Below, piece by piece: positions 1-64,000 of a stretch of DNA of 64,000 bases. Both the position numbers and the translations under genes were made by a program. A model generated the notes under the pieces. That model made no database searches, was not told where the DNA came from, and worked only from the letters and a program-made list of their open reading frames with translations. The DNA is from Roseococcus suduntuyensis. GTDB taxonomy: Bacteria > Pseudomonadota > Alphaproteobacteria > Acetobacterales > Acetobacteraceae. Numbering within the stretch: position 1 is the first letter of the stretch; the number at the start of each line of letters is the position of its first letter. The stretch spans positions 63,829-127,828 of the forward strand of contig NZ_JACIDJ010000007.1 in assembly GCF_014196305.1 (NCBI RefSeq), in the 5' to 3' direction.

Positions 1-44
1 GCCCCGCATCCCGCACCGCGCAACATGGGGGCTCGGAACGACCA

Positions 45-84
45 CTGATTCACCGCGCCGGCCGCGCCTGCGCGGATCAGGCGC
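45..84. repeat. Stem-loop repeat family A, divergent copy
   Basis: Flanks CTGATTCAC and GATCAGGCGC match the better-preserved copies at 6255, 19741, 39540, 40668 and 48937, with an inner CGCGC/GCGCG stem. The TGA stop of the minus-strand LysR gene (77-79) is the TGA inside the repeat's CTGATC. It is the most divergent copy and was recognised only by comparison with the others. Confidence 0.6.
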
Positions 85-940
85 CAGCGCGCAGCACCTC
101 ACGCAGCAGCGGGTTGGGAAAGCGGCGCGGCAGCGTCACGGCATGGAAGGGCTGCACCAGGCCGGGCAGGCGCTCGCCTTCCTCCAACTCGCCCGAGGCG
201 AGTTCGTCGCGCACCACGATGGGCGGCAGCACGGCCAGCCCCACGCCCTCGCGCGCCAAGAGGCGCATCATGGCCATGTCGTCCACCTCGGCCGCGATGT
301 GCGGGGTCACGCCCAGCCTTTCGCGCAGCGCCTCGAAGCCCGCGCGCAACCCGCTCTCGGGCGCGGGCAGGATCAGCGGCGCACCGGCCAGCCACTCCGC
401 CAACCCCGCCCGCCCGGCAAACAACGCGGGACGACCCACCAGGCTGACGGGTTCCTCCGCCAGCCGGTGCGCCACATAGGGACCGGCCGGCGGCTCGCTG
501 GTCAGCACCACATCGAGGTTCAGCTCCGAAAGGTCCCGCAGCAATTCCGCCATGCCGCCCGAGCGCAGCACCACCTCCACCCCCGCCCGCCCCAGCACGG
601 GCCGCAGGAAGGCCAGCTGGAAGTTCCGCGACAGGGTGGCCAGCGCGCCCACGCGCAGGATGCGCTGGCTCTGGCCGGACTGGCGCAGCGTGGCCAGCAT
701 TTCGTCGCCAGCGGCGAAGATCACATCGGCATGGGCCAGGGCGATGCGCCCGGCCTCGGTCAGCACCAGGCGCCGGCCGCTGCGCTCGAACAGGGCCTGG
801 CCCAGCCTCTCCTCCAGCGCGCGGATCTGCGCCGACAGCGCGGAGGGCGCCAGGTTCAGCGCGGCGGCGGCGCGGGTCAGGTGCCCCTCGCGCGCCACGG
901 CGCGGAAGTAGCGGAGGTGGTGGTAGTTCAGCTCGGCCAT
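77..940 (-). CDS. LysR-family transcriptional regulator next to dabBA
   Basis: A 287-residue LysR-type regulator. The N-terminal winged helix-turn-helix covers about residues 5-64 (the LTRAAAALNLAPSALSAQIRALEERLG stretch, quoted here as a family hallmark) and the substrate-binding-like effector domain about 90-285. It is divergent from dabB with only 76 bp between the two starts. A T-N11-A palindrome lies directly before its start codon, which suggests autoregulation plus control of dabBA. LysR genes such as CbbR or CcmR relatives often sit beside carbon-uptake genes, so a response to inorganic carbon status is a reasonable inference. The effector itself cannot be read from the sequence. Confidence 0.9.
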   Translation of the reverse strand: MAELNYHHLRYFRAVAREGHLTRAAAALNLAPSALSAQIRALEERLGQALFERSGRRLVLTEAGRIALAHADVIFAAGDEMLATLRQSGQSQRILRVGALATLSRNFQLAFLRPVLGRAGVEVVLRSGGMAELLRDLSELNLDVVLTSEPPAGPYVAHRLAEEPVSLVGRPALFAGRAGLAEWLAGAPLILPAPESGLRAGFEALRERLGVTPHIAAEVDDMAMMRLLAREGVGLAVLPPIVVRDELASGELEEGERLPGLVQPFHAVTLPRRFPNPLLREVLRAGA

Positions 941-943
941 TCA

Positions 944-958
944 TTCGTTTTGAACGAA
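944..958. promoter_or_regulatory. Candidate LysR operator (T-N11-A palindrome)
   Basis: TTCGTT-TTG-AACGAA is a perfect 6-bp inverted repeat with a 3-bp centre and fits the T-N11-A rule of LysR boxes (T945, A957). It abuts the lysR start (940) and ends 4 bp before the proposed -35 of dabB, so one bound regulator could affect both directions. Confidence 0.6.
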
Positions 959-962
959 CGTT

Positions 963-991
963 TTGGTCGAAACAATGTCATTTTCTAAAAT
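963..991 (+). promoter_or_regulatory. Candidate sigma-70 promoter for dabBA
   Basis: TTGGTC (963-968) and TAAAAT (986-991) are separated by 17 bp in the only AT-rich stretch between lysR and dabB. Transcription would begin near 998, which argues against the in-frame upstream TTG (963) and ATG (975) as dabB starts and favours ATG 1017. Confidence 0.5.
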
Positions 992-1016
992 CTTTGTGGT
1001 TGCTACGCGGCGATCC

Positions 1017-2555
1017 ATGCCAAGCCATCTCCTCCCCCTGCTCGCGCCCCTGGCGCTGCTCGCCGCCGCCTTCCTGGCCTTCCGTGGTCCCGGCCTGCGC
1101 CCGGCCGAGACCCTGCGCGCCGCCCACCTGGCGAGCCTCTTGGCGCTGGGCGTGGCGGCGGCCAGCCTCGCTTTGCTGCTGGCCCAGGGGCCCGGAGCGG
1201 CGCCGTTGGCACTTGCAAGGCTGGATGCCGTCTCGGCCACCATGCTGCTGCTGGTGGGCTTCCTGGGCTGGGTGGTGCTGCGCTTCTCCGCCACCTACCT
1301 CGATGGCGAAACCCGCCAGGGGGAATTCACCGGCTGGATGTGCGCCACCCTCGCCGCCGCCCTGCTGCTGGTGCAGGCCGGCAACCTGCCGGTGCTGGTG
1401 CTGGCCTGGCTGGGCGCGAGCCATGGCCTCGGCCGCCTGCTGCTGTTCTACCGCGAACGCCCAGGCGCCCAGCGCGCCGCCCGCAAGCGCGCCCCCTTCG
1501 CCCGCCTGGGCGAGGCCGCGCTGATCGGCGCCGCCCTGCTGCTGGCGCTGGCGCACGGCACGCTCGACATCGGCGCCATCAACGCCGCCGCGCGGGCGGG
1601 CGAGGCGCCGGGCCTCACCACCGCCGCCGCCGCCCTGCTGGCGCTGGCCGCCCTGCTGCAATGCGCGCAATTCCCCGCCCATGGCTGGCTGACCGAGGTG
1701 ATGGAGACGCCCACCCCCGTCTCCGCCCTGCTCCATGCCGGCTTGGTCAACGCGGGCGGCTTCCTGCTGATCCGCTTCGCCGATGTCATGCTGGCCGCCC
1801 CCGGCGTGCTGGCGGCCCTCGCTTTGCTGGGCGGCTTCACCGCGGTCTTCGCGGGGCTGGTGATGCTGACCCAGCCCGCGGTGAAGACGGCGCTCGCCTG
1901 GTCCACCATCGCGCAGATGGGCTTCATGCTCCTGCAATGCGGGTTGGCCCTGTTCCCGCTGGCGCTGCTGCACATCGTGGCGCACTCGCTCTACAAGGCG
2001 CATGCCTTCCTCGGCGCGGGCATGGCGGTGGAGAAGGTGGCCGCCATCCGCCGCCCCGGCCCCGTCGCCGTGCCCAGCCTGCGCGCGGTGGGGCGGGCCT
2101 TCCTGGCCGCACTCGCCCTCTACGTGCTGATCGGCGCGGGCTTCGGCTTCGCGGAGAAGTCGCCGCAAGCCATCGCCCTGGGCGCCATCCTCGTGCTGGG
2201 CGTGGCCTACCTCCTGGCGCAGGGCTTCGCCGACGCCGCCCCCGTGCCGCTGACGCTGCGCACCTCCATCGCCGCCGCCGCCGCCGCCATCGGCTACTTC
2301 ACCCTGCAACGGCTGGCCGAGGCGATGACGGCCGGGTTGCTGCCCGCACCCCCGCCGCCCGGCGCGCTGGAATGGGTGCTGATGGCGCTCTCGGTGCTGG
2401 GTTTCGGCCTCACCGCCTTCGCCCAGGCCACCTTCCCGCTCTGGGCGCAGCACCCCGCCGCCGCCGGGCTGCGGGTGCATCTGTCGAACGGCCTCTACAT
2501 CAACGCGCTGACCGACCGGCTGCTGCGCGGCTGGTCGCGGCGGAACCCCGCCTGA
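1017..2555 (+). CDS. dabB: DabB-type proton-translocating membrane subunit (NuoL-like)
   Basis: A 512-residue multi-spanning membrane protein of the NADH-quinone oxidoreductase chain 5 / MrpA-like antiporter family. The conserved proton-pathway block is visible ([20 protein letters not shown], then [17 protein letters not shown]). It is much shorter than NuoL and is followed after 10 bp by a DabA gene, the arrangement of the DAC/DAB carbon-accumulation system of Halothiobacillus and others. There the NuoL-like subunit couples ion flow to CO2 hydration by DabA. Start ATG 1017 is chosen because of the promoter position; no strong ribosome-binding site is seen. NuoL itself is ruled out by the absence of other nuo genes. 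Confidence 0.88.
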
Positions 2556-2565
2556 GGAACGCCCC

Positions 2566-4902
2566 ATGCCCTTCGACCTGCACGACGCCGCGCAAGGCCA
2601 TGACGCCGCCCTCGACCGGGCGCTCTCCGCCATCCCGCCCGCCTGGCCGCTGGCGGCCACCGTGGCGGTGAACCCCTTCCTCGGCCAGGTGGGCGAGGAT
2701 TTCGCCACCGCCGCGGCACGCCTCGCCCGGGTGGGCGGCATCGCCACCACCATGCCGCGCGAATGGTTCGCCGCGCGCATCGCCTCCGGCGCCATCGCGG
2801 AGGAGGACCTGGCCGCCGCGCTGGAGGCCGCGCCCGCCGCCCACCGGCCCGAGAGCCTGGCGGCCCTGCGCGCCGCCCTCGCCCGCCCGCGCCCCGCCCC
2901 CCGCGCCCTGCCCACGGTCGCGGAGCTTGTGGCCGAGATCACCGGCACCGACTGGCCCGGCATCATCGCCGACCGGCTGGGTGGTTTCGCCGCCAGCTGG
3001 TTCGATGCCGGGCAGGCGCTGTGGCCGGTGCAGCACCGGGGCGCGCTCTATGCCTCCTGGCGGGCCACGGCGCTGCGCGACCTGACGCCCGAGATCCTCG
3101 GCCTGCCCGGCTTCTGCGCCCATGTCGCCGCCACGCCCGCCGGCGCCGCCGCCGCCACCGGGCGCGCGCTGGCCGCCCTGGGCGTGCCCATGGCCGCGCG
3201 CGAAACCCTGCTTCACCGGCTGCTGATGACGCTGGGGGGTTGGGCGCAGCTCGCCCGGCAGCGCGGCTTCGAGGCGGAGCTGGAAGGCCGCACCGACCCC
3301 ACGCTCGGGGAACTGCTCGCCGCGCGGCTGGTGTGGGAGGAGGCGCTCTTCGCCGCCCATGCCGAAGCCTTGGCCCCGCGCTGGGCCGAGGTGCTGGACG
3401 CCCACGCCGCCCCCGTCGCCGCCGGCCCGGAGGAGGCGCTGGACGCCATCCTGCAGGACGCCGCCGATCGCGCCGGGCAACGCGCCCTGGCGGCGAAGCT
3501 GGCCGGCGCCGCCGCCGCGCCGGTGGAAACGCGCCCCGTGCTGCAAGCCGCCTTCTGCATTGACGTGCGCTCGGAGGTGATGCGGCGCGCGCTGGAATCC
3601 CTCGACCCCGGCATCCGCACCCAGGGTTTCGCGGGCTTCTTCGGCCTGCCCGTGGCGCATCAGGCCTTTGCATCGGACGTGGTGGAGAACCGCCTGCCCG
3701 TGCTGCTGCGGCCCAGCCTGCGAAGCTGCACGGCGGTGGAAGGCGAGGTGCCGGCGCGGATCGGCGCGCGGGCCAAGCGGGCCTGGGGGCGGTTCAGCCA
3801 GGCGGCCGTCTCCTCCTTCGCCTTTGTGGAAGCGGCGGGGCTGCTGCATGCGGGCGGGCTGCTGCGCGACGCGCTGGGCCTGAAGCGCGCCGCCAAGGCC
3901 GAACCCCCGCCCCGACTGCCCGAAGCCCTGACGCCCGAGGCGCGCATCGCCACCGCCGAGGCCGTGCTGCGCGCCATGTCCATGACGGAGGGCTTCGCGC
4001 CGCTCGTGCTGCTGCTGGGACATGGCGCCACGGTCGCCAACAACCCGCATGCCAGCGCGCTCCATTGCGGCGCCTGCGGCGGGCATCGCGGCGATGTCAG
4101 CGCGCGGCTGCTGGCCCTGCTGCTGAACGACAAGGCGGTGCGGGCAGGCCTCGACGCGCGCGGCATCGCGGTGCCGGAGGACACGCTCTTCCTGGCCGGG
4201 CTGCACGACACCACGGGTGACCGCGTCACCCTCTACGCCGCCGACCACCCGCCCCACCCCGCAACAGCCCAGGCCGAGGCGTGGCTCGCCCGCGCCGGCG
4301 CCCTGGCGCGGGCCGAACGCGCCCTGCGCCTGCCCCGCGCGGCCGGTGGCGAGGCCATCCCTGCCCGCGCCACCGACTGGGCCGAGACGCGCCCCGAATG
4401 GGGGCTGGCCGGCTGCCAGGCCTTCATCGCCGCACCACGCGCCCTGACGGCGGGCCGCGACCTCGGCGGCCGCGTCTTCCTGCACGACTATGACTGGCGG
4501 CGGGATGCGGGCTTCGGCGTGCTGGAACTCATCCTCACGGCGCCCGTCGTGGTCGCGAGCTGGATCAGCCTGCAATACCACGGCTCGGTCGTCGCACCGG
4601 AGGCCTTCGGCGGCGGCAACAAGCTGCTGCACAACGTCACCGGCGGCGTGGGCGTGGTGGAGGGCAATGGCGGCACCCTGCGCGTGGGCCTGCCCTGGCA
4701 GTCCGTGCATGACGGCGAATCGCTGGCGCATGAACCGCTGCGCCTCAGCGTCCATATCGCCGCCCCGCGCGAGGAGATCGGCGTCATCCTGGACCGCCAC
4801 CCGGGCGTGCGGGCGCTGTTCACGAATGGCTGGCTGCACCTCCTCGCCCTGGACGAAGCGGGGCGCTCCTGGCGCCTCGGCGCCGATGGAAGCTGGAGCT
4901 GA
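2566..4902 (+). CDS. dabA: DabA (DUF2309), vectorial carbonic-anhydrase-like subunit
   Basis: A 778-residue soluble protein of the DUF2309/UPF0753 family. The beta-carbonic-anhydrase-like zinc site is complete: C331 and D333 (in CIDVR), H486 (LLGHG) and C501 (HCGACGG). The H-to-C spacing of 15 residues equals that of Halothiobacillus DabA (H524/C539, from memory). DabA with DabB hydrates CO2 to bicarbonate in an energy-coupled, one-way manner. The ribosome-binding sequence TGAGGA overlaps the dabB stop, indicating translational coupling. No RubisCO or carboxysome gene is in the window, so the bicarbonate could serve either autotrophy or anaplerotic carboxylases. Confidence 0.93.
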
Positions 4903-5105
4903 TCCGGTCCCGTTTCGTTCCTCACGCGGATGATGATGCGGTTCGCGTTGACACCAGGGGTGCCGCTCAGCGACCTTGAGCTTGCCAGGGTGAGCGAGAC
5001 GCCGGGCGCCGCATGACGCGGCGGTCCGGCGGGGTTTCGACCCGATGGCTCCCTCCGGCGATCGGCAGGCCAGCTATTCCGCCAGCCTAACCGGAGGAAG
5101 CGCGC

Positions 5106-6257
5106 ATGATCGCGGAACAGGTTCTCGCATCGCCGCCTTCCCGGCCCCTCCACCAGCGTGAGGTGCCCCTCACCCGCCTCGTCTATCGCAGCCGCGCCGC
5201 GCTCCCGCTGATGGGCCGGCCGCTCGCGGAGATGCTGCGTGTGGCCCGCCGCCGCAACCAGGCCGCGGGGGTGACGGGCCTCCTGATGGCGGATGGCACC
5301 CATTACCTGCAATGGCTGGAAGGCCCCGCCGCCAGCCTGGGCGCGGTGATGAACGCCATTTCGGCGGACCCGCGCCATGGCGGGGTCGAGATCCTGGCCG
5401 ATGCGCCGGTCGCCGCGCGCCGCTTCGCCGGCTGGGACATGCGTCTGGCCGCCGAGGGCGCCCCCCGCGCCGACTGCCCCGCCCTGCACCTGCCGGGCCG
5501 GCTGGTGGCCGGGCTCTGGACCGATTCGGGCCAGGAGCCCGACCTGCTGGGCAGCCTGGGCGCCACCCGACAGGTCGGCGAGAGCCGGCGCGGCACCGCG
5601 CCGCCGGCCGAGCGCGCCGTGCTGGACGCGCTGCTGACGGCGCTGGCCGAAACCGGCACGGCCCTGGACAGCATCGCGCCCGCCATGCGCGGCAAGGATG
5701 CACGCCGGCACTTCGTCACCCTCATCGAACCCGCGGCGCGCCGCCTGGGCGATTTGTGGATGCGCGATGCCCTGTCGGAGGCCGAGGTCACCATGCTGCT
5801 GTGCCGGATGCAGACATGGGTGCGCCAGCTCGGCCAGGGTGAGCGCGTGCCGCGGCTGCGCGCCGATGCGCCGCATGTGCTGGTGGCGCCCCTGCCGGGC
5901 GAGATGCACGCGCTGGGCGCCGTGCTGGCCACGGAATGGCTGTGGCTGTCCGGCTGGCAGCACGAGTTCGACATCTTCCCCTCCGACGCCGCGCTCTGCG
6001 CCCGGCTGGCCGGCGCGCCGCATGACATGCTGGAGCTTTCGCTCAGCCCCGCCTTCCATCGGCTGGACGAGGTGGAGGCGCTGCGCCGCCGCCTCGCCGG
6101 TTTCCGCGCCGCCTCCTGCAACCGCGCGCTCAGGATTCGGCTGTCGGGGCGGCTTTTCGCGGGGCAGCCCTGGCTCGCGGGCCTCGTCGGCGCCGATGCG
6201 GTGGCGGGTGGCTGCGAGGGGGTGGATGCGGCGCTGTGGCGGCTTGCTGCCGGGTAG
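5106..6257 (+). CDS. AppA-like BLUF photoreceptor with B12-binding-like domain
   Basis: 383 residues. The BLUF domain covers about 22-115 and binds FAD. Its signature residues are all present: Y27, N51, Q69, W110 and M112, with the same spacing as AppA Y21/N45/Q63/W104/M106. Residues about 190-355 resemble the cobalamin-binding/SCHIC fold of AppA, PpaA and AerR: a helical part with LGDLWMRDALSEAEVT, then EMHALG (266-271), a near-match to DxHxxG with H268. In Rhodobacter, AppA relieves repression by PpsR in response to light and redox state. A strong GGAGG lies 9 bp before the ATG. No photosynthesis gene is visible nearby, and the output partner is unknown. The TAG stop is part of a family-A repeat. 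Confidence 0.87.
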   Translation: MIAEQVLASPPSRPLHQREVPLTRLVYRSRAALPLMGRPLAEMLRVARRRNQAAGVTGLLMADGTHYLQWLEGPAASLGAVMNAISADPRHGGVEILADAPVAARRFAGWDMRLAAEGAPRADCPALHLPGRLVAGLWTDSGQEPDLLGSLGATRQVGESRRGTAPPAERAVLDALLTALAETGTALDSIAPAMRGKDARRHFVTLIEPAARRLGDLWMRDALSEAEVTMLLCRMQTWVRQLGQGERVPRLRADAPHVLVAPLPGEMHALGAVLATEWLWLSGWQHEFDIFPSDAALCARLAGAPHDMLELSLSPAFHRLDEVEALRRRLAGFRAASCNRALRIRLSGRLFAGQPWLAGLVGADAVAGGCEGVDAALWRLAAG

Positions 6258-6303
6258 CGTCTGATCGCCTTTGGTGGAGACACCAAAGGCGTGAGTCAGC
6301 CGC
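6255..6303. repeat. Stem-loop repeat family A, single copy
   Basis: An 11-bp perfect stem (CGCCTTTGGTG / CACCAAAGGCG, 6266-6276 and 6281-6291) is closed by a GAGA tetraloop and flanked by GCGTCTGATC and GTGAGTCAGCCGC. The TAG stop of the BLUF gene directly precedes GCGTC, as at the other loci. It may also terminate transcription, but there is no U-tract. Confidence 0.8.
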
Positions 6304-6320
6304 TCGGCAATGCCGCCGCT

Positions 6321-6360
6321 AGAGCATGCTGCGTTCACATGCGTTCACGCAGCCTGCTCT
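6321..6360. repeat. Imperfect palindrome AGAGCA...TGCTCT
   Basis: AGAGCATGCTGCGT (6321-6334) pairs with ACGCAGCCTGCTCT (6347-6360) with one mismatch and a 12-nt loop. It stands next to a second AGAGC palindrome at 6372, between the convergent BLUF and xylA genes. Confidence 0.6.
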
Positions 6361-6371
6361 CACCCTTGTTG

Positions 6372-6422
6372 AGAGCGGGATTCAGCGTTCTCGGTGATTC
6401 CACCTCAACGCATCCCGCTCTA
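6372..6422. repeat. Nested palindrome at the xylA stop codon
   Basis: Outer arms AGAGCGGGAT / ATCCCGCTCT, middle arms GCGTT / AACGC and an inner GGTG-ATTC-CACC hairpin give a three-level stem. Read on the minus strand, the unit begins TAGAGCGGG, and that TAG is the xylA stop. AGAGC...GCTCT palindromes of this style are common between alphaproteobacterial genes (general knowledge). Confidence 0.65.
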
Positions 6423-7706
6423 GCCTAGCCGGGCCACCAGGTTTTCCAGCCGCTCCTGCCCGCCCGAGCGCGGCCGGGGTTCCAGCCCTTCGACCAGCGC
6501 GCGGTCCGCGATTTCGGCCAGGCTGCCGGGCCAGGGGGCGCCGGCATAGCGTTCGCGCCGCGCCGCCTCCAGCCGCCCATCCTCGATGATGCGCGCGGCC
6601 CAGAGCAGCGCGGCGGCGCAGGCCTCCATGCCGCCCACATGGGCGTGCAGCAGGTCCTCAGGTGCGATGGATTGGCGGCGCAGCTTGGCGTCGAAGTTGA
6701 AGCCGCCGCTGCCCAACCCGCCCGCACGCAGGATTTCCAGCATGACGGGCACCAGCTCCTGCGCGTTGGTCGGGAACTGGTCCGTGTCCCAGCCGTTCTG
6801 CGGGTCGCCGCGGTTGATGTCCACGGAGCCCAGCACGCCGAGTGCCGCCGCCATCGCCACCTCATGCTCGAAGGAATGGCCGGCGAGGGTGGCGTGGTTG
6901 GCCTCGATGTTGACCTTCACCTCGCCCAGCAGCCTGTGCCGCACGAGGAAGCCGTAAACCGTCGCCACGTCGCGGTCATACTGGTGCTTGGTGGGTTCGT
7001 GGGGCTTCGGCTCGATCAGCAGCGTGCCGGTGAAGCCTATCTTGTGCTTGTGCTCCACGACGAGGTTCAGGAAGCGGCCCAACTGCGCGTCCTCCCGCGC
7101 CAGGTCGGTGTTGAGCAGCGTGTCATAGCCCTCGCGCCCACCCCAGAGCACGTAGTTCTCGCCCCCCAGGCGCTGCGTCACCTCCATGGCGTGGCGCACC
7201 TGGACGGCGGCGCAGGCGAAGACCTCGGGGTCGGGGTTGGTGGCGGCACCCGCCATGTAGCGCGGGTGGGAGAAGAGGTTCGCCGTGCCCCAGAGCAGCC
7301 TGATGCCGGTGCGCTGCATGTGCGCCGCCAGCACATCGGCCATGGTGTCGAGGTTGCGGGCGCCCTCGCGCAGGCTGGCCCCCTCCGGCGCCACGTCGCG
7401 GTCATGGAAGCAGAAGAAGGGCAGGCCCAGGCGCTCCATGAAGGCGAAACCGGCCTCGGCCTTCTGGCGCGCGCCCGCCATGGCGTCGGGCATGGCTTCC
7501 CAGGGGCGGGGCAGCGTGGCCGCGCCGAAGGGGTCCGCGCCCGAGGCCACGAAGGAATGCCAGTAGGCGACCGCGGGGCGCAGCCATTCGGCCATGCTGC
7601 GGCCCAGCACCGGCGCCTCCGGGCGCCAGTGGCGCCAGCCCAGTTCCTCCTGGCTGCCAGGGTCCAGGAAGGGCACGGGCGGGAGGGATTGGAAGATGTG
7701 GCTCAT
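6420..7706 (-). CDS. xylA: Xylose isomerase
   Basis: 428 residues, a normal length for class II xylose isomerases. Signature blocks are present: VLWGGREGY (about 189-197), [16 protein letters not shown] and [17 protein letters not shown], which hold the metal-binding Glu/His/Asp residues and the catalytic His region. It converts D-xylose to D-xylulose in the cytoplasm. It is the last gene of the long minus-strand run and overlaps xylB by ATGA (7703-7706), so the two are translationally coupled. GGGAG lies a few bases before the start. No xylose-specific transporter (XylFGH) is present; the run starts with Liv-type transporter genes instead. Confidence 0.96.
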
Positions 7707-9127
7707 CGGACGGTCTCCCGCATCAGGGGCTTCAGGAGGGGGTAGAGGTGCCGCCAGTGGGCGCGCGCCTCGGCCAAGGCTGGTTCGGGAAGGGCCTCGC
7801 CGAGGGTGGCGGGCGGGGTGCAGGTGGCGGTGGGGTCGGCGCCCGTGGCCAAGGCCGCAAGCCGCGCCGCACCCAGCGCCGGCCCCACCCCGGCATCGGC
7901 CACCAGCGTCAGCGGCCGGTCCAGCGCCGAGGCCAGCAGCCGCGCCCAGAGCCCCGAGCGCGCGCCGCCGCCGATCAGCGACAGGCGCGGGATGCGCCCA
8001 CCCTCCGCCTCCAGCGCGTCCAGCCCATCGGCCAGCGCGAAGGCCACGCCCTGCATGACGGCGCGCGCCATCTGGCCGCGCGTGGTGCCGGCCTCCAGCC
8101 CGAACCAGAGGCCGCAGGCGGTGGCATCGTCATGCGGCGTGCGCTCACCGGCGAGGTAGGGCAGGAACAGCACGCGGCCGGGTTCAGCAGCTTCGGCCTC
8201 GCGCGCCAGTGTGGCCTCGTCCGCGCCCAGGACGCTTGCCGCCCAGGCCAGCGCACCGCCCGCCGAGAGGATCACCGCCATGCGGTGCCACAGCCCCGGC
8301 AGGGCGTGGCAGAAGCTGTGCACCGTGCGCGCCGGGTCCGGGCGCGGCGCCGCATCGGCCACGAAGACCACGCCCGAGGTGCCCAGCGAGACGAAGGCCT
8401 GGCCGGGTGCCACGCAGCCCAGCCCCACCGCGCCCGCCGCATTGTCGCCTGCCCCGCCGGCCACCGGCACGCCGGCCGGGATGCCCCATTCGGTGTTCCG
8501 CACCTGGCCCGAGACGGCGCTGCCCTCCACCAGGCGCGGCATGTGGGCGCGGGTGAGGCCGGTCAGCGCCAGCATCTCGTCCGACCAGTCGCGCCGGGCC
8601 ACGTCGAGCCAGAGGGTCCCGGCCGCGTCCGACATCTCGGAGACCGCCTCGCCCGTCAGGCGCAGGCGCAGCCAGTCCTTGGGCAGCAGCACGCGGCGCG
8701 TGGCGGCGTGGATGTCCGGCTCCTGCGCGCGCAGCCAGGCGAGCTTGGGCGCGGTGAAGCCCGGCATGGCGCGGTTGCCGGCGATGCGCCGCGCGGCTTC
8801 GTCCAGCGCCGCGCATTCGCCCGCCGCGCGCCCGTCATTCCACAATATGGCCGGGCGCAGCACGCGGTCCGCCGCGTCCAGCACCACCGCGCCATGCATC
8901 TGCCCCGACAGCCCCACCGCCGCGACCTGCGCGCGCAGCGGGGCGGGCAATGCCTGCACGGCCTGGCTGGCGGCCTGCCACCACGCCTCCGGGTCCTGCT
9001 CGGACCAGCGCGGATGGGGGCGCTGCACCGTCAGCGGCGCGGAAGCCTGGGCCAGCACCTGCCCCCCCCCGTCCAGCAGCACCGCCTTGACGGCGGAGGT
9101 GCCGAGATCCACGCCGAGGAAGGTCAC
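7703..9127 (-). CDS. xylB: Xylulokinase
   Basis: 474 residues of the FGGY carbohydrate kinase family. The N-terminal phosphate-binding loop is [10 protein letters not shown], the substrate motif GLSGQMHG lies near residue 75, and the C-terminal ATPase part has [12 protein letters not shown]. It phosphorylates D-xylulose to xylulose 5-phosphate for the pentose phosphate pathway. It overlaps xylA (ATGA) and the upstream dehydrogenase (9124-9127, ATGA). Pairing with xylA supports xylulose as substrate over other FGGY substrates. Confidence 0.94.
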
Positions 9128-10260
9128 ACCACCGTCCAGGTGCCGCCCGCCCGCGCCGAGGCGATGGCGGCGGCCACGAAGCGCATGCCGCGCAGCCCAT
9201 CCTCAACGGTGGGCGTGGCGGCGCTGAGCGGGTCGGGCGCGCGGCCCTCGCGCCGCGCCGTGATCTGCTCGGCCGCGTCGCGGTAGATTTGCGCGAAGGC
9301 CTCCAGATAACCCTCCGGATGCCCAGCCGGGATGCGCGTGGCGTGGGCGGCGGCGGGGTGCAGCGCGCCGACCGCACGGGCCAGCACGCGCGGCGCCTCG
9401 CCCAGCGGGGTGTGGAGCAGCTGGTTGGGGTGTTCCTGGCTCCAGGCCAGGCCGCCCTTCTCGCCATAGACGCGCAGGCGCAGCGCGTTCTCATTGCCCG
9501 GCGCCACCTGCGAGGACCACAGCATCCCGCGCGCGCCGCCAGCGAAGCGCAGCAGCAGATGCGCGTTGTCATCCACGCGGCGGCCTTCGACGAAGCTCTG
9601 CACATCGGCCAGCACGCTCTCGACGCCGAGGCCCGTGACGAATTCCGCGAGGTGATGCGCGTGGGTGCCGAGATCGCCCAGCGAACCACCCAGCCCCGCG
9701 CGCGCCGGGTCGGTGCGCCATTCGGATTGCTTCTGGCCGGTCTCCTCCAACCGGGTGGAGAGCCAGTCCTGCGGGTATTCCACCTGCACCACGCGGATGG
9801 CGCCAAGCTCGCCCGCGCGCACCATCGCGCGCGCCTGCCGCACCATGGGGTGGCCGCTGTAGTTGTGGGTGAGGATGAAGACGCGCCCGGTGCGCGCCAC
9901 GGTGGCGGCAAGGTCCTCCCCCTGCTCCACCGTCAGCGCCAGCGGCTTGTCGCAGATCACGTCGAAGCCCGCTTCCAGCGCGGCCTTCGCGGGGGCGTGG
10001 TGCATGTGGTTGGGGGTGACGATGGCGATGACCTCCGCGCCATCCTCCCGCGCGCGCTCCCCCGCCAGCATCGCCGCGAAATTCGGATAGCCACGGATGC
10101 CGAGGTCGGCCGCGCTGTCCATGGCGCGTTGCGGGTCGGAGGCCAGCGCGCCCGCCACCAGCTCGAAGCAGCCATCGAGGCGTGCCGCCATGCGATGCAC
10201 GCCGCCGATGAAGGCGCCGCGCCCGCCCCCCACCATGGCGAGCCTGAGGCGCCGCGTCAT
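9124..10260 (-). CDS. Gfo/Idh/MocA-family NAD(P)-dependent oxidoreductase
   Basis: 378 residues. The N-terminal Rossmann domain has VGGGRGAFIGGVHR, VTPNHMHHAPAKAAL and the CDKPLAL motif typical of the family, with the catalytic-type Lys in CDKP. The C-terminal alpha/beta domain contains GDLGTHAHHLAEFV. The family oxidises hydroxyls of sugars, inositols and related polyols; the specific substrate cannot be read. ATGA overlaps on both sides place it in the sugar operon between the TIM-barrel isomerase and xylB. Confidence 0.9.
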   Translation of the reverse strand: MTRRLRLAMVGGGRGAFIGGVHRMAARLDGCFELVAGALASDPQRAMDSAADLGIRGYPNFAAMLAGERAREDGAEVIAIVTPNHMHHAPAKAALEAGFDVICDKPLALTVEQGEDLAATVARTGRVFILTHNYSGHPMVRQARAMVRAGELGAIRVVQVEYPQDWLSTRLEETGQKQSEWRTDPARAGLGGSLGDLGTHAHHLAEFVTGLGVESVLADVQSFVEGRRVDDNAHLLLRFAGGARGMLWSSQVAPGNENALRLRVYGEKGGLAWSQEHPNQLLHTPLGEAPRVLARAVGALHPAAAHATRIPAGHPEGYLEAFAQIYRDAAEQITARREGRAPDPLSAATPTVEDGLRGMRFVAAAIASARAGGTWTVV

Positions 10261-11318
10261 GGGGCGAGGCCCAGCATGCGGCGGTTCGCCGCCTCATCGG
10301 CGCCGGATGAGGCGAAGTCGTCGAAGGCCTTGTCGGTGACGCGGATGATGTGATCCGCGATGAAGCGTGCCCCCTCGCGCGCGCCATCCTCCGGGTGCTT
10401 CAGGCAGCATTCCCATTCCAGCACCGCCCAGCCCTCGAAGCCGAAGGCGGCGAGCTTGGAGAAGACCGCCTTGAAATCCACCTGCCCATCGCCCAGCGAG
10501 CGGAAGCGGCCCGCGCGGTCCACCCAGGGCTGGAAGCCACCATAGACGCCGACGCGGCCGGTGGGGCGGAACTCCGCGTCCTTCACATGGAACATGCGGA
10601 TGCGCTCGCGGTAGATGTCCAGGAAGGCCACATGGTCCAGCGCCTGCAGCACGAAATGGCTGGGATCGTAGAGGATGTTCGCGCGGGGGTGGTTGCCGAC
10701 CGCGTCGAGGAACATCTCGAAACTCGCCCCATCGTGCAGATCCTCGCCGGGATGGATTTCGTAGCAGACATCCACGCCCGCCTCGTCGAAGGCATCCAGC
10801 AGCGGGCGCCAGCGCCGCGCGAGTTCCCCGAAGGCCGTCTCCACCAGGCCCTGCGGGCGCTGCGGCCAGGGATAGACGAAGGGCCAGGCCAGCGCGCCCG
10901 AGAAGGTGGCATGCGCGTTGAGGCCCAGGTTGCGCGAGGCCTTCGCCGCGAGGCGCATCTGCTGCGTGGCCCATTCCTGCCGTGCCGCCGGGTTGCCGCG
11001 CACCTCGGGTGCGGCGAAGCCGTCGAAGGCCGCGTCATAGGCCGGATGAACCGCGACGAGCTGGCCTTGCAGATGGGTCGATAGTTCCGTCAGCGCCAGG
11101 CCGTGCTTCGCCAGCGTGGCCTGCACATCCTCGCAATAGGCGCGGCTTTCGGCGGCGCGCGCGAGGTCGAACAGCCGCCCATCCCAGGAGGGGATCTGCA
11201 CGCCCTTGAAGCCGAGCGAAGCCGCCCAGGCGGCGATGCCATCCAGCGTGTTGAAGGGCGCATCATCCCCCGCGAACTGCGCGAGGAAGATGGCGGGGCC
11301 CTTGATGGTGCGCATCAC
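10257..11318 (-). CDS. Sugar phosphate isomerase/epimerase-type TIM barrel
   Basis: 353 residues of the xylose-isomerase-like TIM-barrel (AP endonuclease 2) superfamily. Metal-ligand-type segments are visible: CYEIHPGEDLHDG (Glu), ILYDPSHFVLQ (Asp/His), MFHVKDAEF (His/Asp) and VLEWECC (Glu). Proteins of this kind act with Gfo/Idh/MocA dehydrogenases on sugars and inositols, and the next gene is such a dehydrogenase (ATGA overlap). It overlaps the SRPBCC gene upstream by 4 bp. The exact reaction is unknown. Confidence 0.85.
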   Translation of the reverse strand: MMRTIKGPAIFLAQFAGDDAPFNTLDGIAAWAASLGFKGVQIPSWDGRLFDLARAAESRAYCEDVQATLAKHGLALTELSTHLQGQLVAVHPAYDAAFDGFAAPEVRGNPAARQEWATQQMRLAAKASRNLGLNAHATFSGALAWPFVYPWPQRPQGLVETAFGELARRWRPLLDAFDEAGVDVCYEIHPGEDLHDGASFEMFLDAVGNHPRANILYDPSHFVLQALDHVAFLDIYRERIRMFHVKDAEFRPTGRVGVYGGFQPWVDRAGRFRSLGDGQVDFKAVFSKLAAFGFEGWAVLEWECCLKHPEDGAREGARFIADHIIRVTDKAFDDFASSGADEAANRRMLGLAP

Positions 11319-12229
11319 ACGCCCTCCGTCAGCTTGCGGCCCACGCTGTAGTAGGCCTTGAGATAGACGTCGTTCATGGTGTTCGGGATCAGCGCCAGGT
11401 CGTCCTGCGGGCTCGCCAGCCAGTCGCCGAACCAGGTGGCGAAGCAGTGGTTCCCGTCCGTCACCTGCCAGAGGCGCGGGCCGCTGATGTAGTGCATCCA
11501 GGGCAGCGGCGACTTGGTGATGCAGTAGGAATAGCTCATCTCCGCATCGTCCAGGTGCAGCAGCTTCTCGTGCAGGTGGCCGTCGCCGAACAGGAAGTCC
11601 CGCGTGGCGGAGACCTTGTCGCTGCGCGCGCCGTCCAGCATGTGCATCTTCGTGATGGCGTCATGCCAGCCGCCCATGCCGGCGAAGTCGCGGATCACGC
11701 CCCAGACGGCCGCGGCGGGTGCCGCGATGACCGTGCTGCACCACACCTTGTTGGGCGGGAAGCCGGCCCAGAGCGGGGCCTCCACCGGCGCGCGGCCGGG
11801 CAGCGCGCGCTTCAGCGCGTCCCACCCGCCCTGGAAGACGCCGTTGGAGATGATGTCCACATACTTCCCCGCATCCTCCGGCGCCTCGTCGAAGATGGCT
11901 TCCCATTCGGCGAAGGTGCGGTTCGTGTCGGTCACCGGCATCAGCCGAACGCGCGCGCGGTAGTTGGTGACGGGAAAGGCCGGCGTCTCGAAGTTGTAGG
12001 AGAAGCTGGTGGTGCGGTCGCACAGGTGCAGCAGCCGCTCGCGCACCATGGTGCCGTCCTGCAGGAAGAAGCGACGGATGCAGCCGACGACGTCGGAATC
12101 GAGGCCGTCCTCGATCTCGGAGCGCGCGATGCCCGGGTGCCAGGAGGGCAGCCCGTTGAAGTCGCGAATGGTGGCCCAGACGGTGGCGATGTTCGCGTCG
12201 AGGATGGTGGAGGCGTAGGCGCGGGCCAT
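11315..12229 (-). CDS. Tandem SRPBCC (START-like) domain protein
   Basis: 304 residues starting at ATG 12229, preceded by GAGGGGA. Two SRPBCC ligand-binding folds are recognisable, each beginning with an ASTILDANIATVWATIRDF-like segment: one at about 3-140, one at about 165-300 (STVIAAPAAAVWGVIRDFAG). The polyketide cyclase/START superfamily binds hydrophobic ligands or catalyses cyclisation or hydration; no catalytic residues are assigned. A longer reading frame to 12466 is not used because it runs through the neighbouring gene. Its presence in a sugar operon is unusual. Confidence 0.8.
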   Translation of the reverse strand: MARAYASTILDANIATVWATIRDFNGLPSWHPGIARSEIEDGLDSDVVGCIRRFFLQDGTMVRERLLHLCDRTTSFSYNFETPAFPVTNYRARVRLMPVTDTNRTFAEWEAIFDEAPEDAGKYVDIISNGVFQGGWDALKRALPGRAPVEAPLWAGFPPNKVWCSTVIAAPAAAVWGVIRDFAGMGGWHDAITKMHMLDGARSDKVSATRDFLFGDGHLHEKLLHLDDAEMSYSYCITKSPLPWMHYISGPRLWQVTDGNHCFATWFGDWLASPQDDLALIPNTMNDVYLKAYYSVGRKLTEGV

Positions 12230-12240
12230 GCGTGTTCCCC

Positions 12241-13071
12241 TCAGAAGCTGATCTGCTTGAAGGCGCGCGTCTGCGCCGTCAGGGCGGTCTCGGTCGGCAG
12301 GCGCTCCATGGAGGAGGCGCCGTAGAAGCCGTTGATGCCGGGCGTGTTCCGCAGCACCCAGGTGGCGTCCTCGGGCGAGGAGATGGGCCCGCCATGGCAC
12401 AGCACGATGATGTCCGGCCGCACGCGCCGCGCGGCCTCGGCCCATTCCGCGATCAGCGCCGGGCAATCCGTGAGCTTCAGCGCGGTCTGCGCGCCGATGG
12501 CGCCGCCCGTGGTGAGGCCCAGATGCGGCACCAGGATGTCCGCACCGGCGCGCGCCATCTCGGCCGCTTCGTCCGCGTTGAAGACATAGGGGGTGGTCAG
12601 CATGTCCTTCGCGTTCGCCATGCGGATCATGTCGATCTCATGCCCGAAGCCCATGCCGGTTTCTTCGAGGTTGGCGCGGAACACGCCGTCAATGAGGCCC
12701 ACGGTCGGGAAGTTCTGGACGCCGGCGAAGCCAAGCGCCTTCAGCTCGTCCAGCAGGTGGTCCATCAGCGCGAAGGGGTCCGTGCCGTTCACGCCCGCGA
12801 TCACGGGCGTGTGCTTGACCACGGGCAGCACCTCGCGCGCCATCTCCTTCACGATCTCGTTGGCGTTGCCATAGGCCAGCAGGCCGGCCAACGAACCGCG
12901 CCCCGCCATGCGGTAGCGGCCGGAATTGTAGATGACGATGAGGTCTATCCCGCCCGCCTCCTCGCACTTGGCGGAAAGCCCGGTGCCGGCGCCGCCGCCG
13001 ATGATGGGCTCGCGCCGCGCCACCATGTCGTGGAACTTGCGCAGCAACTCGCCACGCGTGGGGCGTTTCAT
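12241..13071 (-). CDS. PEP-hydrolase-family TIM-barrel protein
   Basis: 276 residues of the 'phosphoenolpyruvate hydrolase' family (PF09370, once called TIM-barrel signal transduction protein). Visible blocks: [44 protein letters not shown] and HLGLTTGG. It follows a Tm-1-like gene with a 1-bp overlap, a pair found together in many bacteria and some fungi. The enzymatic role is poorly established despite the name. Two further members of the same fold lie at 19178 and 19837, one as a stand-alone short protein and one as a regulator's sensor domain. Confidence 0.87.
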
Positions 13072-14270
13072 CAGGCGATCTCCCGGAAGGCGGCCAGCGC
13101 GGCATCGGCGAAGGCGCGGTCATTGATGGCGGCCGGCACTTCGACCAGGCGCCGGTTGGGGGCGGGAACGAAGCCCGCGCGGATGGTCTCGAACAGCGCG
13201 GCATCGGCGGCCGGGTCGTGGAAGGGCATGCCCGGCACATCAATGGCCGAGACGCCGCCCAGCGGCAGCAGGAAGCGCACCGGGCCTTCCATCCGGTTCA
13301 GCCGCGCCACGAGGAATTCCCCGATGGCGCGGTTCTCCTCCGGCGTCGTCCGCATCAGCGTCACCTGCGGGTTGTGGACGTAGAGGTTGCGGGACTGGAA
13401 GCGCGCCGGCACCGTCTCCTTCGCGCCGAAATTCACCATGTCCACGGCACCGACGCTGCCCACATAGGGGAGGCGCGTGCGGATGACGGCACCGAGCCGA
13501 TCCTCCGTGCAGGGGAAGACGCCACCCACCAGGAAGTCCGGCACCTCCGTCGTCGTGATGTCGAGCAGGGCCGCGACCAGGCCGGAATCCGCCAGCTTCT
13601 CCATGCTCTGCCCGCCCGCGCCGGTGGCGTGAAAGACGTAGCATTCATGGGTGGCCTCCAGCGCCTCGCGCAGCATGGTCACGCAGGCGGTGGTGACGCC
13701 GAACATGGAAAGCCCAAGCCCCGGCTTCTCGGCCGCCCCCGCCGCGGGCGGCGCGTGCAGCGCCATGCCGGCCGCCGCATGCGCCGCATTGGCGATGACG
13801 CGGCGCGAGATGCCGTTGATCCCCGCCACATCCACCACCGAATACATCATGGCGAGGTCGGACGGCCCCACATAGGGCGCGACATTGCCCGAGGCCACGG
13901 TGCTCACCATCAGCTTGGGCGTGCCGATGGGCAGCGCGCGCATGGCCTGGGTGACGAGGGCGGTGTTGCCCGAACCACCCATGCCCAGCACCGCGCCGAT
14001 GTCGTCCTGCGCGGTGAGCCAGCGTGTCAGCGCCTGCGCCATGGCGGCCACCGCGGCGCCGCGGTCCTCGCCGCCCAGCACCACGCCGGCACCTTCCGGG
14101 TGGTGCGCCGCGATCTCGGCCGCGGTCACATCGGCGCCCTGCCCCGCACCGCGTGTGCCGACATCCACCAGCACCGGCACCGCACCCGCGCGCTTGAGGC
14201 AATCGGCCGCGAAGCGCAGCTCCTCGCCCTTCGTGTCCATCGTGCCGATGACGTAGACCTTCGCCATCAT
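13071..14270 (-). CDS. Tm-1-like ATP-binding protein (UPF0261)
   Basis: 399 residues from ATG 14270, which has GAGGGGG just upstream. The family name comes from the tomato virus-resistance protein Tm-1. The N-terminal part holds [11 protein letters not shown] and [12 protein letters not shown], the middle [15 protein letters not shown], and the C-terminal half begins near [14 protein letters not shown]. Tm-1 proteins consist of an ATP-binding half and a PEP-hydrolase-like TIM barrel; in bacteria these are often separate adjacent genes, as here. The metabolic role is unknown. The position between liv transporter genes and sugar enzymes suggests a catabolic step. Confidence 0.87.
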
Positions 14271-14280
14271 TCCATCCCCC

Positions 14281-14985
14281 TCAATGATGCCCGCCCACCG
14301 CGACGCCGAGGTAGCGGCGCTGCGTTTCGGTGTCCTCGGCCAGGGCGCGCGCCGGCATGGTGGCGGCGATGCGCCCCGTGACCATGATGGCCACATGCGC
14401 CGCGACCTCGGTCGCGACGCGCAGGTTCTGCTCCACCAGCAGCAGGCGCATGCCGTCCTTGGGCAGGTCGCGCAGCACGCCGATCAGGTGGTCCACGATG
14501 ACGGGGGCCAGGCCCTCGCTCGGCTCGTCCATCACGATGACCTTGGGGTTCATCAGCAGCGCGCGTGAGATGGCGAGCATCTGCTGCTCGCCGCCGGACA
14601 GCTCCGTGCCGCCGTTGTTGCGGCGTTCGGCTAGGCGCGGGAAGGTTTCGTAGATGCGCGGGATGGTCCAGCGGCCGCCGCGCTGGGCCACCAGCCGCAG
14701 ATGCTCATGCACCGAGAGCGAGGGAAAGGTGCGCCGCCCCTGCGGCACCAGCGCCACCCCGCGCCGCGCGATGCGATAGGGTGCCAGGCCCGACAGCCGC
14801 GCGCCATCCAGCGTGATCTCGCCCTCGCTCGCCGCCACCAGCCCCGATATGGCGCCGCACAACGTCGTCTTGCCCATGCCGTTGCGGCCGAGGATGGCCA
14901 GCGGCGCCTCCCCCAACTCCAGCGAGACGCCCTGCAGGATATGCGCCTGGCCGAAGCGGACATGCAGGTCGCGCACGGTCAGCAT
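14281..14985 (-). CDS. livF: Branched-chain-type ABC transporter ATPase LivF
   Basis: 234 residues. Walker A GRNGMGKT (about 34-41), Q-loop VPQGRR, signature LSGGEQQ and Walker [14 protein letters not shown] are all present. It is the LivF-type ATPase of the HAAT family, pairing with LivG. It overlaps livG by one base. Substrates of this family are branched-chain amino acids, amides, urea and also aromatic or small organic acids; the sugar genes downstream make a non-amino-acid substrate possible. Confidence 0.93.
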
Positions 14986-15755
14986 CAGTGCCCGCCCCCG
15001 AGGTAGATGGCCTGCACCACCGGGTCGTCCTCGATGCGGTCGGGCGTGGCTTCCACCACCACCTCGCCATCCTTCATGACGGTGACGATGTCGGCGGCGG
15101 GCAGCGCGATGTCCATGTCGTGCTCGATCAGGATCAGCGTGAGCGTGCGCGGCAATTCGCGCAGCAGGCGCAGCAGTTCCGGCCGGTCGCCGGGAGAGAG
15201 GCCGGCGGCCGGTTCGTCCAGCATCAGCACGCGCGGATCGCCCGCCAGCGCCATGCCGACCTCCAGCTGCCGCCGCTGCCCGTGCGAGAGGTTGACCACC
15301 TCCACACCCAGCAGATGCGACAGGCGCATCCGGTCCGCCAGCGCGCGCGCCTGCGCGAGGCTTGGGTCGTCGCGGCCGGGCCGCAGGAAGGAGAAGCGGC
15401 GGGGCCTGAGCCCGCGCACTGCCACGAAGAGGTTGTCCAGCACCGACAGCCCGTTGAACAGCAGCGAGGTCTGGTAGGTGCGGCCGATGCCCAGCCGCGT
15501 GCGCTGGTGCGGCTTGAGGCGCGTGATGTCCGCGCCGAACAATTCGATGCGGCCCGCGGTGGGCGGGAAGTCGCCGCAGATGGTGTTGAACAGCGTCGTC
15601 TTGCCCGCCCCATTGGGGCCGAGCACGGCTCGCCGCTCCCCGGGCATGACGTCGAAGCTGACGTCACGCACGGCCTGCAAGGCGCCGAAGCGGCGGCTGA
15701 CGCCGGTCAATCGAATTGCGGGCTGCACTCGGTTCTTTCCAGGAAGGACGAACAT
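14985..15755 (-). CDS. livG: Branched-chain-type ABC transporter ATPase LivG
   Basis: 256 residues. Walker A GPNGAGKT, signature LSHGQRRQLEVG and Walker B VLMLDEPAAGLSP are visible, plus the LivG-type insertion before the signature. The first ten residues may be an annotation extension; an internal GTG (VQPAIRL) is an alternative start. The distance of about 136 bp from the solute-binding gene upstream contains hairpins, so expression of livGF may be reduced relative to the SBP. Confidence 0.92.
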   Translation of the reverse strand: MFVLPGKNRVQPAIRLTGVSRRFGALQAVRDVSFDVMPGERRAVLGPNGAGKTTLFNTICGDFPPTAGRIELFGADITRLKPHQRTRLGIGRTYQTSLLFNGLSVLDNLFVAVRGLRPRRFSFLRPGRDDPSLAQARALADRMRLSHLLGVEVVNLSHGQRRQLEVGMALAGDPRVLMLDEPAAGLSPGDRPELLRLLRELPRTLTLILIEHDMDIALPAADIVTVMKDGEVVVEATPDRIEDDPVVQAIYLGGGH

Positions 15756-15796
15756 TCAAGAGACGGACGCCCGCGCCACGCGTGGCCCCCCGGTGC

Positions 15797-15821
15797 CCTC
15801 CCGAGGCTTCGCCTCGGGAGG
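15797..15821. terminator. Perfect hairpin between SBP gene and livG
   Basis: CCTCCCGAGGC (15797-15807) and GCCTCGGGAGG (15811-15821) form an 11-bp perfect stem with a TTC loop. No T-tract follows in either direction, so it is better read as an mRNA-stabilising or attenuating hairpin within the operon. Confidence 0.5.
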
Positions 15822-15843
15822 CGGTGCCTGCCCTACAGGACGG

Positions 15844-15889
15844 GCACCAAACCGGGGCCCCCGCGACCGCGCGAAGCGGCGTCGTGGGG
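15844..15889. repeat. Palindrome family B copy 1
   Basis: The 14-mer GCACCAAACCGGGG is followed by a hairpin that starts CCCCGCGA and closes TCGTGGGG. The same 14-mer and hairpin style recur at 34769. The unit ends 2 bp before the stop codon of the SBP gene. Confidence 0.6.
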
Positions 15890-15891
15890 AA

Positions 15892-17169
15892 CTACGAAGC
15901 AGCCGGCACGCAGCCCGGGTTGTCCCGCGACGGCGCGCCGAGGGCGAGGAACTGCTGCTCCGGCGTGTTCAGCGTCTGGTTCACCGCGTCGGCGCGCGCG
16001 AAGGCCACCACCTGCGCCCGTCCGTCACGCTCCTCGATGCGGTTGAGGAAGATGTCCGAGATGGCCTGGCGGTTGTGGTCCAGCCGCACCGCCGCCCCGG
16101 TGGGCGCCGTGATGCGCGCGGCCGCGAGCGCACGCTGGAAGGCCTGCTGGTTGTTGCCCAGGTCGCCATCCACCTCGCGCAGCGCGTGCAGGATGCCGTA
16201 GAGGTTGGTGGTGTAGTTCACGCCATGGATGGAGGGCGACTGGAACCCGCCCTCGTTCAGCCAGCGGCGGCGGTAGCGCTCCACGAACTCGCGCCAGGTG
16301 GGGTCATCAATGACGTCGGCGATGGGCCCGCCCGAAATCATCCCCACCATCACGCGCCGGTGCGGCCCGCGCGCCGAGAGCATCGTCTGGTCCGCCATGA
16401 TGGAGCCCGCGATCAGCGGCTTGTTCCCGCCCGACTGCGCGTATTGCGTCATGAAGGCGAGCCCGTCCGTGCCGCCATGCACCACCACCACCGCACCCGC
16501 CGAGGAGCGGTTGATCTGCGCGATCTGCGCCGAGAAATCCGTCGTGCCGAGCGGCGCCCAGTAGTGCTGCACCCGCCCGCCGGCGCGGCAATACTCGATG
16601 TTGAAGCCGAAGACCTGCGCGTAGGGGAAGGCGTAGTCACCCGCCGCCACCGCGACCTCGCGGATGTTCATCTGGCGGAAGACGTGGTTGCCCAGCCCCG
16701 CCATCCATTGCGTGCCATCGGTCGAAAAGCGGAAGAAGTTGGGCGAGGGGTTGCGTAGTGTCGTGTCCGCCGCACCGGAGGAGCCGTTGACGATGGTCTT
16801 GCCCGTCAGCGTGCGGGAATAGTCGCGCAGCGCGATGCCCTCGGCGCCCGAGAGCGGCCCCAGGATGATATCCACATTGTCCTGCTCGATCAGCTTGCGC
16901 GCGCGGGCGAGCGCCACGTCGGCCTGGGCATTGGAGCTTTCGCGGATGAACTCGATGCGCCGCCCGCCGATGGTGGAGTTGATGCGCTCCAGCTCCATCT
17001 GCACACAGCGATAGGCGTCCTGCCCGCCGGTGGCGAAGGGGCCCTCCAGCGTGGTCAGCCCGCCGAGCCGAATGGGCGCGCGCTGCGCGATGGCGGGCGA
17101 GGCGAGGGCCGCGCCCGCAAGCCCCGCGCTGCCGAGAAGCGTCGCGCGGCGGGTGGTGGTGATGGACAT
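15892..17169 (-). CDS. Branched-chain-type ABC transporter substrate-binding protein
   Basis: 425 residues from ATG 17169, which has AGGAGG 8 bp upstream; a longer frame to 17211 is rejected. An N-terminal export signal of Tat-like form (TTRRATLLGSAGLAGAALAS) ends at AIA. The mature part is a Peripla_BP_6 fold: IRLGGLTTLEGPFA, GPLSGAEGIALRDYS and a C-terminal EFVERYRRRW. It delivers substrate to LivHM in the periplasm. In this operon the SBP sits between livM and livG. The ligand is unknown. Confidence 0.9.
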   Translation of the reverse strand: MSITTTRRATLLGSAGLAGAALASPAIAQRAPIRLGGLTTLEGPFATGGQDAYRCVQMELERINSTIGGRRIEFIRESSNAQADVALARARKLIEQDNVDIILGPLSGAEGIALRDYSRTLTGKTIVNGSSGAADTTLRNPSPNFFRFSTDGTQWMAGLGNHVFRQMNIREVAVAAGDYAFPYAQVFGFNIEYCRAGGRVQHYWAPLGTTDFSAQIAQINRSSAGAVVVVHGGTDGLAFMTQYAQSGGNKPLIAGSIMADQTMLSARGPHRRVMVGMISGGPIADVIDDPTWREFVERYRRRWLNEGGFQSPSIHGVNYTTNLYGILHALREVDGDLGNNQQAFQRALAAARITAPTGAAVRLDHNRQAISDIFLNRIEERDGRAQVVAFARADAVNQTLNTPEQQFLALGAPSRDNPGCVPAAS

Positions 17170-17207
17170 GGTGTTTCCTCCTTGCGTGTTGTTGTTGTGG
17201 TGGAAAT

Positions 17208-18200
17208 TCACTTGTCGGCCGCGCGGCGCCCGAGCAGGCGGCGCAGCCGCGCCCCTACCCCCAGCACCCCATCGGGCGAGGCCAGCACGATGACCAGGAA
17301 CACAAGGCCGATCAGCGTGTTGAAGCGGTCGCGGTCGTAGATGGTGGCCGCGAAGGTGTCGAAGACGGTGAAGATGAGGGAGCCCAGGAAGGCGCCCACC
17401 GGATGCCCCAGCCCGCCGATGACGGCCATGATCAGCACGTTCACCGTGGCCCCCAGGCCGATCGTCCCGGGCGATATGCCGATGTTGTAGATGGTGGCCA
17501 GCACACCGCCGCAGCCCGCGATGAAGCCCGCCACGCCGAAGGCCGCGATGCGATGCAGCGCCACGTTGTAGCCCAGCGCCGAGACCCGCCGTGGATTGTC
17601 GCGGATGCCCTGCAGCACCAGCCCGAAGGGCGAGCGCACGAGATACATCACGCCTGCGAAGAGCAGCACGGCCGTGCCCAGCGTGACGTGGTAGAAGACC
17701 CAGGGGTTGCGGAAATCGAGACCCAGCAGGCTCGGCCCCACCACGTTGCGGATGCCCTCATAGCCGTTGAACCAGGTGATGTTCGTCTCGACGAAGCGGA
17801 ACACGCCCATGGAGACCGCCAGCGTGATCATCAGCAGGTAGATGTCGCGCGTGCGCACCGCGATGGCGCCCACCAGCAGCCCCATCAGCGTCGCCGCCAG
17901 CACGCCCAGCGGAATGGCCAGCGCATAGCCCGCGCCGCCCACGATGCGCGGCACGGCACCTTCCACGAAGATGGCCAGCGCATATCCGGCCACCCCCGCG
18001 ATCATCATCTGCGCGAGCGAGACGAAGCCGCCATAGGTGGCCAGGAAGGTCAGCGACATGGCGATGATGCCGAAGACCAGCGCCCGGCCCAGGATGTTGC
18101 CCGTCCAGAACCCCGCCTGGTTGGCCGGCAGCACGGCGTGCAGCAGCCAGGGCAGCGCCAGCAGCAGCAGTGCCGCAGCGATGGCGAGCCCCCTACGCAC
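17208..18200 (-). CDS. livM: Branched-chain-type ABC permease LivM
   Basis: 330 residues with about nine to ten hydrophobic segments and the LivM hallmark around GGFVSLAQMMIAGVAGYALAI (about 60-80). The EAA-like loop is near LGYNVALHRIAAFGVAGFIAG. It overlaps livH by 8 bp. A basic tail (RLRRLLGRRAADK) ends the protein. Together with LivH it forms the inner-membrane channel. Confidence 0.93.
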   Translation of the reverse strand: MRRGLAIAAALLLLALPWLLHAVLPANQAGFWTGNILGRALVFGIIAMSLTFLATYGGFVSLAQMMIAGVAGYALAIFVEGAVPRIVGGAGYALAIPLGVLAATLMGLLVGAIAVRTRDIYLLMITLAVSMGVFRFVETNITWFNGYEGIRNVVGPSLLGLDFRNPWVFYHVTLGTAVLLFAGVMYLVRSPFGLVLQGIRDNPRRVSALGYNVALHRIAAFGVAGFIAGCGGVLATIYNIGISPGTIGLGATVNVLIMAVIGGLGHPVGAFLGSLIFTVFDTFAATIYDRDRFNTLIGLVFLVIVLASPDGVLGVGARLRRLLGRRAADK

Positions 18201-19068
18201 GGCCCAGGATCCCCTGCGGGCGCAGCGCCAGCACCGCCACCATCATCACGAAGGTCAGCACCACGGAATAGGTGGGGAACATGGCCTGGCCCAGCTGCTC
18301 GGCCAGGCCCACCAGGATGGCGCCCACCGCCGTGCCGGTGACCGAGCCCATGCCGCCCACGATGACCACCACCAGCGAGATCAGCAGGAAGCGCCCATCC
18401 TGCCCCATGGCCAGCGGCTGCGCGGTGGAGCCGATGACGCCCCCCAGCCCGCACAAAGCCGCGCCCAGCGCGAAGACCGCCACGCCCACCAGCGGCACAT
18501 TCACGCCGCAGGCGCCCAGCATCTCGCGGTCATCCACGCCGGCGCGGATCATCATGCCGAGCCGCGTGCGGTTCAGCAGCAGCCACAGCCCCACACCGAC
18601 CGCCACGGCGACGCCGATCTGCACCAGGCGGAAGGTCGGGTAGCCGCCCACCAGCGGCACCTGGGTGGAGCCGAAGATGGCGTCCGGCGCGAAGAATTGC
18701 CGCGGGTTGCCGCCATAGATGGCCAGGATCTGGTCGGCCGCGATGATGGAGATGCCGATGGTGACGAGCGCCTGGCGCAGCTCCTGCCCCTGCATCCAGC
18801 CCAGCAGCACCTGTTGCAGCAGCGCGCCGAAGACCGCCGCCGCGAGCACGCCCGCCGCCAGCCCCGCATACCAGGCCCACCAGAGGTCCTGGTCATAGAG
18901 CGGTTCGAACACCGCGTAGCCCACATAGCCGGCCACGAGATACAGCGTGCCATGCGCCATGTTCACCACGCGCATCAGCCCGAAGATCAACGAGAAGCCG
19001 CTGGCCACGATGAAGTAGAGGGCAGCCAGGGTCAGCCCGTTCAAGACGATGGTGGCCGCCAATTCCAT
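18193..19068 (-). CDS. livH: Branched-chain-type ABC permease LivH
   Basis: 291 residues from ATG 19068, chosen because MELAATIVLNGLTL aligns with the usual LivH beginning and GGGAG stands upstream; ATG 19086 and GTG 19092 are alternatives. Eight or so membrane segments are seen, with FSLIFGLMRVVNMAHG near the start, the LivH signature. It is the first gene of the 12-gene minus-strand run, so the promoter should lie in 19069-19177, shared with the divergent short TIM-barrel gene. Confidence 0.92.
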   Translation of the reverse strand: MELAATIVLNGLTLAALYFIVASGFSLIFGLMRVVNMAHGTLYLVAGYVGYAVFEPLYDQDLWWAWYAGLAAGVLAAAVFGALLQQVLLGWMQGQELRQALVTIGISIIAADQILAIYGGNPRQFFAPDAIFGSTQVPLVGGYPTFRLVQIGVAVAVGVGLWLLLNRTRLGMMIRAGVDDREMLGACGVNVPLVGVAVFALGAALCGLGGVIGSTAQPLAMGQDGRFLLISLVVVIVGGMGSVTGTAVGAILVGLAEQLGQAMFPTYSVVLTFVMMVAVLALRPQGILGRA

Positions 19069-19177
19069 GCGGTCGTTCGCTCCCATGGCCACTCATGCGG
19101 CGGCCTGGGTCCAGCCTCAACCGGAGGCGGCCTCGGCAACAAGATGGAATTTTGTTTGTTTTTGGGTAAGATTGGGT

Positions 19178-19747
19178 ATGGCAGCCACCCTCCACCCCGC
19201 CGCATGTCTCGACGGCATCTCCGTAAGGCAGCGGGCGCGCCGGGTCTTCCTGCCCGCCCTGGCGCCCTTCCCGCCCGCGCTCTGGCCGCTGGTGGTGCAT
19301 CTGCCGGTGCTGGACGTGAACGGGGCGCTGGTGGCTGCACTGGCGGCCCAGGCGCCCTTCCGCGCGGCCCCGCCCATCGCCGCCATCTTCGCCTGCGACC
19401 CCTTCCTGCGCCCGCGCGACATGGCCGCCAGCCTGCGCGCGGCCGGCATCACGGAGGTGGTGAACCTCCCCAGCGTCCAGGCGCATGAGGGCGAGGCGGC
19501 GGCCGCGCTGGGCGCCGTGGGCTATCGGGCGGAACGCGAATTCCGCGTGCTGCTGGCACTCGCCGAGCACGGGTTGCGACCCATCGCCTATGCCGCCCGT
19601 CAGGAGGAGGCGGAGGCGGCCCTCGCCCTCGGCCTGCGCCGCCTGCTGCTGCCCGCCGGCCCCGGCTGGGCGAAGCTGGCCAGCCATGTGGCCGTGGAAG
19701 GCGGCGAGGCGCTGGCATGGGAAGACGCGCCGTTTTCCCGCGGCTGA
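19178..19747 (+). CDS. Short PEP-hydrolase-like TIM-barrel protein
   Basis: 189 residues from ATG 19178. The central part aligns by eye with the PEP-hydrolase protein at 12241: AAIFACDPFLRPRDM matches [30 protein letters not shown] matches [16 protein letters not shown], and AERE...LALAEHGLRPIAYAARQEEA matches the following helix. The first strand of the barrel and the C-terminal third are missing or much altered, so it is a shortened or specialised paralogue. It is divergent from livH and convergent with the regulator. Its TGA stop lies in a family-A repeat. Function unknown; decayed paralogue and regulatory partner are both possible. Confidence 0.65.
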   Translation: MAATLHPAACLDGISVRQRARRVFLPALAPFPPALWPLVVHLPVLDVNGALVAALAAQAPFRAAPPIAAIFACDPFLRPRDMAASLRAAGITEVVNLPSVQAHEGEAAAALGAVGYRAEREFRVLLALAEHGLRPIAYAARQEEAEAALALGLRRLLLPAGPGWAKLASHVAVEGGEALAWEDAPFSRG

Positions 19748-19839
19748 TTCACGCCTTTGGCGTTCCGCCAAAGCCGATCAGACGCCTCGCCGCGGCTGAT
19801 TCACGCCTTTGGCGTTCCGCCAAAGCCGATCAGACGCTA
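19741..19839. repeat. Stem-loop repeat family A, two tandem copies
   Basis: Two copies (19741-19785 and 19793-19839, period 52) with inner stem GCCTTTGGCG / CGCCAAAGCC, which has one G:G mismatch on the complementary strand. They lie exactly between two convergent genes and supply both stops: TGA in CGGCTGATTC for the short TIM-barrel gene, and TAG (complement of 19837-19839) for the regulator. Confidence 0.82.
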
Positions 19840-21474
19840 GGCCTCCAGCCCCAACCGTCGCATCCGGTTGTAGAGCGTCTTCCGCGCGATCCCGAGGAAG
19901 GCCGCCGTCTCGCCACGGCGGAAGCGGTGGCGGCGCAGCGCGTCCATGATCCAGGCGCGTTCGTCCAGCGTCTCGGGGCCGGCGGGGGGTGCCGCGGGGC
20001 CCAGCGCCGCCTCCAGCGCCGCGACGGTCACGCGCCCGCCCGGCGTCTCGGTCAGCGTCCGCAGCAGCACTTCGCGCAATTCGCGCAGATTGCCCGGCCA
20101 GGACCGCGCCATCAGCAGGCGCAGCGCGGCAGGCTCCACCGCGCTGGCGGCGCGGCCCGCCTCGCGCAGCATGGCGCGGGTGATGAGTGGGATGTCCTCC
20201 AGCCGGTCACGCAGCGGCGGCACCACCAGGCGCTGCGCCGACAGCGCCCGCGCCAGCCCCTGCGCGCCGGGCGGATGCACCAGCACCAGGCGCGCGCGCG
20301 GCAGGCGTTCCTCCGGCTTGCCGAAGCGGGCGAAGGCCCCGCGCTCGATCCAGTCCGACAGGCGGGCGCGCAGCACGGGCGGCAGGGCGTCCGCCTGCTC
20401 GATCACGACGGTCAGCCCCTGGCGGCCCAGCAAGCCGCGCGGCGGGTCGGCCGAGAGGGCGGCCGCAATGTCCTCCCGCGCGTCCAGGAAAAGCGGCCCG
20501 CCCGCGCGCCCCGCCCCCGCATGCAGCGCCCGCGCGACGGTGGAGCGGCCCGAGCCAGGCTCCCCCTCCACCACCACGGGCAACTCGGTCGCGACCAGGC
20601 GGGCCACGCGCTGGGCCAGCGTGCGTGCCGCCGCCGAACGCCCCACCATGCCGCGCGGCAGGGCGGGCGAGGCCGCCTCGGCCGGGCGCAGCAACGCCGC
20701 GGTCTTGAAGGCCGAGGTGCTCTGCATCACCGAGAGTTCCAGCGGCAGGCGGTCGAGCGTGGAGCCGCCCACGTAGCCATCCGCGCGCGAGGCGTCGCAG
20801 ACCTGGAGCATGTGCTGCGCGTCCACGATGGGCCCGCCTTCCACCAGGCAGCGCAGGCCCGGCGCGCGGCGGCGAAGGGCCGCGAAGACGCGGCGCGCGC
20901 GCTCGGCCGCGTCCTCCAGCCGCACGCCACCGGGCACGCCCATGCTGCCGCCGGCGTTCCAGCCGAAGTTCAGCACCAGGCGCTCCACCCCCGCATCGGC
21001 CATGGCCTCGGCCTCGGCGCGGGTCTTGGCATAGGCGAGGGTGGCGAGGCCCTGGGCGCGGGCCTCGGCGAGCAGCGCCACCTCGCGCCCGAAGCCCAGG
21101 CCCGCTTCCTCCAACGCCGCGCGCAATGCGCCGTCGAGATGGATCGCCGTAGGGAAGTTGGCGATGCCGTGGTAGCCGGCCTCGCGGATGCCGGCCACGA
21201 AGCGGGGCAGGTCCAGCCGGGGGTCGCAGGCGGCGGCGCCGAAGAAGACGGGGATGCGGACCCGGTCCAGGATTTCGCGCCGGGCGAAGCTGTCGGTGAA
21301 GGGGTTGCTGTCGGCGATGGGCAGCATGGCGGCCAGCGAGGGCGCGCCCATGACGCGCAGCCGGCCGGCGTTCAGCACCAGCAGGAAATCCGCCCCGCCA
21401 TCGGCGGCGGCCCGGGCCGTCATGCCGAGGCCGATAGCCGCCCCCACCAGGATGTCCCGCTTCAAGCCGCGCAT
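19837..21474 (-). CDS. Regulator: PEP-hydrolase-like TIM barrel + AAA+ + Fis HTH
   Basis: 545 residues from ATG 21474. Residues about 1-260 are a PEP-hydrolase-family barrel (ILVGAAIGLGMTARAAADGG, VFFGAAACDPRLDLPRF, YHGIANFPTAIHLDG), used here as a probable sensor. About 275-480 resemble a sigma-54 activator AAA+ domain, but Walker A is GEPGSGRS with Arg for Lys, and the GAFTGA loop is absent. The C terminus (about 505-545) is a Fis-type HTH (GETAAFLGIARKTLYNRMRR). Without GAFTGA it probably does not activate sigma-54 promoters; TyrR-like sigma-70 control is more likely. The neighbouring liv/xyl operon, which encodes a paralogue of the sensor barrel, is the obvious target. Confidence 0.83.
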   Translation of the reverse strand: MRGLKRDILVGAAIGLGMTARAAADGGADFLLVLNAGRLRVMGAPSLAAMLPIADSNPFTDSFARREILDRVRIPVFFGAAACDPRLDLPRFVAGIREAGYHGIANFPTAIHLDGALRAALEEAGLGFGREVALLAEARAQGLATLAYAKTRAEAEAMADAGVERLVLNFGWNAGGSMGVPGGVRLEDAAERARRVFAALRRRAPGLRCLVEGGPIVDAQHMLQVCDASRADGYVGGSTLDRLPLELSVMQSTSAFKTAALLRPAEAASPALPRGMVGRSAAARTLAQRVARLVATELPVVVEGEPGSGRSTVARALHAGAGRAGGPLFLDAREDIAAALSADPPRGLLGRQGLTVVIEQADALPPVLRARLSDWIERGAFARFGKPEERLPRARLVLVHPPGAQGLARALSAQRLVVPPLRDRLEDIPLITRAMLREAGRAASAVEPAALRLLMARSWPGNLRELREVLLRTLTETPGGRVTVAALEAALGPAAPPAGPETLDERAWIMDALRRHRFRRGETAAFLGIARKTLYNRMRRLGLEA

Positions 21475-21487
21475 GTTGGGGAAGGTA

Positions 21488-21506
21488 TGGTGGAGCTGAG
21501 GGGAAT
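21488..21506. repeat. attL core (tRNA-Ala 3'-end duplicate)
   Basis: TGGTGGAGCTGAGGGGAAT is identical to 31849-31867. It is the displaced original 3' end of the tRNA gene and lies 13 bp before the regulator start codon at 21474 (minus strand). Confidence 0.93.
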
Positions 21507-21914
21507 ACCCCAAACCTGCATCATCAACGCCTTAGCCTGGCAACCGGCGCCGAAACCGTCACGGGAAATCAATCGCTTACGGGCGAACTGGCTACCGTTT
21601 CTGGTGGTGAAGCAGTAGCACACGCACCACCCGCCGCGCCAGAGGCTTCGCCCATCGGCCGGTGGCAGATCGGCGACACGCTGCGCGAGAAGAAGCGGGC
21701 TGGCATCCACGACTACGAGCTGGCCGGCATCGCGCCCTATACCACGCGGGGCGGTAAGGCTTCGGCGCTGCTGACGTGGCGCGGGACGTGCGCCATCTGC
21801 GGCGCCGGCTTCACCTGCACCACGGGCCGCGCCCCGTCCGACCTCACGCGGACCTGCCCCACCCATCGCGGCAAGTATCGCCCCGGCCGGAAGGGAGGGC
21901 GGCGCAATGCCTGA
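21507..21914 (+). CDS. 3' part of a gene split by the att site (zinc-ribbon-like)
   Basis: An open frame of 136 codons that ends with TGA at 21912-21914 but has no in-frame ATG, GTG or TTG, either here or across attL into the chromosome. The C-terminal part looks like a genuine protein: a putative zinc ribbon CAICGAGFTC ... CPTH and a basic tail KYRPGRKGGRRNA. It overlaps the primase start by 8 bp (ATGCCTGA). Joined through the 19-bp core to the right end of the element, the frame continues back to GTG 31757 or TTG 31820, giving 172 or 151 residues. It is therefore probably expressed only from the circular form. Confidence 0.7.
   Translation, partial: TPNLHHQRLSLATGAETVTGNQSLTGELATVSGGEAVAHAPPAAPEASPIGRWQIGDTLREKKRAGIHDYELAGIAPYTTRGGKASALLTWRGTCAICGAGFTCTTGRAPSDLTRTCPTHRGKYRPGRKGGRRNA
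21587..21597 (+). other. Candidate integrase arm-type site, left
   Basis: ACTGGCTACCG is identical to 31773-31783 at the right end, where an inverted copy also occurs. In the circular form these would flank the core on both sides (82 bp from it on this side), as arm-type sites of lambda-like integrases do. Confidence 0.4.
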
Positions 21915-24132
21915 CGGGATCAACTTCACTCCCGAGGGGCTGACGCTGGCCACGCTGGCGCCCGTGCGGCGTTGGGTGGCCTGGCAGACCGAGGACCGGG
22001 ACGACAAGCCCACCAAGACGCCGAAGAACCCGGCCACGGGCGGCAATGCAAAATCGGATGATGCCGGAACGTGGTCCGAGAGGGATGCAGCCGAGAGCCG
22101 CGCCGCGTGCCTTCCGAAGCCCTATGGCGAGGGCGGTGTCGGCCTGATGTTGGGCATCCATGATGACCTGGCTATCGGCGGCCTCGACCTCGACACATGC
22201 CGGGACCGGGACAGCGGCCAGCTTGCGGCCTGGACGACGCCATTCATCGAGGCGCTGAACACCTACAGCGAGGTATCGCCCAGCGGGATGGGCCTCAAGC
22301 TGTTCTTCCGATACGACCCGGAAGCCCTGCCCGAGCTGCGCGAGATTATGGGCACCAAGACCGGCAAGCAGTGGAAGCCGGTAGGAGAGAAGAACCACCC
22401 GCCCGGCGTTGAGCTGTATCTGTGCGGCCGGTTCTTCGCGGTGACAGATCGCGCGGTTAACGCGGCGCCCATCAACCACGTGCCGGTGTCCGTCCTGCGA
22501 TGGATCATCACTGAGGCGGGGCCGGCGACCTTCCGCGCGCCAGAGGCAAAGCCTGACTTCGGCTTCGCCTTTGACGATGGCGGCAGCGGCGGCGACCAGT
22601 CGCGCAGCGGGAAGGCGATGCGCGTTGCGGCCCGCATCAAGGGCGCTGGCGGCACTTACGAGCAGTTCGTCGAAGCCCTGGACAAGAAGCCGGAAACCGC
22701 CGCGTGGAAGGCCGAGAAGGGCCTCCCGAACGGCGGGCGGGAGATGCGCCGCACCTGGGACAACTGCCGCGCCAAGCCCCGCGATGCGGACGGCGCCGGC
22801 GACGGCGGCGATGACATGGAGCTGACGGAGGACGGCGTTGCGCTGGCCTTTACCGAGAAGTTCCACGACGCCCTGCGCTACTGCCACGACACGGGCGCCT
22901 GGTATGTGTGGGAAGGCAGCCATTGGCGGCAGAACCGGGACAAGATCGCCTTTTCATGGGCGCGGCAACTGGTGCGGAAGCTGAACCGATCGGCCGAGTT
23001 CAAGACGAAGGCAATCACCGGCAAGGCATCGTTTGCGGCATCGGTGGAGCGGTTCGCCCAGGCTGACAGGGCCTTCGCGGTGACAACCGAAAAATGGGAT
23101 CGGGCGCGCGACCTACTCGGAACGCCTGGCGGCACTGTGGACCTTCGCACCGGCATCATGCGGCCCGCCGCGCGCGAGGATCACATCACCAAGACCACGG
23201 CCATTGCACCGGCCGAGACGGCAGATTGCCCCACCTGGCGGGCCTTCCTCGACCAAGCCACGGCGAACGACGCGGGCCTGATCCGGTTCCTTCAACAGTG
23301 GTGCGGCTACTGCCTGAGCGGCAGCACGCGCGAACACGCCCTGCTGTTCATCTACGGGCCGGGCGGTAACGGCAAGTCAGTGTTCTTGAACACGCTGGCC
23401 GGCATCCTGGCCGATTACGTGGCGTCGGCGGCAATGGACACCTTCACCAGTTCGCCTGGTGACAAACACCCCACAGACCTCGCCATGCTGCGCGGCGCGC
23501 GCCTGGTGACGGCCACGGAGACGGAGGAAGGGCGGGCATGGGCCGAGGCGCGCATCAAGCAGATGACGGGCGGCGACCCCGTTACAGCGCGCTTCATGCG
23601 GCAGGACTTTTTCACCTACACCCCGCAATTCAAGCTAACGATTGCCGGCAACCACAAGCCGGCACTGCGGAACGTGGATGAGGCGGCCCGGCGCCGGTTC
23701 AACATCGTGCCGTTCCTGCACAAGCCTGAGACGCCCGACCGGCACCTTGAACACAAGCTCAAGGCCGAATGGCCCGGCATCCTGCGATGGATGATCGAGG
23801 GTTGCCTCGACTGGCAGGAACACGGCCTGGTGCGCCCCGCTATCGTGGTGGACGCGACGGCCGAATACTTTGAGCAGCAGGACGCATTTAGCCTGTGGCT
23901 GAAAGAGTGCTGCATCATCGGCCCACCTGCCAGCGCCAAGCCCGGCGAGCTCCTGGCCAGCTTCACAGGCTGGTGCCAGCGCAACGGCGAGATGACGCCC
24001 AACCGCAACAAGATGCGCGGAATGTTGGAGCGGGTGCCGGGCCTGAAATACGTGACCAACGGCGGCACGCAGTGGGTGCGGAACATCAAGCTGTTGCCCA
24101 GCGGCCAGCAGGGAGGCGCGGACCATGAGTAG
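21907..24132 (+). CDS. Primase-polymerase / SF3 (D5-like) helicase replication protein
   Basis: 741 residues. The N-terminal part (about 15-200) looks like an archaeo-eukaryotic primase/polymerase of the NrS-1 type: WVAWQTEDRDDKPTKTPKNP, the acidic GGLDLDTC and SPSGMGLKLFF. The C-terminal part (about 430-690) is a P4/D5-type SF3 helicase with Walker A GPGGNGKS, followed by RLVTATETEEG, and an Arg/Asn sensor region FKLTIAGNHKP. Such fused proteins start replication of phage satellites and plasmids. It follows the split gene with an 8-bp overlap. Downstream lies a long inverted repeat that could be its origin. Confidence 0.88.
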   Translation: MPDGINFTPEGLTLATLAPVRRWVAWQTEDRDDKPTKTPKNPATGGNAKSDDAGTWSERDAAESRAACLPKPYGEGGVGLMLGIHDDLAIGGLDLDTCRDRDSGQLAAWTTPFIEALNTYSEVSPSGMGLKLFFRYDPEALPELREIMGTKTGKQWKPVGEKNHPPGVELYLCGRFFAVTDRAVNAAPINHVPVSVLRWIITEAGPATFRAPEAKPDFGFAFDDGGSGGDQSRSGKAMRVAARIKGAGGTYEQFVEALDKKPETAAWKAEKGLPNGGREMRRTWDNCRAKPRDADGAGDGGDDMELTEDGVALAFTEKFHDALRYCHDTGAWYVWEGSHWRQNRDKIAFSWARQLVRKLNRSAEFKTKAITGKASFAASVERFAQADRAFAVTTEKWDRARDLLGTPGGTVDLRTGIMRPAAREDHITKTTAIAPAETADCPTWRAFLDQATANDAGLIRFLQQWCGYCLSGSTREHALLFIYGPGGNGKSVFLNTLAGILADYVASAAMDTFTSSPGDKHPTDLAMLRGARLVTATETEEGRAWAEARIKQMTGGDPVTARFMRQDFFTYTPQFKLTIAGNHKPALRNVDEAARRRFNIVPFLHKPETPDRHLEHKLKAEWPGILRWMIEGCLDWQEHGLVRPAIVVDATAEYFEQQDAFSLWLKECCIIGPPASAKPGELLASFTGWCQRNGEMTPNRNKMRGMLERVPGLKYVTNGGTQWVRNIKLLPSGQQGGADHE

Positions 24133-24139
24133 GGGGTGG

Positions 24140-24239
24140 AGGGGTGGAGGCTGGTGGAGGCTGAAACCGTTAATCGCCCACGTGCGCGCGCGCGCGCATG
24201 GCAATGGAACGGGGAAGGTATCCACCAGCCTCCACCCCT
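24140..24239. repeat. 19-bp inverted repeat around an alternating GC tract (possible origin)
   Basis: AGGGGTGGAGGCTGGTGGA (24140-24158) and its exact complement TCCACCAGCCTCCACCCCT (24221-24239) flank 62 bp that contain a run of alternating C/G at 24185-24197. The left arm overlaps further GTGGAGG repeats beginning at 24134. The region 24133-24407 has no gene. Position directly after the primase fits a satellite replication origin; a transcription terminator is the alternative, but no T-tract follows. Confidence 0.5.
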
Positions 24240-24407
24240 GGGCACCCACCACCCGCCCGCACCCATGCATCTCGCGCATTCGTTACGGATCGGCCATGCG
24301 TCTAGGTTCTTCCTGGCGCCCTTCGACCTGCGGGTAGTTCGCGCCGCTCCATCGCGCCACGTTCCGGAAATTTCCCAAGTATCATCACCTCGAAAGGACA
24401 TTGACCG

Positions 24408-24830
24408 ATGCCCAAAGCCCCCGCCCCGGATTTGCCGGATACCTGCACGTCCAGTCAGCTTGCGAAGCTGCTGGGCCTGAGTGAGCGCGTCATTGCCGGC
24501 CGGCGCCTCGATGGCCGGTTGCCGGTGCATGACGGTGCGATTGACCTCCGGGCGCTATGCCGGGCCGGGCTGAACGCTGGCACGAAACGCCTGAGCTTGG
24601 AGAAGTTGAACCGAGAGGCTTTCAGCTTCGCGCACCACGTCGCGGGCAAGGCGGCTGCGGCGGCAGTCGCGCCCCGGCCTGGTGAGACGCCCGGCCAAGC
24701 TGCGGCGCGTGCGATGGACCGCGCCATGATGGACGACGATACGTTCATCTGGCCCGAGAGCTGGTCGGAGACGGATGAAATCAACTTCGCGGATTACGCC
24801 GATCTTCCGGAAGATGAGGCAGCCGCGTAG
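24408..24830 (+). CDS. Small HTH protein, possibly Nu1/TerS-like
   Basis: 140 residues. Residues about 12-55 (CTSSQLAKLLGLSERVIAGR ... DGAIDLRAL) read as a winged HTH of the Nu1/small-terminase or AlpA type, followed by an Ala-rich region and an acidic tail (WSETDEINFADYADLPEDE). AAAGGA lies 13-8 bp upstream of the ATG. If it is a small terminase, it could redirect a helper phage's packaging motor, as in other satellites; that is inference only. A plain DNA-binding regulator is the alternative. Confidence 0.5.
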   Translation: MPKAPAPDLPDTCTSSQLAKLLGLSERVIAGRRLDGRLPVHDGAIDLRALCRAGLNAGTKRLSLEKLNREAFSFAHHVAGKAAAAAVAPRPGETPGQAAARAMDRAMMDDDTFIWPESWSETDEINFADYADLPEDEAAA

Positions 24831-24868
24831 GCGCCGAACACATTGATGAGTGGCGGCGGCTGACACTG

Positions 24869-24897
24869 AAAGGGGGTGCCAACGTGGCACCCCCTTT
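24869..24897. terminator. Bidirectional hairpin terminator candidate
   Basis: AAAGGGGGTGCCA and TGGCACCCCCTTT form a 13-bp perfect stem with an ACG loop. A- and T-runs are at the stem base. It follows the small HTH gene by 39 bp. Confidence 0.75.
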
Positions 24898-25038
24898 GGG
24901 CGGGAAGCAGCCCCGCGCCCGTGGAACGTAAATCCGCTTGCGCCCTGGATTCCGCGCAGCGTAGGTTGAAGCGGCCGGACGAAGCGCGCCAACGCTTCAC
25001 CCGGCCTAACCGCAACGTGTTCGACAAGGAACAACGTC

Positions 25039-25476
25039 ATGGCTGATAGCCATCTTACCACCACGAATCCGTCTGATGTGAAGCGGCGCGCCGCCCTTGT
25101 GGCCGGTGCTGCGATGTTCGCCGCGCCGGCTGCGGCCAGCGCCGATCCTGACGCCCGGCTGCTGGCCCTGCTGATCGAGACGCGCGCGGCCCATGCGGCC
25201 ATTGTGCGGGCATACAATGAGGCCGAGGACATGCCCGCTGACGCGGTTCTGGCGCCGCTGTATGCCCGCCTCGATGCGGCGCGGGATGAGATGGCAGCTA
25301 CCCCGGCGCGCGGCGTGCTGGGCGCGCTGGCGAAGGCCGCGCGCATCGCGGACAACCTGAGCGACAACGGCAGCCATGGTGAGCCGGGCTATACACTCGA
25401 CTGTAACGACGCCCCGGTGGGCGCGAGCCTAGCGGCCGATCTGGCGCGGCTGCTGCCGGTGGGGGTGCAGGCATGA
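25039..25476 (+). CDS. Hypothetical element protein
   Basis: 145 residues, not recognised. The segment RRAALVAGAAMFAAPAAASA near the N terminus looks like a Tat/Sec signal peptide, but twin-Arg strings of this sort also occur in cytoplasmic phage proteins. The rest is Ala-rich and helical with an acidic patch (EAEDMPADA). AAGGA lies upstream of the ATG, and the gene overlaps the next by 4 bp (ATGA). Confidence 0.6.
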   Translation: MADSHLTTTNPSDVKRRAALVAGAAMFAAPAAASADPDARLLALLIETRAAHAAIVRAYNEAEDMPADAVLAPLYARLDAARDEMAATPARGVLGALAKAARIADNLSDNGSHGEPGYTLDCNDAPVGASLAADLARLLPVGVQA

Positions 25477-25733
25477 ACGCCGCCATCAACCTGCCCGCGT
25501 CGCGGGAGGCGCTGGCGCTGCTGAACAGCACGATTGATGGCGCGCTGCACGAACTGCGGAGCTTCGCGGGAGTGCTGGCGCATATCACCCACCATTCCGA
25601 ACAGGCGCCGCACGAGGACACCATGATGTTCCTCGCGCATCAAATTGACCTGCGGGCCGAGCGGGTGGCCGAAGCCGTCATGCAGGCGGTGGAGACGCTG
25701 CGCGAGGCGAAGCTGTCGGCGCCGGCCGAGTAG
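25473..25733 (+). CDS. Hypothetical element protein
   Basis: 86 residues, helical, not recognised. It is coupled to the previous gene by ATGA and is followed by a classic terminator at 25760. The pair forms a short transcription unit between two hairpins. Confidence 0.6.
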   Translation: MNAAINLPASREALALLNSTIDGALHELRSFAGVLAHITHHSEQAPHEDTMMFLAHQIDLRAERVAEAVMQAVETLREAKLSAPAE

Positions 25734-25759
25734 CCGCGCCCATCCCGGCCGAAATAGAG

Positions 25760-25784
25760 CGGGCGCCCCGGTGGCGCCCGTTTT
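25760..25784 (+). terminator. Rho-independent terminator
   Basis: CGGGCGCC-CCGGT-GGCGCCCG, an 8-bp GC stem followed at once by TTTT. It ends the 25039-25733 unit. Confidence 0.85.
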
Positions 25785-25789
25785 CATAT

Positions 25790-25833
25790 GTGTGGCCGAC
25801 ACACGGAAACTCTTGACCGTGTGACCTCCACAC
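25790..25833. promoter_or_regulatory. Two identical operator palindromes GTGTG-N5-CACAC
   Basis: GTGTG-N5-CACAC occurs at 25790-25804 and 25819-25833, centres 29 bp apart. The second lies between the -35 and -10 boxes of the promoter at 25813-25841 and the first just upstream, so a bound repressor would block it. The adjacent HTH gene is the likely binder. Confidence 0.7.
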
Positions 25834-25841
25834 GCTATGTT
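25813..25841 (+). promoter_or_regulatory. Sigma-70 promoter of the capsid-gene unit
   Basis: TTGACC (25813-25818), 17-bp spacer, TATGTT (25836-25841). It is the best consensus promoter in the element, and the start codon at 25848 is so close that the mRNA would be nearly leaderless. Confidence 0.7.
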
Positions 25842-25847
25842 CTCGGC

Positions 25848-26393
25848 ATGATTGGAAGCCTTCACCCCCCTCGCATCATCGCCCCCGCCATGGGCATCAC
25901 GGCCGATGTGCTGCGGCAGTGGATGACCGGCCATAGCTCTTTGGTTGCGCCGCTGGCGTTCATTGGCGAGACGGGCGCGAGCGGGCGCCGCCGCTACTCG
26001 TTGGGCGGCGCGGTGCTGGTGAAGATCGCGGCGCACCTCTCTGGCAGCGACGGCCGGGGGCACGGCTTCATGCGCCCCAACGAAGCCATTTTGATTGCGA
26101 ACGCCCTGGCGCCTTTCGTGCGGGAGCTTGAGGAAGGCTACAGCGAACACGGCGCGAATGCGCTGGTGCGGATGGGCGGGGCCGGGCCGGTTGCCGTTGT
26201 GATGGCGACCAACTGGCCAGACCGGTTCCGGGTGTCGGCGTTCCCCTCGCGCGTCGCCTATGTCGCGGCTGCTGAGCGCGGCGGCTTCGCCATGACGGCC
26301 CTTCACTTGGACATGCAGACGCTATTCAGCGCGGCGGCGGTGGACATTTCCAACGCTGCGGCGGCTGCCATCCATGGAGACCCCGCCGAATGA
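25848..26393 (+). CDS. HTH regulator of the structural-gene unit (putative)
   Basis: 181 residues from ATG 25848, placed just after the promoter; a longer frame to 25788 would include the promoter and is rejected. Residues about 12-60 (APAMGITADVLRQWMTGHS ... RRYSLGGAVLVKIAAHL) read as a MerR/winged-HTH-like DNA-binding region. The C-terminal half is Ala-rich and unassigned. Two palindromes sit over its own promoter, so autorepression is plausible. It is the first gene of a run that continues to the capsid gene, each with short overlaps or gaps. Confidence 0.6.
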   Translation: MIGSLHPPRIIAPAMGITADVLRQWMTGHSSLVAPLAFIGETGASGRRRYSLGGAVLVKIAAHLSGSDGRGHGFMRPNEAILIANALAPFVRELEEGYSEHGANALVRMGGAGPVAVVMATNWPDRFRVSAFPSRVAYVAAAERGGFAMTALHLDMQTLFSAAAVDISNAAAAAIHGDPAE

Positions 26394-26698
26394 CCGACCA
26401 CACCACCCTGCCGCCGCGTGGTGAAAGCGCGGTGTTCCCCTTGCCCCCGATGACGGCGACCGGTGGCCCGCCTGAGCTGTCGGGCCTGGTCCTGAGCGGT
26501 GACGGCCGGCTGACGGTGGCAGCGCATGGTGTGGGCCTCGCGGTGCGGCTTGAGGCAGAGGACGCGGCGCAACTGGCCCTGATGCTTTGGCAGTTGTCCG
26601 GACGCCTGGCAGCCGAGCGCACAGAGGCGGCCGAGCGTGCGGGCGATGCCTTGGACGCCATCACGGCAAGCTTTTCCGGAGGCGCCGGCCATGCGTGA
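26390..26698 (+). CDS. Hypothetical element protein
   Basis: 102 residues, not recognised. Overlaps the previous gene by ATGA and the next by 8 bp (ATGCGTGA). It has a beta-strand-rich middle (GLVLSGDGRLTVAAHGVGLAVRLEA) and a helical C terminus. The coupling shows it belongs to the structural-gene unit. Confidence 0.6.
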   Translation: MTDHTTLPPRGESAVFPLPPMTATGGPPELSGLVLSGDGRLTVAAHGVGLAVRLEAEDAAQLALMLWQLSGRLAAERTEAAERAGDALDAITASFSGGAGHA

Positions 26699-26912
26699 GC
26701 CCCGCAGCCTTCCCCCCGGCGTTGCCGAGTATCTCGCGGACTTCAACGCGATAACCCGTGGGCGCCCTTTGGCCGAGCTCGACCAGTTCGAGTTTTCAAA
26801 GCTGGCGGATCGCGTGCGGCAGGGCACAAGCGAGACGGGCCTCCCTGCCCCCCTGGCATTTCGCAAGGAGCAGATACGCCGAATTACCGGCGTTCTGCCC
26901 AAGCGTGCATGA
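26691..26912 (+). CDS. Hypothetical element protein
   Basis: 73 residues, not recognised; start ATG 26691 lies inside the end of the preceding gene. Its position just before the tape-measure-like gene is that of tail-assembly chaperones in tailed phages, but no sequence feature confirms this. Confidence 0.55.
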   Translation: MREPRSLPPGVAEYLADFNAITRGRPLAELDQFEFSKLADRVRQGTSETGLPAPLAFRKEQIRRITGVLPKRA

Positions 26913-26924
26913 CGGGGGCCGCGC

Positions 26925-28454
26925 ATGGCGATTACTGAGCAATTCACCGCGGTAATTTCCGCCCGCGACCTCACGGCGGGGCCGCTTCGGCAGATCGGGC
27001 TGCGCTTCGGGGCGCTGGCCCGGAATACCGGCCTGGTGCGGATCGGCGCAGCGGCTGCAAATGTCAGCCGGCAATTCGCTGGCCTAGGCGCCCGCGTGGC
27101 ATCGGTGGCGGCGCCCCTCGCGGCGGTGGGCGCGGTGGCCGGGAGTGCTGGCCTTCTACGCATGACTCAGAACACGGCGGCCCTAGCTGACCGCCTCAAC
27201 AATCTGAGCATCCGAACGGGTGTCACGGTCGCCACGCTGCAAAGCCTCTCTGACGTGGCGGGCCGGGCTGGCGTGAGCCAAGAGGCACTCGCGGCCAACC
27301 TGGGCCGGCTGAATGTCGGCATGGTCAATGCGGCCACGGGCGGCAATCGAGACTTGGCGGCAGCCTTTCAGCGAATGGGCATCGCGCTTCGTGGTCCGAC
27401 CGGCCAAATCAGGACGGCGGCCGAAGTGCTGCCCGAGCTGGCGGACGCCTTCGCGGCGAACGAAAACCCGGCCATGCGGCTGCGGATGGCAACCCTGCTG
27501 ATGGGCGAGGCGGGCGCCGCCATGATCCCCGTCTTTGAGGGAAGTAGCCGCGCCCTACGAGAAGGCGAGGCGCGCTTCCGCCGCTACGGCTTCACTATGT
27601 CGCGCGAGGTGACGGCGGCGAACGTCGCTGCGCACAACCAGTTTGAGGACTTGCGGGTAAGCCTGGCCGGCATGGCGCAAGCCATCGGTTCGCGCCTCGC
27701 GCCCACGCTGGGGAGGATTGCGGAGCGCATGGCCGGGTGGGTGGAAGCCAACCGCGACCTGATCGCGCTTCGGATTGGTGAGCATGTGCAGAACATCAGC
27801 GCCGCCATGGAACGGTTCTTTGAGGAACAGGGCGCACTCGACCGCATCAACGCCTTCATGACCCGCGTGGGCGAATTGGTGGAGAAGGTGGGGGGCCTCC
27901 GCAACGTCTTGGTAGGCTTCGGCGTGGTGGCATCCCTGCCATTCATCGCAGCCGTGGCGAACATCGGAATGGCCTTGGCCCCAGTGATACGGGCGGTGGG
28001 GCTGTTGGCTGGTGCGCTGGCGGCGGGTTCGCCCTTGGGGCTGGCGGTGTTGGCCATCGGCGTGACCCTAGGGGCGCTGGTGACGCATTGGGAAAGCGTC
28101 CTGCGAGCCATCAACCGCGTGAAGGATGCGCTTCTCACATTCCCCGAGATCGGCACGCCTGGCGCTGCGCCGGGGCCTGAGCAGGGCCGGCGCAATTTCG
28201 GCCAGCGGGGGCGCGCTGGCGGCTTCTACGGGCCTGACGCCCTGCCAGCCCCCGACGCTTCCGGCCTGCCGTCAGGGCTGCCCGGAGCGTCGCCCATGTC
28301 GGCACCCGCCGCACCCCAACGCGGGCAGGTTGATGTGAATGTCCGGCTTGAAAACGCGCCACCGGGAACACGGGTGGAGACGCGGGCGGCCGGTTCGCTG
28401 ATCCGGGGCGCACAGACTGATGTGGGCTACGGCCTGATGAGGTTCGCACAATGA
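26925..28454 (+). CDS. Tape-measure-like phage protein
   Basis: 509 residues, short for a tape measure protein. The N-terminal half is helical and Ala-rich with TQNTAALADRLNNLSIRTGVTVATLQSLSDVAGRAG, a pattern typical of phage tail tape measure/TP901-like proteins (cited as type, not as match). A hydrophobic stretch at about 325-385 (LVGFGVVASLPFIAAVANIG and after) could be membrane-inserting. A Pro/Gly-rich linker near 405-450 precedes a beta-rich tail. It overlaps the capsid gene by ATGA. A tape measure without other tail genes is odd in a satellite. Confidence 0.72.
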   Translation: MAITEQFTAVISARDLTAGPLRQIGLRFGALARNTGLVRIGAAAANVSRQFAGLGARVASVAAPLAAVGAVAGSAGLLRMTQNTAALADRLNNLSIRTGVTVATLQSLSDVAGRAGVSQEALAANLGRLNVGMVNAATGGNRDLAAAFQRMGIALRGPTGQIRTAAEVLPELADAFAANENPAMRLRMATLLMGEAGAAMIPVFEGSSRALREGEARFRRYGFTMSREVTAANVAAHNQFEDLRVSLAGMAQAIGSRLAPTLGRIAERMAGWVEANRDLIALRIGEHVQNISAAMERFFEEQGALDRINAFMTRVGELVEKVGGLRNVLVGFGVVASLPFIAAVANIGMALAPVIRAVGLLAGALAAGSPLGLAVLAIGVTLGALVTHWESVLRAINRVKDALLTFPEIGTPGAAPGPEQGRRNFGQRGRAGGFYGPDALPAPDASGLPSGLPGASPMSAPAAPQRGQVDVNVRLENAPPGTRVETRAAGSLIRGAQTDVGYGLMRFAQ

Positions 28455-30310
28455 GCGAGACAATCTTGATGATCCGGCGCGAGGCGCGCTTGAGTGGCGC
28501 CCCGTCCACCCTCAATGCCGAGCGCGGCACGGTGGAGGCGACCATCACGACCGGCGCCCGCGTGGCACGTTCCGCCCCGGCGCCTGATGGCAGCTACACG
28601 CGGTGGTGGGAGGAATTGGACATGGTTTCCATGCGCCTTTCCCCGCCCGATGGCGTGCCGCTGTTGCTGGATCACGAACAGACCTTTGACAGCCTAGTGG
28701 GTCGCGTCTCTGGCCTGCGACGTGAGGGGGGCGGGCTGGTTGCCACCCTCACTTTCGCCAACGGCCCGCGCCCCCGTGAAGCCATGCAGCGCGTAGCGGA
28801 CGGCGCGCTGACGGGTGTTTCAGTCGGCTACCACGTTGGCGTCTGGACGCAGCGCGGCGAGCAGGACGGGCGCCCCGTCTATGTCGGCAGTCAAATCGAG
28901 ATTGCCGAGGTGTCCCTGGTTCCCATCCCGGCCGATGCGGCGGCCCGTGTTCGATCCGCGCAACCCAACAAGGAAACCCCTATGCCTGACATGAACATGC
29001 CGGACGATCCGGCCGAGCTTGCCACCCGTGCCGAGCGCACCCGCGTCGCCACCATCCGCGACATTGGCGCGATTGCCCTGCGCCAGAACGTGCTACCGCC
29101 CGATACCCTCGGGGATCTGGAACGCGCAGCCATCACGGCCGGCGCCACCCCCGACGCCTTTCGGGCTGATCTGATGGAGCGGGTTCTCGCGCAGCCGCAG
29201 ACCCCGGCGCCCGCGCCGCGCCCCGTCAACTTCGGTGAGAGCTACGACGCCCCCCACGCCATCCGCAGCCGCATGGTTGATGCCCTGGCGGCGCGCGTCA
29301 CTGGCCGCGACCCCGGCGAGGCGGCCCGTCAGTATCGCGGCCTGAGCCTCGCGGGCATGGCATCGGAGCTGATGGCGGCCAGCGGTTCGCGCATGAGCCG
29401 GGCGGCTTCGCCCAACGAGATCATGACGCGGGCGATGACGACCAGCGATTTCCCCCTGCTGCTGCAAGGGACCATGTATCGCCTTCTGCAAGACCGCCTC
29501 GCGGCGGCGCCTGGTGCGGCCCGCATGATCTGCGCGGCGCGGACGGTGCGAGACTTCCGCCCCGGCCAGTTCGTGCAGGCGGCCGGCGCCCGTGACCTTC
29601 ACGAGCTGGGCGAAGGTGGCGAAATCCAGCACGCGCCCCCGGCCGAGCGTGGCGAAAGCTACCAGCTCCAGACCTGGGCGCGCATGATGTTCTTCACCCG
29701 GCAAGCCCTGGTGAATGATGACCTGGGCGCCTTTGAACAGACCATGCTTCTCGCCAACGCGGTGACGGCCACCGAGGCGCAAGAGTTCGCCAAGATGTTC
29801 GCCACCAACGGCGCCGGGTGGGGGCCTACCCTCACGGATGGCCAGCCGCTTTTCAGCGCCGCACATGGCAACGTGGGCACGGGCGCGTGCAGCACGGCGG
29901 GTATCAGCGCCGGCCGGATCGTGATGCGGGCACAGACCGATGCCAGCGGCAACCTGATCGCCCCTGAGCCTCGCATGATGCTGGTGTCCCCCACCAACGA
30001 GACGGCGGCCGAGCAAGCCTTGAACGCAATCGCGGTGGTGGCGACCGGCGAGAGTGACCGCCCCGTGTTCGCCTCGCGCCTCACTCACGCGGTTGAACCC
30101 CGTCTGAGCGGCGCCCCCTGGTTCCTGTTCGCTGATCCGGCCATGGCGCCGGTTCTGGCCTTCGTGACCGGCGAGAATACGGGCGGCGTGCCGCAGATCA
30201 CGGAACACGTCCCGGCCAACCGAGACGGCATCTCCTTCAAGCTGGTGCATGACTTCACCATCGCGCCCATGAGCTTCGTTGGTGCGGTGCGGATGACCGG
30301 CGCCGGCTGA
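28451..30310 (+). CDS. Prohead protease / major capsid protein fusion
   Basis: 619 residues. The N-terminal part (about 1-175) is an HK97-type prohead protease: LLLDHEQ with the catalytic His, and GALTGVSVGY with the nucleophile Ser, followed by IAEVSLVPIPAD. After a linker (about 176-260) comes a major capsid protein with SDFPLLLQGTMYRLLQ, LPEGGEIQH-like 'ELGEGGEIQHAP' and a C-terminal IAPMSFVGAVRMTG. Fusions of this type occur in several phages and would self-process. It shows that the element can make its own coat protein, unlike classic PICIs that borrow it. Confidence 0.88.
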   Translation: MSETILMIRREARLSGAPSTLNAERGTVEATITTGARVARSAPAPDGSYTRWWEELDMVSMRLSPPDGVPLLLDHEQTFDSLVGRVSGLRREGGGLVATLTFANGPRPREAMQRVADGALTGVSVGYHVGVWTQRGEQDGRPVYVGSQIEIAEVSLVPIPADAAARVRSAQPNKETPMPDMNMPDDPAELATRAERTRVATIRDIGAIALRQNVLPPDTLGDLERAAITAGATPDAFRADLMERVLAQPQTPAPAPRPVNFGESYDAPHAIRSRMVDALAARVTGRDPGEAARQYRGLSLAGMASELMAASGSRMSRAASPNEIMTRAMTTSDFPLLLQGTMYRLLQDRLAAAPGAARMICAARTVRDFRPGQFVQAAGARDLHELGEGGEIQHAPPAERGESYQLQTWARMMFFTRQALVNDDLGAFEQTMLLANAVTATEAQEFAKMFATNGAGWGPTLTDGQPLFSAAHGNVGTGACSTAGISAGRIVMRAQTDASGNLIAPEPRMMLVSPTNETAAEQALNAIAVVATGESDRPVFASRLTHAVEPRLSGAPWFLFADPAMAPVLAFVTGENTGGVPQITEHVPANRDGISFKLVHDFTIAPMSFVGAVRMTGAG

Positions 30311-30317
30311 TGGTGAC

Positions 30318-30339
30318 GCGGGGGCTGACGCGCCCCCGC
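30318..30339 (+). terminator. Hairpin after the capsid gene
   Basis: GCGGGGGC (30318-30325) pairs with GCCCCCGC (30332-30339), loop TGACGC, then TTGCCCCTTCT. The T-tract is weak. Between this and the next gene (30340-30492) nothing else is recognised. Confidence 0.65.
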
Positions 30340-30492
30340 TTGCCCCTTCTCGCGGGGGGGCAGGCAAAGCCTTGCGAGGGCAGCGTTGCGGCAACTGCGG
30401 GAGTGTCGCTTTCCAAACCCCGCAGAGCCGGCGGCCTTTCTCCAGGGCGCGGCCGGCACCCTTTCACCCCCCGATGAGGGAGACTTGACCGA

Positions 30493-30726
30493 GTGAAGCC
30501 CCCGCCCCCTGCCATTCCGTTCTGGCCGCGCGTGCTGCGCCGGGAACAGGCTGCGGCGTATGTGGGCATGTCGCCTGCCCTGTTCGTGCGCGAGGTGGAG
30601 ACGGGCGCCCTGCCCCGGCCTATCGCGCTGGCCGGCACGGTCAAAGGGTGGGTGCGCGACGATCTAGACGCCTGGATTGATGACCGGCGCGCGGCGCAGT
30701 CTGTGGAGGTGAACACATGGGATTGA
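30493..30726 (+). CDS. AlpA-like excisionase/HTH protein
   Basis: 77 residues from GTG 30493. LRREQAAAYVGMSPALFVREVETGALPRPI and VRDDLDAWIDDRR give the short winged HTH of the AlpA/excisionase group. It overlaps the integrase by 10 bp. In P4-like elements AlpA controls integrase expression, and related Xis proteins direct excision; either role fits the position. Confidence 0.8.
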   Translation: MKPPPPAIPFWPRVLRREQAAAYVGMSPALFVREVETGALPRPIALAGTVKGWVRDDLDAWIDDRRAAQSVEVNTWD

Positions 30727-31756
30727 ACGCCATGGCCCGCCTTCGCCTCGATCACGTCCACACCTTCACCAAGGGCGGGCGCGTCTATCACTACTTCCGG
30801 CGCGGAAGGCAGCGTGTGCGCCTTCCTGGGCAGCCTGGAAGCCGGGAGTTCATGGACGCCTACCACGCGGCGCAGGCTGGCACGGAGGCGCCTGTAGGGG
30901 CCGCGCAGACGGTTCCGGGCAGCATGGCGGCGGCGGCGGCAGACTGGTATCGCGCGCCGGCCTTCACGGGCCTCAAGCCCACCTCGCAACGCACCTATCG
31001 GCGCCTCATGGAATTGTTCTTGAAGGACCACGGCGCGCGCCTGGTGGCCCATGCCGAGCCGCGCCACCTGCTGCGCGAGCTTGAGGGCATGTCGTCCACG
31101 CCGGCACAAGCCAACGCCTTGCGGAACGTGCTGCGGTCCCTGTTCCAATTCGCCTTTGAGCGCGGGATGCGGCGGGACAACCCCATGCGGGACGTGCGGC
31201 GCCTCAAGTATGAAAAGGCGCCTTATCGCCCATGGGAGGAAAGCCACATCGCGCAGTATCGGGCGCGGCACCCATCCGGCACGCGGGCACGGCTGGCGCT
31301 TGAGCTGCTGTTGAACACTGGCCAGCGGCGCGGCGACGTTATCCGTATGGGGCCGCAGCACATCCGCGACGGGCGCTTGAGCGTGAAGCAGGAAAAGACC
31401 GGGGCCGAGCTGCGGTTGCCCATTCATCGTGACCTTGCGGCCGAGCTGGCGACGGGGGCCGGGCAACTGGTGTTCCTGACGACGCAGGCGGGGGCCGCGT
31501 TCAAGAGCGGCACGGGCTTCTACAACTGGTTCAAGAGCCGGTGCGCCGAGGCTGGATTGCCTGCCGATCTTTCGCCCCATGGGCTGCGGAAGGCTATCGC
31601 GCGGCGGCTGGCCAAGGCGGGATGCACGCCCCATCAAATCATGTCCATCACTGGCCATAAGACACTGGCCGAGGTGGAACGATACACGCTTGACGCTGAT
31701 CAAGAGCGGCTTGCGGAGAGTGCCATCGTCCGGTTGCGACGGACGGGGAAGAAGAA

Positions 31757-31760
<4 letters not shown>
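30717..31760 (+). CDS. int: Tyrosine recombinase (integrase)
   Basis: 347 residues. The core-binding region spans about 60-150, the catalytic domain about 170-345. Catalytic-type residues: Arg in LLNTGQRRGDVIRM, HGLRK (His/Arg), GHKTLAEVERYT (His and nucleophile Tyr). The N terminus (KGGRVYHYFRRGRQRVRLPG) resembles an arm-binding domain. An in-frame ATG at 30732 is an alternative start. It lies next to attR and the tRNA gene, as expected for tRNA-site integrases. Its stop overlaps the GTG start of the split gene (GTGA, 31757-31760). Confidence 0.93.
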
Positions 31761-31924
<164 letters not shown>

Positions 31925-32059
31925 ACACGCGGCGCCGGCTTGGGGACCGGCACGGCGGAGCGTTTCGCGCAGGCGGGCGTCAGTGTCAAGCTGCCCTTCC
32001 CCCTTGCGAGCGCGCCCCGCATCCGCGACAACCGCCCAAAGCCAGGAGCCGCCCAGCGC

Positions 32060-32371
32060 ATGATCCTCGACGCCCTCTTCTTCCTGGTCCAGGCAGGGCT
32101 CAACCTGTTCTTCTGGGCCGTCATCCTCGCCGCCGTGCTGTCGCTGCTGGTGGGCTTCGGCGTGCTGGACACGCGCAACCGCCTGGTCTGGACCCTGTCG
32201 GACTTCTTCTACCGCGTGACCGAGCCGGTGCTGCGCCCCGTCCGCAACCGCCTGCCGAACCTGGGGGGCATAGACCTCTCGCCGCTTGTGGTGCTGCTGC
32301 TGATCCAGGCGGCGATGCTGCTGGTGGCGGCCATCCGCGGCTACATGCTGCGGGCGGGCATCTATTTCTGA
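32060..32371 (+). CDS. YggT family membrane protein
   Basis: 103 residues from ATG 32060; a longer frame through the antisense of the tRNA is rejected. Two hydrophobic blocks (about 5-32 and 73-95) flank the YggT signature LSDFFYRVTEPVLRPVRNRLP and GIDLSPLVVLLL. YggT proteins are implicated in osmotic tolerance and, in some bacteria, near cell-division genes. It stands upstream of the DUF167 gene, the usual yggT-yggU order. Confidence 0.9.
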   Translation: MILDALFFLVQAGLNLFFWAVILAAVLSLLVGFGVLDTRNRLVWTLSDFFYRVTEPVLRPVRNRLPNLGGIDLSPLVVLLLIQAAMLLVAAIRGYMLRAGIYF

Positions 32372-32396
32372 GTTCTGGCGGGCGGAAGGTGATGCC

Positions 32397-32669
32397 GTGC
32401 TGGTCCAGGTGCGCGTGCAGCCGCGGGCGCGCCGCGCCTCCCTGGGCGGGCTGCGCCACGGCCCGGACGGCCCCCGCCTGATGATCTCCGTCACCACCCC
32501 GCCCGAGGATGGCCGCGCCACCGCGGCCGCCTGCGCGGCACTCGCCACGGCGCTCGGCCTTCCACCCTCCCGCGTCACCCTCGCGCAGGGGCCAACCTCG
32601 CGCGAGAAGACCTTGCGCGTCACCGCCCCGCCCGAGGCCCTGCGCCCCCGCCTGGAGACATTGGCATGA
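32397..32669 (+). CDS. DUF167 (YggU-like) protein
   Basis: 90 residues from GTG 32397. [16 protein letters not shown] and [16 protein letters not shown] match the DUF167 fold, with the usual C-terminal [10 protein letters not shown]. The function of the family is unknown. It overlaps folD by 4 bp. Confidence 0.88.
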
Positions 32670-33511
32670 CCGCCACCCTGATTGACGGCAAGGCCGTCGC
32701 CGCGCGGCTGCGCGCCGGCCTGGCCACCCGAATCGCCGGGCTGGGCTGGGCGCCCGGCCTCGTCGTGGTGCGGGTGGGCGAGGACCCGGCCAGCGGCGTC
32801 TATGTCCGCAACAAGGACAAGGCGGCGCGGGAGGCGGGCTTCGCCTCGCGCACGCGCCACCTGCCCGAAGCCACCACCGAGGCGGAATTGCTGGCCGAGA
32901 TCGCGGCGCTGAACGCGGACCCGGCGGTGGACGGCATCCTGGTCCAGCTTCCCCTGCCCGCCCATATCCGCGCCGAGGCCGCCATCGAGGCCGTGGACCC
33001 CGCCAAGGACGTGGACGGCTTCCACCCGGTGAATGCCGGGCGGCTGGCCTCGGGCCTGCCCGGACTGGTCCCCTGCACGCCGCGCGGGGCCATGCACCTG
33101 CTGGCCGGGGCGGGTGCCACGCTGCGCGGCGCGCGGGCCATCGTCATCGGCCGCAGCCAGATCGTGGGGCGGCCCATGGCGCAGCTTCTGCTGGGCGCGG
33201 ATTGCACCGTCACCATCGCCCATTCCCGCACCGCCGACCTGCCGGGTGAGTGCCGCCGTGCCGACATCGTGGTGGCCGCGGTGGGGCGCCCCGAGATGGT
33301 GCGCGGCGACTGGATCAAGCCCGGTGCCGTGGTGATCGATGTGGGCATCAACCGGCTGGAAAGCGGCAAGCTGGTGGGCGACGTGGCCTTCACCGAAGCC
33401 CTGCCCCATGCCCGCGCCATCACCCCCGTGCCCGGCGGCGTCGGCCCCATGACCATCGCCTGCCTGCTGGAGAACACGCTGGAGGCCGCTCTCGCGAGGC
33501 GCGGCGCATGA
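32666..33511 (+). CDS. folD: Bifunctional methylenetetrahydrofolate dehydrogenase/cyclohydrolase
   Basis: 281 residues, standard length. [22 protein letters not shown] holds the catalytic Tyr and Lys, with [34 protein letters not shown] and [11 protein letters not shown] as further signatures. It interconverts methylene-, methenyl- and formyl-tetrahydrofolate with NADP. The stop overlaps the next small gene (ATGA at 33508). Confidence 0.97.
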
Positions 33512-33765
33512 TCCTGCACCGCACCCTGCAGGTGGTGGGCGTGCTGGCGCTGCTGATGTGCCTGAACCTCGCCTGGGGCGCCACGCCCTGGGGCGGGGGC
33601 GAGTGGTCGCGCGCGCGGATGCTCTATGCCGGGGCGGGGGCCGTCTCGGCGCTCGCGCTGATCGCCATCGGCGGCCTGGGTGTCGCGCTGAAACGGGCGG
33701 AGGCGCGGGCCGAGGCGCTCCAGGCCGCGCTGTCCCGCATCGAGGACATGTTGCGCCGCCCGTGA
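33508..33765 (+). CDS. Small two-segment membrane protein
   Basis: 85 residues from ATG 33508 (ATGA overlap with folD). Two hydrophobic helices (about 7-25 and 41-60) are followed by a helical tail rich in Ala, Glu and Arg ([20 protein letters not shown]), perhaps a short coiled coil. No family recognised. It overlaps the transporter gene by GTGA. Confidence 0.75.
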
Positions 33766-34631
33766 ACCTGCTGCTGGCCGCCCTCTATGTGCTGATGTGG
33801 GGCTCGGCCTTCAACGCGGCGCGGCTGGTGGCGCTGGACTGGCCGCCGCTCTGGGCGCTGACGCTGCGCTTCGCGGCCATCGTGCCGCTGCTCTGGCTGG
33901 TGTGGCGATACCGCCGCGCGGCCTTCCCCTGGGGGCCGGATGCCTGGCGCGTGGGCTGGATGGGCGTGTTCGGGATGGGCGGATACCTCGCCTGCTCCTG
34001 GGTCGCGCTCGCCTATATCCCAGCCGGGCTTGTCGCGCTGCTGGCGGCGACCGCGCCCATGTTCGTGGCGCTGGGCGAGGCTTGGCGCGGGCGGCGACTG
34101 GCCGTGCAGGGCTGGGTGGGGCTGGCGGTGGGCTGGGTCGGCGTGGCGGTGCTGGGGGCGACGCGCGCCGTGGATGGCATGGCCAGCGCCGAGGCCTGGG
34201 GCATCGGGCTTTCGTTGTTCGGCGCCATGCTCCAGGCGGCGGGGCTGCTGGCCTATGCGCCGGCCCGCGCGCGGGTGGACCCCTGGGCGGCCAATCTCGG
34301 CCAGACGGCGGCGGGCGCGGTGGTGCTGCTCGTTCTGTCGCTGCTGGTGGGCGGGCCGCTGCCCACGACCGTCACCACGGGGGTGGCGGTGGGCATGCTC
34401 TATTCCAGCCTGGTGGTCGGCATGGCGGGCTATGCGCTGTTCTTCGTGGTGATCCGCAGGCTGGGGGCCTCCAACGCCACGGCGCTGCAATTGCTGGCGC
34501 CGCCGGTCGCGGCCGTGATCGGCTGGGCCGCGATGAACGAACGCCTCTACAGCACCGATATCCTGGGCGGGGCCATCACGCTGCTGGGGCTGGCGCTGCT
34601 ATTCCGCGCCAAGAGCGTCCAGCCCGCCTGA
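33762..34631 (+). CDS. EamA-family (DMT) transporter
   Basis: 289 residues from GTG 33762 (GTGA with the previous gene). About ten membrane segments in two EamA repeats: YVLMWGSAFNAARL at the start of the first and AWGIGLSLFGAMLQAAG at the second. It resembles RhaT/YdcZ-type exporters of metabolites. The substrate is unknown. Confidence 0.9.
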   Translation: MNLLLAALYVLMWGSAFNAARLVALDWPPLWALTLRFAAIVPLLWLVWRYRRAAFPWGPDAWRVGWMGVFGMGGYLACSWVALAYIPAGLVALLAATAPMFVALGEAWRGRRLAVQGWVGLAVGWVGVAVLGATRAVDGMASAEAWGIGLSLFGAMLQAAGLLAYAPARARVDPWAANLGQTAAGAVVLLVLSLLVGGPLPTTVTTGVAVGMLYSSLVVGMAGYALFFVVIRRLGASNATALQLLAPPVAAVIGWAAMNERLYSTDILGGAITLLGLALLFRAKSVQPA

Positions 34632-34639
34632 ACGCAAAA

Positions 34640-34662
34640 GGGCGGGCCATGGCAGCCCGCCC
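34640..34662 (+). terminator. Hairpin after the EamA gene
   Basis: GGGCGGGC and GCCCGCCC pair with a 7-nt loop, preceded by AAAA on the plus strand. It would serve as a terminator best for minus-strand transcripts, where the A-run reads as U. Confidence 0.55.
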
Positions 34663-34768
34663 CCTCAATGCCTTTGCCAACCATCCAGGACCGGCGGCCC
34701 TATCTGGCTGGCCCTCTGCGGTCGGCGCCGCGGCTTCGCCGCGGCAACGGCGAAACCTGAAAGGATCA

Positions 34769-34841
34769 GCACCAAACCGGGGTCCCCGCGAAGGTTTCGG
34801 CAAGCGGCCGGAACGGCCGCGCCGCCGAAAACTTCGTGGGG
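34769..34841. repeat. Palindrome family B copy 2 at the ahcY end
   Basis: GCACCAAACCGGGG (34769-34782, identical to 15844-15857) precedes a long four-part hairpin: CCCC/GGGG, CGAAG/CTTCG, TTTCGGC/GCCGAAA and GCGGCCG/CGGCCGC around a GAA loop. It ends 2 bp from the ahcY stop and probably works as its terminator. A separate hairpin GCCGCGGC-TTC-GCCGCGGC stands at 34727-34745. Confidence 0.65.
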
Positions 34842-34843
34842 GA

Positions 34844-36247
34844 TCAGTACCGGTAGGCTTCGGCCTTGAACGGACCCGCGGTCGGCACGCCGATGTAGTC
34901 TGCCTGGTCGGGGCGCAGCTTGGTCAGCTTGGCGCCCACCTTCTCCAGGTGGAGCATCGCCACCTTCTCGTCGAGGTGCTTGGGCAGCACGTAGACCTTC
35001 TTCTCATAGGCGTCCGGCTTCGTCCAAAGCTCGATCTGCGCGAGCGTCTGGTTGGTGAAGCTGGCCGACATCACGAAGGAGGGGTGGCCCGTGGCATTGC
35101 CCAGGTTCACCAGGCGGCCCTCGGAGAGCAGGATGATGCGCTTGCCGTCGGGGAACTCGATCTCGTCCACCTGCGGCTTCACATTGTCCCACTTGTAGTT
35201 CTTCAGCGCCGCGACCTGGATCTCGCTGTCGAAGTGGCCGATGTTGCAGACGATGGCGCGGTGCTTCATCGCGCGCATGTGGTCGGCGGTGATGACGTCC
35301 ACATTGCCCGTGGCGGTGACGAAGATGTCGGCCTTGGGCGCGGCGTCCTCCATGGTGACGACCTCATAGCCCTCCATCGCGGCCTGCAGGGCGCAGATGG
35401 GGTCCACTTCCGTGACCTGCACGCGGCAGCCGGCGTTGCGGAGGCTGGCGGCGGAACCCTTGCCCACATCGCCATAGCCGCAGACCACGGCCACCTTGCC
35501 GGCCATCATCACGTCGGTGCCGCGGCGGATCGCGTCCACCAGGCTCTCACGGCAGCCATAGAGGTTGTCGAACTTCGACTTGGTGACGCTGTCGTTCACG
35601 TTGATGGCGGGGAAGAGCAGCTTGCCCTCCTTCGCCATGTTGTAGAGGCGGTGCACGCCCGTCGTCGTCTCCTCGGAGACGCCGCGGATGGCCTTGGCCA
35701 GCTTGGCGAACCAGCCGGGCTTCTCGCTCAGGCACTTCTTGATCAGCGCGAAGAAGACGGTCTCTTCCTCGTTGGTGGCCTTGTCGAGGAAGGCCACGTC
35801 GCCCTGCTCGGCGCGCAGGCCGTAATGGACCAGCAGCGTCATGTCGCCGCCATCGTCCAGCAGCATGTTGGGCTCGCCGCCATCACCCCATTCGAGGGTC
35901 TTGCGGACGTAGTCCCAGTATTCCTCCAGCGTCTCGCCCTTCTTGGCGAAGACCGGCACGCCCGCGGCCGCGATGGCGGCGGCGGCATGGTCCTGCGTGG
36001 AGAAGATGTTGCAGGAGGACCAGCGCACATCGGCGCCGAGCGCGGTCAGCGTCTCGATCAGCACGGCGGTCTGGATGGTCATGTGCAGGCAGCCGGCCAC
36101 GCGGGCGCCCTTGAGCGGCTGGGCCTTGCCGTATTCGGCGCGCGTCGCCATCAGGCCGGGCATCTCGTCCTCGGCCATGTTGATCTCCTTGCGGCCCCAA
36201 TCGGCCAAAGAGAGATCCTTCACGATGTATTCAGCGGCGACGGGCAT
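34844..36247 (-). CDS. ahcY: Adenosylhomocysteinase
   Basis: 467 residues, including the bacterial insertion. Signatures: [32 protein letters not shown] (NAD-binding glycine loop) and the C-terminal [21 protein letters not shown] ... [21 protein letters not shown] type ending. It hydrolyses S-adenosylhomocysteine to adenosine and homocysteine in the cytoplasm, closing the methyl cycle served by metZ nearby. A palindrome 75-92 bp upstream of the start may be the site of an ArsR-type SAH-responsive regulator. Confidence 0.97.
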
Positions 36248-36321
36248 TCAGCGGCATCCTCAGCAGGGGCGATGTTCGGTGCGGCAGGGCCTAGCACGCC
36301 CCGACGCCGACTGCAAAGAGG

Positions 36322-36339
36322 CATAAACATGTCTTTATG
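36322..36339. promoter_or_regulatory. Candidate operator upstream of ahcY
   Basis: CATAAACATGTCTTTATG has perfect CATAAA/TTTATG arms. On the minus strand it overlaps a possible promoter (AAGACA, 17 bp, TTTATG). ArsR-family SAH-responsive regulators (SahR/SamR type) are described as binding AT-rich palindromes with AAAGA/TCTTT cores at methyl-cycle genes; assignment here is tentative and from memory. Confidence 0.45.
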
Positions 36340-36348
36340 TGCGTTGTC

Positions 36349-37718
<1,370 letters not shown>

Positions 37719-37719
<1 letters not shown>

Positions 37720-38048
37720 CAGGGCCGCAGCAGGCGCAGCGCCTCGATCGCCGCCTTGGCCTCCAGCATCAGGCGCGGCATGACCACGTGCGGCGGCTCG
37801 TGATGCGCGGGGTTCATGGCCATCCGTGCCTCCCGCTCCAGCCGGCTGGCGCCCACGGCCGAGGCCGCGCCCGCGATGCTGTGCGCCGCGCGGTGATAGC
37901 CCTCGGCATTGCCGGCACGCCCGGCCGCCAGCAATTCCTGGGCGAGCCGGCCGATATCGGCCTCGAAGGTGGTGATGATGGAACGCAGGACGGAGGGCGG
38001 AAGCTCCTCCGCCAGCTGTCGCGCCACCTCGGTGTTGATCGTGTCCAT
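37719..38048 (-). CDS. HPt phosphotransfer protein (LuxU-like)
   Basis: 109 residues from ATG 38048. A four-helix HPt domain with the phosphorylatable His in YHRAAHSIAGAASAVGA. It is coupled to the response regulator (ATGA). Stand-alone HPt plus sigma-54 response regulator is the LuxU-LuxO arrangement; a hybrid kinase elsewhere should feed it. Confidence 0.88.
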
Positions 38049-38118
38049 CCCGGCGAAGGTTAGGCACCTTGCGCGAAGCCACGTCAATCGGGGTTGCACC
38101 TGATGCAAACACCGCCGC

Positions 38119-38147
38119 TTGACGGCGGGGCGGCGCGCGGACTAACC
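38119..38147 (+). promoter_or_regulatory. Candidate metZ promoter
   Basis: TTGACG (38119-38124), 17 bp, CTAACC (38142-38147). The predicted transcription start near 38154 falls 3 nt before helix P1 of the riboswitch, which supports both calls. Confidence 0.55.
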
Positions 38148-38156
38148 CTGGTCCGC

Positions 38157-38255
38157 CCTCGCGATTTGTCCGGCCAGCTTGCGGCGAGGTCCCAACCGGG
38201 TCGTGCCCCGCCGCCTGGCGGAAGGGTGCGGAAAACAAGCGCGCTAAACGGCCCA
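38157..38255 (+). ncRNA. SAM-II riboswitch with an expanded loop
   Basis: Helix P1 is CCTCGC (38157-38162) with GCGAGG (38184-38189). Its loop carries GATTTG and CCGGCCAGCTTGC, matching the SAM-II consensus. The 3' core AAACAAG ... GCTAAA (38243-38248) is followed by CGGCC, which can pair with the loop GGCC as the pseudoknot. About 40 nt of extra, hairpin-forming sequence is inserted between P1 and the 3' core. SAM-II elements bind S-adenosylmethionine and repress metA/metZ in alphaproteobacteria. The start codon is 75 nt downstream. Confidence 0.85.
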
Positions 38256-38330
38256 GGGGCGCCCTTCGCGGGCAGTCCCTCCACCCGGACCAGGGTGCCG
38301 GACGCCTGTCAGGCTTTCGAGGTGCTCACC

Positions 38331-39542
38331 ATGACCGATTCCCGCAAGCTCCGCCCCGCCACGCAGCTCGTTCGCGGCGGCCTCAACCGCTCCAACCATG
38401 GCGAGACGGCGGAGGCGCTCTTCCTCACCTCCGGCTTCGTCTATGACAGCGCCGAGCAGGCCGAGGCCACCTTCAAGAACGAGATCCAGCACTACCAGTA
38501 CAGCCGCTTCGGCAACCCGACGCTGACCATGCTGGAAGATCGGCTGGCCGCGCTGGAAGGTGCGGAGGCCTGCCGCCTGATGGCGACCGGCATGGCCGCC
38601 GTGCATTCCGCCCTGCTCTCCCACCTCAAGACCGGCGACCGGCTGGTGGCCAGCCGCGCCCTCTTCGGCTCCTGCCACTGGATCGTGTCCACGCTGCTGC
38701 CGCGCTATGGCATCGAGAGCGTCTTCGTGGATGGCGGCGACCTGGACCAGTGGCGCGCGGCCCTTTCCATCCCCACGACCATGGTGCTCCTGGAAAGCCC
38801 GTCCAACCCCATGCTGGACCTGGTGGATGTCGAGGCCGTCTGCGAACTGGCGCACCAGGCCGGCGCGCTGGTGGTGGTGGACAACGTCTTCGCCACACCG
38901 CTGCTGCAACGCCCCCTGGAACAGGGCGCGGATGTCGTCGTCTATTCCTGCACCAAGCACATGGACGGCCAGGGCCGGGTGCTGGGCGGCGCCGTGCTCG
39001 GCCGGCAGAAATGGGTGGACGAGGTGCTGCAGCCCTTCATCCGCAACACCGGCCCCGGCATGTCGCCCTTCAATGCCTGGGTGATCCTGAAGGGGGTCGA
39101 GACGCTGAAGCTGCGCGTGGACCAGATGTGCCGCAACGCCGCCGCCGTCGCCGACTTCCTGGCCGAGCGCGCCGAGATCGCCCGCGTCTTCTACCCCTTC
39201 CGCCCCGACCACCCGCAGCACGCGCTGGCGGTGCGGCAGATGACGGCGGGCGGCACGCTGGTGACGTTCAACATCAAGGGTGGGAAAGCGGAATGCTTTC
39301 GCTTCATGAACGCGCTGAAGCTGGTGGACATCTCCAACAACCTGGGTGACAGCAAGTCCCTCGCCACCCACCCCGCCACCACCACCCACATGCGCGTGGG
39401 CGAGGAGGAGCGCGCCAGGCTCGGCATCAGCGACGGCACGGTGCGGCTTTCGGTCGGGCTGGAGGATGTGGGGGACCTGATCGAGGACCTGGCCCAGGCG
39501 CTGGATACCCTGGCCACGCCCGCCGCGCGCGCCGCGGAGTAG
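38331..39542 (+). CDS. metZ: O-succinylhomoserine sulfhydrylase
   Basis: 403 residues from ATG 38331 (GAGGT upstream); a longer frame is rejected since it reads through the riboswitch. A PLP-dependent Cys/Met metabolism enzyme with YSRFGNPTLTMLE, MATGMAAVHSAL and the PLP lysine in VVYSCTKHMDGQGR. It makes homocysteine from O-succinylhomoserine and sulfide. The SAM-II riboswitch upstream identifies it as a methionine gene. Its TAG stop belongs to a family-A repeat. Confidence 0.94.
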   Translation: MTDSRKLRPATQLVRGGLNRSNHGETAEALFLTSGFVYDSAEQAEATFKNEIQHYQYSRFGNPTLTMLEDRLAALEGAEACRLMATGMAAVHSALLSHLKTGDRLVASRALFGSCHWIVSTLLPRYGIESVFVDGGDLDQWRAALSIPTTMVLLESPSNPMLDLVDVEAVCELAHQAGALVVVDNVFATPLLQRPLEQGADVVVYSCTKHMDGQGRVLGGAVLGRQKWVDEVLQPFIRNTGPGMSPFNAWVILKGVETLKLRVDQMCRNAAAVADFLAERAEIARVFYPFRPDHPQHALAVRQMTAGGTLVTFNIKGGKAECFRFMNALKLVDISNNLGDSKSLATHPATTTHMRVGEEERARLGISDGTVRLSVGLEDVGDLIEDLAQALDTLATPAARAAE

Positions 39543-39588
39543 CGTCCGATCGGCTTCGGTGGACTCACCGAAGGCGTGAATCGGCCGC
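39540..39588. repeat. Stem-loop repeat family A, single copy
   Basis: GCGTCCGATC, inner stem GGCTTCGGTG / CACCGAAGGC (one mismatch), then GTGAATCGGCCGC. The outer arms are CCGAT/ATCGG here and CTGAT/ATCAG at other loci, a compensatory change. It begins at the metZ TAG. Confidence 0.82.
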
Positions 39589-39637
39589 GCGGCGGAATAG
39601 TGGCGTCACGGGCGCATGCCGTGCTGGAATGCACGGC

Positions 39638-40249
39638 ATGACCCTCGAAACCTGGCTCGCCTTCCTCCTCGCCTCGGCCGCGATGCTCGCCATCCCGGGC
39701 CCCACCATCATGCTGGTGGTGGGCCAGGCGCTGGGGCAGGGGCGCGGGCGGGCGCTGCCGCTGGTGGCGGGGGTGGCGCTGGGCGACCTTACGGCCATCA
39801 CCCTCTCGCTGGCCGGGCTGGGCGCGCTGCTGGCGGCGTCCAGCCTGGGCTTCACGGTGCTCAAGTGGGTGGGCGCGGCCTATCTGCTCTGGCTGGGGCT
39901 GCGCATGTGGCGGGCGCCGGTGGCCGAGGGCACGCCCCCCGCCCTGCCCGCCCGCCGCGCCTTCCGCGACGCCTATGTGGTGACCGCGCTGAACCCCAAG
40001 GGCATCGCCTTCTTCGTGGCCTTCGTGCCGCAGTTCATCACCCCCGCCGCGCCCTTCCTGCCGCAGGCGGCGCTGCTGGTCATCAGCTTCGTCACTCTCG
40101 CCGCCGCCAATGCCCTGCTCTACGCGCTGCTGGCGGGGCGGCTTTCCGGCGCCGTGGCGCGGCCCGCGGTGCGCCGCGCCTTCAACCGGCTGGGCGGGGC
40201 CATGCTGATGGGGGCCGGGGCCGCCACCGCCGCGATGCGGCGCGCATGA
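39638..40249 (+). CDS. LysE family translocator
   Basis: 203 residues from ATG 39638; ATG 39629 is possible. Six hydrophobic segments and the RhtB/LysE signature MLAIPGPTIMLVVGQALGQGR (about 19-39, cited by position) are present, with ALNPKGIAFFVAF in the middle. It exports amino acids or similar metabolites across the inner membrane. It overlaps apaG by ATGA. Confidence 0.93.
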   Translation: MTLETWLAFLLASAAMLAIPGPTIMLVVGQALGQGRGRALPLVAGVALGDLTAITLSLAGLGALLAASSLGFTVLKWVGAAYLLWLGLRMWRAPVAEGTPPALPARRAFRDAYVVTALNPKGIAFFVAFVPQFITPAAPFLPQAALLVISFVTLAAANALLYALLAGRLSGAVARPAVRRAFNRLGGAMLMGAGAATAAMRRA

Positions 40250-40647
40250 CTCCCTTCACCGCCACCACACGCGGCGTGCGCGTCTCGGTGCGGTCCTTCT
40301 ACCTGGAGGACCAGTCCGACCCCGCCGAGGCGCGCTTCGTCTGGGCCTACAAGATCGAGATCGCCAATGAGGGCCCGCTGCCGGTGCAGCTGCTCAAGCG
40401 CACCTGGCTCATCACCGACGCCCAGGGCCGCACCATGCGCGTGCATGGCGAGGGGGTGGTGGGCGAACAGCCCGTCCTCGATCCCGGCGAGGCCTTCGAA
40501 TACACCTCCGGCACGCCGCTGCCGACGCCGTCCGGCTTCATGCGCGGCACCTTCCACATGGTGGTGGTCGAGACGGGCGAGGAATTCGACGCGACGGTGC
40601 CGGCGTTCTCCCTGGACAGCCCGCACCAGGCGGGCGGGGTGCATTAA
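40246..40647 (+). CDS. apaG: ApaG domain protein
   Basis: 133 residues, an ApaG fibronectin-III-like fold. VSVRSFYLEDQSDPAEARFVWAYKIEIAN and the glycine-rich GEGVVGEQPVLDPGE and YTSGTPLPTPSG blocks are the family signatures. Linked to Co/Mg resistance in enterobacteria; the molecular role is not settled. It is coupled to lysE. Confidence 0.95.
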   Translation: MTPFTATTRGVRVSVRSFYLEDQSDPAEARFVWAYKIEIANEGPLPVQLLKRTWLITDAQGRTMRVHGEGVVGEQPVLDPGEAFEYTSGTPLPTPSGFMRGTFHMVVVETGEEFDATVPAFSLDSPHQAGGVH

Positions 40648-40667
40648 GGGACCCGGGCTGCGCGCCC

Positions 40668-40860
40668 GATTCACGCCCCGGCGTGCCGCCGGGACGATCG
40701 GGCGCGGCTCGGGCGGCCGATTCACGCCCCGGCGTGCCGCCGGGACGATCGGACGCGGCTCGGGCGGCCGCTTCACGCCCCGGCGTGCCGCCGGGACGAT
40801 CGGACGCGGCTCGGGCGGCCGATTCACGCCCCGGCGTGCCGCCGGGACGATCGGACGCTA
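40668..40860. repeat. Stem-loop repeat family A, four tandem copies
   Basis: Four copies with a 51-bp period (starts 40668, 40719, 40770, 40821). The outer flanks are those of the family, but the inner stem is CCCGGCG/CGCCGGG, unrelated in sequence to the TTTGG or TTCGG stems elsewhere, so the hairpin is conserved and the stem sequence is not. Copies are nearly identical, which implies recent amplification. On the minus strand the last copy supplies the TAG of the GST gene. Copy number may vary among strains. Confidence 0.9.
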
Positions 40861-41499
40861 AACGACGGTTTCCGTGATGGACTGCGGCACCGGCCGCGTG
40901 GCGGCGAAGCTGGGCCGCGCCTCCAGCCGCGCGTGCAGCGCCGCCAGCGCCGGGTGTTCGGCCGCCCAGTCGAATTCCGGGAAGCGCACCGCCAGGTAGC
41001 CCAGCGCCGTGCCCGCCGCGATGTCCGCCAGGCCGAAGCGGTCGCCCACCAGGAAGCCCTCACCGGCCAGGGCGGCCAGCGCCCGCACGCCGCCCTCCAC
41101 CTTGCGGCGCTGCCGGGCCATCCAGGCCTCGCTCGGCGCCTCGCGGCGACGCTCGAAGAAGAGCAGCACCACGGCGTCGCACACCCCGTCCGCGATCACC
41201 TCGATTTGCCGCGCGGCCAGCACCCCGTCCGGGTCGTCGGGCAGCAGGCGAGGGGTGGGGTGCTTCACCTCCAGCCATTCCAGGATGAAGCGGCTTTCAT
41301 AGATGCCGGTGCCATCGGGCATCACCAGCACGGGCAGCTTCTCCAGCGGGTTGTAGGCGGGGGTGGCGGTGTCGGCGTGCCAGGGCACCTCGGTCTGGAG
41401 GTCGAAGGGGATGCCCTTCTCCAGCAGCGCGATCCGCACCTTGCGGGCATAGGGCGACGGCGTCGCGCTGATCAGCCGGTACACGACGCCCCCCGTCAC
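40858..41499 (-). CDS. Glutathione S-transferase family protein
   Basis: 213 residues. The N-terminal thioredoxin-like domain has SATPSPYARKVRIALLEKG (Ser in the catalytic position), the cis-Pro KLPVLVMPDG and the glutathione gamma-Glu motif YESRFILEWL. The C-terminal helical domain begins near residue 90 and carries FLVGDRFGLADIAAG. It conjugates or reduces with glutathione; the substrate is unknown. Confidence 0.93.
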   Translation of the reverse strand: MTGGVVYRLISATPSPYARKVRIALLEKGIPFDLQTEVPWHADTATPAYNPLEKLPVLVMPDGTGIYESRFILEWLEVKHPTPRLLPDDPDGVLAARQIEVIADGVCDAVVLLFFERRREAPSEAWMARQRRKVEGGVRALAALAGEGFLVGDRFGLADIAAGTALGYLAVRFPEFDWAAEHPALAALHARLEARPSFAATRPVPQSITETVV

Positions 41500-41513
41500 C
41501 CCCCTTGGCCCTC

Positions 41514-42497
41514 TCAGCGCAGGAAGGCGTTGGTGGCGCGCACCACCTCGGCCCAGGCTTCGCGGTCGCGCCGCTGCAACTCGCCCAGCTCCTCGGGGGT
41601 CGAGGGGGCGGGCACGGCGCCCTGCAGCCGCAGCACCTCGATGAAGCTCGGCTGACGCATGGCCTCATGCACCGCCTGGTTCAACCGGCGGATGATGGGC
41701 GCGGGCGTGCGGGCGGGGGCGTAGATGGCCTTCCACAGCCCGGCATCGAGCGTACCGCCCAGTTCCAGGATGGTGGGCGCGTCGGGGTAGAGCGGCACGC
41801 GCTCGCGCGCCGCCACGGCCACCACCCGCACGCGGCCATCGCGCCAGACGCCCTCGGCGCCGCCCGCCGGCAGCGACATGCAGTCCACCTGCCCGCCCAC
41901 GATGGCATTCATCCCCGGCGCCTGGCCGGTGAAGGGGACGTGCAGCATCTCCACGCCCTGCTGGCGCAGCACGCGCTCCATCGCCAAATGCGAGGTGGAG
42001 GCCACCCCCCAGCTCGCGAAGGTGATCTGCCCCGGCTCGGCGCGGGCGGCGGCGATCAGCGCCTGGAAGTCACGGATATTGGGCTTGGAGGGGCCGGTGA
42101 TGAAGGCGAAGGGCACGTTCGCCACGAAGCTGATCGGCGCGAAGTCGCGGTCGGGATCATAGGGCAGGTTGGGCATGGCGGTGGCCAGGATGGCCTGGGT
42201 GTCCACGATGCCCATCCACAGCGTGTGGCCATCGGGCTGCGCCCGCGCCGCCATGGTGGCGCCCAGGCTGCCGCCCGCGCCCACGCGGTTCTCCACCACC
42301 ACGTTCTGACCGAGGATGGGCCCCAGCACCTGGGCCATGGCGCGGCTGACCACGTCGTTCAGCCCCCCGGGCGGAAAGCCCGAGATGATGCGGACCACGC
42401 GATCGGGAAAGGCAAGGGCGGGAGAGGCCAGCGCGGTGGCGCCGGCGGCGCCCAAAAGGAGGCGGCGGGGCAGAAGGCGGTGGGAAAGCAGCGTCAT
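41514..42497 (-). CDS. Bug/TctC-family solute-binding protein
   Basis: 327 residues with an N-terminal signal peptide (RRLLLGAAGATALASPALA). The mature part has the Bug hallmark IISGFPPGGLNDVVSRAMA, then VVVENRVGAGGSLGATMAA and GHTLWMG. Bug proteins bind carboxylates in the periplasm. No TctAB membrane genes are adjacent, which is usual for this greatly expanded family. Confidence 0.93.
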   Translation of the reverse strand: MTLLSHRLLPRRLLLGAAGATALASPALAFPDRVVRIISGFPPGGLNDVVSRAMAQVLGPILGQNVVVENRVGAGGSLGATMAARAQPDGHTLWMGIVDTQAILATAMPNLPYDPDRDFAPISFVANVPFAFITGPSKPNIRDFQALIAAARAEPGQITFASWGVASTSHLAMERVLRQQGVEMLHVPFTGQAPGMNAIVGGQVDCMSLPAGGAEGVWRDGRVRVVAVAARERVPLYPDAPTILELGGTLDAGLWKAIYAPARTPAPIIRRLNQAVHEAMRQPSFIEVLRLQGAVPAPSTPEELGELQRRDREAWAEVVRATNAFLR

Positions 42498-42569
42498 GGA
42501 CGGTTCCTGGATCTATGGTTGCCGTTGGCGCCTTCCCTGGCGTTTACAATGGCATGGCGGGGCCGCAGG

Positions 42570-42938
42570 TCAACGCCCCGCCTCGGCCGGCACATGCACC
42601 TCGTCGCCCTGCATCGTCACCGGCACCGCTTCCAGCACATCGCCCAGGCAAGGCCCCGAGACGCAGACGCCATCCTCCACCCGGAAGCGCGCGCCATGCG
42701 CCGCGCAGACGATGAGCTCGCGCTTGCGGTCCAGGAAGCGGTCCGGCACCGGTTCCAGCGGCACGCCGATATGCGGGCAGGAATTCACATAGACATGCAC
42801 CGTCTCGCCGCGGCGCACGGCGAAGAGGCCCGTGAACCCGCCCGGGGGCGCGGAAAAGCCCCGCGCCTCGCCATCCGGAATGTCGGAGAGGCGGCAGAGC
42901 AGCCGCGTGGCGCCGCTCAAATCCCCGCCATCCCGCAC
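42570..42938 (-). CDS. Rieske [2Fe-2S] domain protein
   Basis: 122 residues from GTG 42938; TTG 42950 is an alternative with a longer overlap. The cluster ligands are in CPHIG (Cys, His) and CAAHGARF (Cys, His). A small ferredoxin-like Rieske protein, possibly feeding an oxygenase. It overlaps the end of the EVE-domain gene upstream by about 22 bp. Confidence 0.85.
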   Translation of the reverse strand: MRDGGDLSGATRLLCRLSDIPDGEARGFSAPPGGFTGLFAVRRGETVHVYVNSCPHIGVPLEPVPDRFLDRKRELIVCAAHGARFRVEDGVCVSGPCLGDVLEAVPVTMQGDEVHVPAEAGR

Positions 42939-43327
42939 AGCACCCTCCAATGTTCCGGCGAGATGGGCATGACCGACAGGCGCGACTGCCGCACCAGGGC
43001 GATGCCCTCCAGCTTGGGTTCGGCCTTGATCTCGGCGAGCGTCACGGGGCGCTTCACGGGCTTCACCGCCTTCACATCCACGCAGACCCAGCGCCCCGTC
43101 TCGTCCGAGGGGTCGGGGTAGGCGGCGCGGACCACCTCCACCACCCCCACGATCTCCTTGCCGATGTTGGAGTGGTAGAAGAAGGCGAGGTCACCCAGCG
43201 CCATGCTCTTCAGGAAGTTGGCGGCCTGGGCGTTGCGGACGCCCGTCCAGGGTTCCACGCCGTTCCGCACCTGGTCCTCCCAGGAAAAGACATCGGGTTC
43301 GGATTTGACCAGGAAGTGCTGCGGCAT
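42917..43327 (-). CDS. EVE domain protein
   Basis: 136 residues from ATG 43327; the frame to 43825 is rejected because it runs through the tandem repeat and ccmC. FLVKSEPDVFSWEDQ, WTGVRNAQAANFLKSMALGD, FYHSN and KPVTLAEIKA-type segments match the EVE/thymocyte nuclear protein 1 family, a PUA-like fold that binds modified bases. Alphaproteobacteria usually keep one copy of this gene. Confidence 0.92.
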   Translation of the reverse strand: MPQHFLVKSEPDVFSWEDQVRNGVEPWTGVRNAQAANFLKSMALGDLAFFYHSNIGKEIVGVVEVVRAAYPDPSDETGRWVCVDVKAVKPVKRPVTLAEIKAEPKLEGIALVRQSRLSVMPISPEHWRVLCGMAGI

Positions 43328-43378
43328 GCCGGGCCCTGTGGTTGATGGGGGGCGAATTGCTCGCATATCCCGGCCGCC

Positions 43379-43503
43379 CTGGCCATCGCCCCCTGGCCAT
43401 CGCCCCCTGGCCTGCCCCCCCTGGCCTGCCCCCCCTGGCCTGCCCCCCCTGGCCTGCCCCCCCTGGCCTGCCCCCCCTGGCCTGCCCCCCTGGCCTGCAC
43501 CTG
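43379..43503. repeat. 14-bp tandem repeat (minisatellite)
   Basis: Nine units begin with CTGGCC at 43379, 43393, 43407, 43421, 43435, 43449, 43463, 43477 and 43490, so the period is 14 except for one 13-bp unit. The first two units read CTGGCCATCGCCCC, the others CTGGCCTGCCCCCC. It lies in the 259-bp spacer between the divergent EVE and ccmC genes, where the shared promoters must be. It is not a multiple of three and non-coding. Confidence 0.95.
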
Positions 43504-43586
43504 GGGCCACACCCATCGGACGTTCCGCCTGCGTGGCCCTTTCATGGTGGGGCAAACGCTTTAAGTGAAGGGCCATAAAGCCTAGT

Positions 43587-44408
43587 GTGGCCACTGTGGA
43601 AAACGCCCCGACCCAAGACGCACCCCGCCAGACGGGGGCAACGACATCGCTGCACCGCTTCGCCAACCCGGGCCGTTTCCTGCGGCTGACGGACAATTGG
43701 CTGCCCTGGCTGGCCGGCGCGGCGCTGCTGGTGCTCGGCTCGGGGGTGGCCTGGGCACTGGTCTTCGCCCCGCCGGACTGGCAGCAGGGCGAGACGGTGC
43801 GGATCATGTTCGTGCATGTGCCCATGGCCTGGCTGGCGATGGGGGGCTATCTCGGCCTCGCCATCCTCTCCGTGATGTCGCTGATCTGGCGGCACCCGCT
43901 GGCGGATCTGTCCGCGCGCGAATTGGCCCCGGTGGGCGCGGCGGTGACGGCGCTCTGCCTCATCACCGGCAGCCTCTGGGGGCGGCCCATGTGGGGCACC
44001 TACTGGGTGTGGGATGCGCGGCTGACCAGCGTTCTGGTGCTGTTCTTCCTGTGGCTGGGGCATGTGGCGCTGGTGCGCGCCTTCGACGACCCGGAGCGCG
44101 GCGCGCGCATGGGCGCCATCCTGGCGCTGGTCGGCGTGGTGAACCTGCCCATCGTGAAGTTCTCGGTGGATTGGTGGAACACGCTGCACCAGCCGGCCTC
44201 CGTCACGCGGCTCGATACGCCGGCCATGCATGTGGACATCCTCTACCCGCTGCTGTGGTGCACGCTGGGCTTCTCGCTCGCCTTCGCGGCCGTGGTGCTG
44301 GCGGCCACCCGCGCGGCCGTGATGGAACGCCGCGTGCGCGCCCTGCAGATGGCCGCCGCCCGCCGCGCCGATGCCACGCCCGCCACCCTGCGCGGGGCCG
44401 AGGCATGA
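43587..44408 (+). CDS. ccmC: Heme exporter protein CcmC
   Basis: 273 residues from GTG 43587; a later start is possible since the first 30 residues are unusual for CcmC. Six membrane segments, the WGTYWVWDARLTS tryptophan-rich heme-handling motif and periplasmic His residues in FVHVPMAWLA and WWNTLHQPAS. It delivers heme to CcmE. First gene of ccmCDEFGHI; ccmAB are not in the window. Confidence 0.95.
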   Translation: MATVENAPTQDAPRQTGATTSLHRFANPGRFLRLTDNWLPWLAGAALLVLGSGVAWALVFAPPDWQQGETVRIMFVHVPMAWLAMGGYLGLAILSVMSLIWRHPLADLSARELAPVGAAVTALCLITGSLWGRPMWGTYWVWDARLTSVLVLFFLWLGHVALVRAFDDPERGARMGAILALVGVVNLPIVKFSVDWWNTLHQPASVTRLDTPAMHVDILYPLLWCTLGFSLAFAAVVLAATRAAVMERRVRALQMAAARRADATPATLRGAEA

Positions 44409-44554
44409 ACACGGCCCATTGGTGGTTCATCGGCCTGAGCTGGGCCCTGACCCTCATCGTCTTCGGCGCGCTGTCGGTGGCGGCGCTCTTGCGTCACCGC
44501 AATGCGAAGCGGCAACTCGCCCGGCTAGAAACCCGGGCCAGGGGAAAATCATGA
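44405..44554 (+). CDS. ccmD: Heme exporter protein CcmD
   Basis: 49 residues, one membrane helix (about 7-29) followed by a basic tail, the standard CcmD form. It aids release of holo-CcmE from CcmABC. Overlaps ccmC (ATGA) and ccmE (ATGA). Confidence 0.9.
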   Translation: MNTAHWWFIGLSWALTLIVFGALSVAALLRHRNAKRQLARLETRARGKS

Positions 44555-45081
44555 CTCGCAAGCGCCGGCGCCTCTACATCCTGATGCTGTGTGCGATCGG
44601 CCTGGGCTCCGCCACCGCGCTGACGCTGACGGCCTTCCAGGACAACCTGGTCTTCTTCCGCTCGCCCTCGGACATCGTGGCGGAAACCCCGCCGGAGGGC
44701 CGCGCCTTCCGCCTGGGCGGGCTGGTCGAGGCCGGCAGCGTGGTGCGCGACGCCACCTATGACGGCCGCCCCGCCATCACCTTCCGCGTGACTGATGGCG
44801 CGCACGCCATTCCGGTGGTCTTCAACGGCGTGCTGCCGGACCTGTTCCGCGAGGGCCAGGGCGTGGTGACGCAGGGCGTCATGGGCACCGACGGCACCTT
44901 CCGCGCGCGCGAGGTGCTGGCCCGCCACGACGAGACCTACATGCCGCCCGAAGTGGCCGATGCGCTGAAGCGCGCCGGCCACTGGCAGCCCGAGGCCGGC
45001 GCGCCGCCGCCGCCCAACCAGTGGAACACGCTGCGCGGCACCCAGCCCGCCGCCGCCAACACGCCAAGGACCGGCTCATGA
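44551..45081 (+). CDS. ccmE: Cytochrome c maturation heme chaperone CcmE
   Basis: 176 residues. An N-terminal membrane anchor, an OB-fold, and the heme-binding His in VLARHDETYMPPEV, the CcmE signature. It carries heme from CcmC to CcmF in the periplasm. GGGGAA precedes the start; the stop overlaps ccmF. Confidence 0.96.
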   Translation: MTRKRRRLYILMLCAIGLGSATALTLTAFQDNLVFFRSPSDIVAETPPEGRAFRLGGLVEAGSVVRDATYDGRPAITFRVTDGAHAIPVVFNGVLPDLFREGQGVVTQGVMGTDGTFRAREVLARHDETYMPPEVADALKRAGHWQPEAGAPPPPNQWNTLRGTQPAAANTPRTGS

Positions 45082-47078
45082 TCCCCGAGATCGGCCATTT
45101 CGCCCTCATCATGGCGCTGATGCTCAGCGTCGCGCAGTCCGTGCTGCCGCTGTGGGGAGCGCATCGGGGCGATGCGCGGCTGATGGCCACGGCCTCGCCA
45201 CTCGCCTTCGCGGGGCTGGTGGCCGTGGGTGTGGGCTTCGGCGCGCTGATCTGGTCCTTCGTGGTGAACGACACCACGGTGATGAACGTGGTGCAGAACA
45301 GCCACTCGGCGAAGCCGCTGATCTACAAGATCACGGGCACCTGGGGGAACCATGAGGGTTCCATGGTGCTCTGGGTGCTGACGCTGGCCATCTGCGCGGC
45401 CGCGGTGGCGGGCTTCGGGCGGGACCTGCCCTCGGGCCTCAAGTCCCGCGTGCTGGCGGTGATGGGCATGATCTCGCTGGGCTTCCTGGCCTTCACGCTG
45501 TTCACCTCCAACCCCTTCGACCGCGTCTGGCCGCCGCCGCCCGATGGCCAGGGGCTGAACCCGCTGCTGCAGGATATCGGCCTCGCGATTCATCCGCCGC
45601 TGCTCTACGTGGGCTATGTCGGCTATGCCGTGACCTTCGCCTTCGCCGTGGCGGCGCTGATCGAGGGGCGCGTGGACGCCGCCTGGGGGCGCTGGGTGCG
45701 GCCCTGGTCGCTCGCCGCCTGGGCCTTCCTGACCATGGGCATCGCGATCGGCTCCTGGTGGGCCTATTACGAGCTGGGCTGGGGCGGCTTCTGGTTCTGG
45801 GACCCCGTCGAGAACGCCTCGCTGCTGCCCTGGCTGGTGGGCGCCGCCCTGCTGCACTCCGCCATCGTGGTCGAGAAGCGCGAGGCGCTGAAGGTCTGGA
45901 CCGTGCTGCTGGCGCTGCTGGCCTTCGCGCTGTCCCTGCTGGGCACCTTCCTGGTGCGTTCGGGCGTGCTGAACTCGGTGCATTCCTTCGCCTCGGACCC
46001 CGCGCGCGGCGTCTTCATCCTGGGGCTGCTGGCGGTCTATGTGGCGGGCGCCTTCGCGCTGTTCGCCTGGCGCGCGCCGGCCATGGCGCCGCAGGGGGTC
46101 TTCGCACCGCTCTCGCGCGAGGGCGGCATCGTGCTGAACAACCTGCTGCTGTGCTCCATCACGGCGGTGGTCTTCGTGGGCACGCTCTATCCACTGTTCC
46201 TGGATTTGCTCACGGGGCAGATGATCTCGGTGGGCCCGCCCTTCTACAACATGGCCACCGCGCCGCTCGCTTTCCCGCTGGTCGTCGCCATGGCCATGGG
46301 GCCGCTGATGGCGTGGAAGCGCGCGGCCTTCTGGCCCGTGCTGCAACGCCTGTGGTGGGCCGCCTGCATCGCGCTGCTCGCCTTCATCCTGGCGCTGGTG
46401 CTGGGCGGGTGGAACGCGCTGCCGGCACTCGGCTTCGCCTGCGGCTTCTGGCTGCTGGCGGGGGCGGCGGTGGACATCGGCGACCGTTCGGGGCTGGGCC
46501 GCACGAAGTTCGCCAATGTGATGAACCGCGCGCGCCATCTGCCGCGCGCCGCCTGGGGGGCCGCCATCGCCCATGCGGGCATGGGCGTCACCATCCTGGG
46601 CATCTCCGGCATGGGGCTGGCGACCGAGCGCCTCATCGCCCTGCCCGCCGGCGGCACCACGCAATTCGCGGGCTATGAATGGCGCCTCGACCATGTGCGG
46701 GACTTCCAGGGCCCCAACTGGACCGCGCGCAAGGCCAGCATCACCGTCCTGCGCGACGGCCAGGTGCAGTTCGTGATGGAGCCCTCGCGCCGCTTCTTCC
46801 CCGTGGGACGCATGACGACGACCGAGGCCGCCATCCGCACCAACCTGGCGCGCGACCTCTACGCCGTGCTGGGCGAGGAGCGCGACGGCCCCACCGGCCA
46901 GCGCGAGGCCGTGCTGCGCATGCACCACAAGCCGCTGGCGCCCTGGATCTGGATCGGCGCGGGCATCATGGCGCTGGGGGCGGGGCTTTCGCTGAGTGAC
47001 CGCCGCGTGCGCATCGCCGCACCCAACCGCCGCCGCCGCGAGGCCGAGGAAGCCGCCCGTGCCGGAGCCCCGGCATGA
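45078..47078 (+). CDS. ccmF: Heme lyase CcmF
   Basis: 666 residues with about 14-15 membrane segments. The WWD domain is WAYYELGWGGFWFWDPVENAS (about 230-250, by position), with IHPPLLYVGYVG and the His in NNLLL-flanking loops typical of CcmF. It joins heme to apocytochrome c together with CcmH. Confidence 0.97.
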   Translation: MIPEIGHFALIMALMLSVAQSVLPLWGAHRGDARLMATASPLAFAGLVAVGVGFGALIWSFVVNDTTVMNVVQNSHSAKPLIYKITGTWGNHEGSMVLWVLTLAICAAAVAGFGRDLPSGLKSRVLAVMGMISLGFLAFTLFTSNPFDRVWPPPPDGQGLNPLLQDIGLAIHPPLLYVGYVGYAVTFAFAVAALIEGRVDAAWGRWVRPWSLAAWAFLTMGIAIGSWWAYYELGWGGFWFWDPVENASLLPWLVGAALLHSAIVVEKREALKVWTVLLALLAFALSLLGTFLVRSGVLNSVHSFASDPARGVFILGLLAVYVAGAFALFAWRAPAMAPQGVFAPLSREGGIVLNNLLLCSITAVVFVGTLYPLFLDLLTGQMISVGPPFYNMATAPLAFPLVVAMAMGPLMAWKRAAFWPVLQRLWWAACIALLAFILALVLGGWNALPALGFACGFWLLAGAAVDIGDRSGLGRTKFANVMNRARHLPRAAWGAAIAHAGMGVTILGISGMGLATERLIALPAGGTTQFAGYEWRLDHVRDFQGPNWTARKASITVLRDGQVQFVMEPSRRFFPVGRMTTTEAAIRTNLARDLYAVLGEERDGPTGQREAVLRMHHKPLAPWIWIGAGIMALGAGLSLSDRRVRIAAPNRRRREAEEAARAGAPA

Positions 47079-47647
47079 GCACCGCCACCTCCCGCCGCAA
47101 CCTGCTGATCTTCGCCCCACTCGGCGTCGCGCTGGCCGGTGGCACGGGCTTCTACCTGATGCTGCGCGGGCTGCAGGATGGCAGCTTCAACCCGCGCGGC
47201 GTGCCCTCGGTGCTGATCGGCCGCACCGTGCCGGAATTCGGCCTGCCGCCGCTGGAAAGCTCGGGCCTGCCCACCCTGGCCTCGGCCGACCTCGCGAACC
47301 TGCCCGGGCCGGTGGTGGTGAATTTCTGGGCCAGCTGGTGCGTGCCCTGCATCATCGAGCATCCGCACCTCATGGCGCTGCACCGCCGCGGCGTGCCGGT
47401 CTATGGCGTGAACTACAAGGACCGCGCGCCCGACGCGCAGGCCTTCCTGACGCGCCACGGCAACCCCTACACGCGGCTGGGTGTGGACCAGCCGGGGCGC
47501 GTGGCCATTGACTGGGGCGTCTATGGCGTGCCCGAGACCTATATCCTTGACCGACAGGGCGTGGTGCGCTGGCGCTGGGCCGGGCCCATCACGCCCGAGC
47601 TGATGAGCCAGGAAGTGAACCCGCTGCTCGACCGGCTGCGCGCATGA
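47075..47647 (+). CDS. ccmG: Thiol:disulfide interchange protein CcmG/DsbE
   Basis: 190 residues, one N-terminal membrane anchor and a thioredoxin fold. The active site is WASWCVPCIIEH, with GVYGVPETYI holding the cis-Pro region. It keeps apocytochrome CxxCH thiols reduced. ATGA overlaps on both sides. Confidence 0.95.
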   Translation: MSTATSRRNLLIFAPLGVALAGGTGFYLMLRGLQDGSFNPRGVPSVLIGRTVPEFGLPPLESSGLPTLASADLANLPGPVVVNFWASWCVPCIIEHPHLMALHRRGVPVYGVNYKDRAPDAQAFLTRHGNPYTRLGVDQPGRVAIDWGVYGVPETYILDRQGVVRWRWAGPITPELMSQEVNPLLDRLRA

Positions 47648-48132
47648 GGCGGTTGGCCCTTGTCCTGGCGCTGCTGGCCTCGCCCGCGTTGGCGCAGATC
47701 GGCGACACCACCTATCGCCTGGAAGACCCCACGCAGGAACAGCGCGCGCGCGAGATCGGGCGTGAGCTTCGCTGCCTCGTCTGTCAGAACCAGTCCATCG
47801 AGGACAGCGACGCCTCGCTCGCGCGCGACCTGCGCCTTTTGGTGCGCGAACAGATCGCGGCCGGCGCCTCCAATGACGAGGTGATGCGCTTCGTCCACCA
47901 GCGCTATGGCGACTTCGTGCTGCTGCGCCCACCCGTGAACACGGCCACCATGCTGCTCTGGGCCACGCCGGCGCTGGCGCTGGCGGGTGGCCTCTTCGCG
48001 ATCTGGCGCATCCGCCGGCGCGGTGCCGCGGCAGGCGCCGGCGTGGGCGAGGTGGAACTGACCGAGGCGGAACGGGCGCGCCTCGCGCGGATCGTGCCCG
48101 CACAGGATTCGAAAGGCGACCATCGCGCGTGA
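47644..48132 (+). CDS. ccmH: Cytochrome c maturation protein CcmH
   Basis: 162 residues: signal peptide, the redox motif LRCLVCQNQSI (LRCxxCQ), a three-helix bundle with GDFVLLRPP, then one membrane helix (about 104-122). Shorter than the E. coli fused CcmH, because the TPR part is the separate next gene. Confidence 0.95.
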   Translation: MRRLALVLALLASPALAQIGDTTYRLEDPTQEQRAREIGRELRCLVCQNQSIEDSDASLARDLRLLVREQIAAGASNDEVMRFVHQRYGDFVLLRPPVNTATMLLWATPALALAGGLFAIWRIRRRGAAAGAGVGEVELTEAERARLARIVPAQDSKGDHRA

Positions 48133-48923
48133 CCTGGGTGGCTTTGGCGATCGTCGCCGCATTGATTCTCGCACCGCTGTTCTACGCCTTCCTGCGCCCC
48201 GCCAATCCGCGCGGGCGCGGCGAGGCCGATCGCGCGCTGTTCGAGGCGCAGCTCGCGGAACTGGAACTCCAGCGCGACGAAGGGCGGCTGGACGAGGTGG
48301 CCTTCCGCGCCGCCACGGTGGAGGTGCAGCGCCGCCTGCTGGCCGCCCCCGCGCCCGAGGCCTTCCGCGCCCCGCCCCGCCCCTCCGCGCTGGTGCTGGC
48401 GGCGCTGGTGCTGGTGCCGGTGGCGGGGGTGGGCGCCTATATCTGGCGCGGCACGCCGGAGATGCCCTCGGCCACGCTGGAAATCCGGCAGGCCATGGGC
48501 GCGCAGGAGGATGAGCTGCTGAACCGCCTGCGCGAGCGGCTGGCCACGCAGGACCCCAACACCGAGATCGGCCGCCAGGGCTTCATCCTGCTGGGCAATG
48601 CCGAGCGCAACCGCGGCCGCTGGACCGAGGCCGCCGCCGCCTGGGAACGCGCCCAGGCCATCCGCTTCGACGTGGGCCTGGCGGGTGACCTGGCGGAGGT
48701 CGAGATCGAGCGCGGCAACACCGAAGCCGCCCGCCGCTGGATCGAACGCGGATTGTCGCTGGAACCGGGCGACCCGCGGCTGCGCTTCCTGGCTGGGCTG
48801 TCCGAGGCACGGGCCGGGCGCAACGAGGTGGCCCGCGCCACCTGGACCGCCCTGCTGGCCGAAGCCCCCGCGAACGCGCCCTGGCGCGATATCGTGGAGC
48901 AGCGGCTCAGGGCATTGCCCTGA
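48129..48923 (+). CDS. ccmI: Cytochrome c maturation protein CcmI (TPR)
   Basis: 264 residues from GTG 48129 (GTGA with ccmH). Membrane helices at about 3-20 and 80-102 and a C-terminal TPR region (ERNRGRWTEAAAAWERAQA, GNTEAARRWIERGLSLEPGD). It presents apocytochromes to CcmFH. Last gene of the operon. Confidence 0.92.
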   Translation: MTWVALAIVAALILAPLFYAFLRPANPRGRGEADRALFEAQLAELELQRDEGRLDEVAFRAATVEVQRRLLAAPAPEAFRAPPRPSALVLAALVLVPVAGVGAYIWRGTPEMPSATLEIRQAMGAQEDELLNRLRERLATQDPNTEIGRQGFILLGNAERNRGRWTEAAAAWERAQAIRFDVGLAGDLAEVEIERGNTEAARRWIERGLSLEPGDPRLRFLAGLSEARAGRNEVARATWTALLAEAPANAPWRDIVEQRLRALP

Positions 48924-48936
48924 GCGGTATTTGGCG

Positions 48937-49039
48937 CGGCTGATTCACGCCGTCGGTGATTCTCACCGAAGGCGATCAGGCACAGCCGGGCGGCTGATTC
49001 ACGCCGTCGGTGATCCTCACCGAAGGCGATCAGGCGCTA
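48937..49039. repeat. Stem-loop repeat family A, two tandem copies
   Basis: Two copies (48937-48983, 48991-49039) with inner stem GCCGTCGGTGA / TCACCGAAGGC. They lie between convergent ccmI and the amino-acid SBP gene, and the second supplies the latter's TAG. Copies differ at one loop base. Confidence 0.85.
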
Positions 49040-50059
49040 CCGCAGCGGCATCCCATAGAGCAGCCCGCCGCGCGTCCACTGGTCGTTCAGCCCGCGCTCC
49101 ATGCCGAAGACCGAGCCCTCGCCCAGGTTGCGCTCGAAGATCTCGCCGTAGTGGCCCACGCCCAGGATCACGCGCGCGCCCCAGTCGTCGGGCAAGCCGA
49201 GGCCCGCGCCGAAGCCCTGCGCCAGGCCCAGCACGCGGCGGATGCGCGGATCGGGGCTGGCCAGCATCTCGGGCAGGCGCGCGGAGGAGATTTCATTCGC
49301 CTCGGCCGTGATCAGCAGCTGCATGGTCCAGAAGACGAGGTCCCGCCACTGCTCGTCGCCCGCGCGCACCCAGGGGGCGAGGGGTTCCTGCGAGATCAGC
49401 TCGGGCAGCACCGCCCAGTTGTCGGGATCGGGGAAGTCGGTGACGCGGCGGGTGGCGAGCGCCCCCTGGTCGGCCACGAAGGCGTGGCAGTCGCCGGCGC
49501 GCATGGCGACCACCACCTCGGGCGGTGAGGCGAAGCGACGCACCGTCCAGACCTTGCCCAGGCGGCGGCCGAAATCCTCGATGGCGAGGCCGGTGGCGCC
49601 GCCCTCCGCGCCGGCCCAGCACAGCGTGCGGCCATCCAGGTTGCGCGGGCTGGAGACGCCGAGCGAGGTGGGCACCAGGAAACCCGCCCCGTCGAAGAAC
49701 ATCACCGGGCCCGGCGCCAGGGTGCGGCGGCTGGCGCGGCTGAGGGTGATGGTGGTGTTGCGCGCCAGCAGGTCTATCCGGCCTTCCTCCAGCTCCGCGA
49801 AGCCGTCCTCGGGCGTGGCCTGCGGCACGAAGGCCACGCGCGCCGGGTCGGCCAGTGCGGCGGCGGCCACGGCGCGGCAGAGGTCCGCGTCGAAGCCGCG
49901 CATCACCCCCTGCGGGTCTGGCGCGGAGAAGCCGGGCAGGCCGCCATTCACGCCACAGCGCACCTCGCCGCGCGCGCGCACCTGGTCCAGCAGGCTTTGC
50001 GCCGGGGCGGGCGTGGCGGCGAGAAGGCAAAGGCCCAGGGCAAGGAGCCAACGGCGCAT
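49037..50059 (-). CDS. Polar amino acid ABC substrate-binding protein (AapJ/BztA-like)
   Basis: 340 residues from ATG 50059 with a signal peptide (RRWLLALGLCLLAATPAPAQ). SBP family 3: LDQVRARGEVRCGVNGGLPGFS, GFDADLCRAVAAA and the C-terminal GHYGEIFERNLG ... GLNDQWTRGGLLYGMP are as in general L-amino acid binding proteins AapJ/BztA. No permease or ATPase genes are adjacent. Confidence 0.92.
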   Translation of the reverse strand: MRRWLLALGLCLLAATPAPAQSLLDQVRARGEVRCGVNGGLPGFSAPDPQGVMRGFDADLCRAVAAAALADPARVAFVPQATPEDGFAELEEGRIDLLARNTTITLSRASRRTLAPGPVMFFDGAGFLVPTSLGVSSPRNLDGRTLCWAGAEGGATGLAIEDFGRRLGKVWTVRRFASPPEVVVAMRAGDCHAFVADQGALATRRVTDFPDPDNWAVLPELISQEPLAPWVRAGDEQWRDLVFWTMQLLITAEANEISSARLPEMLASPDPRIRRVLGLAQGFGAGLGLPDDWGARVILGVGHYGEIFERNLGEGSVFGMERGLNDQWTRGGLLYGMPLR

Positions 50060-50097
50060 CGGGCGAACTCCAGACGAGATGTGGGGGGGCATGGCGG

Positions 50098-50991
50098 TCA
50101 GCATCCCGTGGCCACGACACGGCATTGCACGCCGGGGCCCTCGGCGCGGCGGCAGGCCTCAAGCGCGGCCTGTTCGGCGGCGGCCTGGGTGGCGCCCTCG
50201 CCCGTGGCGGCGAGGTTCAGCACCTGGGTCGAGATGTCGGAGGTCATGGCCAGCGCGCGCGGGTGGCGGCTGACGGCGAAAGCCAGGGCGCCGCAGCGGT
50301 TCACCAGTTCGCCCTGGAACTTGCACGGCACGGGCCCCGCCATGGCCTGGCAGGCGCGCACCGCCTGCATGTTGATGGCCAGGCGGTCGGTCCCGCCATT
50401 GGCGAAGCCGAAGGCGGCCAGCGGGTTGTCGGTGTGGTAGAAGACGCCGAAGCGGCTGCCGGGGGGCAGGGTGTCGGCGGTCTGCGCGCCGGCCCGCACC
50501 CCCGCCCCGCCCACGCAGCGCTGCACGCATTGGTTCTGCGCCGCCTGGGGCTGGCGGGCGCAGGCGGCCTGGCAGGACTGGGCGGTCTGCGCCGCATGGC
50601 CCTGCGCCCCGGCCCCGGCCTCCACCGGCTGGAAGCAGGGCCCGCCCTGCGGGGCGGGGGCCGAGGCGCCGCAGCGCAGGAAGGCGGGTTGGCCGAAGCG
50701 CTCGGCCGGGATGCGCGTGCGGTAGGACGTGCCCTCGGTGCAACGGACATCCCAATAGGCGCTGCGCTGCGCGTCGAGCCCGGCGGGAAAGAGCAGCGCG
50801 ATGTTGTTGCAGGCATTGCCCGTGCCGCGCAGCCCCTGGAGAAACAGCAGCCGGCGTTCCTGCTCGCCTCGGGCCGAGAGCGCGTCATGCGTGGGGTTGC
50901 CCGTCTGGGCCTGCGCCGCCACCGGAAGGCCGAGCCAGAGACCCAGCAGCGCGAGAAGCCACAGAGGCGCAGGTCTTCCACGTCCGGTCAT
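50098..50991 (-). CDS. Secreted Cys-rich protein, DUF4189-like C terminus (paralogue 1)
   Basis: 297 residues from ATG 50991. Signal peptide (LWLLALLGLWLGLPVAAQA), then a domain QTGNPTHDALSARGEQERR ... YWDVRCTEG shared with the next gene. An extra Cys-rich insert (CQAACARQPQAAQNQCVQRC) is found only here. The C-terminal part (RCGALAFAV ... AALEACRRAEGPGVQCRVV) resembles DUF4189, with paired Cys likely forming disulfides. Function unknown; tandem duplicate of 51079-51864. Confidence 0.75.
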   Translation of the reverse strand: MTGRGRPAPLWLLALLGLWLGLPVAAQAQTGNPTHDALSARGEQERRLLFLQGLRGTGNACNNIALLFPAGLDAQRSAYWDVRCTEGTSYRTRIPAERFGQPAFLRCGASAPAPQGGPCFQPVEAGAGAQGHAAQTAQSCQAACARQPQAAQNQCVQRCVGGAGVRAGAQTADTLPPGSRFGVFYHTDNPLAAFGFANGGTDRLAINMQAVRACQAMAGPVPCKFQGELVNRCGALAFAVSRHPRALAMTSDISTQVLNLAATGEGATQAAAEQAALEACRRAEGPGVQCRVVATGC

Positions 50992-51078
50992 GTCCCTGCC
51001 TCTCTCCCTCTGGTTGCGAGAGGCTACACGCACATGCGCCTGGGCGCCATGAGATTGCGGGCGAAGAACCACCTGAGG

Positions 51079-51864
51079 TTAGCAACCCGCCGCCATGACG
51101 CGGCAATTCCCCCCTTCCCGATCGGCGAGGCGGCAGGCCTCCAGCGCGGCCGCCTCCGCCTCGGCCTGGGTGCGGCCCTGGCCCGTGGTGGCGAGGTTCT
51201 GTGCCTGGGTGCGATGGTCGCGCAGCACCTCGCGCGGGTTGCGGGTCAGGGCGAAGGCCAGGGCGGCGCAGCGGTTGATGATCTCGCCACGGAACTGGCA
51301 GGGCGCGCCTTCGGCCATGCCCTCGCAGGCGCGCAGCGCCGAGAGGTTCACCGCCAGGCGGTCGGGGCGGCCATTGGCGAAGCCATAGGCGGCGCGCGGC
51401 TGATCGGTGGTGTAGATGGCGCCGAAGCGCGCGCCGGGCGGGGGCGCGGTGGCCGGGCTCGCGGTGGCGCGGGGCTGCGCGCCGGCCGGCGCCGCGGCCA
51501 CCGCTTGGAAGCAGGGGCCGCCCTGTGGCGCGGGCGCGCCCGCGCCACAACGCTGCAGGCTGGGCTGGGCGAAGCGCTCGGCCGGCAGGCGGATCCGCCA
51601 CTGGCCGCCATCGGCGCAGCGCGCATCCCAATAGGCGCTGCGCCGCGCGTCGAATCCGGCAGAAAAGAGCCGCGCCACGCTGCCGCAGCCCTGCCCCACC
51701 GCGCGCAGCGCCTGCAGGATGATCTGCCGGCGTTCCGCCTCCGGCCGCGCCGTCAGCGCGTCATGCGCGGGATTGCCGGTCTGCGCCGGGGCCGCGGGGG
51801 CAAAGGCCAGCCAGAGGCACAGCCCGCCCAGCAGCCACAGGCCGCGCGCGGCAAATGAGGTCAT
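51079..51864 (-). CDS. Secreted DUF4189-like protein (paralogue 2)
   Basis: 261 residues from ATG 51864, with GGGAGG upstream; a longer frame is rejected. Signal peptide, QTGNPAHDALTARPEAERR domain, proline/alanine-rich linker and DUF4189-like C terminus (RCAALAFALTRNP ... AALEACRLADREGGNCRVM). It is clearly paralogous to the gene downstream but lacks the Cys-rich insert. Divergent from the TRAP SBP gene. Confidence 0.75.
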   Translation of the reverse strand: MTSFAARGLWLLGGLCLWLAFAPAAPAQTGNPAHDALTARPEAERRQIILQALRAVGQGCGSVARLFSAGFDARRSAYWDARCADGGQWRIRLPAERFAQPSLQRCGAGAPAPQGGPCFQAVAAAPAGAQPRATASPATAPPPGARFGAIYTTDQPRAAYGFANGRPDRLAVNLSALRACEGMAEGAPCQFRGEIINRCAALAFALTRNPREVLRDHRTQAQNLATTGQGRTQAEAEAAALEACRLADREGGNCRVMAAGC

Positions 51865-52006
51865 GACCACCTCCCGTTCATCGGGGGGAAGTCTGGCGTG
51901 GCTTCCTCCATCCACCAAGCCCGGCAGCGCGCGAACGCGCTTCCGCTTCGCGAACCGATGCGATAGACGCCATTCAGAAACTTTCCCGCAGGGAGGATTT
52001 TCCGCA

Positions 52007-53098
52007 ATGAATCGCCGCATCATCCTGGGCGCCGCCGCGGCGGCCGCCCCCATGGCCTTGGCCGCCCCGGCGCTGGCCCAGGCCAACCCCGAGGTCCGCT
52101 GGCGCTTCCAGTCCAGCTTCCCGCGCAACCTGGACGTGTTGTTCGGCACCGCCGAGCGCATCGCCAGCCGGGTCGCGGCGCTGACCGACAACCGCTTCCG
52201 AATCTCCGTATTCCCGGCGGGCGAAATCGTCCCCGGGCTGCAGGTGCTGGACGCGGTGCAGGCCGGCACCATCGAGGCCGGGCACACCGCCTCCTACTGG
52301 TATATCGGCAAGGAGCCGGGCTTCGCCTTCTTCACCTGCATGCCCTTCGGCCTGAACACCCGCCAGCTGACGGCCTGGCTGCGGCATGGCGGCGGCAACC
52401 AGCTGGGTGACCAGCTCTTCGCCGACTACAGCATCCAGGCCTTCCCGGCGGGCGACACGGGCGCGCAGATGGGCGGCTGGTTCCGCAACGAGATCCGCAG
52501 CCAGCAGGATGTGCAGGGGCTGAAGTTCCGCATCTCGGGCCTCGCGGGCCAGGTGTTCCAGCGCATGGGCGCGGCCCCCACGCTGATCGCCCCGGCCGAC
52601 ATCTACCCGGCGCTGGAGCGCGGCACGATCGACGCCACCGAGTTCACCGGCCCGCATGATGACGAGCGCCTGGGCTTCTTCCGCGTGGCGCGCTTCTACT
52701 ACGCGCCGGGCTGGTTCGAGCCGGCCGCGCGCCTGCACATGATGACCAACAAGCGCGCCTATGACGCGCTGCCGGACGCCTACAAGGCCGCCATCCAGGT
52801 GGCCTGCGCGGAAGCCGACAGCGAGATGACCAGCCGCTACGACCACCTGAACCCCATCGCGCTGCGGCGCCTGGTGGCCGCGGGGGCCCAGCTGCGCTTC
52901 TTCCCGCGCGAGATGATGCAGGCCGCCTGGACCGCCAACGAGGCGCTGATGGCGGACCTGGCCGGCCAGAACCCGCGCTTCCGCGCGCTGTGGGACAGCT
53001 ACCGTCCCTACCGGAACGAGCTGTTCCAGTGGTTCCGCGTGTCGGAGAACAGCTACGACAACTTCGCCTTCCCGGCGGCAGCCGCGGCGGCGCGCTGA
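52007..53098 (+). CDS. TRAP transporter solute-binding protein (DctP/TakP-type)
   Basis: 363 residues from ATG 52007 with GGGAGGA upstream. Signal peptide RRIILGAAAAAAPMALAAPALA. WRFQSSFPRNLDVLFG, AGEIVPGLQVLDAVQAG, ATEFTGPHDDERLGF and YYAPGWFEP are the pattern of TakP-like SBPs that bind 2-oxo acids. No DctQ/DctM genes lie nearby, so it is an orphan component. Confidence 0.93.
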   Translation: MNRRIILGAAAAAAPMALAAPALAQANPEVRWRFQSSFPRNLDVLFGTAERIASRVAALTDNRFRISVFPAGEIVPGLQVLDAVQAGTIEAGHTASYWYIGKEPGFAFFTCMPFGLNTRQLTAWLRHGGGNQLGDQLFADYSIQAFPAGDTGAQMGGWFRNEIRSQQDVQGLKFRISGLAGQVFQRMGAAPTLIAPADIYPALERGTIDATEFTGPHDDERLGFFRVARFYYAPGWFEPAARLHMMTNKRAYDALPDAYKAAIQVACAEADSEMTSRYDHLNPIALRRLVAAGAQLRFFPREMMQAAWTANEALMADLAGQNPRFRALWDSYRPYRNELFQWFRVSENSYDNFAFPAAAAAAR

Positions 53099-53106
53099 AC
53101 GAGATT

Positions 53107-53136
53107 GGTAAGGCGGGCTTCGCGGCCCGCCTTACC
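53107..53136 (+). terminator. Strong hairpin terminator after the TRAP SBP gene
   Basis: GGTAAGGCGGGC and GCCCGCCTTACC form a 12-bp perfect stem with a TTCGCG loop. Three ATCTTACC-type 8-bp repeats (53137-53160) follow instead of a T-tract and repeat the end of the 3' arm. Confidence 0.75.
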
Positions 53137-53170
53137 ATCTTACCATCTTACTATCTTACCGCCGGGGAGC

Positions 53171-54181
53171 TTACCGGAACATCGCGCGGATCGCGGCGTG
53201 GTCCACCTCTTCCAGCGTGGCGGGGGTCCAGGACGGACTGCCATCCTTGTCCACGAGCACGCTGCGCACGCCCTCCCGGAAGTCGGGATGATCGTGCACC
53301 ACCACGCGCGTCAGATGCAACTCCTCATCGAGGCACCCGCGCAGGTCCAGCGCCGCGCCGCGCTTCAGCAGTTCCAGTGACACGCAGAGGCTGGTGGGCG
53401 ACATGCGCCGCAGCACCTTCACCTGCGACGCGGCCCATTCCGTTCCCTCGGCCTCCAGCGCGCGGATGATGTCCAGCACCGAGGGTTGGCTGAAGCAGCG
53501 ATCAATGGTGGCGCGGTGCTCGGCGAAGCTGGGCGCGGGCGGCGCTTCGGCGAAGCGCTCCACCACGGCGGCATCGCCCGTCTCGACCAGGGCGGCGCGC
53601 AAGGCCGCCAGCTTCTCGCGCGGGACGTAGTGGGTGGCGAGGCCGGCATGCACCGCATCCGCCCCCGTCAGCCGCGCGCCGGTCAGCGCCAGCCAGGTGC
53701 CCAGCGCGCCGGGCAGGCGCGGCAGGATATGGCTGGTGCCGACATCCGGAAACAGCGCGATGGCGGTCTCGGGCATGGCGAGCAGCGCGTGCTCGCTCAC
53801 CACGCGCGGGCCGTTGTGGATGGCGAGGCCGATGCCGCCACCCATGCAGATGCCGTCAATGATGGAAACCCAGGGCTTGCCGAAGAGGGCGATGCCCTCG
53901 TTCACCGCGTATTCCTCGGTGAAGAACTCCTCGACCGGGGCGCGATTGCCCTCGATGGCGGCCTGACGCACGGCGCGCACATCGCCACCGGCGCAGAAGG
54001 CGCGGCCGCCGGCACCTTCGAGCAGCACGAGCTTCACCTCCGCCGCATGGCGCCACTGCGCGATGGCGTGGGCGAAGTCGCGGATCATGTGGATGTCCAG
54101 CGCGTTCAGCGCCTTCGGCCGGTTCATCAGGATGGTGCCGGCATGGCCCTCCCGGTTCAGGATCAGGCTCGGTTCGCTCAT
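53171..54181 (-). CDS. 3-hydroxyisobutyryl-CoA hydrolase (enoyl-CoA hydratase family)
   Basis: 336 residues. Oxyanion-hole segments AFCAGGDVRAV and GICMGGGIGLAIH, then the HIBCH-type ALFPDVGTSHILPRLPG and LALTGARLTGADAVHAGLATHYV with the catalytic Glu region PETAIALFPD. It releases 3-hydroxyisobutyrate in valine breakdown. A 3-hydroxyisobutyrate dehydrogenase-family gene lies at 61073 but not in the same unit. Confidence 0.92.
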   Translation of the reverse strand: MSEPSLILNREGHAGTILMNRPKALNALDIHMIRDFAHAIAQWRHAAEVKLVLLEGAGGRAFCAGGDVRAVRQAAIEGNRAPVEEFFTEEYAVNEGIALFGKPWVSIIDGICMGGGIGLAIHNGPRVVSEHALLAMPETAIALFPDVGTSHILPRLPGALGTWLALTGARLTGADAVHAGLATHYVPREKLAALRAALVETGDAAVVERFAEAPPAPSFAEHRATIDRCFSQPSVLDIIRALEAEGTEWAASQVKVLRRMSPTSLCVSLELLKRGAALDLRGCLDEELHLTRVVVHDHPDFREGVRSVLVDKDGSPSWTPATLEEVDHAAIRAMFR

Positions 54182-54297
54182 GGACAGTCTCCGCTTTGCC
54201 GACCGTTGTTTTCAGCCTGGGGGCGGTAGCGCGGGCAACCCGGGCTGTCCAGTTGGGTTGGATTCGTGCCGCCCCCACACCCCGAAGGATGCGTGCC

Positions 54298-55005
54298 ATG
54301 CCCAGCCTCCACCGCCGTTCGCTTTTCCTCACCGCGGGCCTCGGCCTCATCGCCGCGGCACCCGCCCGTGCGCAGGACGTGCCGCACCGCCTGCCCGACC
54401 TGCCCTATGGCCTCGACGCCAACGAGGCCGCGATTGATGCGCGCACCATGGAACTGCATCATGGCGGCCATCACCGGAGCTATGTGCGCCAGCTCAATTC
54501 CGCGCTCGAGGGCCATGACACGCTGGCCCGCCTGCCGCTGGAACAGCTTCTGACGCGCATCGAGCAGGCACCCTCCGACATCCGCACCAAGCTGCGCAAC
54601 AATGGCGGCGGGCATGCGAACCACAGCATGTTCTGGCACATCATGGGCGGCGACGGCGCCGGCCCGCAGGGCGAGTTGCGCGCGGCCATAGACCGGGACT
54701 TCGGCAGCATGGACCGCTTCCGCGAGCAGTTCGAGGGCACCAGCAGCGATGTCTTCGGCTCGGGCTGGGCCTTCGTGACGGTCAACCGCGAAGGCGCGCT
54801 GGCCATCACGCGCCGGCCCAACCAGGACACGCCGCTCATGCAGGATGAGCGCGTGCTGATGGGCAATGACCTCTGGGAGCACGCCTACTACCTGCGCTAC
54901 CAGAACCGCCGCGAGGAGTACATCAAGTCCTGGTGGCAGGTGCTGCACTGGGGCCGCATCGGCGCGCGCTACGCGGCCGCGAAGTCGGGCCGTCTGGGCG
55001 TGTAG
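54298..55005 (+). CDS. Exported Fe/Mn superoxide dismutase
   Basis: 235 residues from ATG 54298. The N-terminal signal (LHRRSLFLTAGLGLIAAAPARA) has a Tat-like RRSLFL, unusual for this enzyme class and implying a periplasmic protein folded before export. Metal ligands: His in ELHHGGHHRSYV, His in GGHANHSMFWH, and Asp/His in DLWEHAYYLRY. Fe versus Mn cannot be decided. A cytosolic paralogue is expected elsewhere. Confidence 0.92.
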   Translation: MPSLHRRSLFLTAGLGLIAAAPARAQDVPHRLPDLPYGLDANEAAIDARTMELHHGGHHRSYVRQLNSALEGHDTLARLPLEQLLTRIEQAPSDIRTKLRNNGGGHANHSMFWHIMGGDGAGPQGELRAAIDRDFGSMDRFREQFEGTSSDVFGSGWAFVTVNREGALAITRRPNQDTPLMQDERVLMGNDLWEHAYYLRYQNRREEYIKSWWQVLHWGRIGARYAAAKSGRLGV

Positions 55006-55029
55006 CGCGGCGCCCCAAGCCTCGGCATA

Positions 55030-55054
55030 CTCCCTGGAAATAAACCCCAGGGAG
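55030..55054 (+). promoter_or_regulatory. Hairpin that covers the acyl-CoA ligase ribosome-binding site
   Basis: CTCCCTGG (55030-55037) pairs perfectly with CCAGGGAG (55047-55054), and the latter contains the only Shine-Dalgarno-like sequence, 8 bp before ATG 55063. The AT-rich loop is AAATAAACC. Masking of the site may limit translation. Confidence 0.45.
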
Positions 55055-55062
55055 AATGATCC

Positions 55063-56687
<1,625 letters not shown>

Positions 56688-56691
<4 letters not shown>

Positions 56692-57299
56692 CATCTCTGC
56701 TTCGTGTGCTCGTCGGCTTCACCGTCATCCTGGCGGTGCTGGCCCTGCCCTTGACCGTCGCCGTGGTGGTGGCCAGCGGCCACAAGGTGATGGAGGACGG
56801 CGCCTGGCTGCGCGGCGCCGGGCTGGCCGTGCTGGCGGTCTTCCCCGTGGTGGCGCTGGTGCTGGCCTGGCTGGCCTGGCGGCGGCGTGAGACGCCCCGT
56901 GCCGGCTTCGTGCGGCTGGCGGGCGTGCCGGTATGGGGTGGGCTGGGCGCCGCGCTGCTGGTGGTGGCGCAACTCACGGCCCCGCCCGCGGCGCCGCTGG
57001 CCCGCCCGCCCGAAGACCTCCGCGCCCTGGCGGGCTTCCTGGCCGACCCGTCCGCGCCCCTGGTGCTCGACCTGCGCGGGCGCGGGCTGCGGCACATCCC
57101 CGACGCCGTGCTGGCGGACCGTCGCCTGCACGAGCTGGACCTGCGCGACAACAACCTCACCGCCCTGCCCGACGCGCTGAAATCCAACCCCGCGCTGCGG
57201 CTGGTCCGCATCGGCGGCAACCCCATCCCGCCCGAGGAGGTGCGGCGCTTCGGCTTCGCGCTGCTGGCGGCCGAGAACCGGATGGTGATTTCCAACTGA
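56688..57299 (+). CDS. Membrane protein with leucine-rich repeats
   Basis: 203 residues from ATG 56688 (ATGA). Three hydrophobic segments (about 5-28, 42-64, 80-97), then about four LRR units: LVLDLRGRGLRHIPDAVLA, LHELDLRDNNLTALPDAL, LRLVRIGGNPIPPEEV. Topology places the repeats outside the membrane core. Function unknown; protein-protein contact is likely. Confidence 0.8.
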
Positions 57300-57361
57300 C
57301 CTTGCGGCGAGGCGCGTTTCGCCGATCATGCGCGGGCTGAAACCTGGAACAGGAACGCCCC

Positions 57362-57700
57362 ATGCTGGTCGACATCCGCATCTACACCGCCGCCCCCGGC
57401 AAGCTGCCCGCCTTCGTGAAGATCTACGAGGAGAAGGCCTGGCCGCTGCAGAAGAAGTATCTGGAGAACTGCCTGGGCTGGTACGCCACCGCCGAGGGCG
57501 AGCTGAACACCGTGGTCCATATCTGGGGCTACAAGGACATGGCCGACCGCGACGCGCGCCGCAACGCCATGGCGGCCGATCCGGAATGGGGCACCTACCT
57601 CAAGGCGATGGCCGAGGCCGGCGTGCTGGTGAAGATGGAAAACCGGCTGGCCCGCCCCACCGGCTTCTTCGCCGAATTCCAGGCCGCCAAGAAGGGCTGA
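57362..57700 (+). CDS. NIPSNAP family protein
   Basis: 112 residues with DIRIYTAAPGKLPAFVKIYEEKAWPLQKKY and VVHIWGYKDMADRDARRNAMAADPEW, which match the NIPSNAP dimeric alpha/beta barrel. Role unknown. GGAAC lies upstream; transcription may start anew after the LRR gene. Confidence 0.92.
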   Translation: MLVDIRIYTAAPGKLPAFVKIYEEKAWPLQKKYLENCLGWYATAEGELNTVVHIWGYKDMADRDARRNAMAADPEWGTYLKAMAEAGVLVKMENRLARPTGFFAEFQAAKKG

Positions 57701-57834
57701 GGCCCACGGCGTGGCGCCGACGGGTTGACACCCGGGGCGCCCCGCCGGACCCTCCCCCGCACGATAAGAGACTGAGACGCCAAGGGAGCGGCGCAGCCAC
57801 CGGCACCTAAATCCATTTTATGGAGTGCCACATC

Positions 57835-59424
57835 ATGCACCGACGTCACCTGCTGCCCGCGCTCGGCGCGGGCGCCATGGCCGGGCTCGCCGCGCCATCC
57901 GCGTTGCGCGCGCAGGCGGCCACCACGCTGCGCTTCACCCCGCAACAGGACCTGGTGACGCTCGATCCCGTCACGACCACCGCCTATGTCAGCCGCAACC
58001 ATGGCTACATGGTCTTCGACACGCTCTACGGCATGGACGGCAACTACCAAGCCACGCCGCAGATGGTGGATGGGCACACCATCGAGAATGACGGCAAGCT
58101 GTGGAACCTGACCCTGCGCGAGGGGCTGCGCTTCCATGATGGCACGCCCGTGCTGGCGCGGGACTGCGTGGCCAGCATCCGCCGCTGGGCGCGGCGTGAC
58201 CCCTTCGGCACCACGCTGCTGGACGCGACGGATGAGCTTTCGGCCCCCGATGACCGCACCATCCGCTTCCGGCTGAAGCGCCCCTTCCCGCTGCTGCCCA
58301 TCGCGCTCGGCAAGGCCTCGGTGCCGGTCTGCGCCATGATGCCGGAGCGGCTGGCCAACACCGACCCCTTCCAGCAGGTGCCGGAGCTGATCGGCAGCGG
58401 CCCCTTCCGCTTCAAGACGGATGAGCGCGTGCCCGGCGCGCAATATGTCTACACGAAGTTCGAGGACTATGTGCCGCGGCGCGATGGCGCCGTCTCCTGG
58501 ACCGCGGGCCCCAAGGTCGTGCATTTCGACCGCGTCGAATGGCGCGTCATGCCCGACATCGCCACCGCCACCAACGCGCTGATGGCGGGTGAGCAGGATT
58601 GGCAGGAATACGCCTATCACGACATGCTGCCCATGCTGCGCCGCGCGCGCCAGGTCGAGGTGCGCGTGCTGGACCGCTCGGGCTTCGTCAGCATGGTGCG
58701 CGTCAACCACCTCCAGGCACCCTTCAACAACCCGGCCATCCGCCGCGCGCTGTGGGGCGCCATAGACCAGGCCTCCTGCATGCACGGTTTGGTGGGGCAG
58801 GACCGCAGCCTCTACCACGTGCCGCTCGGCTTCTTCGCGCCGGGCACGCCCATGGCCTCCGATGCGGGCCTCGAACCGCTCACCGGCCCGCGCGACTATG
58901 ACCGCGTGCGCGCCGATCTGCGCGCCGCCGGCTACAATGGCGAGACGGTGCTGCTGATGATCCCTTCCACCTCGCTGCCCAACGCCACGGTGGGCGCTGT
59001 GGTCGAGGACCAGTTCAAGCGCGCGGGCCTGAACGTCGAGGTCTATTCGGTCGAGTTCAACGCCATGCTGCAGCGGCGCAACCGCCGCGGCTCGGTCGCC
59101 GAGGGCGGATGGAGCGCCTTCGTCACCAACTGGGCCGGCACGGACTGGCTGAACCCGGCGGGACATATCGCGCTGCGCGGCAATGGCGATGCGGGCTATG
59201 CCGGCTGGGCGAACATGCCGCGCATCGAGCAGCTTCGCCAGGACTGGTTCACCGCCCCGGACGAGGCCGCGCAACAGGCCATCTGCCGCGACATCCAGCT
59301 CGAGGCGATGCGCGAGGTCCCCTACTACCCCACCGGGCAATATCTCCAGCCCACCGCCTTCCGCCGCACATTGACCGGCGTGAATGACGGCTTCGCCACC
59401 TTCTGGAATGTGAGGCGCGCATGA
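57835..59424 (+). CDS. Peptide-type ABC transporter substrate-binding protein (family 5)
   Basis: 529 residues from ATG 57835; GGAG 57822-57825 is its ribosome-binding site, so ATG 57820 is rejected. Signal peptide LLPALGAGAMAGLAAPSALRAQ. LDPVTTTAYVSRNHGYMVFDTLYGMD, LREGLRFHDGTPVLARD and RRALWGAIDQ are DppA/OppA-like. It overlaps the amidohydrolase gene by ATGA, so it probably imports that enzyme's substrate. Confidence 0.93.
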   Translation: MHRRHLLPALGAGAMAGLAAPSALRAQAATTLRFTPQQDLVTLDPVTTTAYVSRNHGYMVFDTLYGMDGNYQATPQMVDGHTIENDGKLWNLTLREGLRFHDGTPVLARDCVASIRRWARRDPFGTTLLDATDELSAPDDRTIRFRLKRPFPLLPIALGKASVPVCAMMPERLANTDPFQQVPELIGSGPFRFKTDERVPGAQYVYTKFEDYVPRRDGAVSWTAGPKVVHFDRVEWRVMPDIATATNALMAGEQDWQEYAYHDMLPMLRRARQVEVRVLDRSGFVSMVRVNHLQAPFNNPAIRRALWGAIDQASCMHGLVGQDRSLYHVPLGFFAPGTPMASDAGLEPLTGPRDYDRVRADLRAAGYNGETVLLMIPSTSLPNATVGAVVEDQFKRAGLNVEVYSVEFNAMLQRRNRRGSVAEGGWSAFVTNWAGTDWLNPAGHIALRGNGDAGYAGWANMPRIEQLRQDWFTAPDEAAQQAICRDIQLEAMREVPYYPTGQYLQPTAFRRTLTGVNDGFATFWNVRRA

Positions 59425-61016
59425 GCACCCCCCGCGACACGGCCCTGTCCTACATCACGGCCAACGAGGCACGCTTCTCCGCCTTCTGCTCCCGCATCTG
59501 GGACCACGCCGAACCCGCCTGGCGCGAATACCGCTCGGCCGCCGACTATGTGGAGCTGCTGCGCGCCGAGGGCTTCGAGGTGGAGGCGGGTTCGGGCGGC
59601 ATGCCCACCGCCTTCGTCGCCACCTGGAAGAACGGGAATGGCGGGCCGGTGCTGGCCGGCTTCTCCGAATATGACGCGGTGCCGGGCAACTCGCAGCAGG
59701 TGGTGCCCCACAAGGCCCCGCGCGCGGGGCTGCACCCCTACACCGCCGGCCACACGGACCCGCATTCCATGCTGGGCACGGCCTCGCTGGCGGCCACGCT
59801 CGGCGCGCGGGAGGCGATGCGCCAGCACAATATCCCCGGCACGCTGAAGCTGTTCGGCGAGCCCGCGGAGAAGGTCTGCGGGTCCAAGCCCATCCATGCG
59901 GCGAAGGGCTACTATGATGGCCTGGACGCCGCCGTGGTCTGGCACCCCTGGCCCTACAACACCGTGACCAGCGAGACGCATTTCGGCGCCTACTGGAGCG
60001 CCATCATCACCTTCGAGGCCGACAGCCCCGAGACCTGGATCGACCCCACGCTGGTGCCCATCGAGGGCGCGCACGCCGCGGCCCGCTGCCCTGGCGCGCT
60101 CGACGCCATGTGCCTGATGTACACCACGACGAAATACACCAAGGAGGCGATGTTCCCCCACGCCGGGTCCTGGACGCTGAACGAGTTCGTCCTCGGCGAT
60201 GGCGGCGCCACCTCGGACAATTTGCCGCCGCGCTTCGCGCAGATCCAGTATTCCTGGCGCTCCTCCTCGCTCGGCATCCAGGAGCAGATCTGGCGCGTGC
60301 TGGCCAACAACGCCCGCCACGCGGCGGGCAGCACCGGCTGCCGCGCCTTCGTGCGCTGGGTGACCAAGACGCGGGTGGGCGTGCCCAACACGGCGCTGAC
60401 GAACCTGACCTGGAAGAACCTCCAGGCCGTCGGCGCCCCCGTCTATGGCGAGGAGGCGCTGGAATTCGGCCGCGAGATGCAGCGCAATCTCGGCCTGGAG
60501 CCCATGGCGGACCCCTTCAACCCCGAAGCCTCCACGCTGATGCCGCCCGATGTCTTCGAGAGCAGGCTGCGCGCGGGCCTGCCTTCCTGGCAGAAGCACC
60601 TCAGCGCGGACGATTATGTGGAATTCTCCTGGCACGCGCCCACGGTGCGGTTACTGGCGGGGCGGCCGCGGCTGCGCCCGCCCTCGCGCGGGCATGCCTA
60701 TCCGGCCTGGACCTACAACGCGCTGAGCGGCCTGCCCGGCGCCATTGATCCCGGCATGTTCGTCGCCGCCAAGACCATGGCGCTGACGCTGGTGGACCTG
60801 GCCACCGAGCCCGATACGCTCGCCGCCGCCCAGGCCGAGTTCCGCGAGCGCAGCGGCGGCGGCGTGGGCGGGCCCGGCTGGGTGCCGCCCTTGCTGCCGG
60901 CCGATTTCGTGCCGCCGGTGGATTTGCGCTGGCCCGAATACGTCACCACCCCGCGCGGCACCGAATGGTGCATGCCCACCCCCATGGAGGGCACGGGCGC
61001 GGGCGAGCCGCTCTGA
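59421..61016 (+). CDS. M20-family amidohydrolase (AbgB-like)
   Basis: 531 residues. Metal-site segments: GFSEYDAVPG (Asp), GHTDPHSMLGTASLAA (His, Asp), LFGEPAEKVCG (Glu). The lid-domain region and C-terminal GLPGAIDPGMFVAAK follow. Closest in form to p-aminobenzoyl-glutamate hydrolase subunit B and related peptidase M20D enzymes. Coupled to the SBP gene, it likely cleaves an imported amide or peptide. Confidence 0.88.
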   Translation: MSTPRDTALSYITANEARFSAFCSRIWDHAEPAWREYRSAADYVELLRAEGFEVEAGSGGMPTAFVATWKNGNGGPVLAGFSEYDAVPGNSQQVVPHKAPRAGLHPYTAGHTDPHSMLGTASLAATLGAREAMRQHNIPGTLKLFGEPAEKVCGSKPIHAAKGYYDGLDAAVVWHPWPYNTVTSETHFGAYWSAIITFEADSPETWIDPTLVPIEGAHAAARCPGALDAMCLMYTTTKYTKEAMFPHAGSWTLNEFVLGDGGATSDNLPPRFAQIQYSWRSSSLGIQEQIWRVLANNARHAAGSTGCRAFVRWVTKTRVGVPNTALTNLTWKNLQAVGAPVYGEEALEFGREMQRNLGLEPMADPFNPEASTLMPPDVFESRLRAGLPSWQKHLSADDYVEFSWHAPTVRLLAGRPRLRPPSRGHAYPAWTYNALSGLPGAIDPGMFVAAKTMALTLVDLATEPDTLAAAQAEFRERSGGGVGGPGWVPPLLPADFVPPVDLRWPEYVTTPRGTEWCMPTPMEGTGAGEPL

Positions 61017-61072
61017 CCCGCCGGGCCGCCCTTCGCGGGGCGGCCCCCATCCCCAGACAAGGAGAAACGCCC

Positions 61073-61972
61073 ATGCCCGACATTCCCCCGCCCGCCCGCG
61101 TGGCCTTCGTGGGCCTTGGCATCATGGGGGCGGCCATGGCCGCCAACCTCAGGCGCGCCGGCTTCGACCTGGCCATCCACAGCCGCAGCCGCGGCAAGGC
61201 GGCCGAGCTGGAGGCCATGGGCGCCCATTGGTGCGACACGGGCGCCGAGGCGGCGCGGGAGGCGGGCATCATCGGCCTCTGCGTGCCCGACACGCCCGAT
61301 GTGGAACTGGCGCTGTTCGGACCTGGCGGCATCGCGGAGGGGGCCGGGGCGGGCAGCGTGGTGATTGATTTCTCGACCATCTCCGCCCAGGCCACCCAGG
61401 GCTTCGCGGCGCGGCTGGCCGAACAGGGGGTGACACTGCTGGACAGCCCCGTCTCGGGCGGGCCGCAGGGTGCCATTGACGGCACGCTGACCTGCATGGT
61501 GGGCGGCGATGCGGCAGGCTTCGCGCAGGCCGCCAGCTATTTCGCGGCCGTGGGCAAGACCATCACGCATCTGGGGCCGTCCGGGGCGGGGCAGATCTGC
61601 AAATCGGCCAACCAGCTCATCATCTGCGCCACACTGACGGCGGTGAGCGAGGCGCTGGCCATGGGCCGCAAGGCCGGCCTGGACCCGGAGACGATGCGCA
61701 CCGCGCTCTCCGGCGGCTCGGCGGATTCCTTCGTGCTGCGCAACCACGCGAAGCGCATCATCGCGGGTAACTACACCCCGGGCTTCCGGGCGGAGCTGAT
61801 GCGCAAGGACATGCGGCTGGCCGCCGCCGCCATCCGCGACCATGACGTCTTCGGGCCCGCCACGGCCATGGCCGCACCCCTGCTGGAACTGCTGGTGAAC
61901 CAGGGCGCGGGCAAGGATGACCTGGCCGCGTTGGGGCGGCTGGTGGCGGAGCTTTCGGGGCTGGAGGGGTAG
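61073..61972 (+). CDS. 3-hydroxyisobutyrate dehydrogenase-family oxidoreductase
   Basis: 299 residues from ATG 61073 with AAGGAG upstream. NAD-binding GLGIMGAAMAANLRRAGF, substrate motif DSPVSGGPQGAIDGTLTCMVGG, catalytic Lys in GAGQICKSANQLI and a cofactor-region KDMRLA. Candidates are 2-hydroxy-3-oxopropionate reductase (GarR) or 3-hydroxyisobutyrate dehydrogenase; sequence alone does not decide. A hairpin rich in GGGCCGCC separates it from the amidohydrolase gene. Confidence 0.9.
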   Translation: MPDIPPPARVAFVGLGIMGAAMAANLRRAGFDLAIHSRSRGKAAELEAMGAHWCDTGAEAAREAGIIGLCVPDTPDVELALFGPGGIAEGAGAGSVVIDFSTISAQATQGFAARLAEQGVTLLDSPVSGGPQGAIDGTLTCMVGGDAAGFAQAASYFAAVGKTITHLGPSGAGQICKSANQLIICATLTAVSEALAMGRKAGLDPETMRTALSGGSADSFVLRNHAKRIIAGNYTPGFRAELMRKDMRLAAAAIRDHDVFGPATAMAAPLLELLVNQGAGKDDLAALGRLVAELSGLEG

Positions 61973-61989
61973 CACCCGGCCAGCGATCA

Positions 61990-62017
61990 GGCCCGTCCGC
62001 GCAGTTGCGGGCGGGCC
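61990..62017 (+). terminator. Hairpin after the oxidoreductase gene
   Basis: GGCCCGTCCGC and GCGGGCGGGCC pair over 11 bp with one G-U and a GCAGTT loop. The following 62018-62170 stretch is AT-rich and should hold the promoter of the CheB-CheR gene; no firm boxes are assigned. Confidence 0.6.
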
Positions 62018-62170
62018 CTGACAATCCCTGCGCGCATTTTTCCGGCTTTGCGATGGTCATTTTTCTGCAAGACGCAAATACAGCATCCGGAGGAAGGATT
62101 TTTCAGATTTATCGTGACTTAAAGTGCTGTTTCGATTATATGCTAAAATACTAATTAGGATAGTATCACC

Positions 62171-64000
62171 ATGGACTTGCTGACCACAGCCGGCATCGGG
62201 GCTTCAGCCGGTGGGGTGGAGGCATTGCGCAGCCTGTTCCGTGAAGTGCGGGCCGGCGCCAGGGTCAGCTACATTGTCCTGCTTCACCTCGATCCCTCCC
62301 ATGACAGCGAACTGACGCGGATCCTGGCGCGCGACTGCGCCCTGCCAGTGACCACCGCGACGCATGGCACGCGCCTGGAGCCGGACCAGGTCTATGTGGC
62401 GCCGCCCGCCGTGCTGGTCACCGTGGCGGAGGGGTGCCTCGTGCTGAGTCCGGCCGAGCCATCCTTGCGTGACCCGCGCTCGATCGACGTGCTGTTTTCC
62501 TCACTGGCGGAGGGCTTCCAGGAGCGCGCCGTGGGCATCGTGCTCTCGGGGTTCGGGCATGATGGCACCATCGGCATCAAGGCCATCAAGGAGCATGGCG
62601 GGCTGACCATCGCGCAGGGCGGCGATGGCGACGGGCCCGCCCATGGCGGCATGCCCGAGAGCGCCATCGCGGGCGGGCAGGTGGATCTCGTGCTGCCGGT
62701 GGGCGACATCGCGCACAAGCTCGCGGAATACGCGGCGAGCCTGGATGCGGGCGCCGCCATTCCAACGCCAGGGGAGGGCTCGGACCAGCATGCGAGCCGG
62801 GCCGCCATCTGCGCCATCCTGCGGCGGGAGGTCGGGCATGACTTCGCCGGCTACAAGGACAGGACCTTTCTCCGCCGGGTGCACCGGCGCATGCAGATCC
62901 TGCACATGCCCACGCTGGAGGCCTATGTGGCGCATCTGGACGGGCACCACGAGGAGGCGGTGGCCCTGCTGGGCGACCTGCTGATCAGCGTCACCGCCTT
63001 CTTCCGCGACGAGGACAGCTTCGCGCACCTGGCACAGGAGGTGCTCCCCGGCCTTTTCAACGGCAAGGGCGCGGAGGACATGGTGCGCGTCTGGGTCCCC
63101 GCCTGCGCCAGCGGCGAGGAGGCCTATTCCATCGCCATGCTGCTGTGCGAGCATGCCGGCACGCGCGGCGGGATGCCGCAGTTGCGCATCTTCGCGACGG
63201 ACATCGACGAGGCGGCGCTGGCGGTGGCCCGGGCCGGGCACTACCCGCTGGCGCTGCTGCGGCACGTCTCCCCCGAACGCCTCAAGCGCTTCTTCGAAGG
63301 CGAGGGCCTGCTGCGCACCGTCACGAAGGAGATCCGCGACATTTGCGTCTTCTCCTCGCACAGCCTCATCCGCGACCCGCCCTTCTCCCGGCTGGACCTC
63401 ATCTCCTGCCGCAACCTGCTGATCTACCTGGATGCGCGGGCGCAACGGGAGGTGTTCCCCTTTTTTCACTTCGCGCTGCGGCCGGGCGGGCACCTGATGC
63501 TGGGCAGCGCCGAGAGCGCCGTGCAGTTCGCCGACCTGTTCACCCCGATCGACAAGCACTACCGCATCTACCGCCGCCGCGACGACGTGGCGCCCACCCC
63601 TCGCTTCCCCGCCCCACGCGGGCTGCTGGAGGCCAGGGGCCTCTCCGCCGGACCGGGCCCCCGTGCGGCCGGCACGGCACGCACGCTGCGCCAGGTCGCG
63701 GAGACGATGGTGCTGGACCGCTTCGCGCCTGCCCATGTGGTGGTGACCCGCGAGGGCGCGGTGGTGCATTACTCCGCGCATACGGGCCCCTATCTCGAGG
63801 CCGCGCCGGGCGAGCCGACGCGCATCCTGCTGTCCCTGGCGCGGCGGGAGTTGCGTCTGGACATCCGCCTGGCCCTGGAGGAGGTGGTGCGCAGCCGCCG
63901 CGCCGTCACGCGCCGGCCCGCCGCGTCCGGCCGGCCGGGCGAGACGCGGCCGGTCACGATCACCGCGATGCCCCTGCCCGAGGAGGACCCGGCCGAACCC
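62171..64000 (+). CDS. CheB-CheR fusion protein, 3' end outside the window
   Basis: 610 codons are open to the edge, starting at ATG 62171. Residues about 1-185 are a CheB methylesterase domain with the catalytic Ser12 (GASAGG), His in LLHLDPSHD and Asp in GFGHDGTIG. About 210-480 form a CheR methyltransferase (KDRTFLRRVHRRMQ, PACASGEEAYSIAM, IFATDID, ISCRNLLIYLD). A further region from about 515 continues outward, as in fusions with PAS and histidine kinase domains. There is no receiver domain before CheB. Such hybrids regulate sensory pathways other than chemotaxis. Confidence 0.92.
   Translation, partial: MDLLTTAGIGASAGGVEALRSLFREVRAGARVSYIVLLHLDPSHDSELTRILARDCALPVTTATHGTRLEPDQVYVAPPAVLVTVAEGCLVLSPAEPSLRDPRSIDVLFSSLAEGFQERAVGIVLSGFGHDGTIGIKAIKEHGGLTIAQGGDGDGPAHGGMPESAIAGGQVDLVLPVGDIAHKLAEYAASLDAGAAIPTPGEGSDQHASRAAICAILRREVGHDFAGYKDRTFLRRVHRRMQILHMPTLEAYVAHLDGHHEEAVALLGDLLISVTAFFRDEDSFAHLAQEVLPGLFNGKGAEDMVRVWVPACASGEEAYSIAMLLCEHAGTRGGMPQLRIFATDIDEAALAVARAGHYPLALLRHVSPERLKRFFEGEGLLRTVTKEIRDICVFSSHSLIRDPPFSRLDLISCRNLLIYLDARAQREVFPFFHFALRPGGHLMLGSAESAVQFADLFTPIDKHYRIYRRRDDVAPTPRFPAPRGLLEARGLSAGPGPRAAGTARTLRQVAETMVLDRFAPAHVVVTREGAVVHYSAHTGPYLEAAPGEPTRILLSLARRELRLDIRLALEEVVRSRRAVTRRPAASGRPGETRPVTITAMPLPEEDPAEP

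Follow-up and report, generated by a model that had tools for sequence, protein, structure and literature searches.

A degenerate relative of sigma-54 activators with a PEP-hydrolase-like barrel, and its predicted operator at a neighbouring Tm-1/PEP-hydrolase operon

The window analysed here, a stretch of 64,000 nucleotides from Roseococcus suduntuyensis, carries a regulator gene (REG) beside a putative uptake and catabolic operon, with a small barrel gene between the two (Table 1). The REG frame, whose stop codon ends at 19837, has two candidate starts, TTG 21513 and ATG 21474, of which we prefer the ATG because the codons 5’ of it fall within a copy of a tRNA-Ala 3’ end, an att site. Numbered along the 558-aa ORF, the Pfam family PEP_hydrolase (PF09370) covers residues 19-271 (E 2e-72; profile positions 13-266 of 267), a partial match to Sigma54_activat and Sigma54_activat_2 begins at residue 289, AAA_lid_14 spans residues 435-510 and HTH_8 residues 518-553. 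A sequence-only reading of this DNA had already assigned the N-terminal part to the family of the enzyme encoded at 12241, followed by an AAA+ domain without GAFTGA and with Arg in Walker A, and by a Fis helix-turn-helix (HTH), all of which is borne out by these matches and by a Walker A that reads GEPGSGR (Lys to Arg). The GAFTGA loop, hallmark of sigma-54 enhancer-binding proteins, is deleted, and Walker B reads VVIEQ instead of hhhDE (DE to EQ), a change that the earlier reading did not contain.

Table 1. Features of the REG locus in window coordinates
Feature	Position	Strand	Remarks
SRPBCC, sugar-phosphate-isomerase-like, Gfo/Idh and xylulokinase-like genes	7703..12466	-	downstream on the operon strand
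PEP-hydrolase-like enzyme (PF09370)	12241..13071	-	catalytic paralogue of the REG sensor
Tm-1/UPF0261 protein	13071..14279	-	
livG and livF ATPase genes	14281..15755	-	
Periplasmic substrate-binding protein (PF13458)	15892..17211	-	
livM-like permease	17208..18200	-	from operon position and place between livH and binding protein elsewhere
livH-like permease	18193..19092	-	first gene of the putatively controlled operon
Conserved TTG, likely -35 of the livH operon promoter	19140..19142	-	about 20 bp downstream of the repeat
Predicted operator, tandem repeat ATACCCAATCTTACCCA	19163..19179	-	10-bp period, pointing at livH
Shortened PEP-hydrolase-like barrel protein	19178..19747	+	about 189 aa; transcribed divergently from livH and convergently with REG
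REG	19837..21474	-	PF09370 TIM barrel, degenerate AAA+, Fis HTH; 545 aa from ATG 21474
REG Fis-type HTH (RRGETAAFLGIARKTLYNRMRRLG)	19840..19977	-	
REG AAA+ domain	20005..20643	-	residues 278-490, no GAFTGA
REG Walker B-like TVVIEQADAL	20383-20412	-	
REG Walker A GEPGSGR	20545-20565	-	
REG sensor domain, (beta/alpha)8 barrel	20701..21459	-	residues 6-258
REG Glu212 codon	20839-20841	-	beta-7 end, replaces enzyme His226
REG Asn169 codon	20968-20970	-	beta-6 end, replaces enzyme His183

The AlphaFold model of REG, built with 39 homologues (mean pLDDT 81, pTM 0.50), shows all eight barrel strands; the packing between domains is uncertain at this pTM, and the AAA+ domain was modelled without ligand. 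In Foldseek searches its N-terminal part matches all six chains of 2p10 with a target TM of about 0.80-0.81, and the rest of the model matches structures of NtrX, NtrC1, LuxO and VpsR, so that, as modelled, the AAA+/HTH part is enhancer-binding-protein-like. Across 59 regulators of this kind, 8 have a canonical motor (GAFTGA, GK, DE) and 51 lack GAFTGA and show decay of Walker A/B. The canonical ones belong to Gammaproteobacteria, one Chelativorans, Verrucomicrobiota and Planctomycetota; several of the GAFTGA-less ones are missing Walker A altogether, while the HTH core RKTLYN persists.

The enzyme of the operon matches PF09370 at 429 bits and is close to PDB 2p10. The gene order of REG, the small barrel gene and livH through Tm-1 to PEP-hydrolase is repeated in five other Acetobacteraceae loci, and a sixth is rearranged such that the small barrel gene is divergent from Tm-1 itself. 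A scan of named genomes gave 50 loci (L049-L098) with homologues spanning REG wholly or largely, and hosts of REG homologues are found among Alpha- and Gammaproteobacteria, Verrucomicrobiota and Planctomycetota. Homologues are also present in 36 plasmid records, rhizobial symbiosis plasmids among them, where RefSeq names them sigma-54-dependent Fis family regulators or PEP hydrolase family proteins. The genes for Tm-1 and PEP-hydrolase adjoin REG in nearly all sufficiently long loci, and the Liv transporter does so in most, although it should be noted that loci were chosen by similarity to an alphaproteobacterial query and these proportions are not prevalences. The adjacency of REG to the operon is kept across families, and the view of REG as a regulator with a barrel as input, conserved beside a Tm-1/PEP-hydrolase operon, thus holds in nearly all loci examined.

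Do the sensor and the enzyme recognise the same ligand, as the sequence-only reading proposed? In a comparison of 51 enzymes and 59 sensors, the strand-end motifs GxG, GR.R, N-F-P, GGP, G-x-S and an Arg are common to both groups, and the loss of all pocket residues from the regulator, which had been set as the refuting condition for a shared ligand, is not the case. However, His183 and His226, both invariant in the 51 PF09370 enzymes, are replaced by Asn in 86% and by Glu in 97% of the sensors, respectively; the GAFTGA-containing sensors likewise all lack these histidines, and REG with Asn169 and Glu212 falls outside the catalytic subgroup. Of the strand-end positions that are invariant in the enzymes, 36 in all, only 14 persist in at least 80% of sensors; the other 22, which include both His and the beta-3 loop, are changed. 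This retention is no higher than elsewhere in the barrel (32/81, p = 0.6), and we therefore reject the idea that the kept pocket residues prove a shared ligand. The proposal is thus upheld as far as the common loops are concerned and weakened by the loss of both histidines and the many altered positions. Together with the lasting gene neighbourhood, the common loops make an identical ligand a possibility that we would bet against, if only mildly. Our own reading is that the REG barrel is a non-catalytic, remodelled binding barrel and, at 33% identity to the neighbouring enzyme, an old paralogue that may bind a related but different metabolite.

In the GAFTGA-less loci, a tandem repeat with consensus TTACCCAATnTTACCCA, its units 10 bp apart and oriented toward the operon, sits just upstream of a conserved TTG. 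Unsupervised counting of gapped 4-mer pairs, which makes no prior assumption, detected ACCC-N4-TTAC in 27 of 38 GAFTGA-less operon upstream regions, where any pair in shuffles reached at most 11. At a score of 13-14 out of 14, the REG loci (909 kb) contain 37 sites and control enhancer-binding-protein loci (553 kb) contain none. The window’s copy shares bases with the small barrel gene’s start codon, and a search of the 4.14 Mb genome that tolerated one mismatch gave no second site. A TTG follows 20-21 bp 3’ of the repeat at 21/38 sites, compared to 0.6 per offset elsewhere, and the distance from repeat to start codon varies from about 90 to more than 400 bp. A hexamer resembling a -10, suitably spaced from the TTG, scores above all control offsets and is weak in the window; this element is poorly conserved, and column-by-column conservation of a -10 was not demonstrable across the repeat sites. 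If the TTG is the -35, the centre of the repeat would lie near -63. Class I activators bind around that distance, and the repeat would thus occupy a class I activator position. GAFTGA-containing loci instead carry weaker TTACYC-N4-TTACYC variants, often facing each other, which precede the -24 element by roughly 60-115 bp and would by placement be in the usual enhancer position. A structured RNA at the locus was considered and rejected, as Rfam matches were absent from 18900-21600, and a full-text literature search for the repeat returned unrelated papers only. Operator-like repeats were also seen on pNGR234a, at 919-935 and 5929-5945 of its locus (L130), one before a sugar ABC transporter operon and the other before Tm-1, which suggests a two-operon regulon. 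Another such repeat lies 5’ of a Tm-1/PEP-hydrolase operon at L011:3731-3747, in an incomplete genome in which no regulator was found.

We infer that REG binds this repeat and, most likely, activates from it. A role as repressor on the same site, relieved by the ligand, would fit the overlap between the window’s repeat and the start of the divergent small barrel gene, and TyrR-type relatives both activate and repress according to PMC4374768. We nevertheless regard repression as unlikely, since for livH the repeat is placed ahead of the -35, at the spacing of a class I activator, and since the GAFTGA-containing relatives, whose canonical motor implies activation, carry their repeats in enhancer position. 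It is also conceivable that a different regulator binds the repeat and that the target of REG lies elsewhere. Dimers with a Fis-type HTH do not usually bind tandem direct repeats, and another protein could occupy this one. Against this, a site found once in the genome suggests a local regulator dedicated to it, the conserved DNA-binding gene of this locus is REG, and related repeats are common to GAFTGA-containing and GAFTGA-less loci, as is the HTH; a foreign binder therefore seems quite improbable to us.

The state of the motor is mirrored in the promoter. Upstream of the first operon gene, a -24/-12 site with a score of at least 13.0 is present in each of the five GAFTGA-containing loci whose operon start is readable, and in none of 39 GAFTGA-less loci, where the maximum score is 11.8 (Fisher p 9e-7); 5’ of livH in the window, a search for such a site gave nothing above background. 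A single loss of GAFTGA suffices in a tree built without the AAA+ columns, on a weakly supported branch, and because the loss may be a single event, the association is strong circumstantial evidence rather than 44 independent observations. Two Chelativorans species form a natural pair in this respect: sp. YIM 93263 has the canonical GAFTGA form and a perfect -24/-12 site, and sp. ZYF759 the GAFTGA-less form and the tandem repeat. A missing sigma-54 was considered as the cause of GAFTGA loss and rejected, as rpoN is present in the window’s own genome; it is still found in 28 of 30 genomes examined, and the promoter switch is therefore specific to this operon. As such, the paired change of motor and promoter is a clear case of an enhancer-binding protein swapping its polymerase partner, with sensor, DNA site family and target operon kept. 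That REG itself works as a sigma-54-dependent enhancer-binding protein, the annotation given to many homologues in RefSeq, would agree with its Sigma54_activat matches, with rpoN in the genome and with such annotation on several plasmids, but we reject this dependence as very improbable given the absent GAFTGA, the altered Walker A and B and an operon without a -24/-12 site. Scarcely credible is a decaying, pseudogene-like relic, even with AAA+ motifs lost and upstream DNA replaced by a mobile element, since the ORF is intact, the HTH is invariant and all three domains are under purifying selection (dN/dS 0-0.29), which, together with orthologues in two congeners (97% identity) and in other Acetobacteraceae (about 71-73%), also shows that REG is not a chance ORF.

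Upstream of REG, a mobile element of about 10.4 kb (21488-31867) is integrated at the 3’ end of tRNA-Ala(CGC) (31849-31924), bounded by a 19-bp att repeat, ATTCCCCTCAGCTCCACCA, at 21488-21506 and 31849-31867. In two congeners (L034 and L035) this element is absent and the tRNA lies 13 nt before the REG ATG, so that the insertion may have replaced the REG promoter and changed its expression. Downstream, between the convergent 3’ ends of REG and the small barrel gene, a 45-bp unit that contains a perfect hairpin (CTTTGGCG-TTC-CGCCAAAG) occurs twice, at 19740-19784 and 19792-19836, the second copy ending at the REG stop codon; the pair resembles a bidirectional terminator that has been duplicated.

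The sequence-only reading implied a third paralogue, and this is indeed present: its ORF (19178-19747) matches PF09370 at 34.7 bits. Proteins of this type measure about 190-240 aa, are modelled with a pLDDT of 93 and have 2p10 as best structural match. They retain D-P-F, N-x-P-T/S, D-G and usually the beta-6 His, and are without the Arg loops, the beta-7 His and the C-terminal part; the kept part of the pocket runs from beta-3 to beta-6, usually with the His that REG has lost. Full-length versions occur in exactly nine of 299 genomes of the order, namely those with REG, and in none of the 57 genomes that match the family only via the enzyme or other relatives. From 60 loci we recovered 48 small barrel genes, several of the remaining loci being cut by contig ends. 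The gene evolves faster yet is constrained (dN/dS 0.17-0.38), and its homologues (L034-L039, L049-L098) are annotated elsewhere just as PEP hydrolase family protein or hypothetical protein. One could imagine a switch of three paralogues, in which the enzyme would make or consume a metabolite, the dead REG barrel would sense it, and the small barrel would join or compete with that of REG as a dedicated co-sensor or anti-activator; we offer this tentatively and hold it to be rather doubtful.

We propose REG to be a one-component regulator whose ancestor was a sigma-54 enhancer-binding protein. The REG barrel, keeping substrate-type loops with both invariant histidines exchanged, would probably bind a pathway metabolite without turnover, and its AAA+ domain, which lacks the sigma-54-contacting loop and ATPase residues, would serve as an oligomerisation scaffold, if anything. 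The Fis HTH would bind the predicted repeat TACCCAATCTTACCCA before livH, upstream of a sigma-70-type -35, and from there REG would control, most likely activate, the livHM-SBP-livGF-Tm-1-PEP-hydrolase operon without sigma-54, an account that, judged from the DNA and its relatives, we consider likely. That REG most likely controls the adjacent operon is indicated by the promoter switch together with a dedicated repeat in 19069-19177, the interval proposed earlier for its binding. This would correct the common sigma-54-dependent annotation for a regulator of rhizobial symbiosis plasmids and many Alphaproteobacteria. Moreover, the repeat supplies a single concrete predicted DNA target and offers a testable reporter for an uncharacterised uptake/catabolic operon with Tm-1 and PEP-hydrolase homologues, and compound screening on a repeat-driven promoter would be a direct way to the operon’s substrate.

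The domain architecture of REG is already known, RefSeq annotating homologues as sigma-54-dependent Fis-family regulators. In the open-licence literature we found nothing functional on the Tm-1/PEP-hydrolase substrate or on y4oT-y4pA, and no description of the paired motor and promoter change, the dedicated repeat or the obligate small barrel partner, which are what is new here. The whole REG sensor resembles Mll9387 (PDB 2p10; PF09370, older name TIM-br_sig_trns) at about 32% identity and by model match, but in REG the barrel is fused to AAA+ and HTH, and both invariant histidines are replaced. The same architecture, beside Tm-1 and PEP-hydrolase genes, is found on the M. japonicum plasmid NC_002679 and in the y4p region of NGR234 pNGR234a; these members are usually called sigma-54-dependent, and y4pA is handled as a sigma-54 gene in one paper (PMC9069715), yet they are GAFTGA-less like REG. 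Photorhabdus plu1011, annotated as a TIM-br_sig_trns putative sigma-54 activator (PMC2422844) and also beside Tm-1 and PEP-hydrolase genes, is likened to REG by its annotation. Plant Tm-1-like proteins, fusions of UPF0261 with a TIM barrel (PMC5028733), join families that lie side by side at the REG locus, but without a DNA-binding part. The NtrX structure 5m7n is a fold match of REG, and GAFTGA-less relatives of enhancer-binding proteins are known in TyrR, DhaR, HupR and VpsR, the first three reported to be sigma-70-dependent (PMC3162934). Like TyrR, HupR and DhaR, REG combines an AAA+ domain of enhancer-binding-protein ancestry and a Fis HTH without GAFTGA, and all four share with it the descent from sigma-54 activators. 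Unlike REG they have other sensors, and what distinguishes REG from them is that loss of the motor goes together, across lineages, with a change of promoter type at one and the same target operon.

Follow-up and report, generated by a model that had tools for sequence, protein, structure and literature searches.

The window, a 64,000-nucleotide stretch of the Roseococcus suduntuyensis genome (contig NZ_JACIDJ010000007.1), carries an element of 10,380 bases (10.38 kb) between two 19-bp att repeats at a tRNA-Ala. The left repeat (TGGTGGAGCTGAGGGGAAT) lies at 21488..21506, and the same 19 bp recur at 31849..31867 as the 3' end of the tRNA-Ala gene (31849-31924, reverse strand), tRNA being the only Rfam match at gathering scores. 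The element has a G+C content of 67.5% and codes for a D5-type primase/helicase (21907..24132, forward strand) and a tyrosine integrase (30717..31760, forward strand), both assigned by family matches, and for several small proteins. One of these (24408-24830) gives a weak small-terminase match (phrog_57, E 0.003) and may carry a helix-turn-helix (HTH) as well. A 77-aa AlpA-like HTH protein (30493..30726, forward strand) scores 17.7 bits against PF05930, below the cut-off of 21, and matches PHROG DNA-binding families with E-values down to 2e-8. A tblastn search of 21301-32000, using two queries each for TerL and portal, identified neither protein, a result that a very distant portal could escape. 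The element nonetheless has the look of a phage satellite, and its gene content suggests that it would be mobilised by a helper.

The structural genes form a single forward-strand unit. Its first gene, at 25848..26393, encodes a 181-aa protein that the family profile described below assigns as a MerR-like winged-helix protein; an alternative in-frame ATG (25788), located within the operators, was judged the less likely start. The following genes encode a 102-aa protein (26390..26698, with an ATGA overlap with the 25848 gene), a small protein that is a possible tail assembly chaperone (26691..26912; PF23812, E 0.061, below the cut-off; start chosen by inspection in an open reading frame listed from 26637), a 509-aa tape-measure protein (26925..28454; TIGR01760, 31.2 bits with a cut-off of 28.8) and a 619-aa fusion of prohead protease and major capsid protein (28451..30310; PF25209, E 6e-39; PF04586, E 1e-10), the gene for which has an ATGA overlap with the tape-measure gene. 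The initial annotation, which placed tape-measure and capsid genes in this unit, was therefore correct on this point. Against viral contigs the capsid protein alone gave no matches and the tape-measure query two short ones.

In front of the 25848 gene lie two copies of the palindrome GTGTG-N5-CACAC, which we designate candidate operators O1 (25790..25804, GTGTGGCCGACACAC) and O2 (25819..25833, GTGTGACCTCCACAC). A consensus scan places a sigma70-like promoter on the forward strand, with a -35 box TTGACC at 25813..25818 and a -10 box TATGTT at 25836..25841. O1 is on the upstream side of the -35 box, its end 8 bases away, and O2 fills the 17-bp spacer of TTGACC-N17-TATGTT, so that the palindromes bracket the -35 box with one filling the spacer, as had been reported. 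They had also been called identical, which holds for the arms; the central five bases differ (GCCGA vs ACCTC). The centre-to-centre distance is 29 bp, and if +1 is the A of the ATG at 25848 the centres fall at about -51 (O1) and -22 (O2). The promoter is the sole sigma70-like site in 21400-31900, and because shuffles of this interval average 0.7 such sites (sd 0.9) against the 1 found, the match alone is not significant. Only 6 nt separate the -10 box from the ATG and no Shine-Dalgarno sequence is visible, so the 25848 mRNA is probably leaderless. Further upstream, a G+C-rich hairpin at 25760..25780 is followed by TTTT on the forward strand (the scanner scored the reverse strand only) and is perhaps the end of an upstream transcript.

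The paired sites are confined to this position. GTGTGN5CACAC matches the 64-kb window exactly twice, at O1 and O2, and 100 dinucleotide shuffles of the window contain no match; the whole 4,138,894-base genome contains the same two sites and no others, the reversed pattern, a control, matching once. That O1 and O2 are found nowhere else in 4.14 Mb points to a dedicated local regulator and not to a host regulon. Identical 5+5 dyad pairs within 60 bp number 28 in the whole window, and 25 of these are accounted for by three regions (near 19.76, 40.7 and 48.96 kb) in each of which a longer stretch is repeated at intervals of 51-54 bases; within the element the GTGTG pair is the only one. At 40670-40840 the stretch recurs every 51 bases and the reverse strand reads as a repeated proline/arginine-rich peptide.

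Taken alone, the 25848 product is matched by no Pfam, PHROG or NCBIfam model and by no phage record, and peptide patterns detected no relatives of it in viral contigs. Among 147 related genomes the protein recovered its own copy only. A search of 395 genomes of the order returned one good further match (in genome G411, E 8.8e-9), a frame with stops at E 5.2e-4 and weaker matches, while a two-sequence profile run against 385 genomes of the class gave the genome itself and one match (E 7.9e-4) lying inside an 838-aa open frame. The closest relative found is about 31% identical.

A wider family was collected from in front of capsid genes. A capsid-alignment scan of the genome collection contributed 80 of 149 loci and a three-member capsid alignment the best 80 of 568 matches in viral contigs; 819 candidate frames upstream of capsid genes were taken from 175 loci (505 in 96 and 314 in 79). 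The growing family profile matched 39 of the 819 at E up to 0.05, values that are flattered because the members trained the profile. Fifteen were dropped, two as near-duplicates (L223, L201) and 13 as far upstream, small-terminase-like or seemingly in the wrong frame (L073, L227|2182, L208, L064, L136, L205|354, L263, L134, L133, L150, L195, L138 and L260), which left 24 relatives, or 25 members with the window. Three weak members (L130, L240, L065) were retained, start codons of several members were shifted inwards by judgement, and L072 (genome G308) was recognised on inspection of the gene that precedes its capsid gene. BLAST at 1e-3 connects many of the members, not all. A weak profile match in L108 was rejected as an apparently chance frame.

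It is the family that reveals what kind of protein this is. A profile of 19 of the 25 members, termed A4 (L065, L067, L068, L072, L098 and L240 left out), matches among PDB sequences 3whp, a probable transcriptional regulator (7.8e-9), CarH (7.9e-9), Alr3614/CvkR (2e-7), GlnR (3.1e-7) and MerR (3.7e-5), and also yields the unrelated-looking chain 8vd6 (4.4e-6). PF13411 (MerR_1) is found in 11 of the 19 A4 members at E up to 0.5, with at least one member (L126) scoring above the gathering score (28.8 against 21.6). At the level of sequence the 25848 gene family is thus akin to the MerR superfamily, a kinship seen through the family and not through the window protein alone. Structure prediction is consistent with this. 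The AlphaFold model built on the A4 alignment is fair for residues 1-110 (block pLDDT 62-84) and poor beyond 110, a single-sequence model of the 25848 product reaches a pLDDT of 35, and the C-terminal half is without a confident model. Foldseek returned nothing for the model at E <= 0.001, the best match being CvkR (E 0.044, prob 0.98). Among realigned structures the 21 best are MerR-type regulators or RacA at Z 7.6-9.3, the highest of which is only slightly above 7-8, the typical value of the tool for models with no clear match. Family profile and modelled fold together make it likely that the product is a MerR-like DNA-binding protein of the winged-helix type, which gives more definite shape to the putative HTH protein that the initial annotation had placed first in the unit.

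The family genes occupy a consistent place. In 12 of the 25 loci the 25848-type gene precedes a portal gene, at 0 to about 410 bases, and the portal gene precedes the capsid gene; TerL lies further upstream in 11 of these 12. The other 12 relatives gave no match to the two portal queries, and in ten of them the gene is less than 150 bases from the capsid frame or overlaps it, the distances in L152 and L119 being 401 and 737 bases. The window resembles this second kind, with three extra genes in between including the tape measure. As these positions at capsid or portal-capsid units indicate, the gene is a marker of where the capsid module begins. For L166, a tape measure is supported by a pairwise E of 7e-4 only, with no family match.

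Conservation of the palindromes in relatives was examined by several statistics, applied in the order non-contiguous dyads, contiguous arms and pairs. The first, a count of non-contiguous spacer dyads, gave no difference from controls (P 0.31). Contiguous spacer dyads with arms of at least 5 are present in 9 of the 25 against 16.5% of 2293 controls (P 0.015; 0.033 without the window) and against 11.9% of 194 good-promoter controls (P 0.0016; 0.005 without the window); with arms of at least 6 the comparison is not significant (3/25 vs 4.6% of 2293, P 0.11), and single dyads, counted over the whole upstream region, show no significant excess (Fisher P 0.084; 0.19 without the window). Strict pairs precede 7 of the 25 family genes and 30 of 753 intergenic controls (Fisher P 8e-5; 6/24 and P 5e-4 without the window), in a test devised once several pairs were already known from inspection, this change of statistic after the data being a weakness. 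For a looser pair score the counts were 2/25 vs 3/753 at 10 of 10 (P 0.009; 0.12 without the window), 5/25 vs 27/753 at 9 or more (P 0.0025; 0.013) and 9/25 vs 134/753 at 8 or more (P 0.026; 0.054). Against shuffles the pair score gave Fisher P 1e-5 (7e-5 without the window), and it stood at P 0.0016 with the window and the three weak members left out and at 0.009 when L068 was also removed.

The sequences of the pairs differ from one element to the next, with conservation only between the loci L177 and L221 discussed below. L072 has GTAG-N4-CTAC twice, 45 bp apart, L166 AGGTACCT twice, 28 bp apart, L205 GGGA-N3-TCCC twice, 36 bp apart, L209 CTCA-N2-TGAG twice, 36 bp apart, and the weak member L130 GCGC-N7-GCGC twice, 13 bp apart. 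In L072, L166, L205, L209 and the plasmid L098 the motif has only two occurrences in the entire locus (10.7-18 kb), both of them at this place, the motifs having been chosen after sight and that of L205 taken as the wider GTGGG-N5-7-CCCAC. As 18 of the 25 members have no strict pair upstream, the pairs are a real but partial feature. The outcome for conservation is mixed: no protein closer than about 31% identity to the 25848 product was found and the palindromes of the window are not conserved as sequences, but other pairs at the same place are enriched. The recurrence of the paired layout in part of the relatives fits the autoregulation suggested by the initial annotation, while the majority without a strict pair counts against it.

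Several further arrangements were seen in the same loci. Paired palindromes in L071, from the exact scan, lie in a repeat field between primase-like and small-terminase genes, may be replication-origin repeats or a terminator, and were not counted; nor were those of L069, found in the gap between a repressor-type gene and its neighbour, both leftward. Pairs made up of G and C only in L064, L067, L069 and L071 (exact scan) were passed over. By eye, L166 shows at 6361-6418, after the AGGTACCT sites and before the probable start codon, a hairpin with six T behind it, which resembles a leader terminator or attenuator of the regulator gene, and L209 shows at 3364-3409 a -35 box TTGACT between perfect 16-base inverted arms (CTCACATGAGTCTCGC / GCGAGACTCATGTGAG), each of which contains one CTCA-N2-TGAG site. 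L072 (7200-7325) and L071 (7220-7470, reverse strand coordinates) have fields of short GTGTGACGCG- or GTGACAAG-like repeats, which end in long inverted repeats after replication-type genes and are possible origins of replication of these elements.

The enrichment of pairs bears on whether O1 and O2 have a regulatory role at all. RNA hairpins, terminator remnants or chance would also produce such sequences: inverted repeats are common in an element so rich in G+C, another hairpin lies close by at 25760-25780, and most relatives are without such pairs. We nevertheless consider this explanation very unlikely, as both O1 and O2 are located upstream of the expected transcription start, the 100 shuffles contained no site, Rfam at gathering scores recognises only tRNA, and pairs are enriched before genes of the 25848 family.

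The good match in G411 is a 10,690-base plasmid, RHOAph of Rhodovastum atsumiense (L098; NZ_OW485609.1, 1-10690), whose homologue of the 25848 product is 31% identical (E 8.8e-9; 5e-11 in a separate comparison). The homologue gene is directly before the capsid fusion gene, with a 4-base overlap, and is itself preceded by a promoter, TTGATC-N17-TATGTA. CGCTA-N7-TAGCG occurs there twice, 15 bp apart, and the first copy fills the spacer, its first base being the last base of the -35 box. Besides this protease-capsid fusion, RHOAph encodes ParA, a toxin-antitoxin pair and a DUF3987 protein that reads as primase-like. It looks like a capsid-bearing satellite-plasmid comparable to the Vibrio cf-PISP.

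A second comparison concerns the regulator and its putative site. The regulators of L177 (an Acidobacteria bacterium) and L221 (a viral contig) are 30% identical overall, yet one helix of the HTH is nearly the same in both (TGLPRGTVEGYLRRGIVKL vs TQLGRGTVEGYIKRGIVQL) and would be the recognition helix. Their promoters have in common ACTTGACAGACCAkCGGGCAATG; in L177 the spacer is filled by the palindrome GACCAT-N6-ATGGTC, and L221 has a less perfect copy in the spacer and a similar second copy 26 bp downstream. No other single observation hints as strongly that the protein may read the spacer site, but only one pair of sequences is involved.

The palindromes could instead be operators of another protein, be it the AlpA-like 30493 product, a regulator of the helper phage or a regulator of the host. 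The element does code for this AlpA-like protein, albeit below the Pfam cut-off, the 24408 product may contribute a further HTH, and AlpA is described as the activator of a Gram-negative PICI in PMC6092414. We regard this alternative as unlikely: the genome contains no further copy of the site, so there is no host regulon, RHOAph has no AlpA match and yet has the palindrome pair before its MerR-like gene, and L177 and L221 retain operator and helix together.

In our view O1 and O2 are, on balance, probably operators of the 25848 product, acting as a MerR-like autorepressor that shuts off the capsid/tape-measure operon. According to this model two dimers of the product would bind, one just upstream of the -35 box and the other in the 17-bp spacer, presumably in a co-operative manner, and would silence the promoter of the operon made up of the 25848, 26390, 26691, tape-measure and capsid genes. 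As the regulator gene is inside the operon that is repressed, this would amount to autorepression. The operon would stay off until repression is relieved, and the variable C-terminal half is where a partner that induces the operon would most likely act. A helper phage is a plausible source of induction; that one of its proteins acts on this C-terminal half is a guess. The further suggestion of the initial annotation, that the switch serves immunity, found no support.

A site within the spacer is also the classical MerR position, and the product could instead be an activator that re-shapes the promoter, the operon remaining silent until activated. Classical MerR activators use an atypically long -35/-10 spacer of 19-20 bp, a feature that is absent here, the window spacer of 17 bp not being atypically long, and in 13 of the first 18 members a 17-bp spacer came out best, by a score that itself favours 17. 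The passages on CvkR in PMC9938897 cut both ways: its motif is mainly within a 21-nt spacer at cas12k, and classical MerR regulators are said to work at atypically long spacers. Because the window spacer is already of optimal length, repression would be expected and not activation by untwisting of the DNA, and a second site is present upstream of the -35 box. We judge activation of the classical type to be decidedly improbable, and return to autorepression by the 25848 product.

A broader proposal is put forward more tentatively, and we hold it to be doubtful in its full extent: the 25848-type proteins may constitute an undescribed class of MerR-like autorepressors that serve as dedicated capsid-module switches in the capsid-bearing satellites of Alphaproteobacteria and of certain other bacteria. 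Each would head a portal-capsid or capsid unit, many would act on a rapidly diverging operator pair of their own, and the variable C-terminal half would read a helper-phage protein. How the capsid genes of such satellites are timed relative to the helper phage is little known. If the proposal is true, there is a separate MerR-like capsid switch whose operators can be read from sequence, and promoter, sites and regulator together offer a direct handle for finding the inducing helper protein. A 25848-type gene also flags satellites that yield neither a terminase nor a portal.

The closest precedent for the proposed arrangement is GlnR on glnRA of Bacillus subtilis, and it is by analogy with this layout that the 25848 product is read as an autorepressor. 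In the account of that promoter given in PMC6191146, one GlnR site is just upstream of the -35 box and one overlaps it, binding is co-operative, and both sites are needed for full repression of an optimally arranged promoter; GlnR is described in PMC9249791 as a MerR-like winged-helix repressor whose C-terminal tail senses a protein partner. The two systems share a regulator gene that is first in its own operon, two inverted-repeat sites and an optimally spaced promoter, and the window, with O1 upstream of the -35 box and O2 directly after it, matches a GlnR-type layout. They differ in the operator (TGTNAN7TNACA for GlnR, GTGTGN5CACAC in the window), in the second site, which overlaps the -35 box in glnRA and starts right after it in the window, and in that the partner of GlnR is glutamine synthetase and GlnR is not part of a phage element.

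Other members of the superfamily are instructive in different ways. A palindrome in or next to the core promoter is a MerR-superfamily feature that the window has, binding there being a prediction. CarH, a light-dependent regulator, is among the two best winged-helix matches of the A4 profile; its C-terminal part binds cobalamin, and the PDB titles of its structures name adenosylcobalamin, whereas the window protein is not confidently modelled in its C-terminal half. CvkR, described in PMC9938897 as a MerR-type repressor of type V-K CRISPR-transposons, is an example of MerR-type repressors serving mobile elements, and like the window system it combines a regulator of this type in a mobile element with a palindromic motif in or beside the core promoter. 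It is also the sole one of the top 20 realigned structures to cover nearly the whole 25848 model (141 residues, Z 8.2, rmsd 4.4). However, CvkR controls cas12k and tnsB and not a capsid operon, its motif is AnnACATnATGTnnT, and identity is 7-9%.

The element in the window resembles the capsid-forming PICIs (cf-PICI) and satellite-plasmids (cf-PISP) as these are presented in PMC13230959 and PMC11389934, being small and att-flanked with an integrase and its own capsid gene. Several relatives have, like cf-PICI, terminase, portal and integrase as well, and RHOAph shows that a plasmid form, as in the satellite-plasmids or cf-PISP, exists among the relatives. The cf-PICI-type element listed in PMC13230959 has its own terminase and portal; in the window element tblastn gave no match to TerL or portal, and a tape measure is present. 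The master switches described for satellites in PMC6092414 are Stl-type repressors and AlpA activators, with a figure legend giving the Gram-negative PICI regulator as 'alpA or merR' and AlpA being the one shown to activate. PMC13230959 describes the cf-PISP regulator as Stl-like, unlike that of the window, and mentions a MerR-like regulator in one episomal satellite and a Stl-like one in another. No account of a capsid unit under a MerR-like switch with paired operators was found in the literature covered, which included only a minority of subscription journals and is thus weak evidence of absence. Judged from sequence, the 25848 product is likely an autorepressor that belongs to a known superfamily, in a setting that has been little described.
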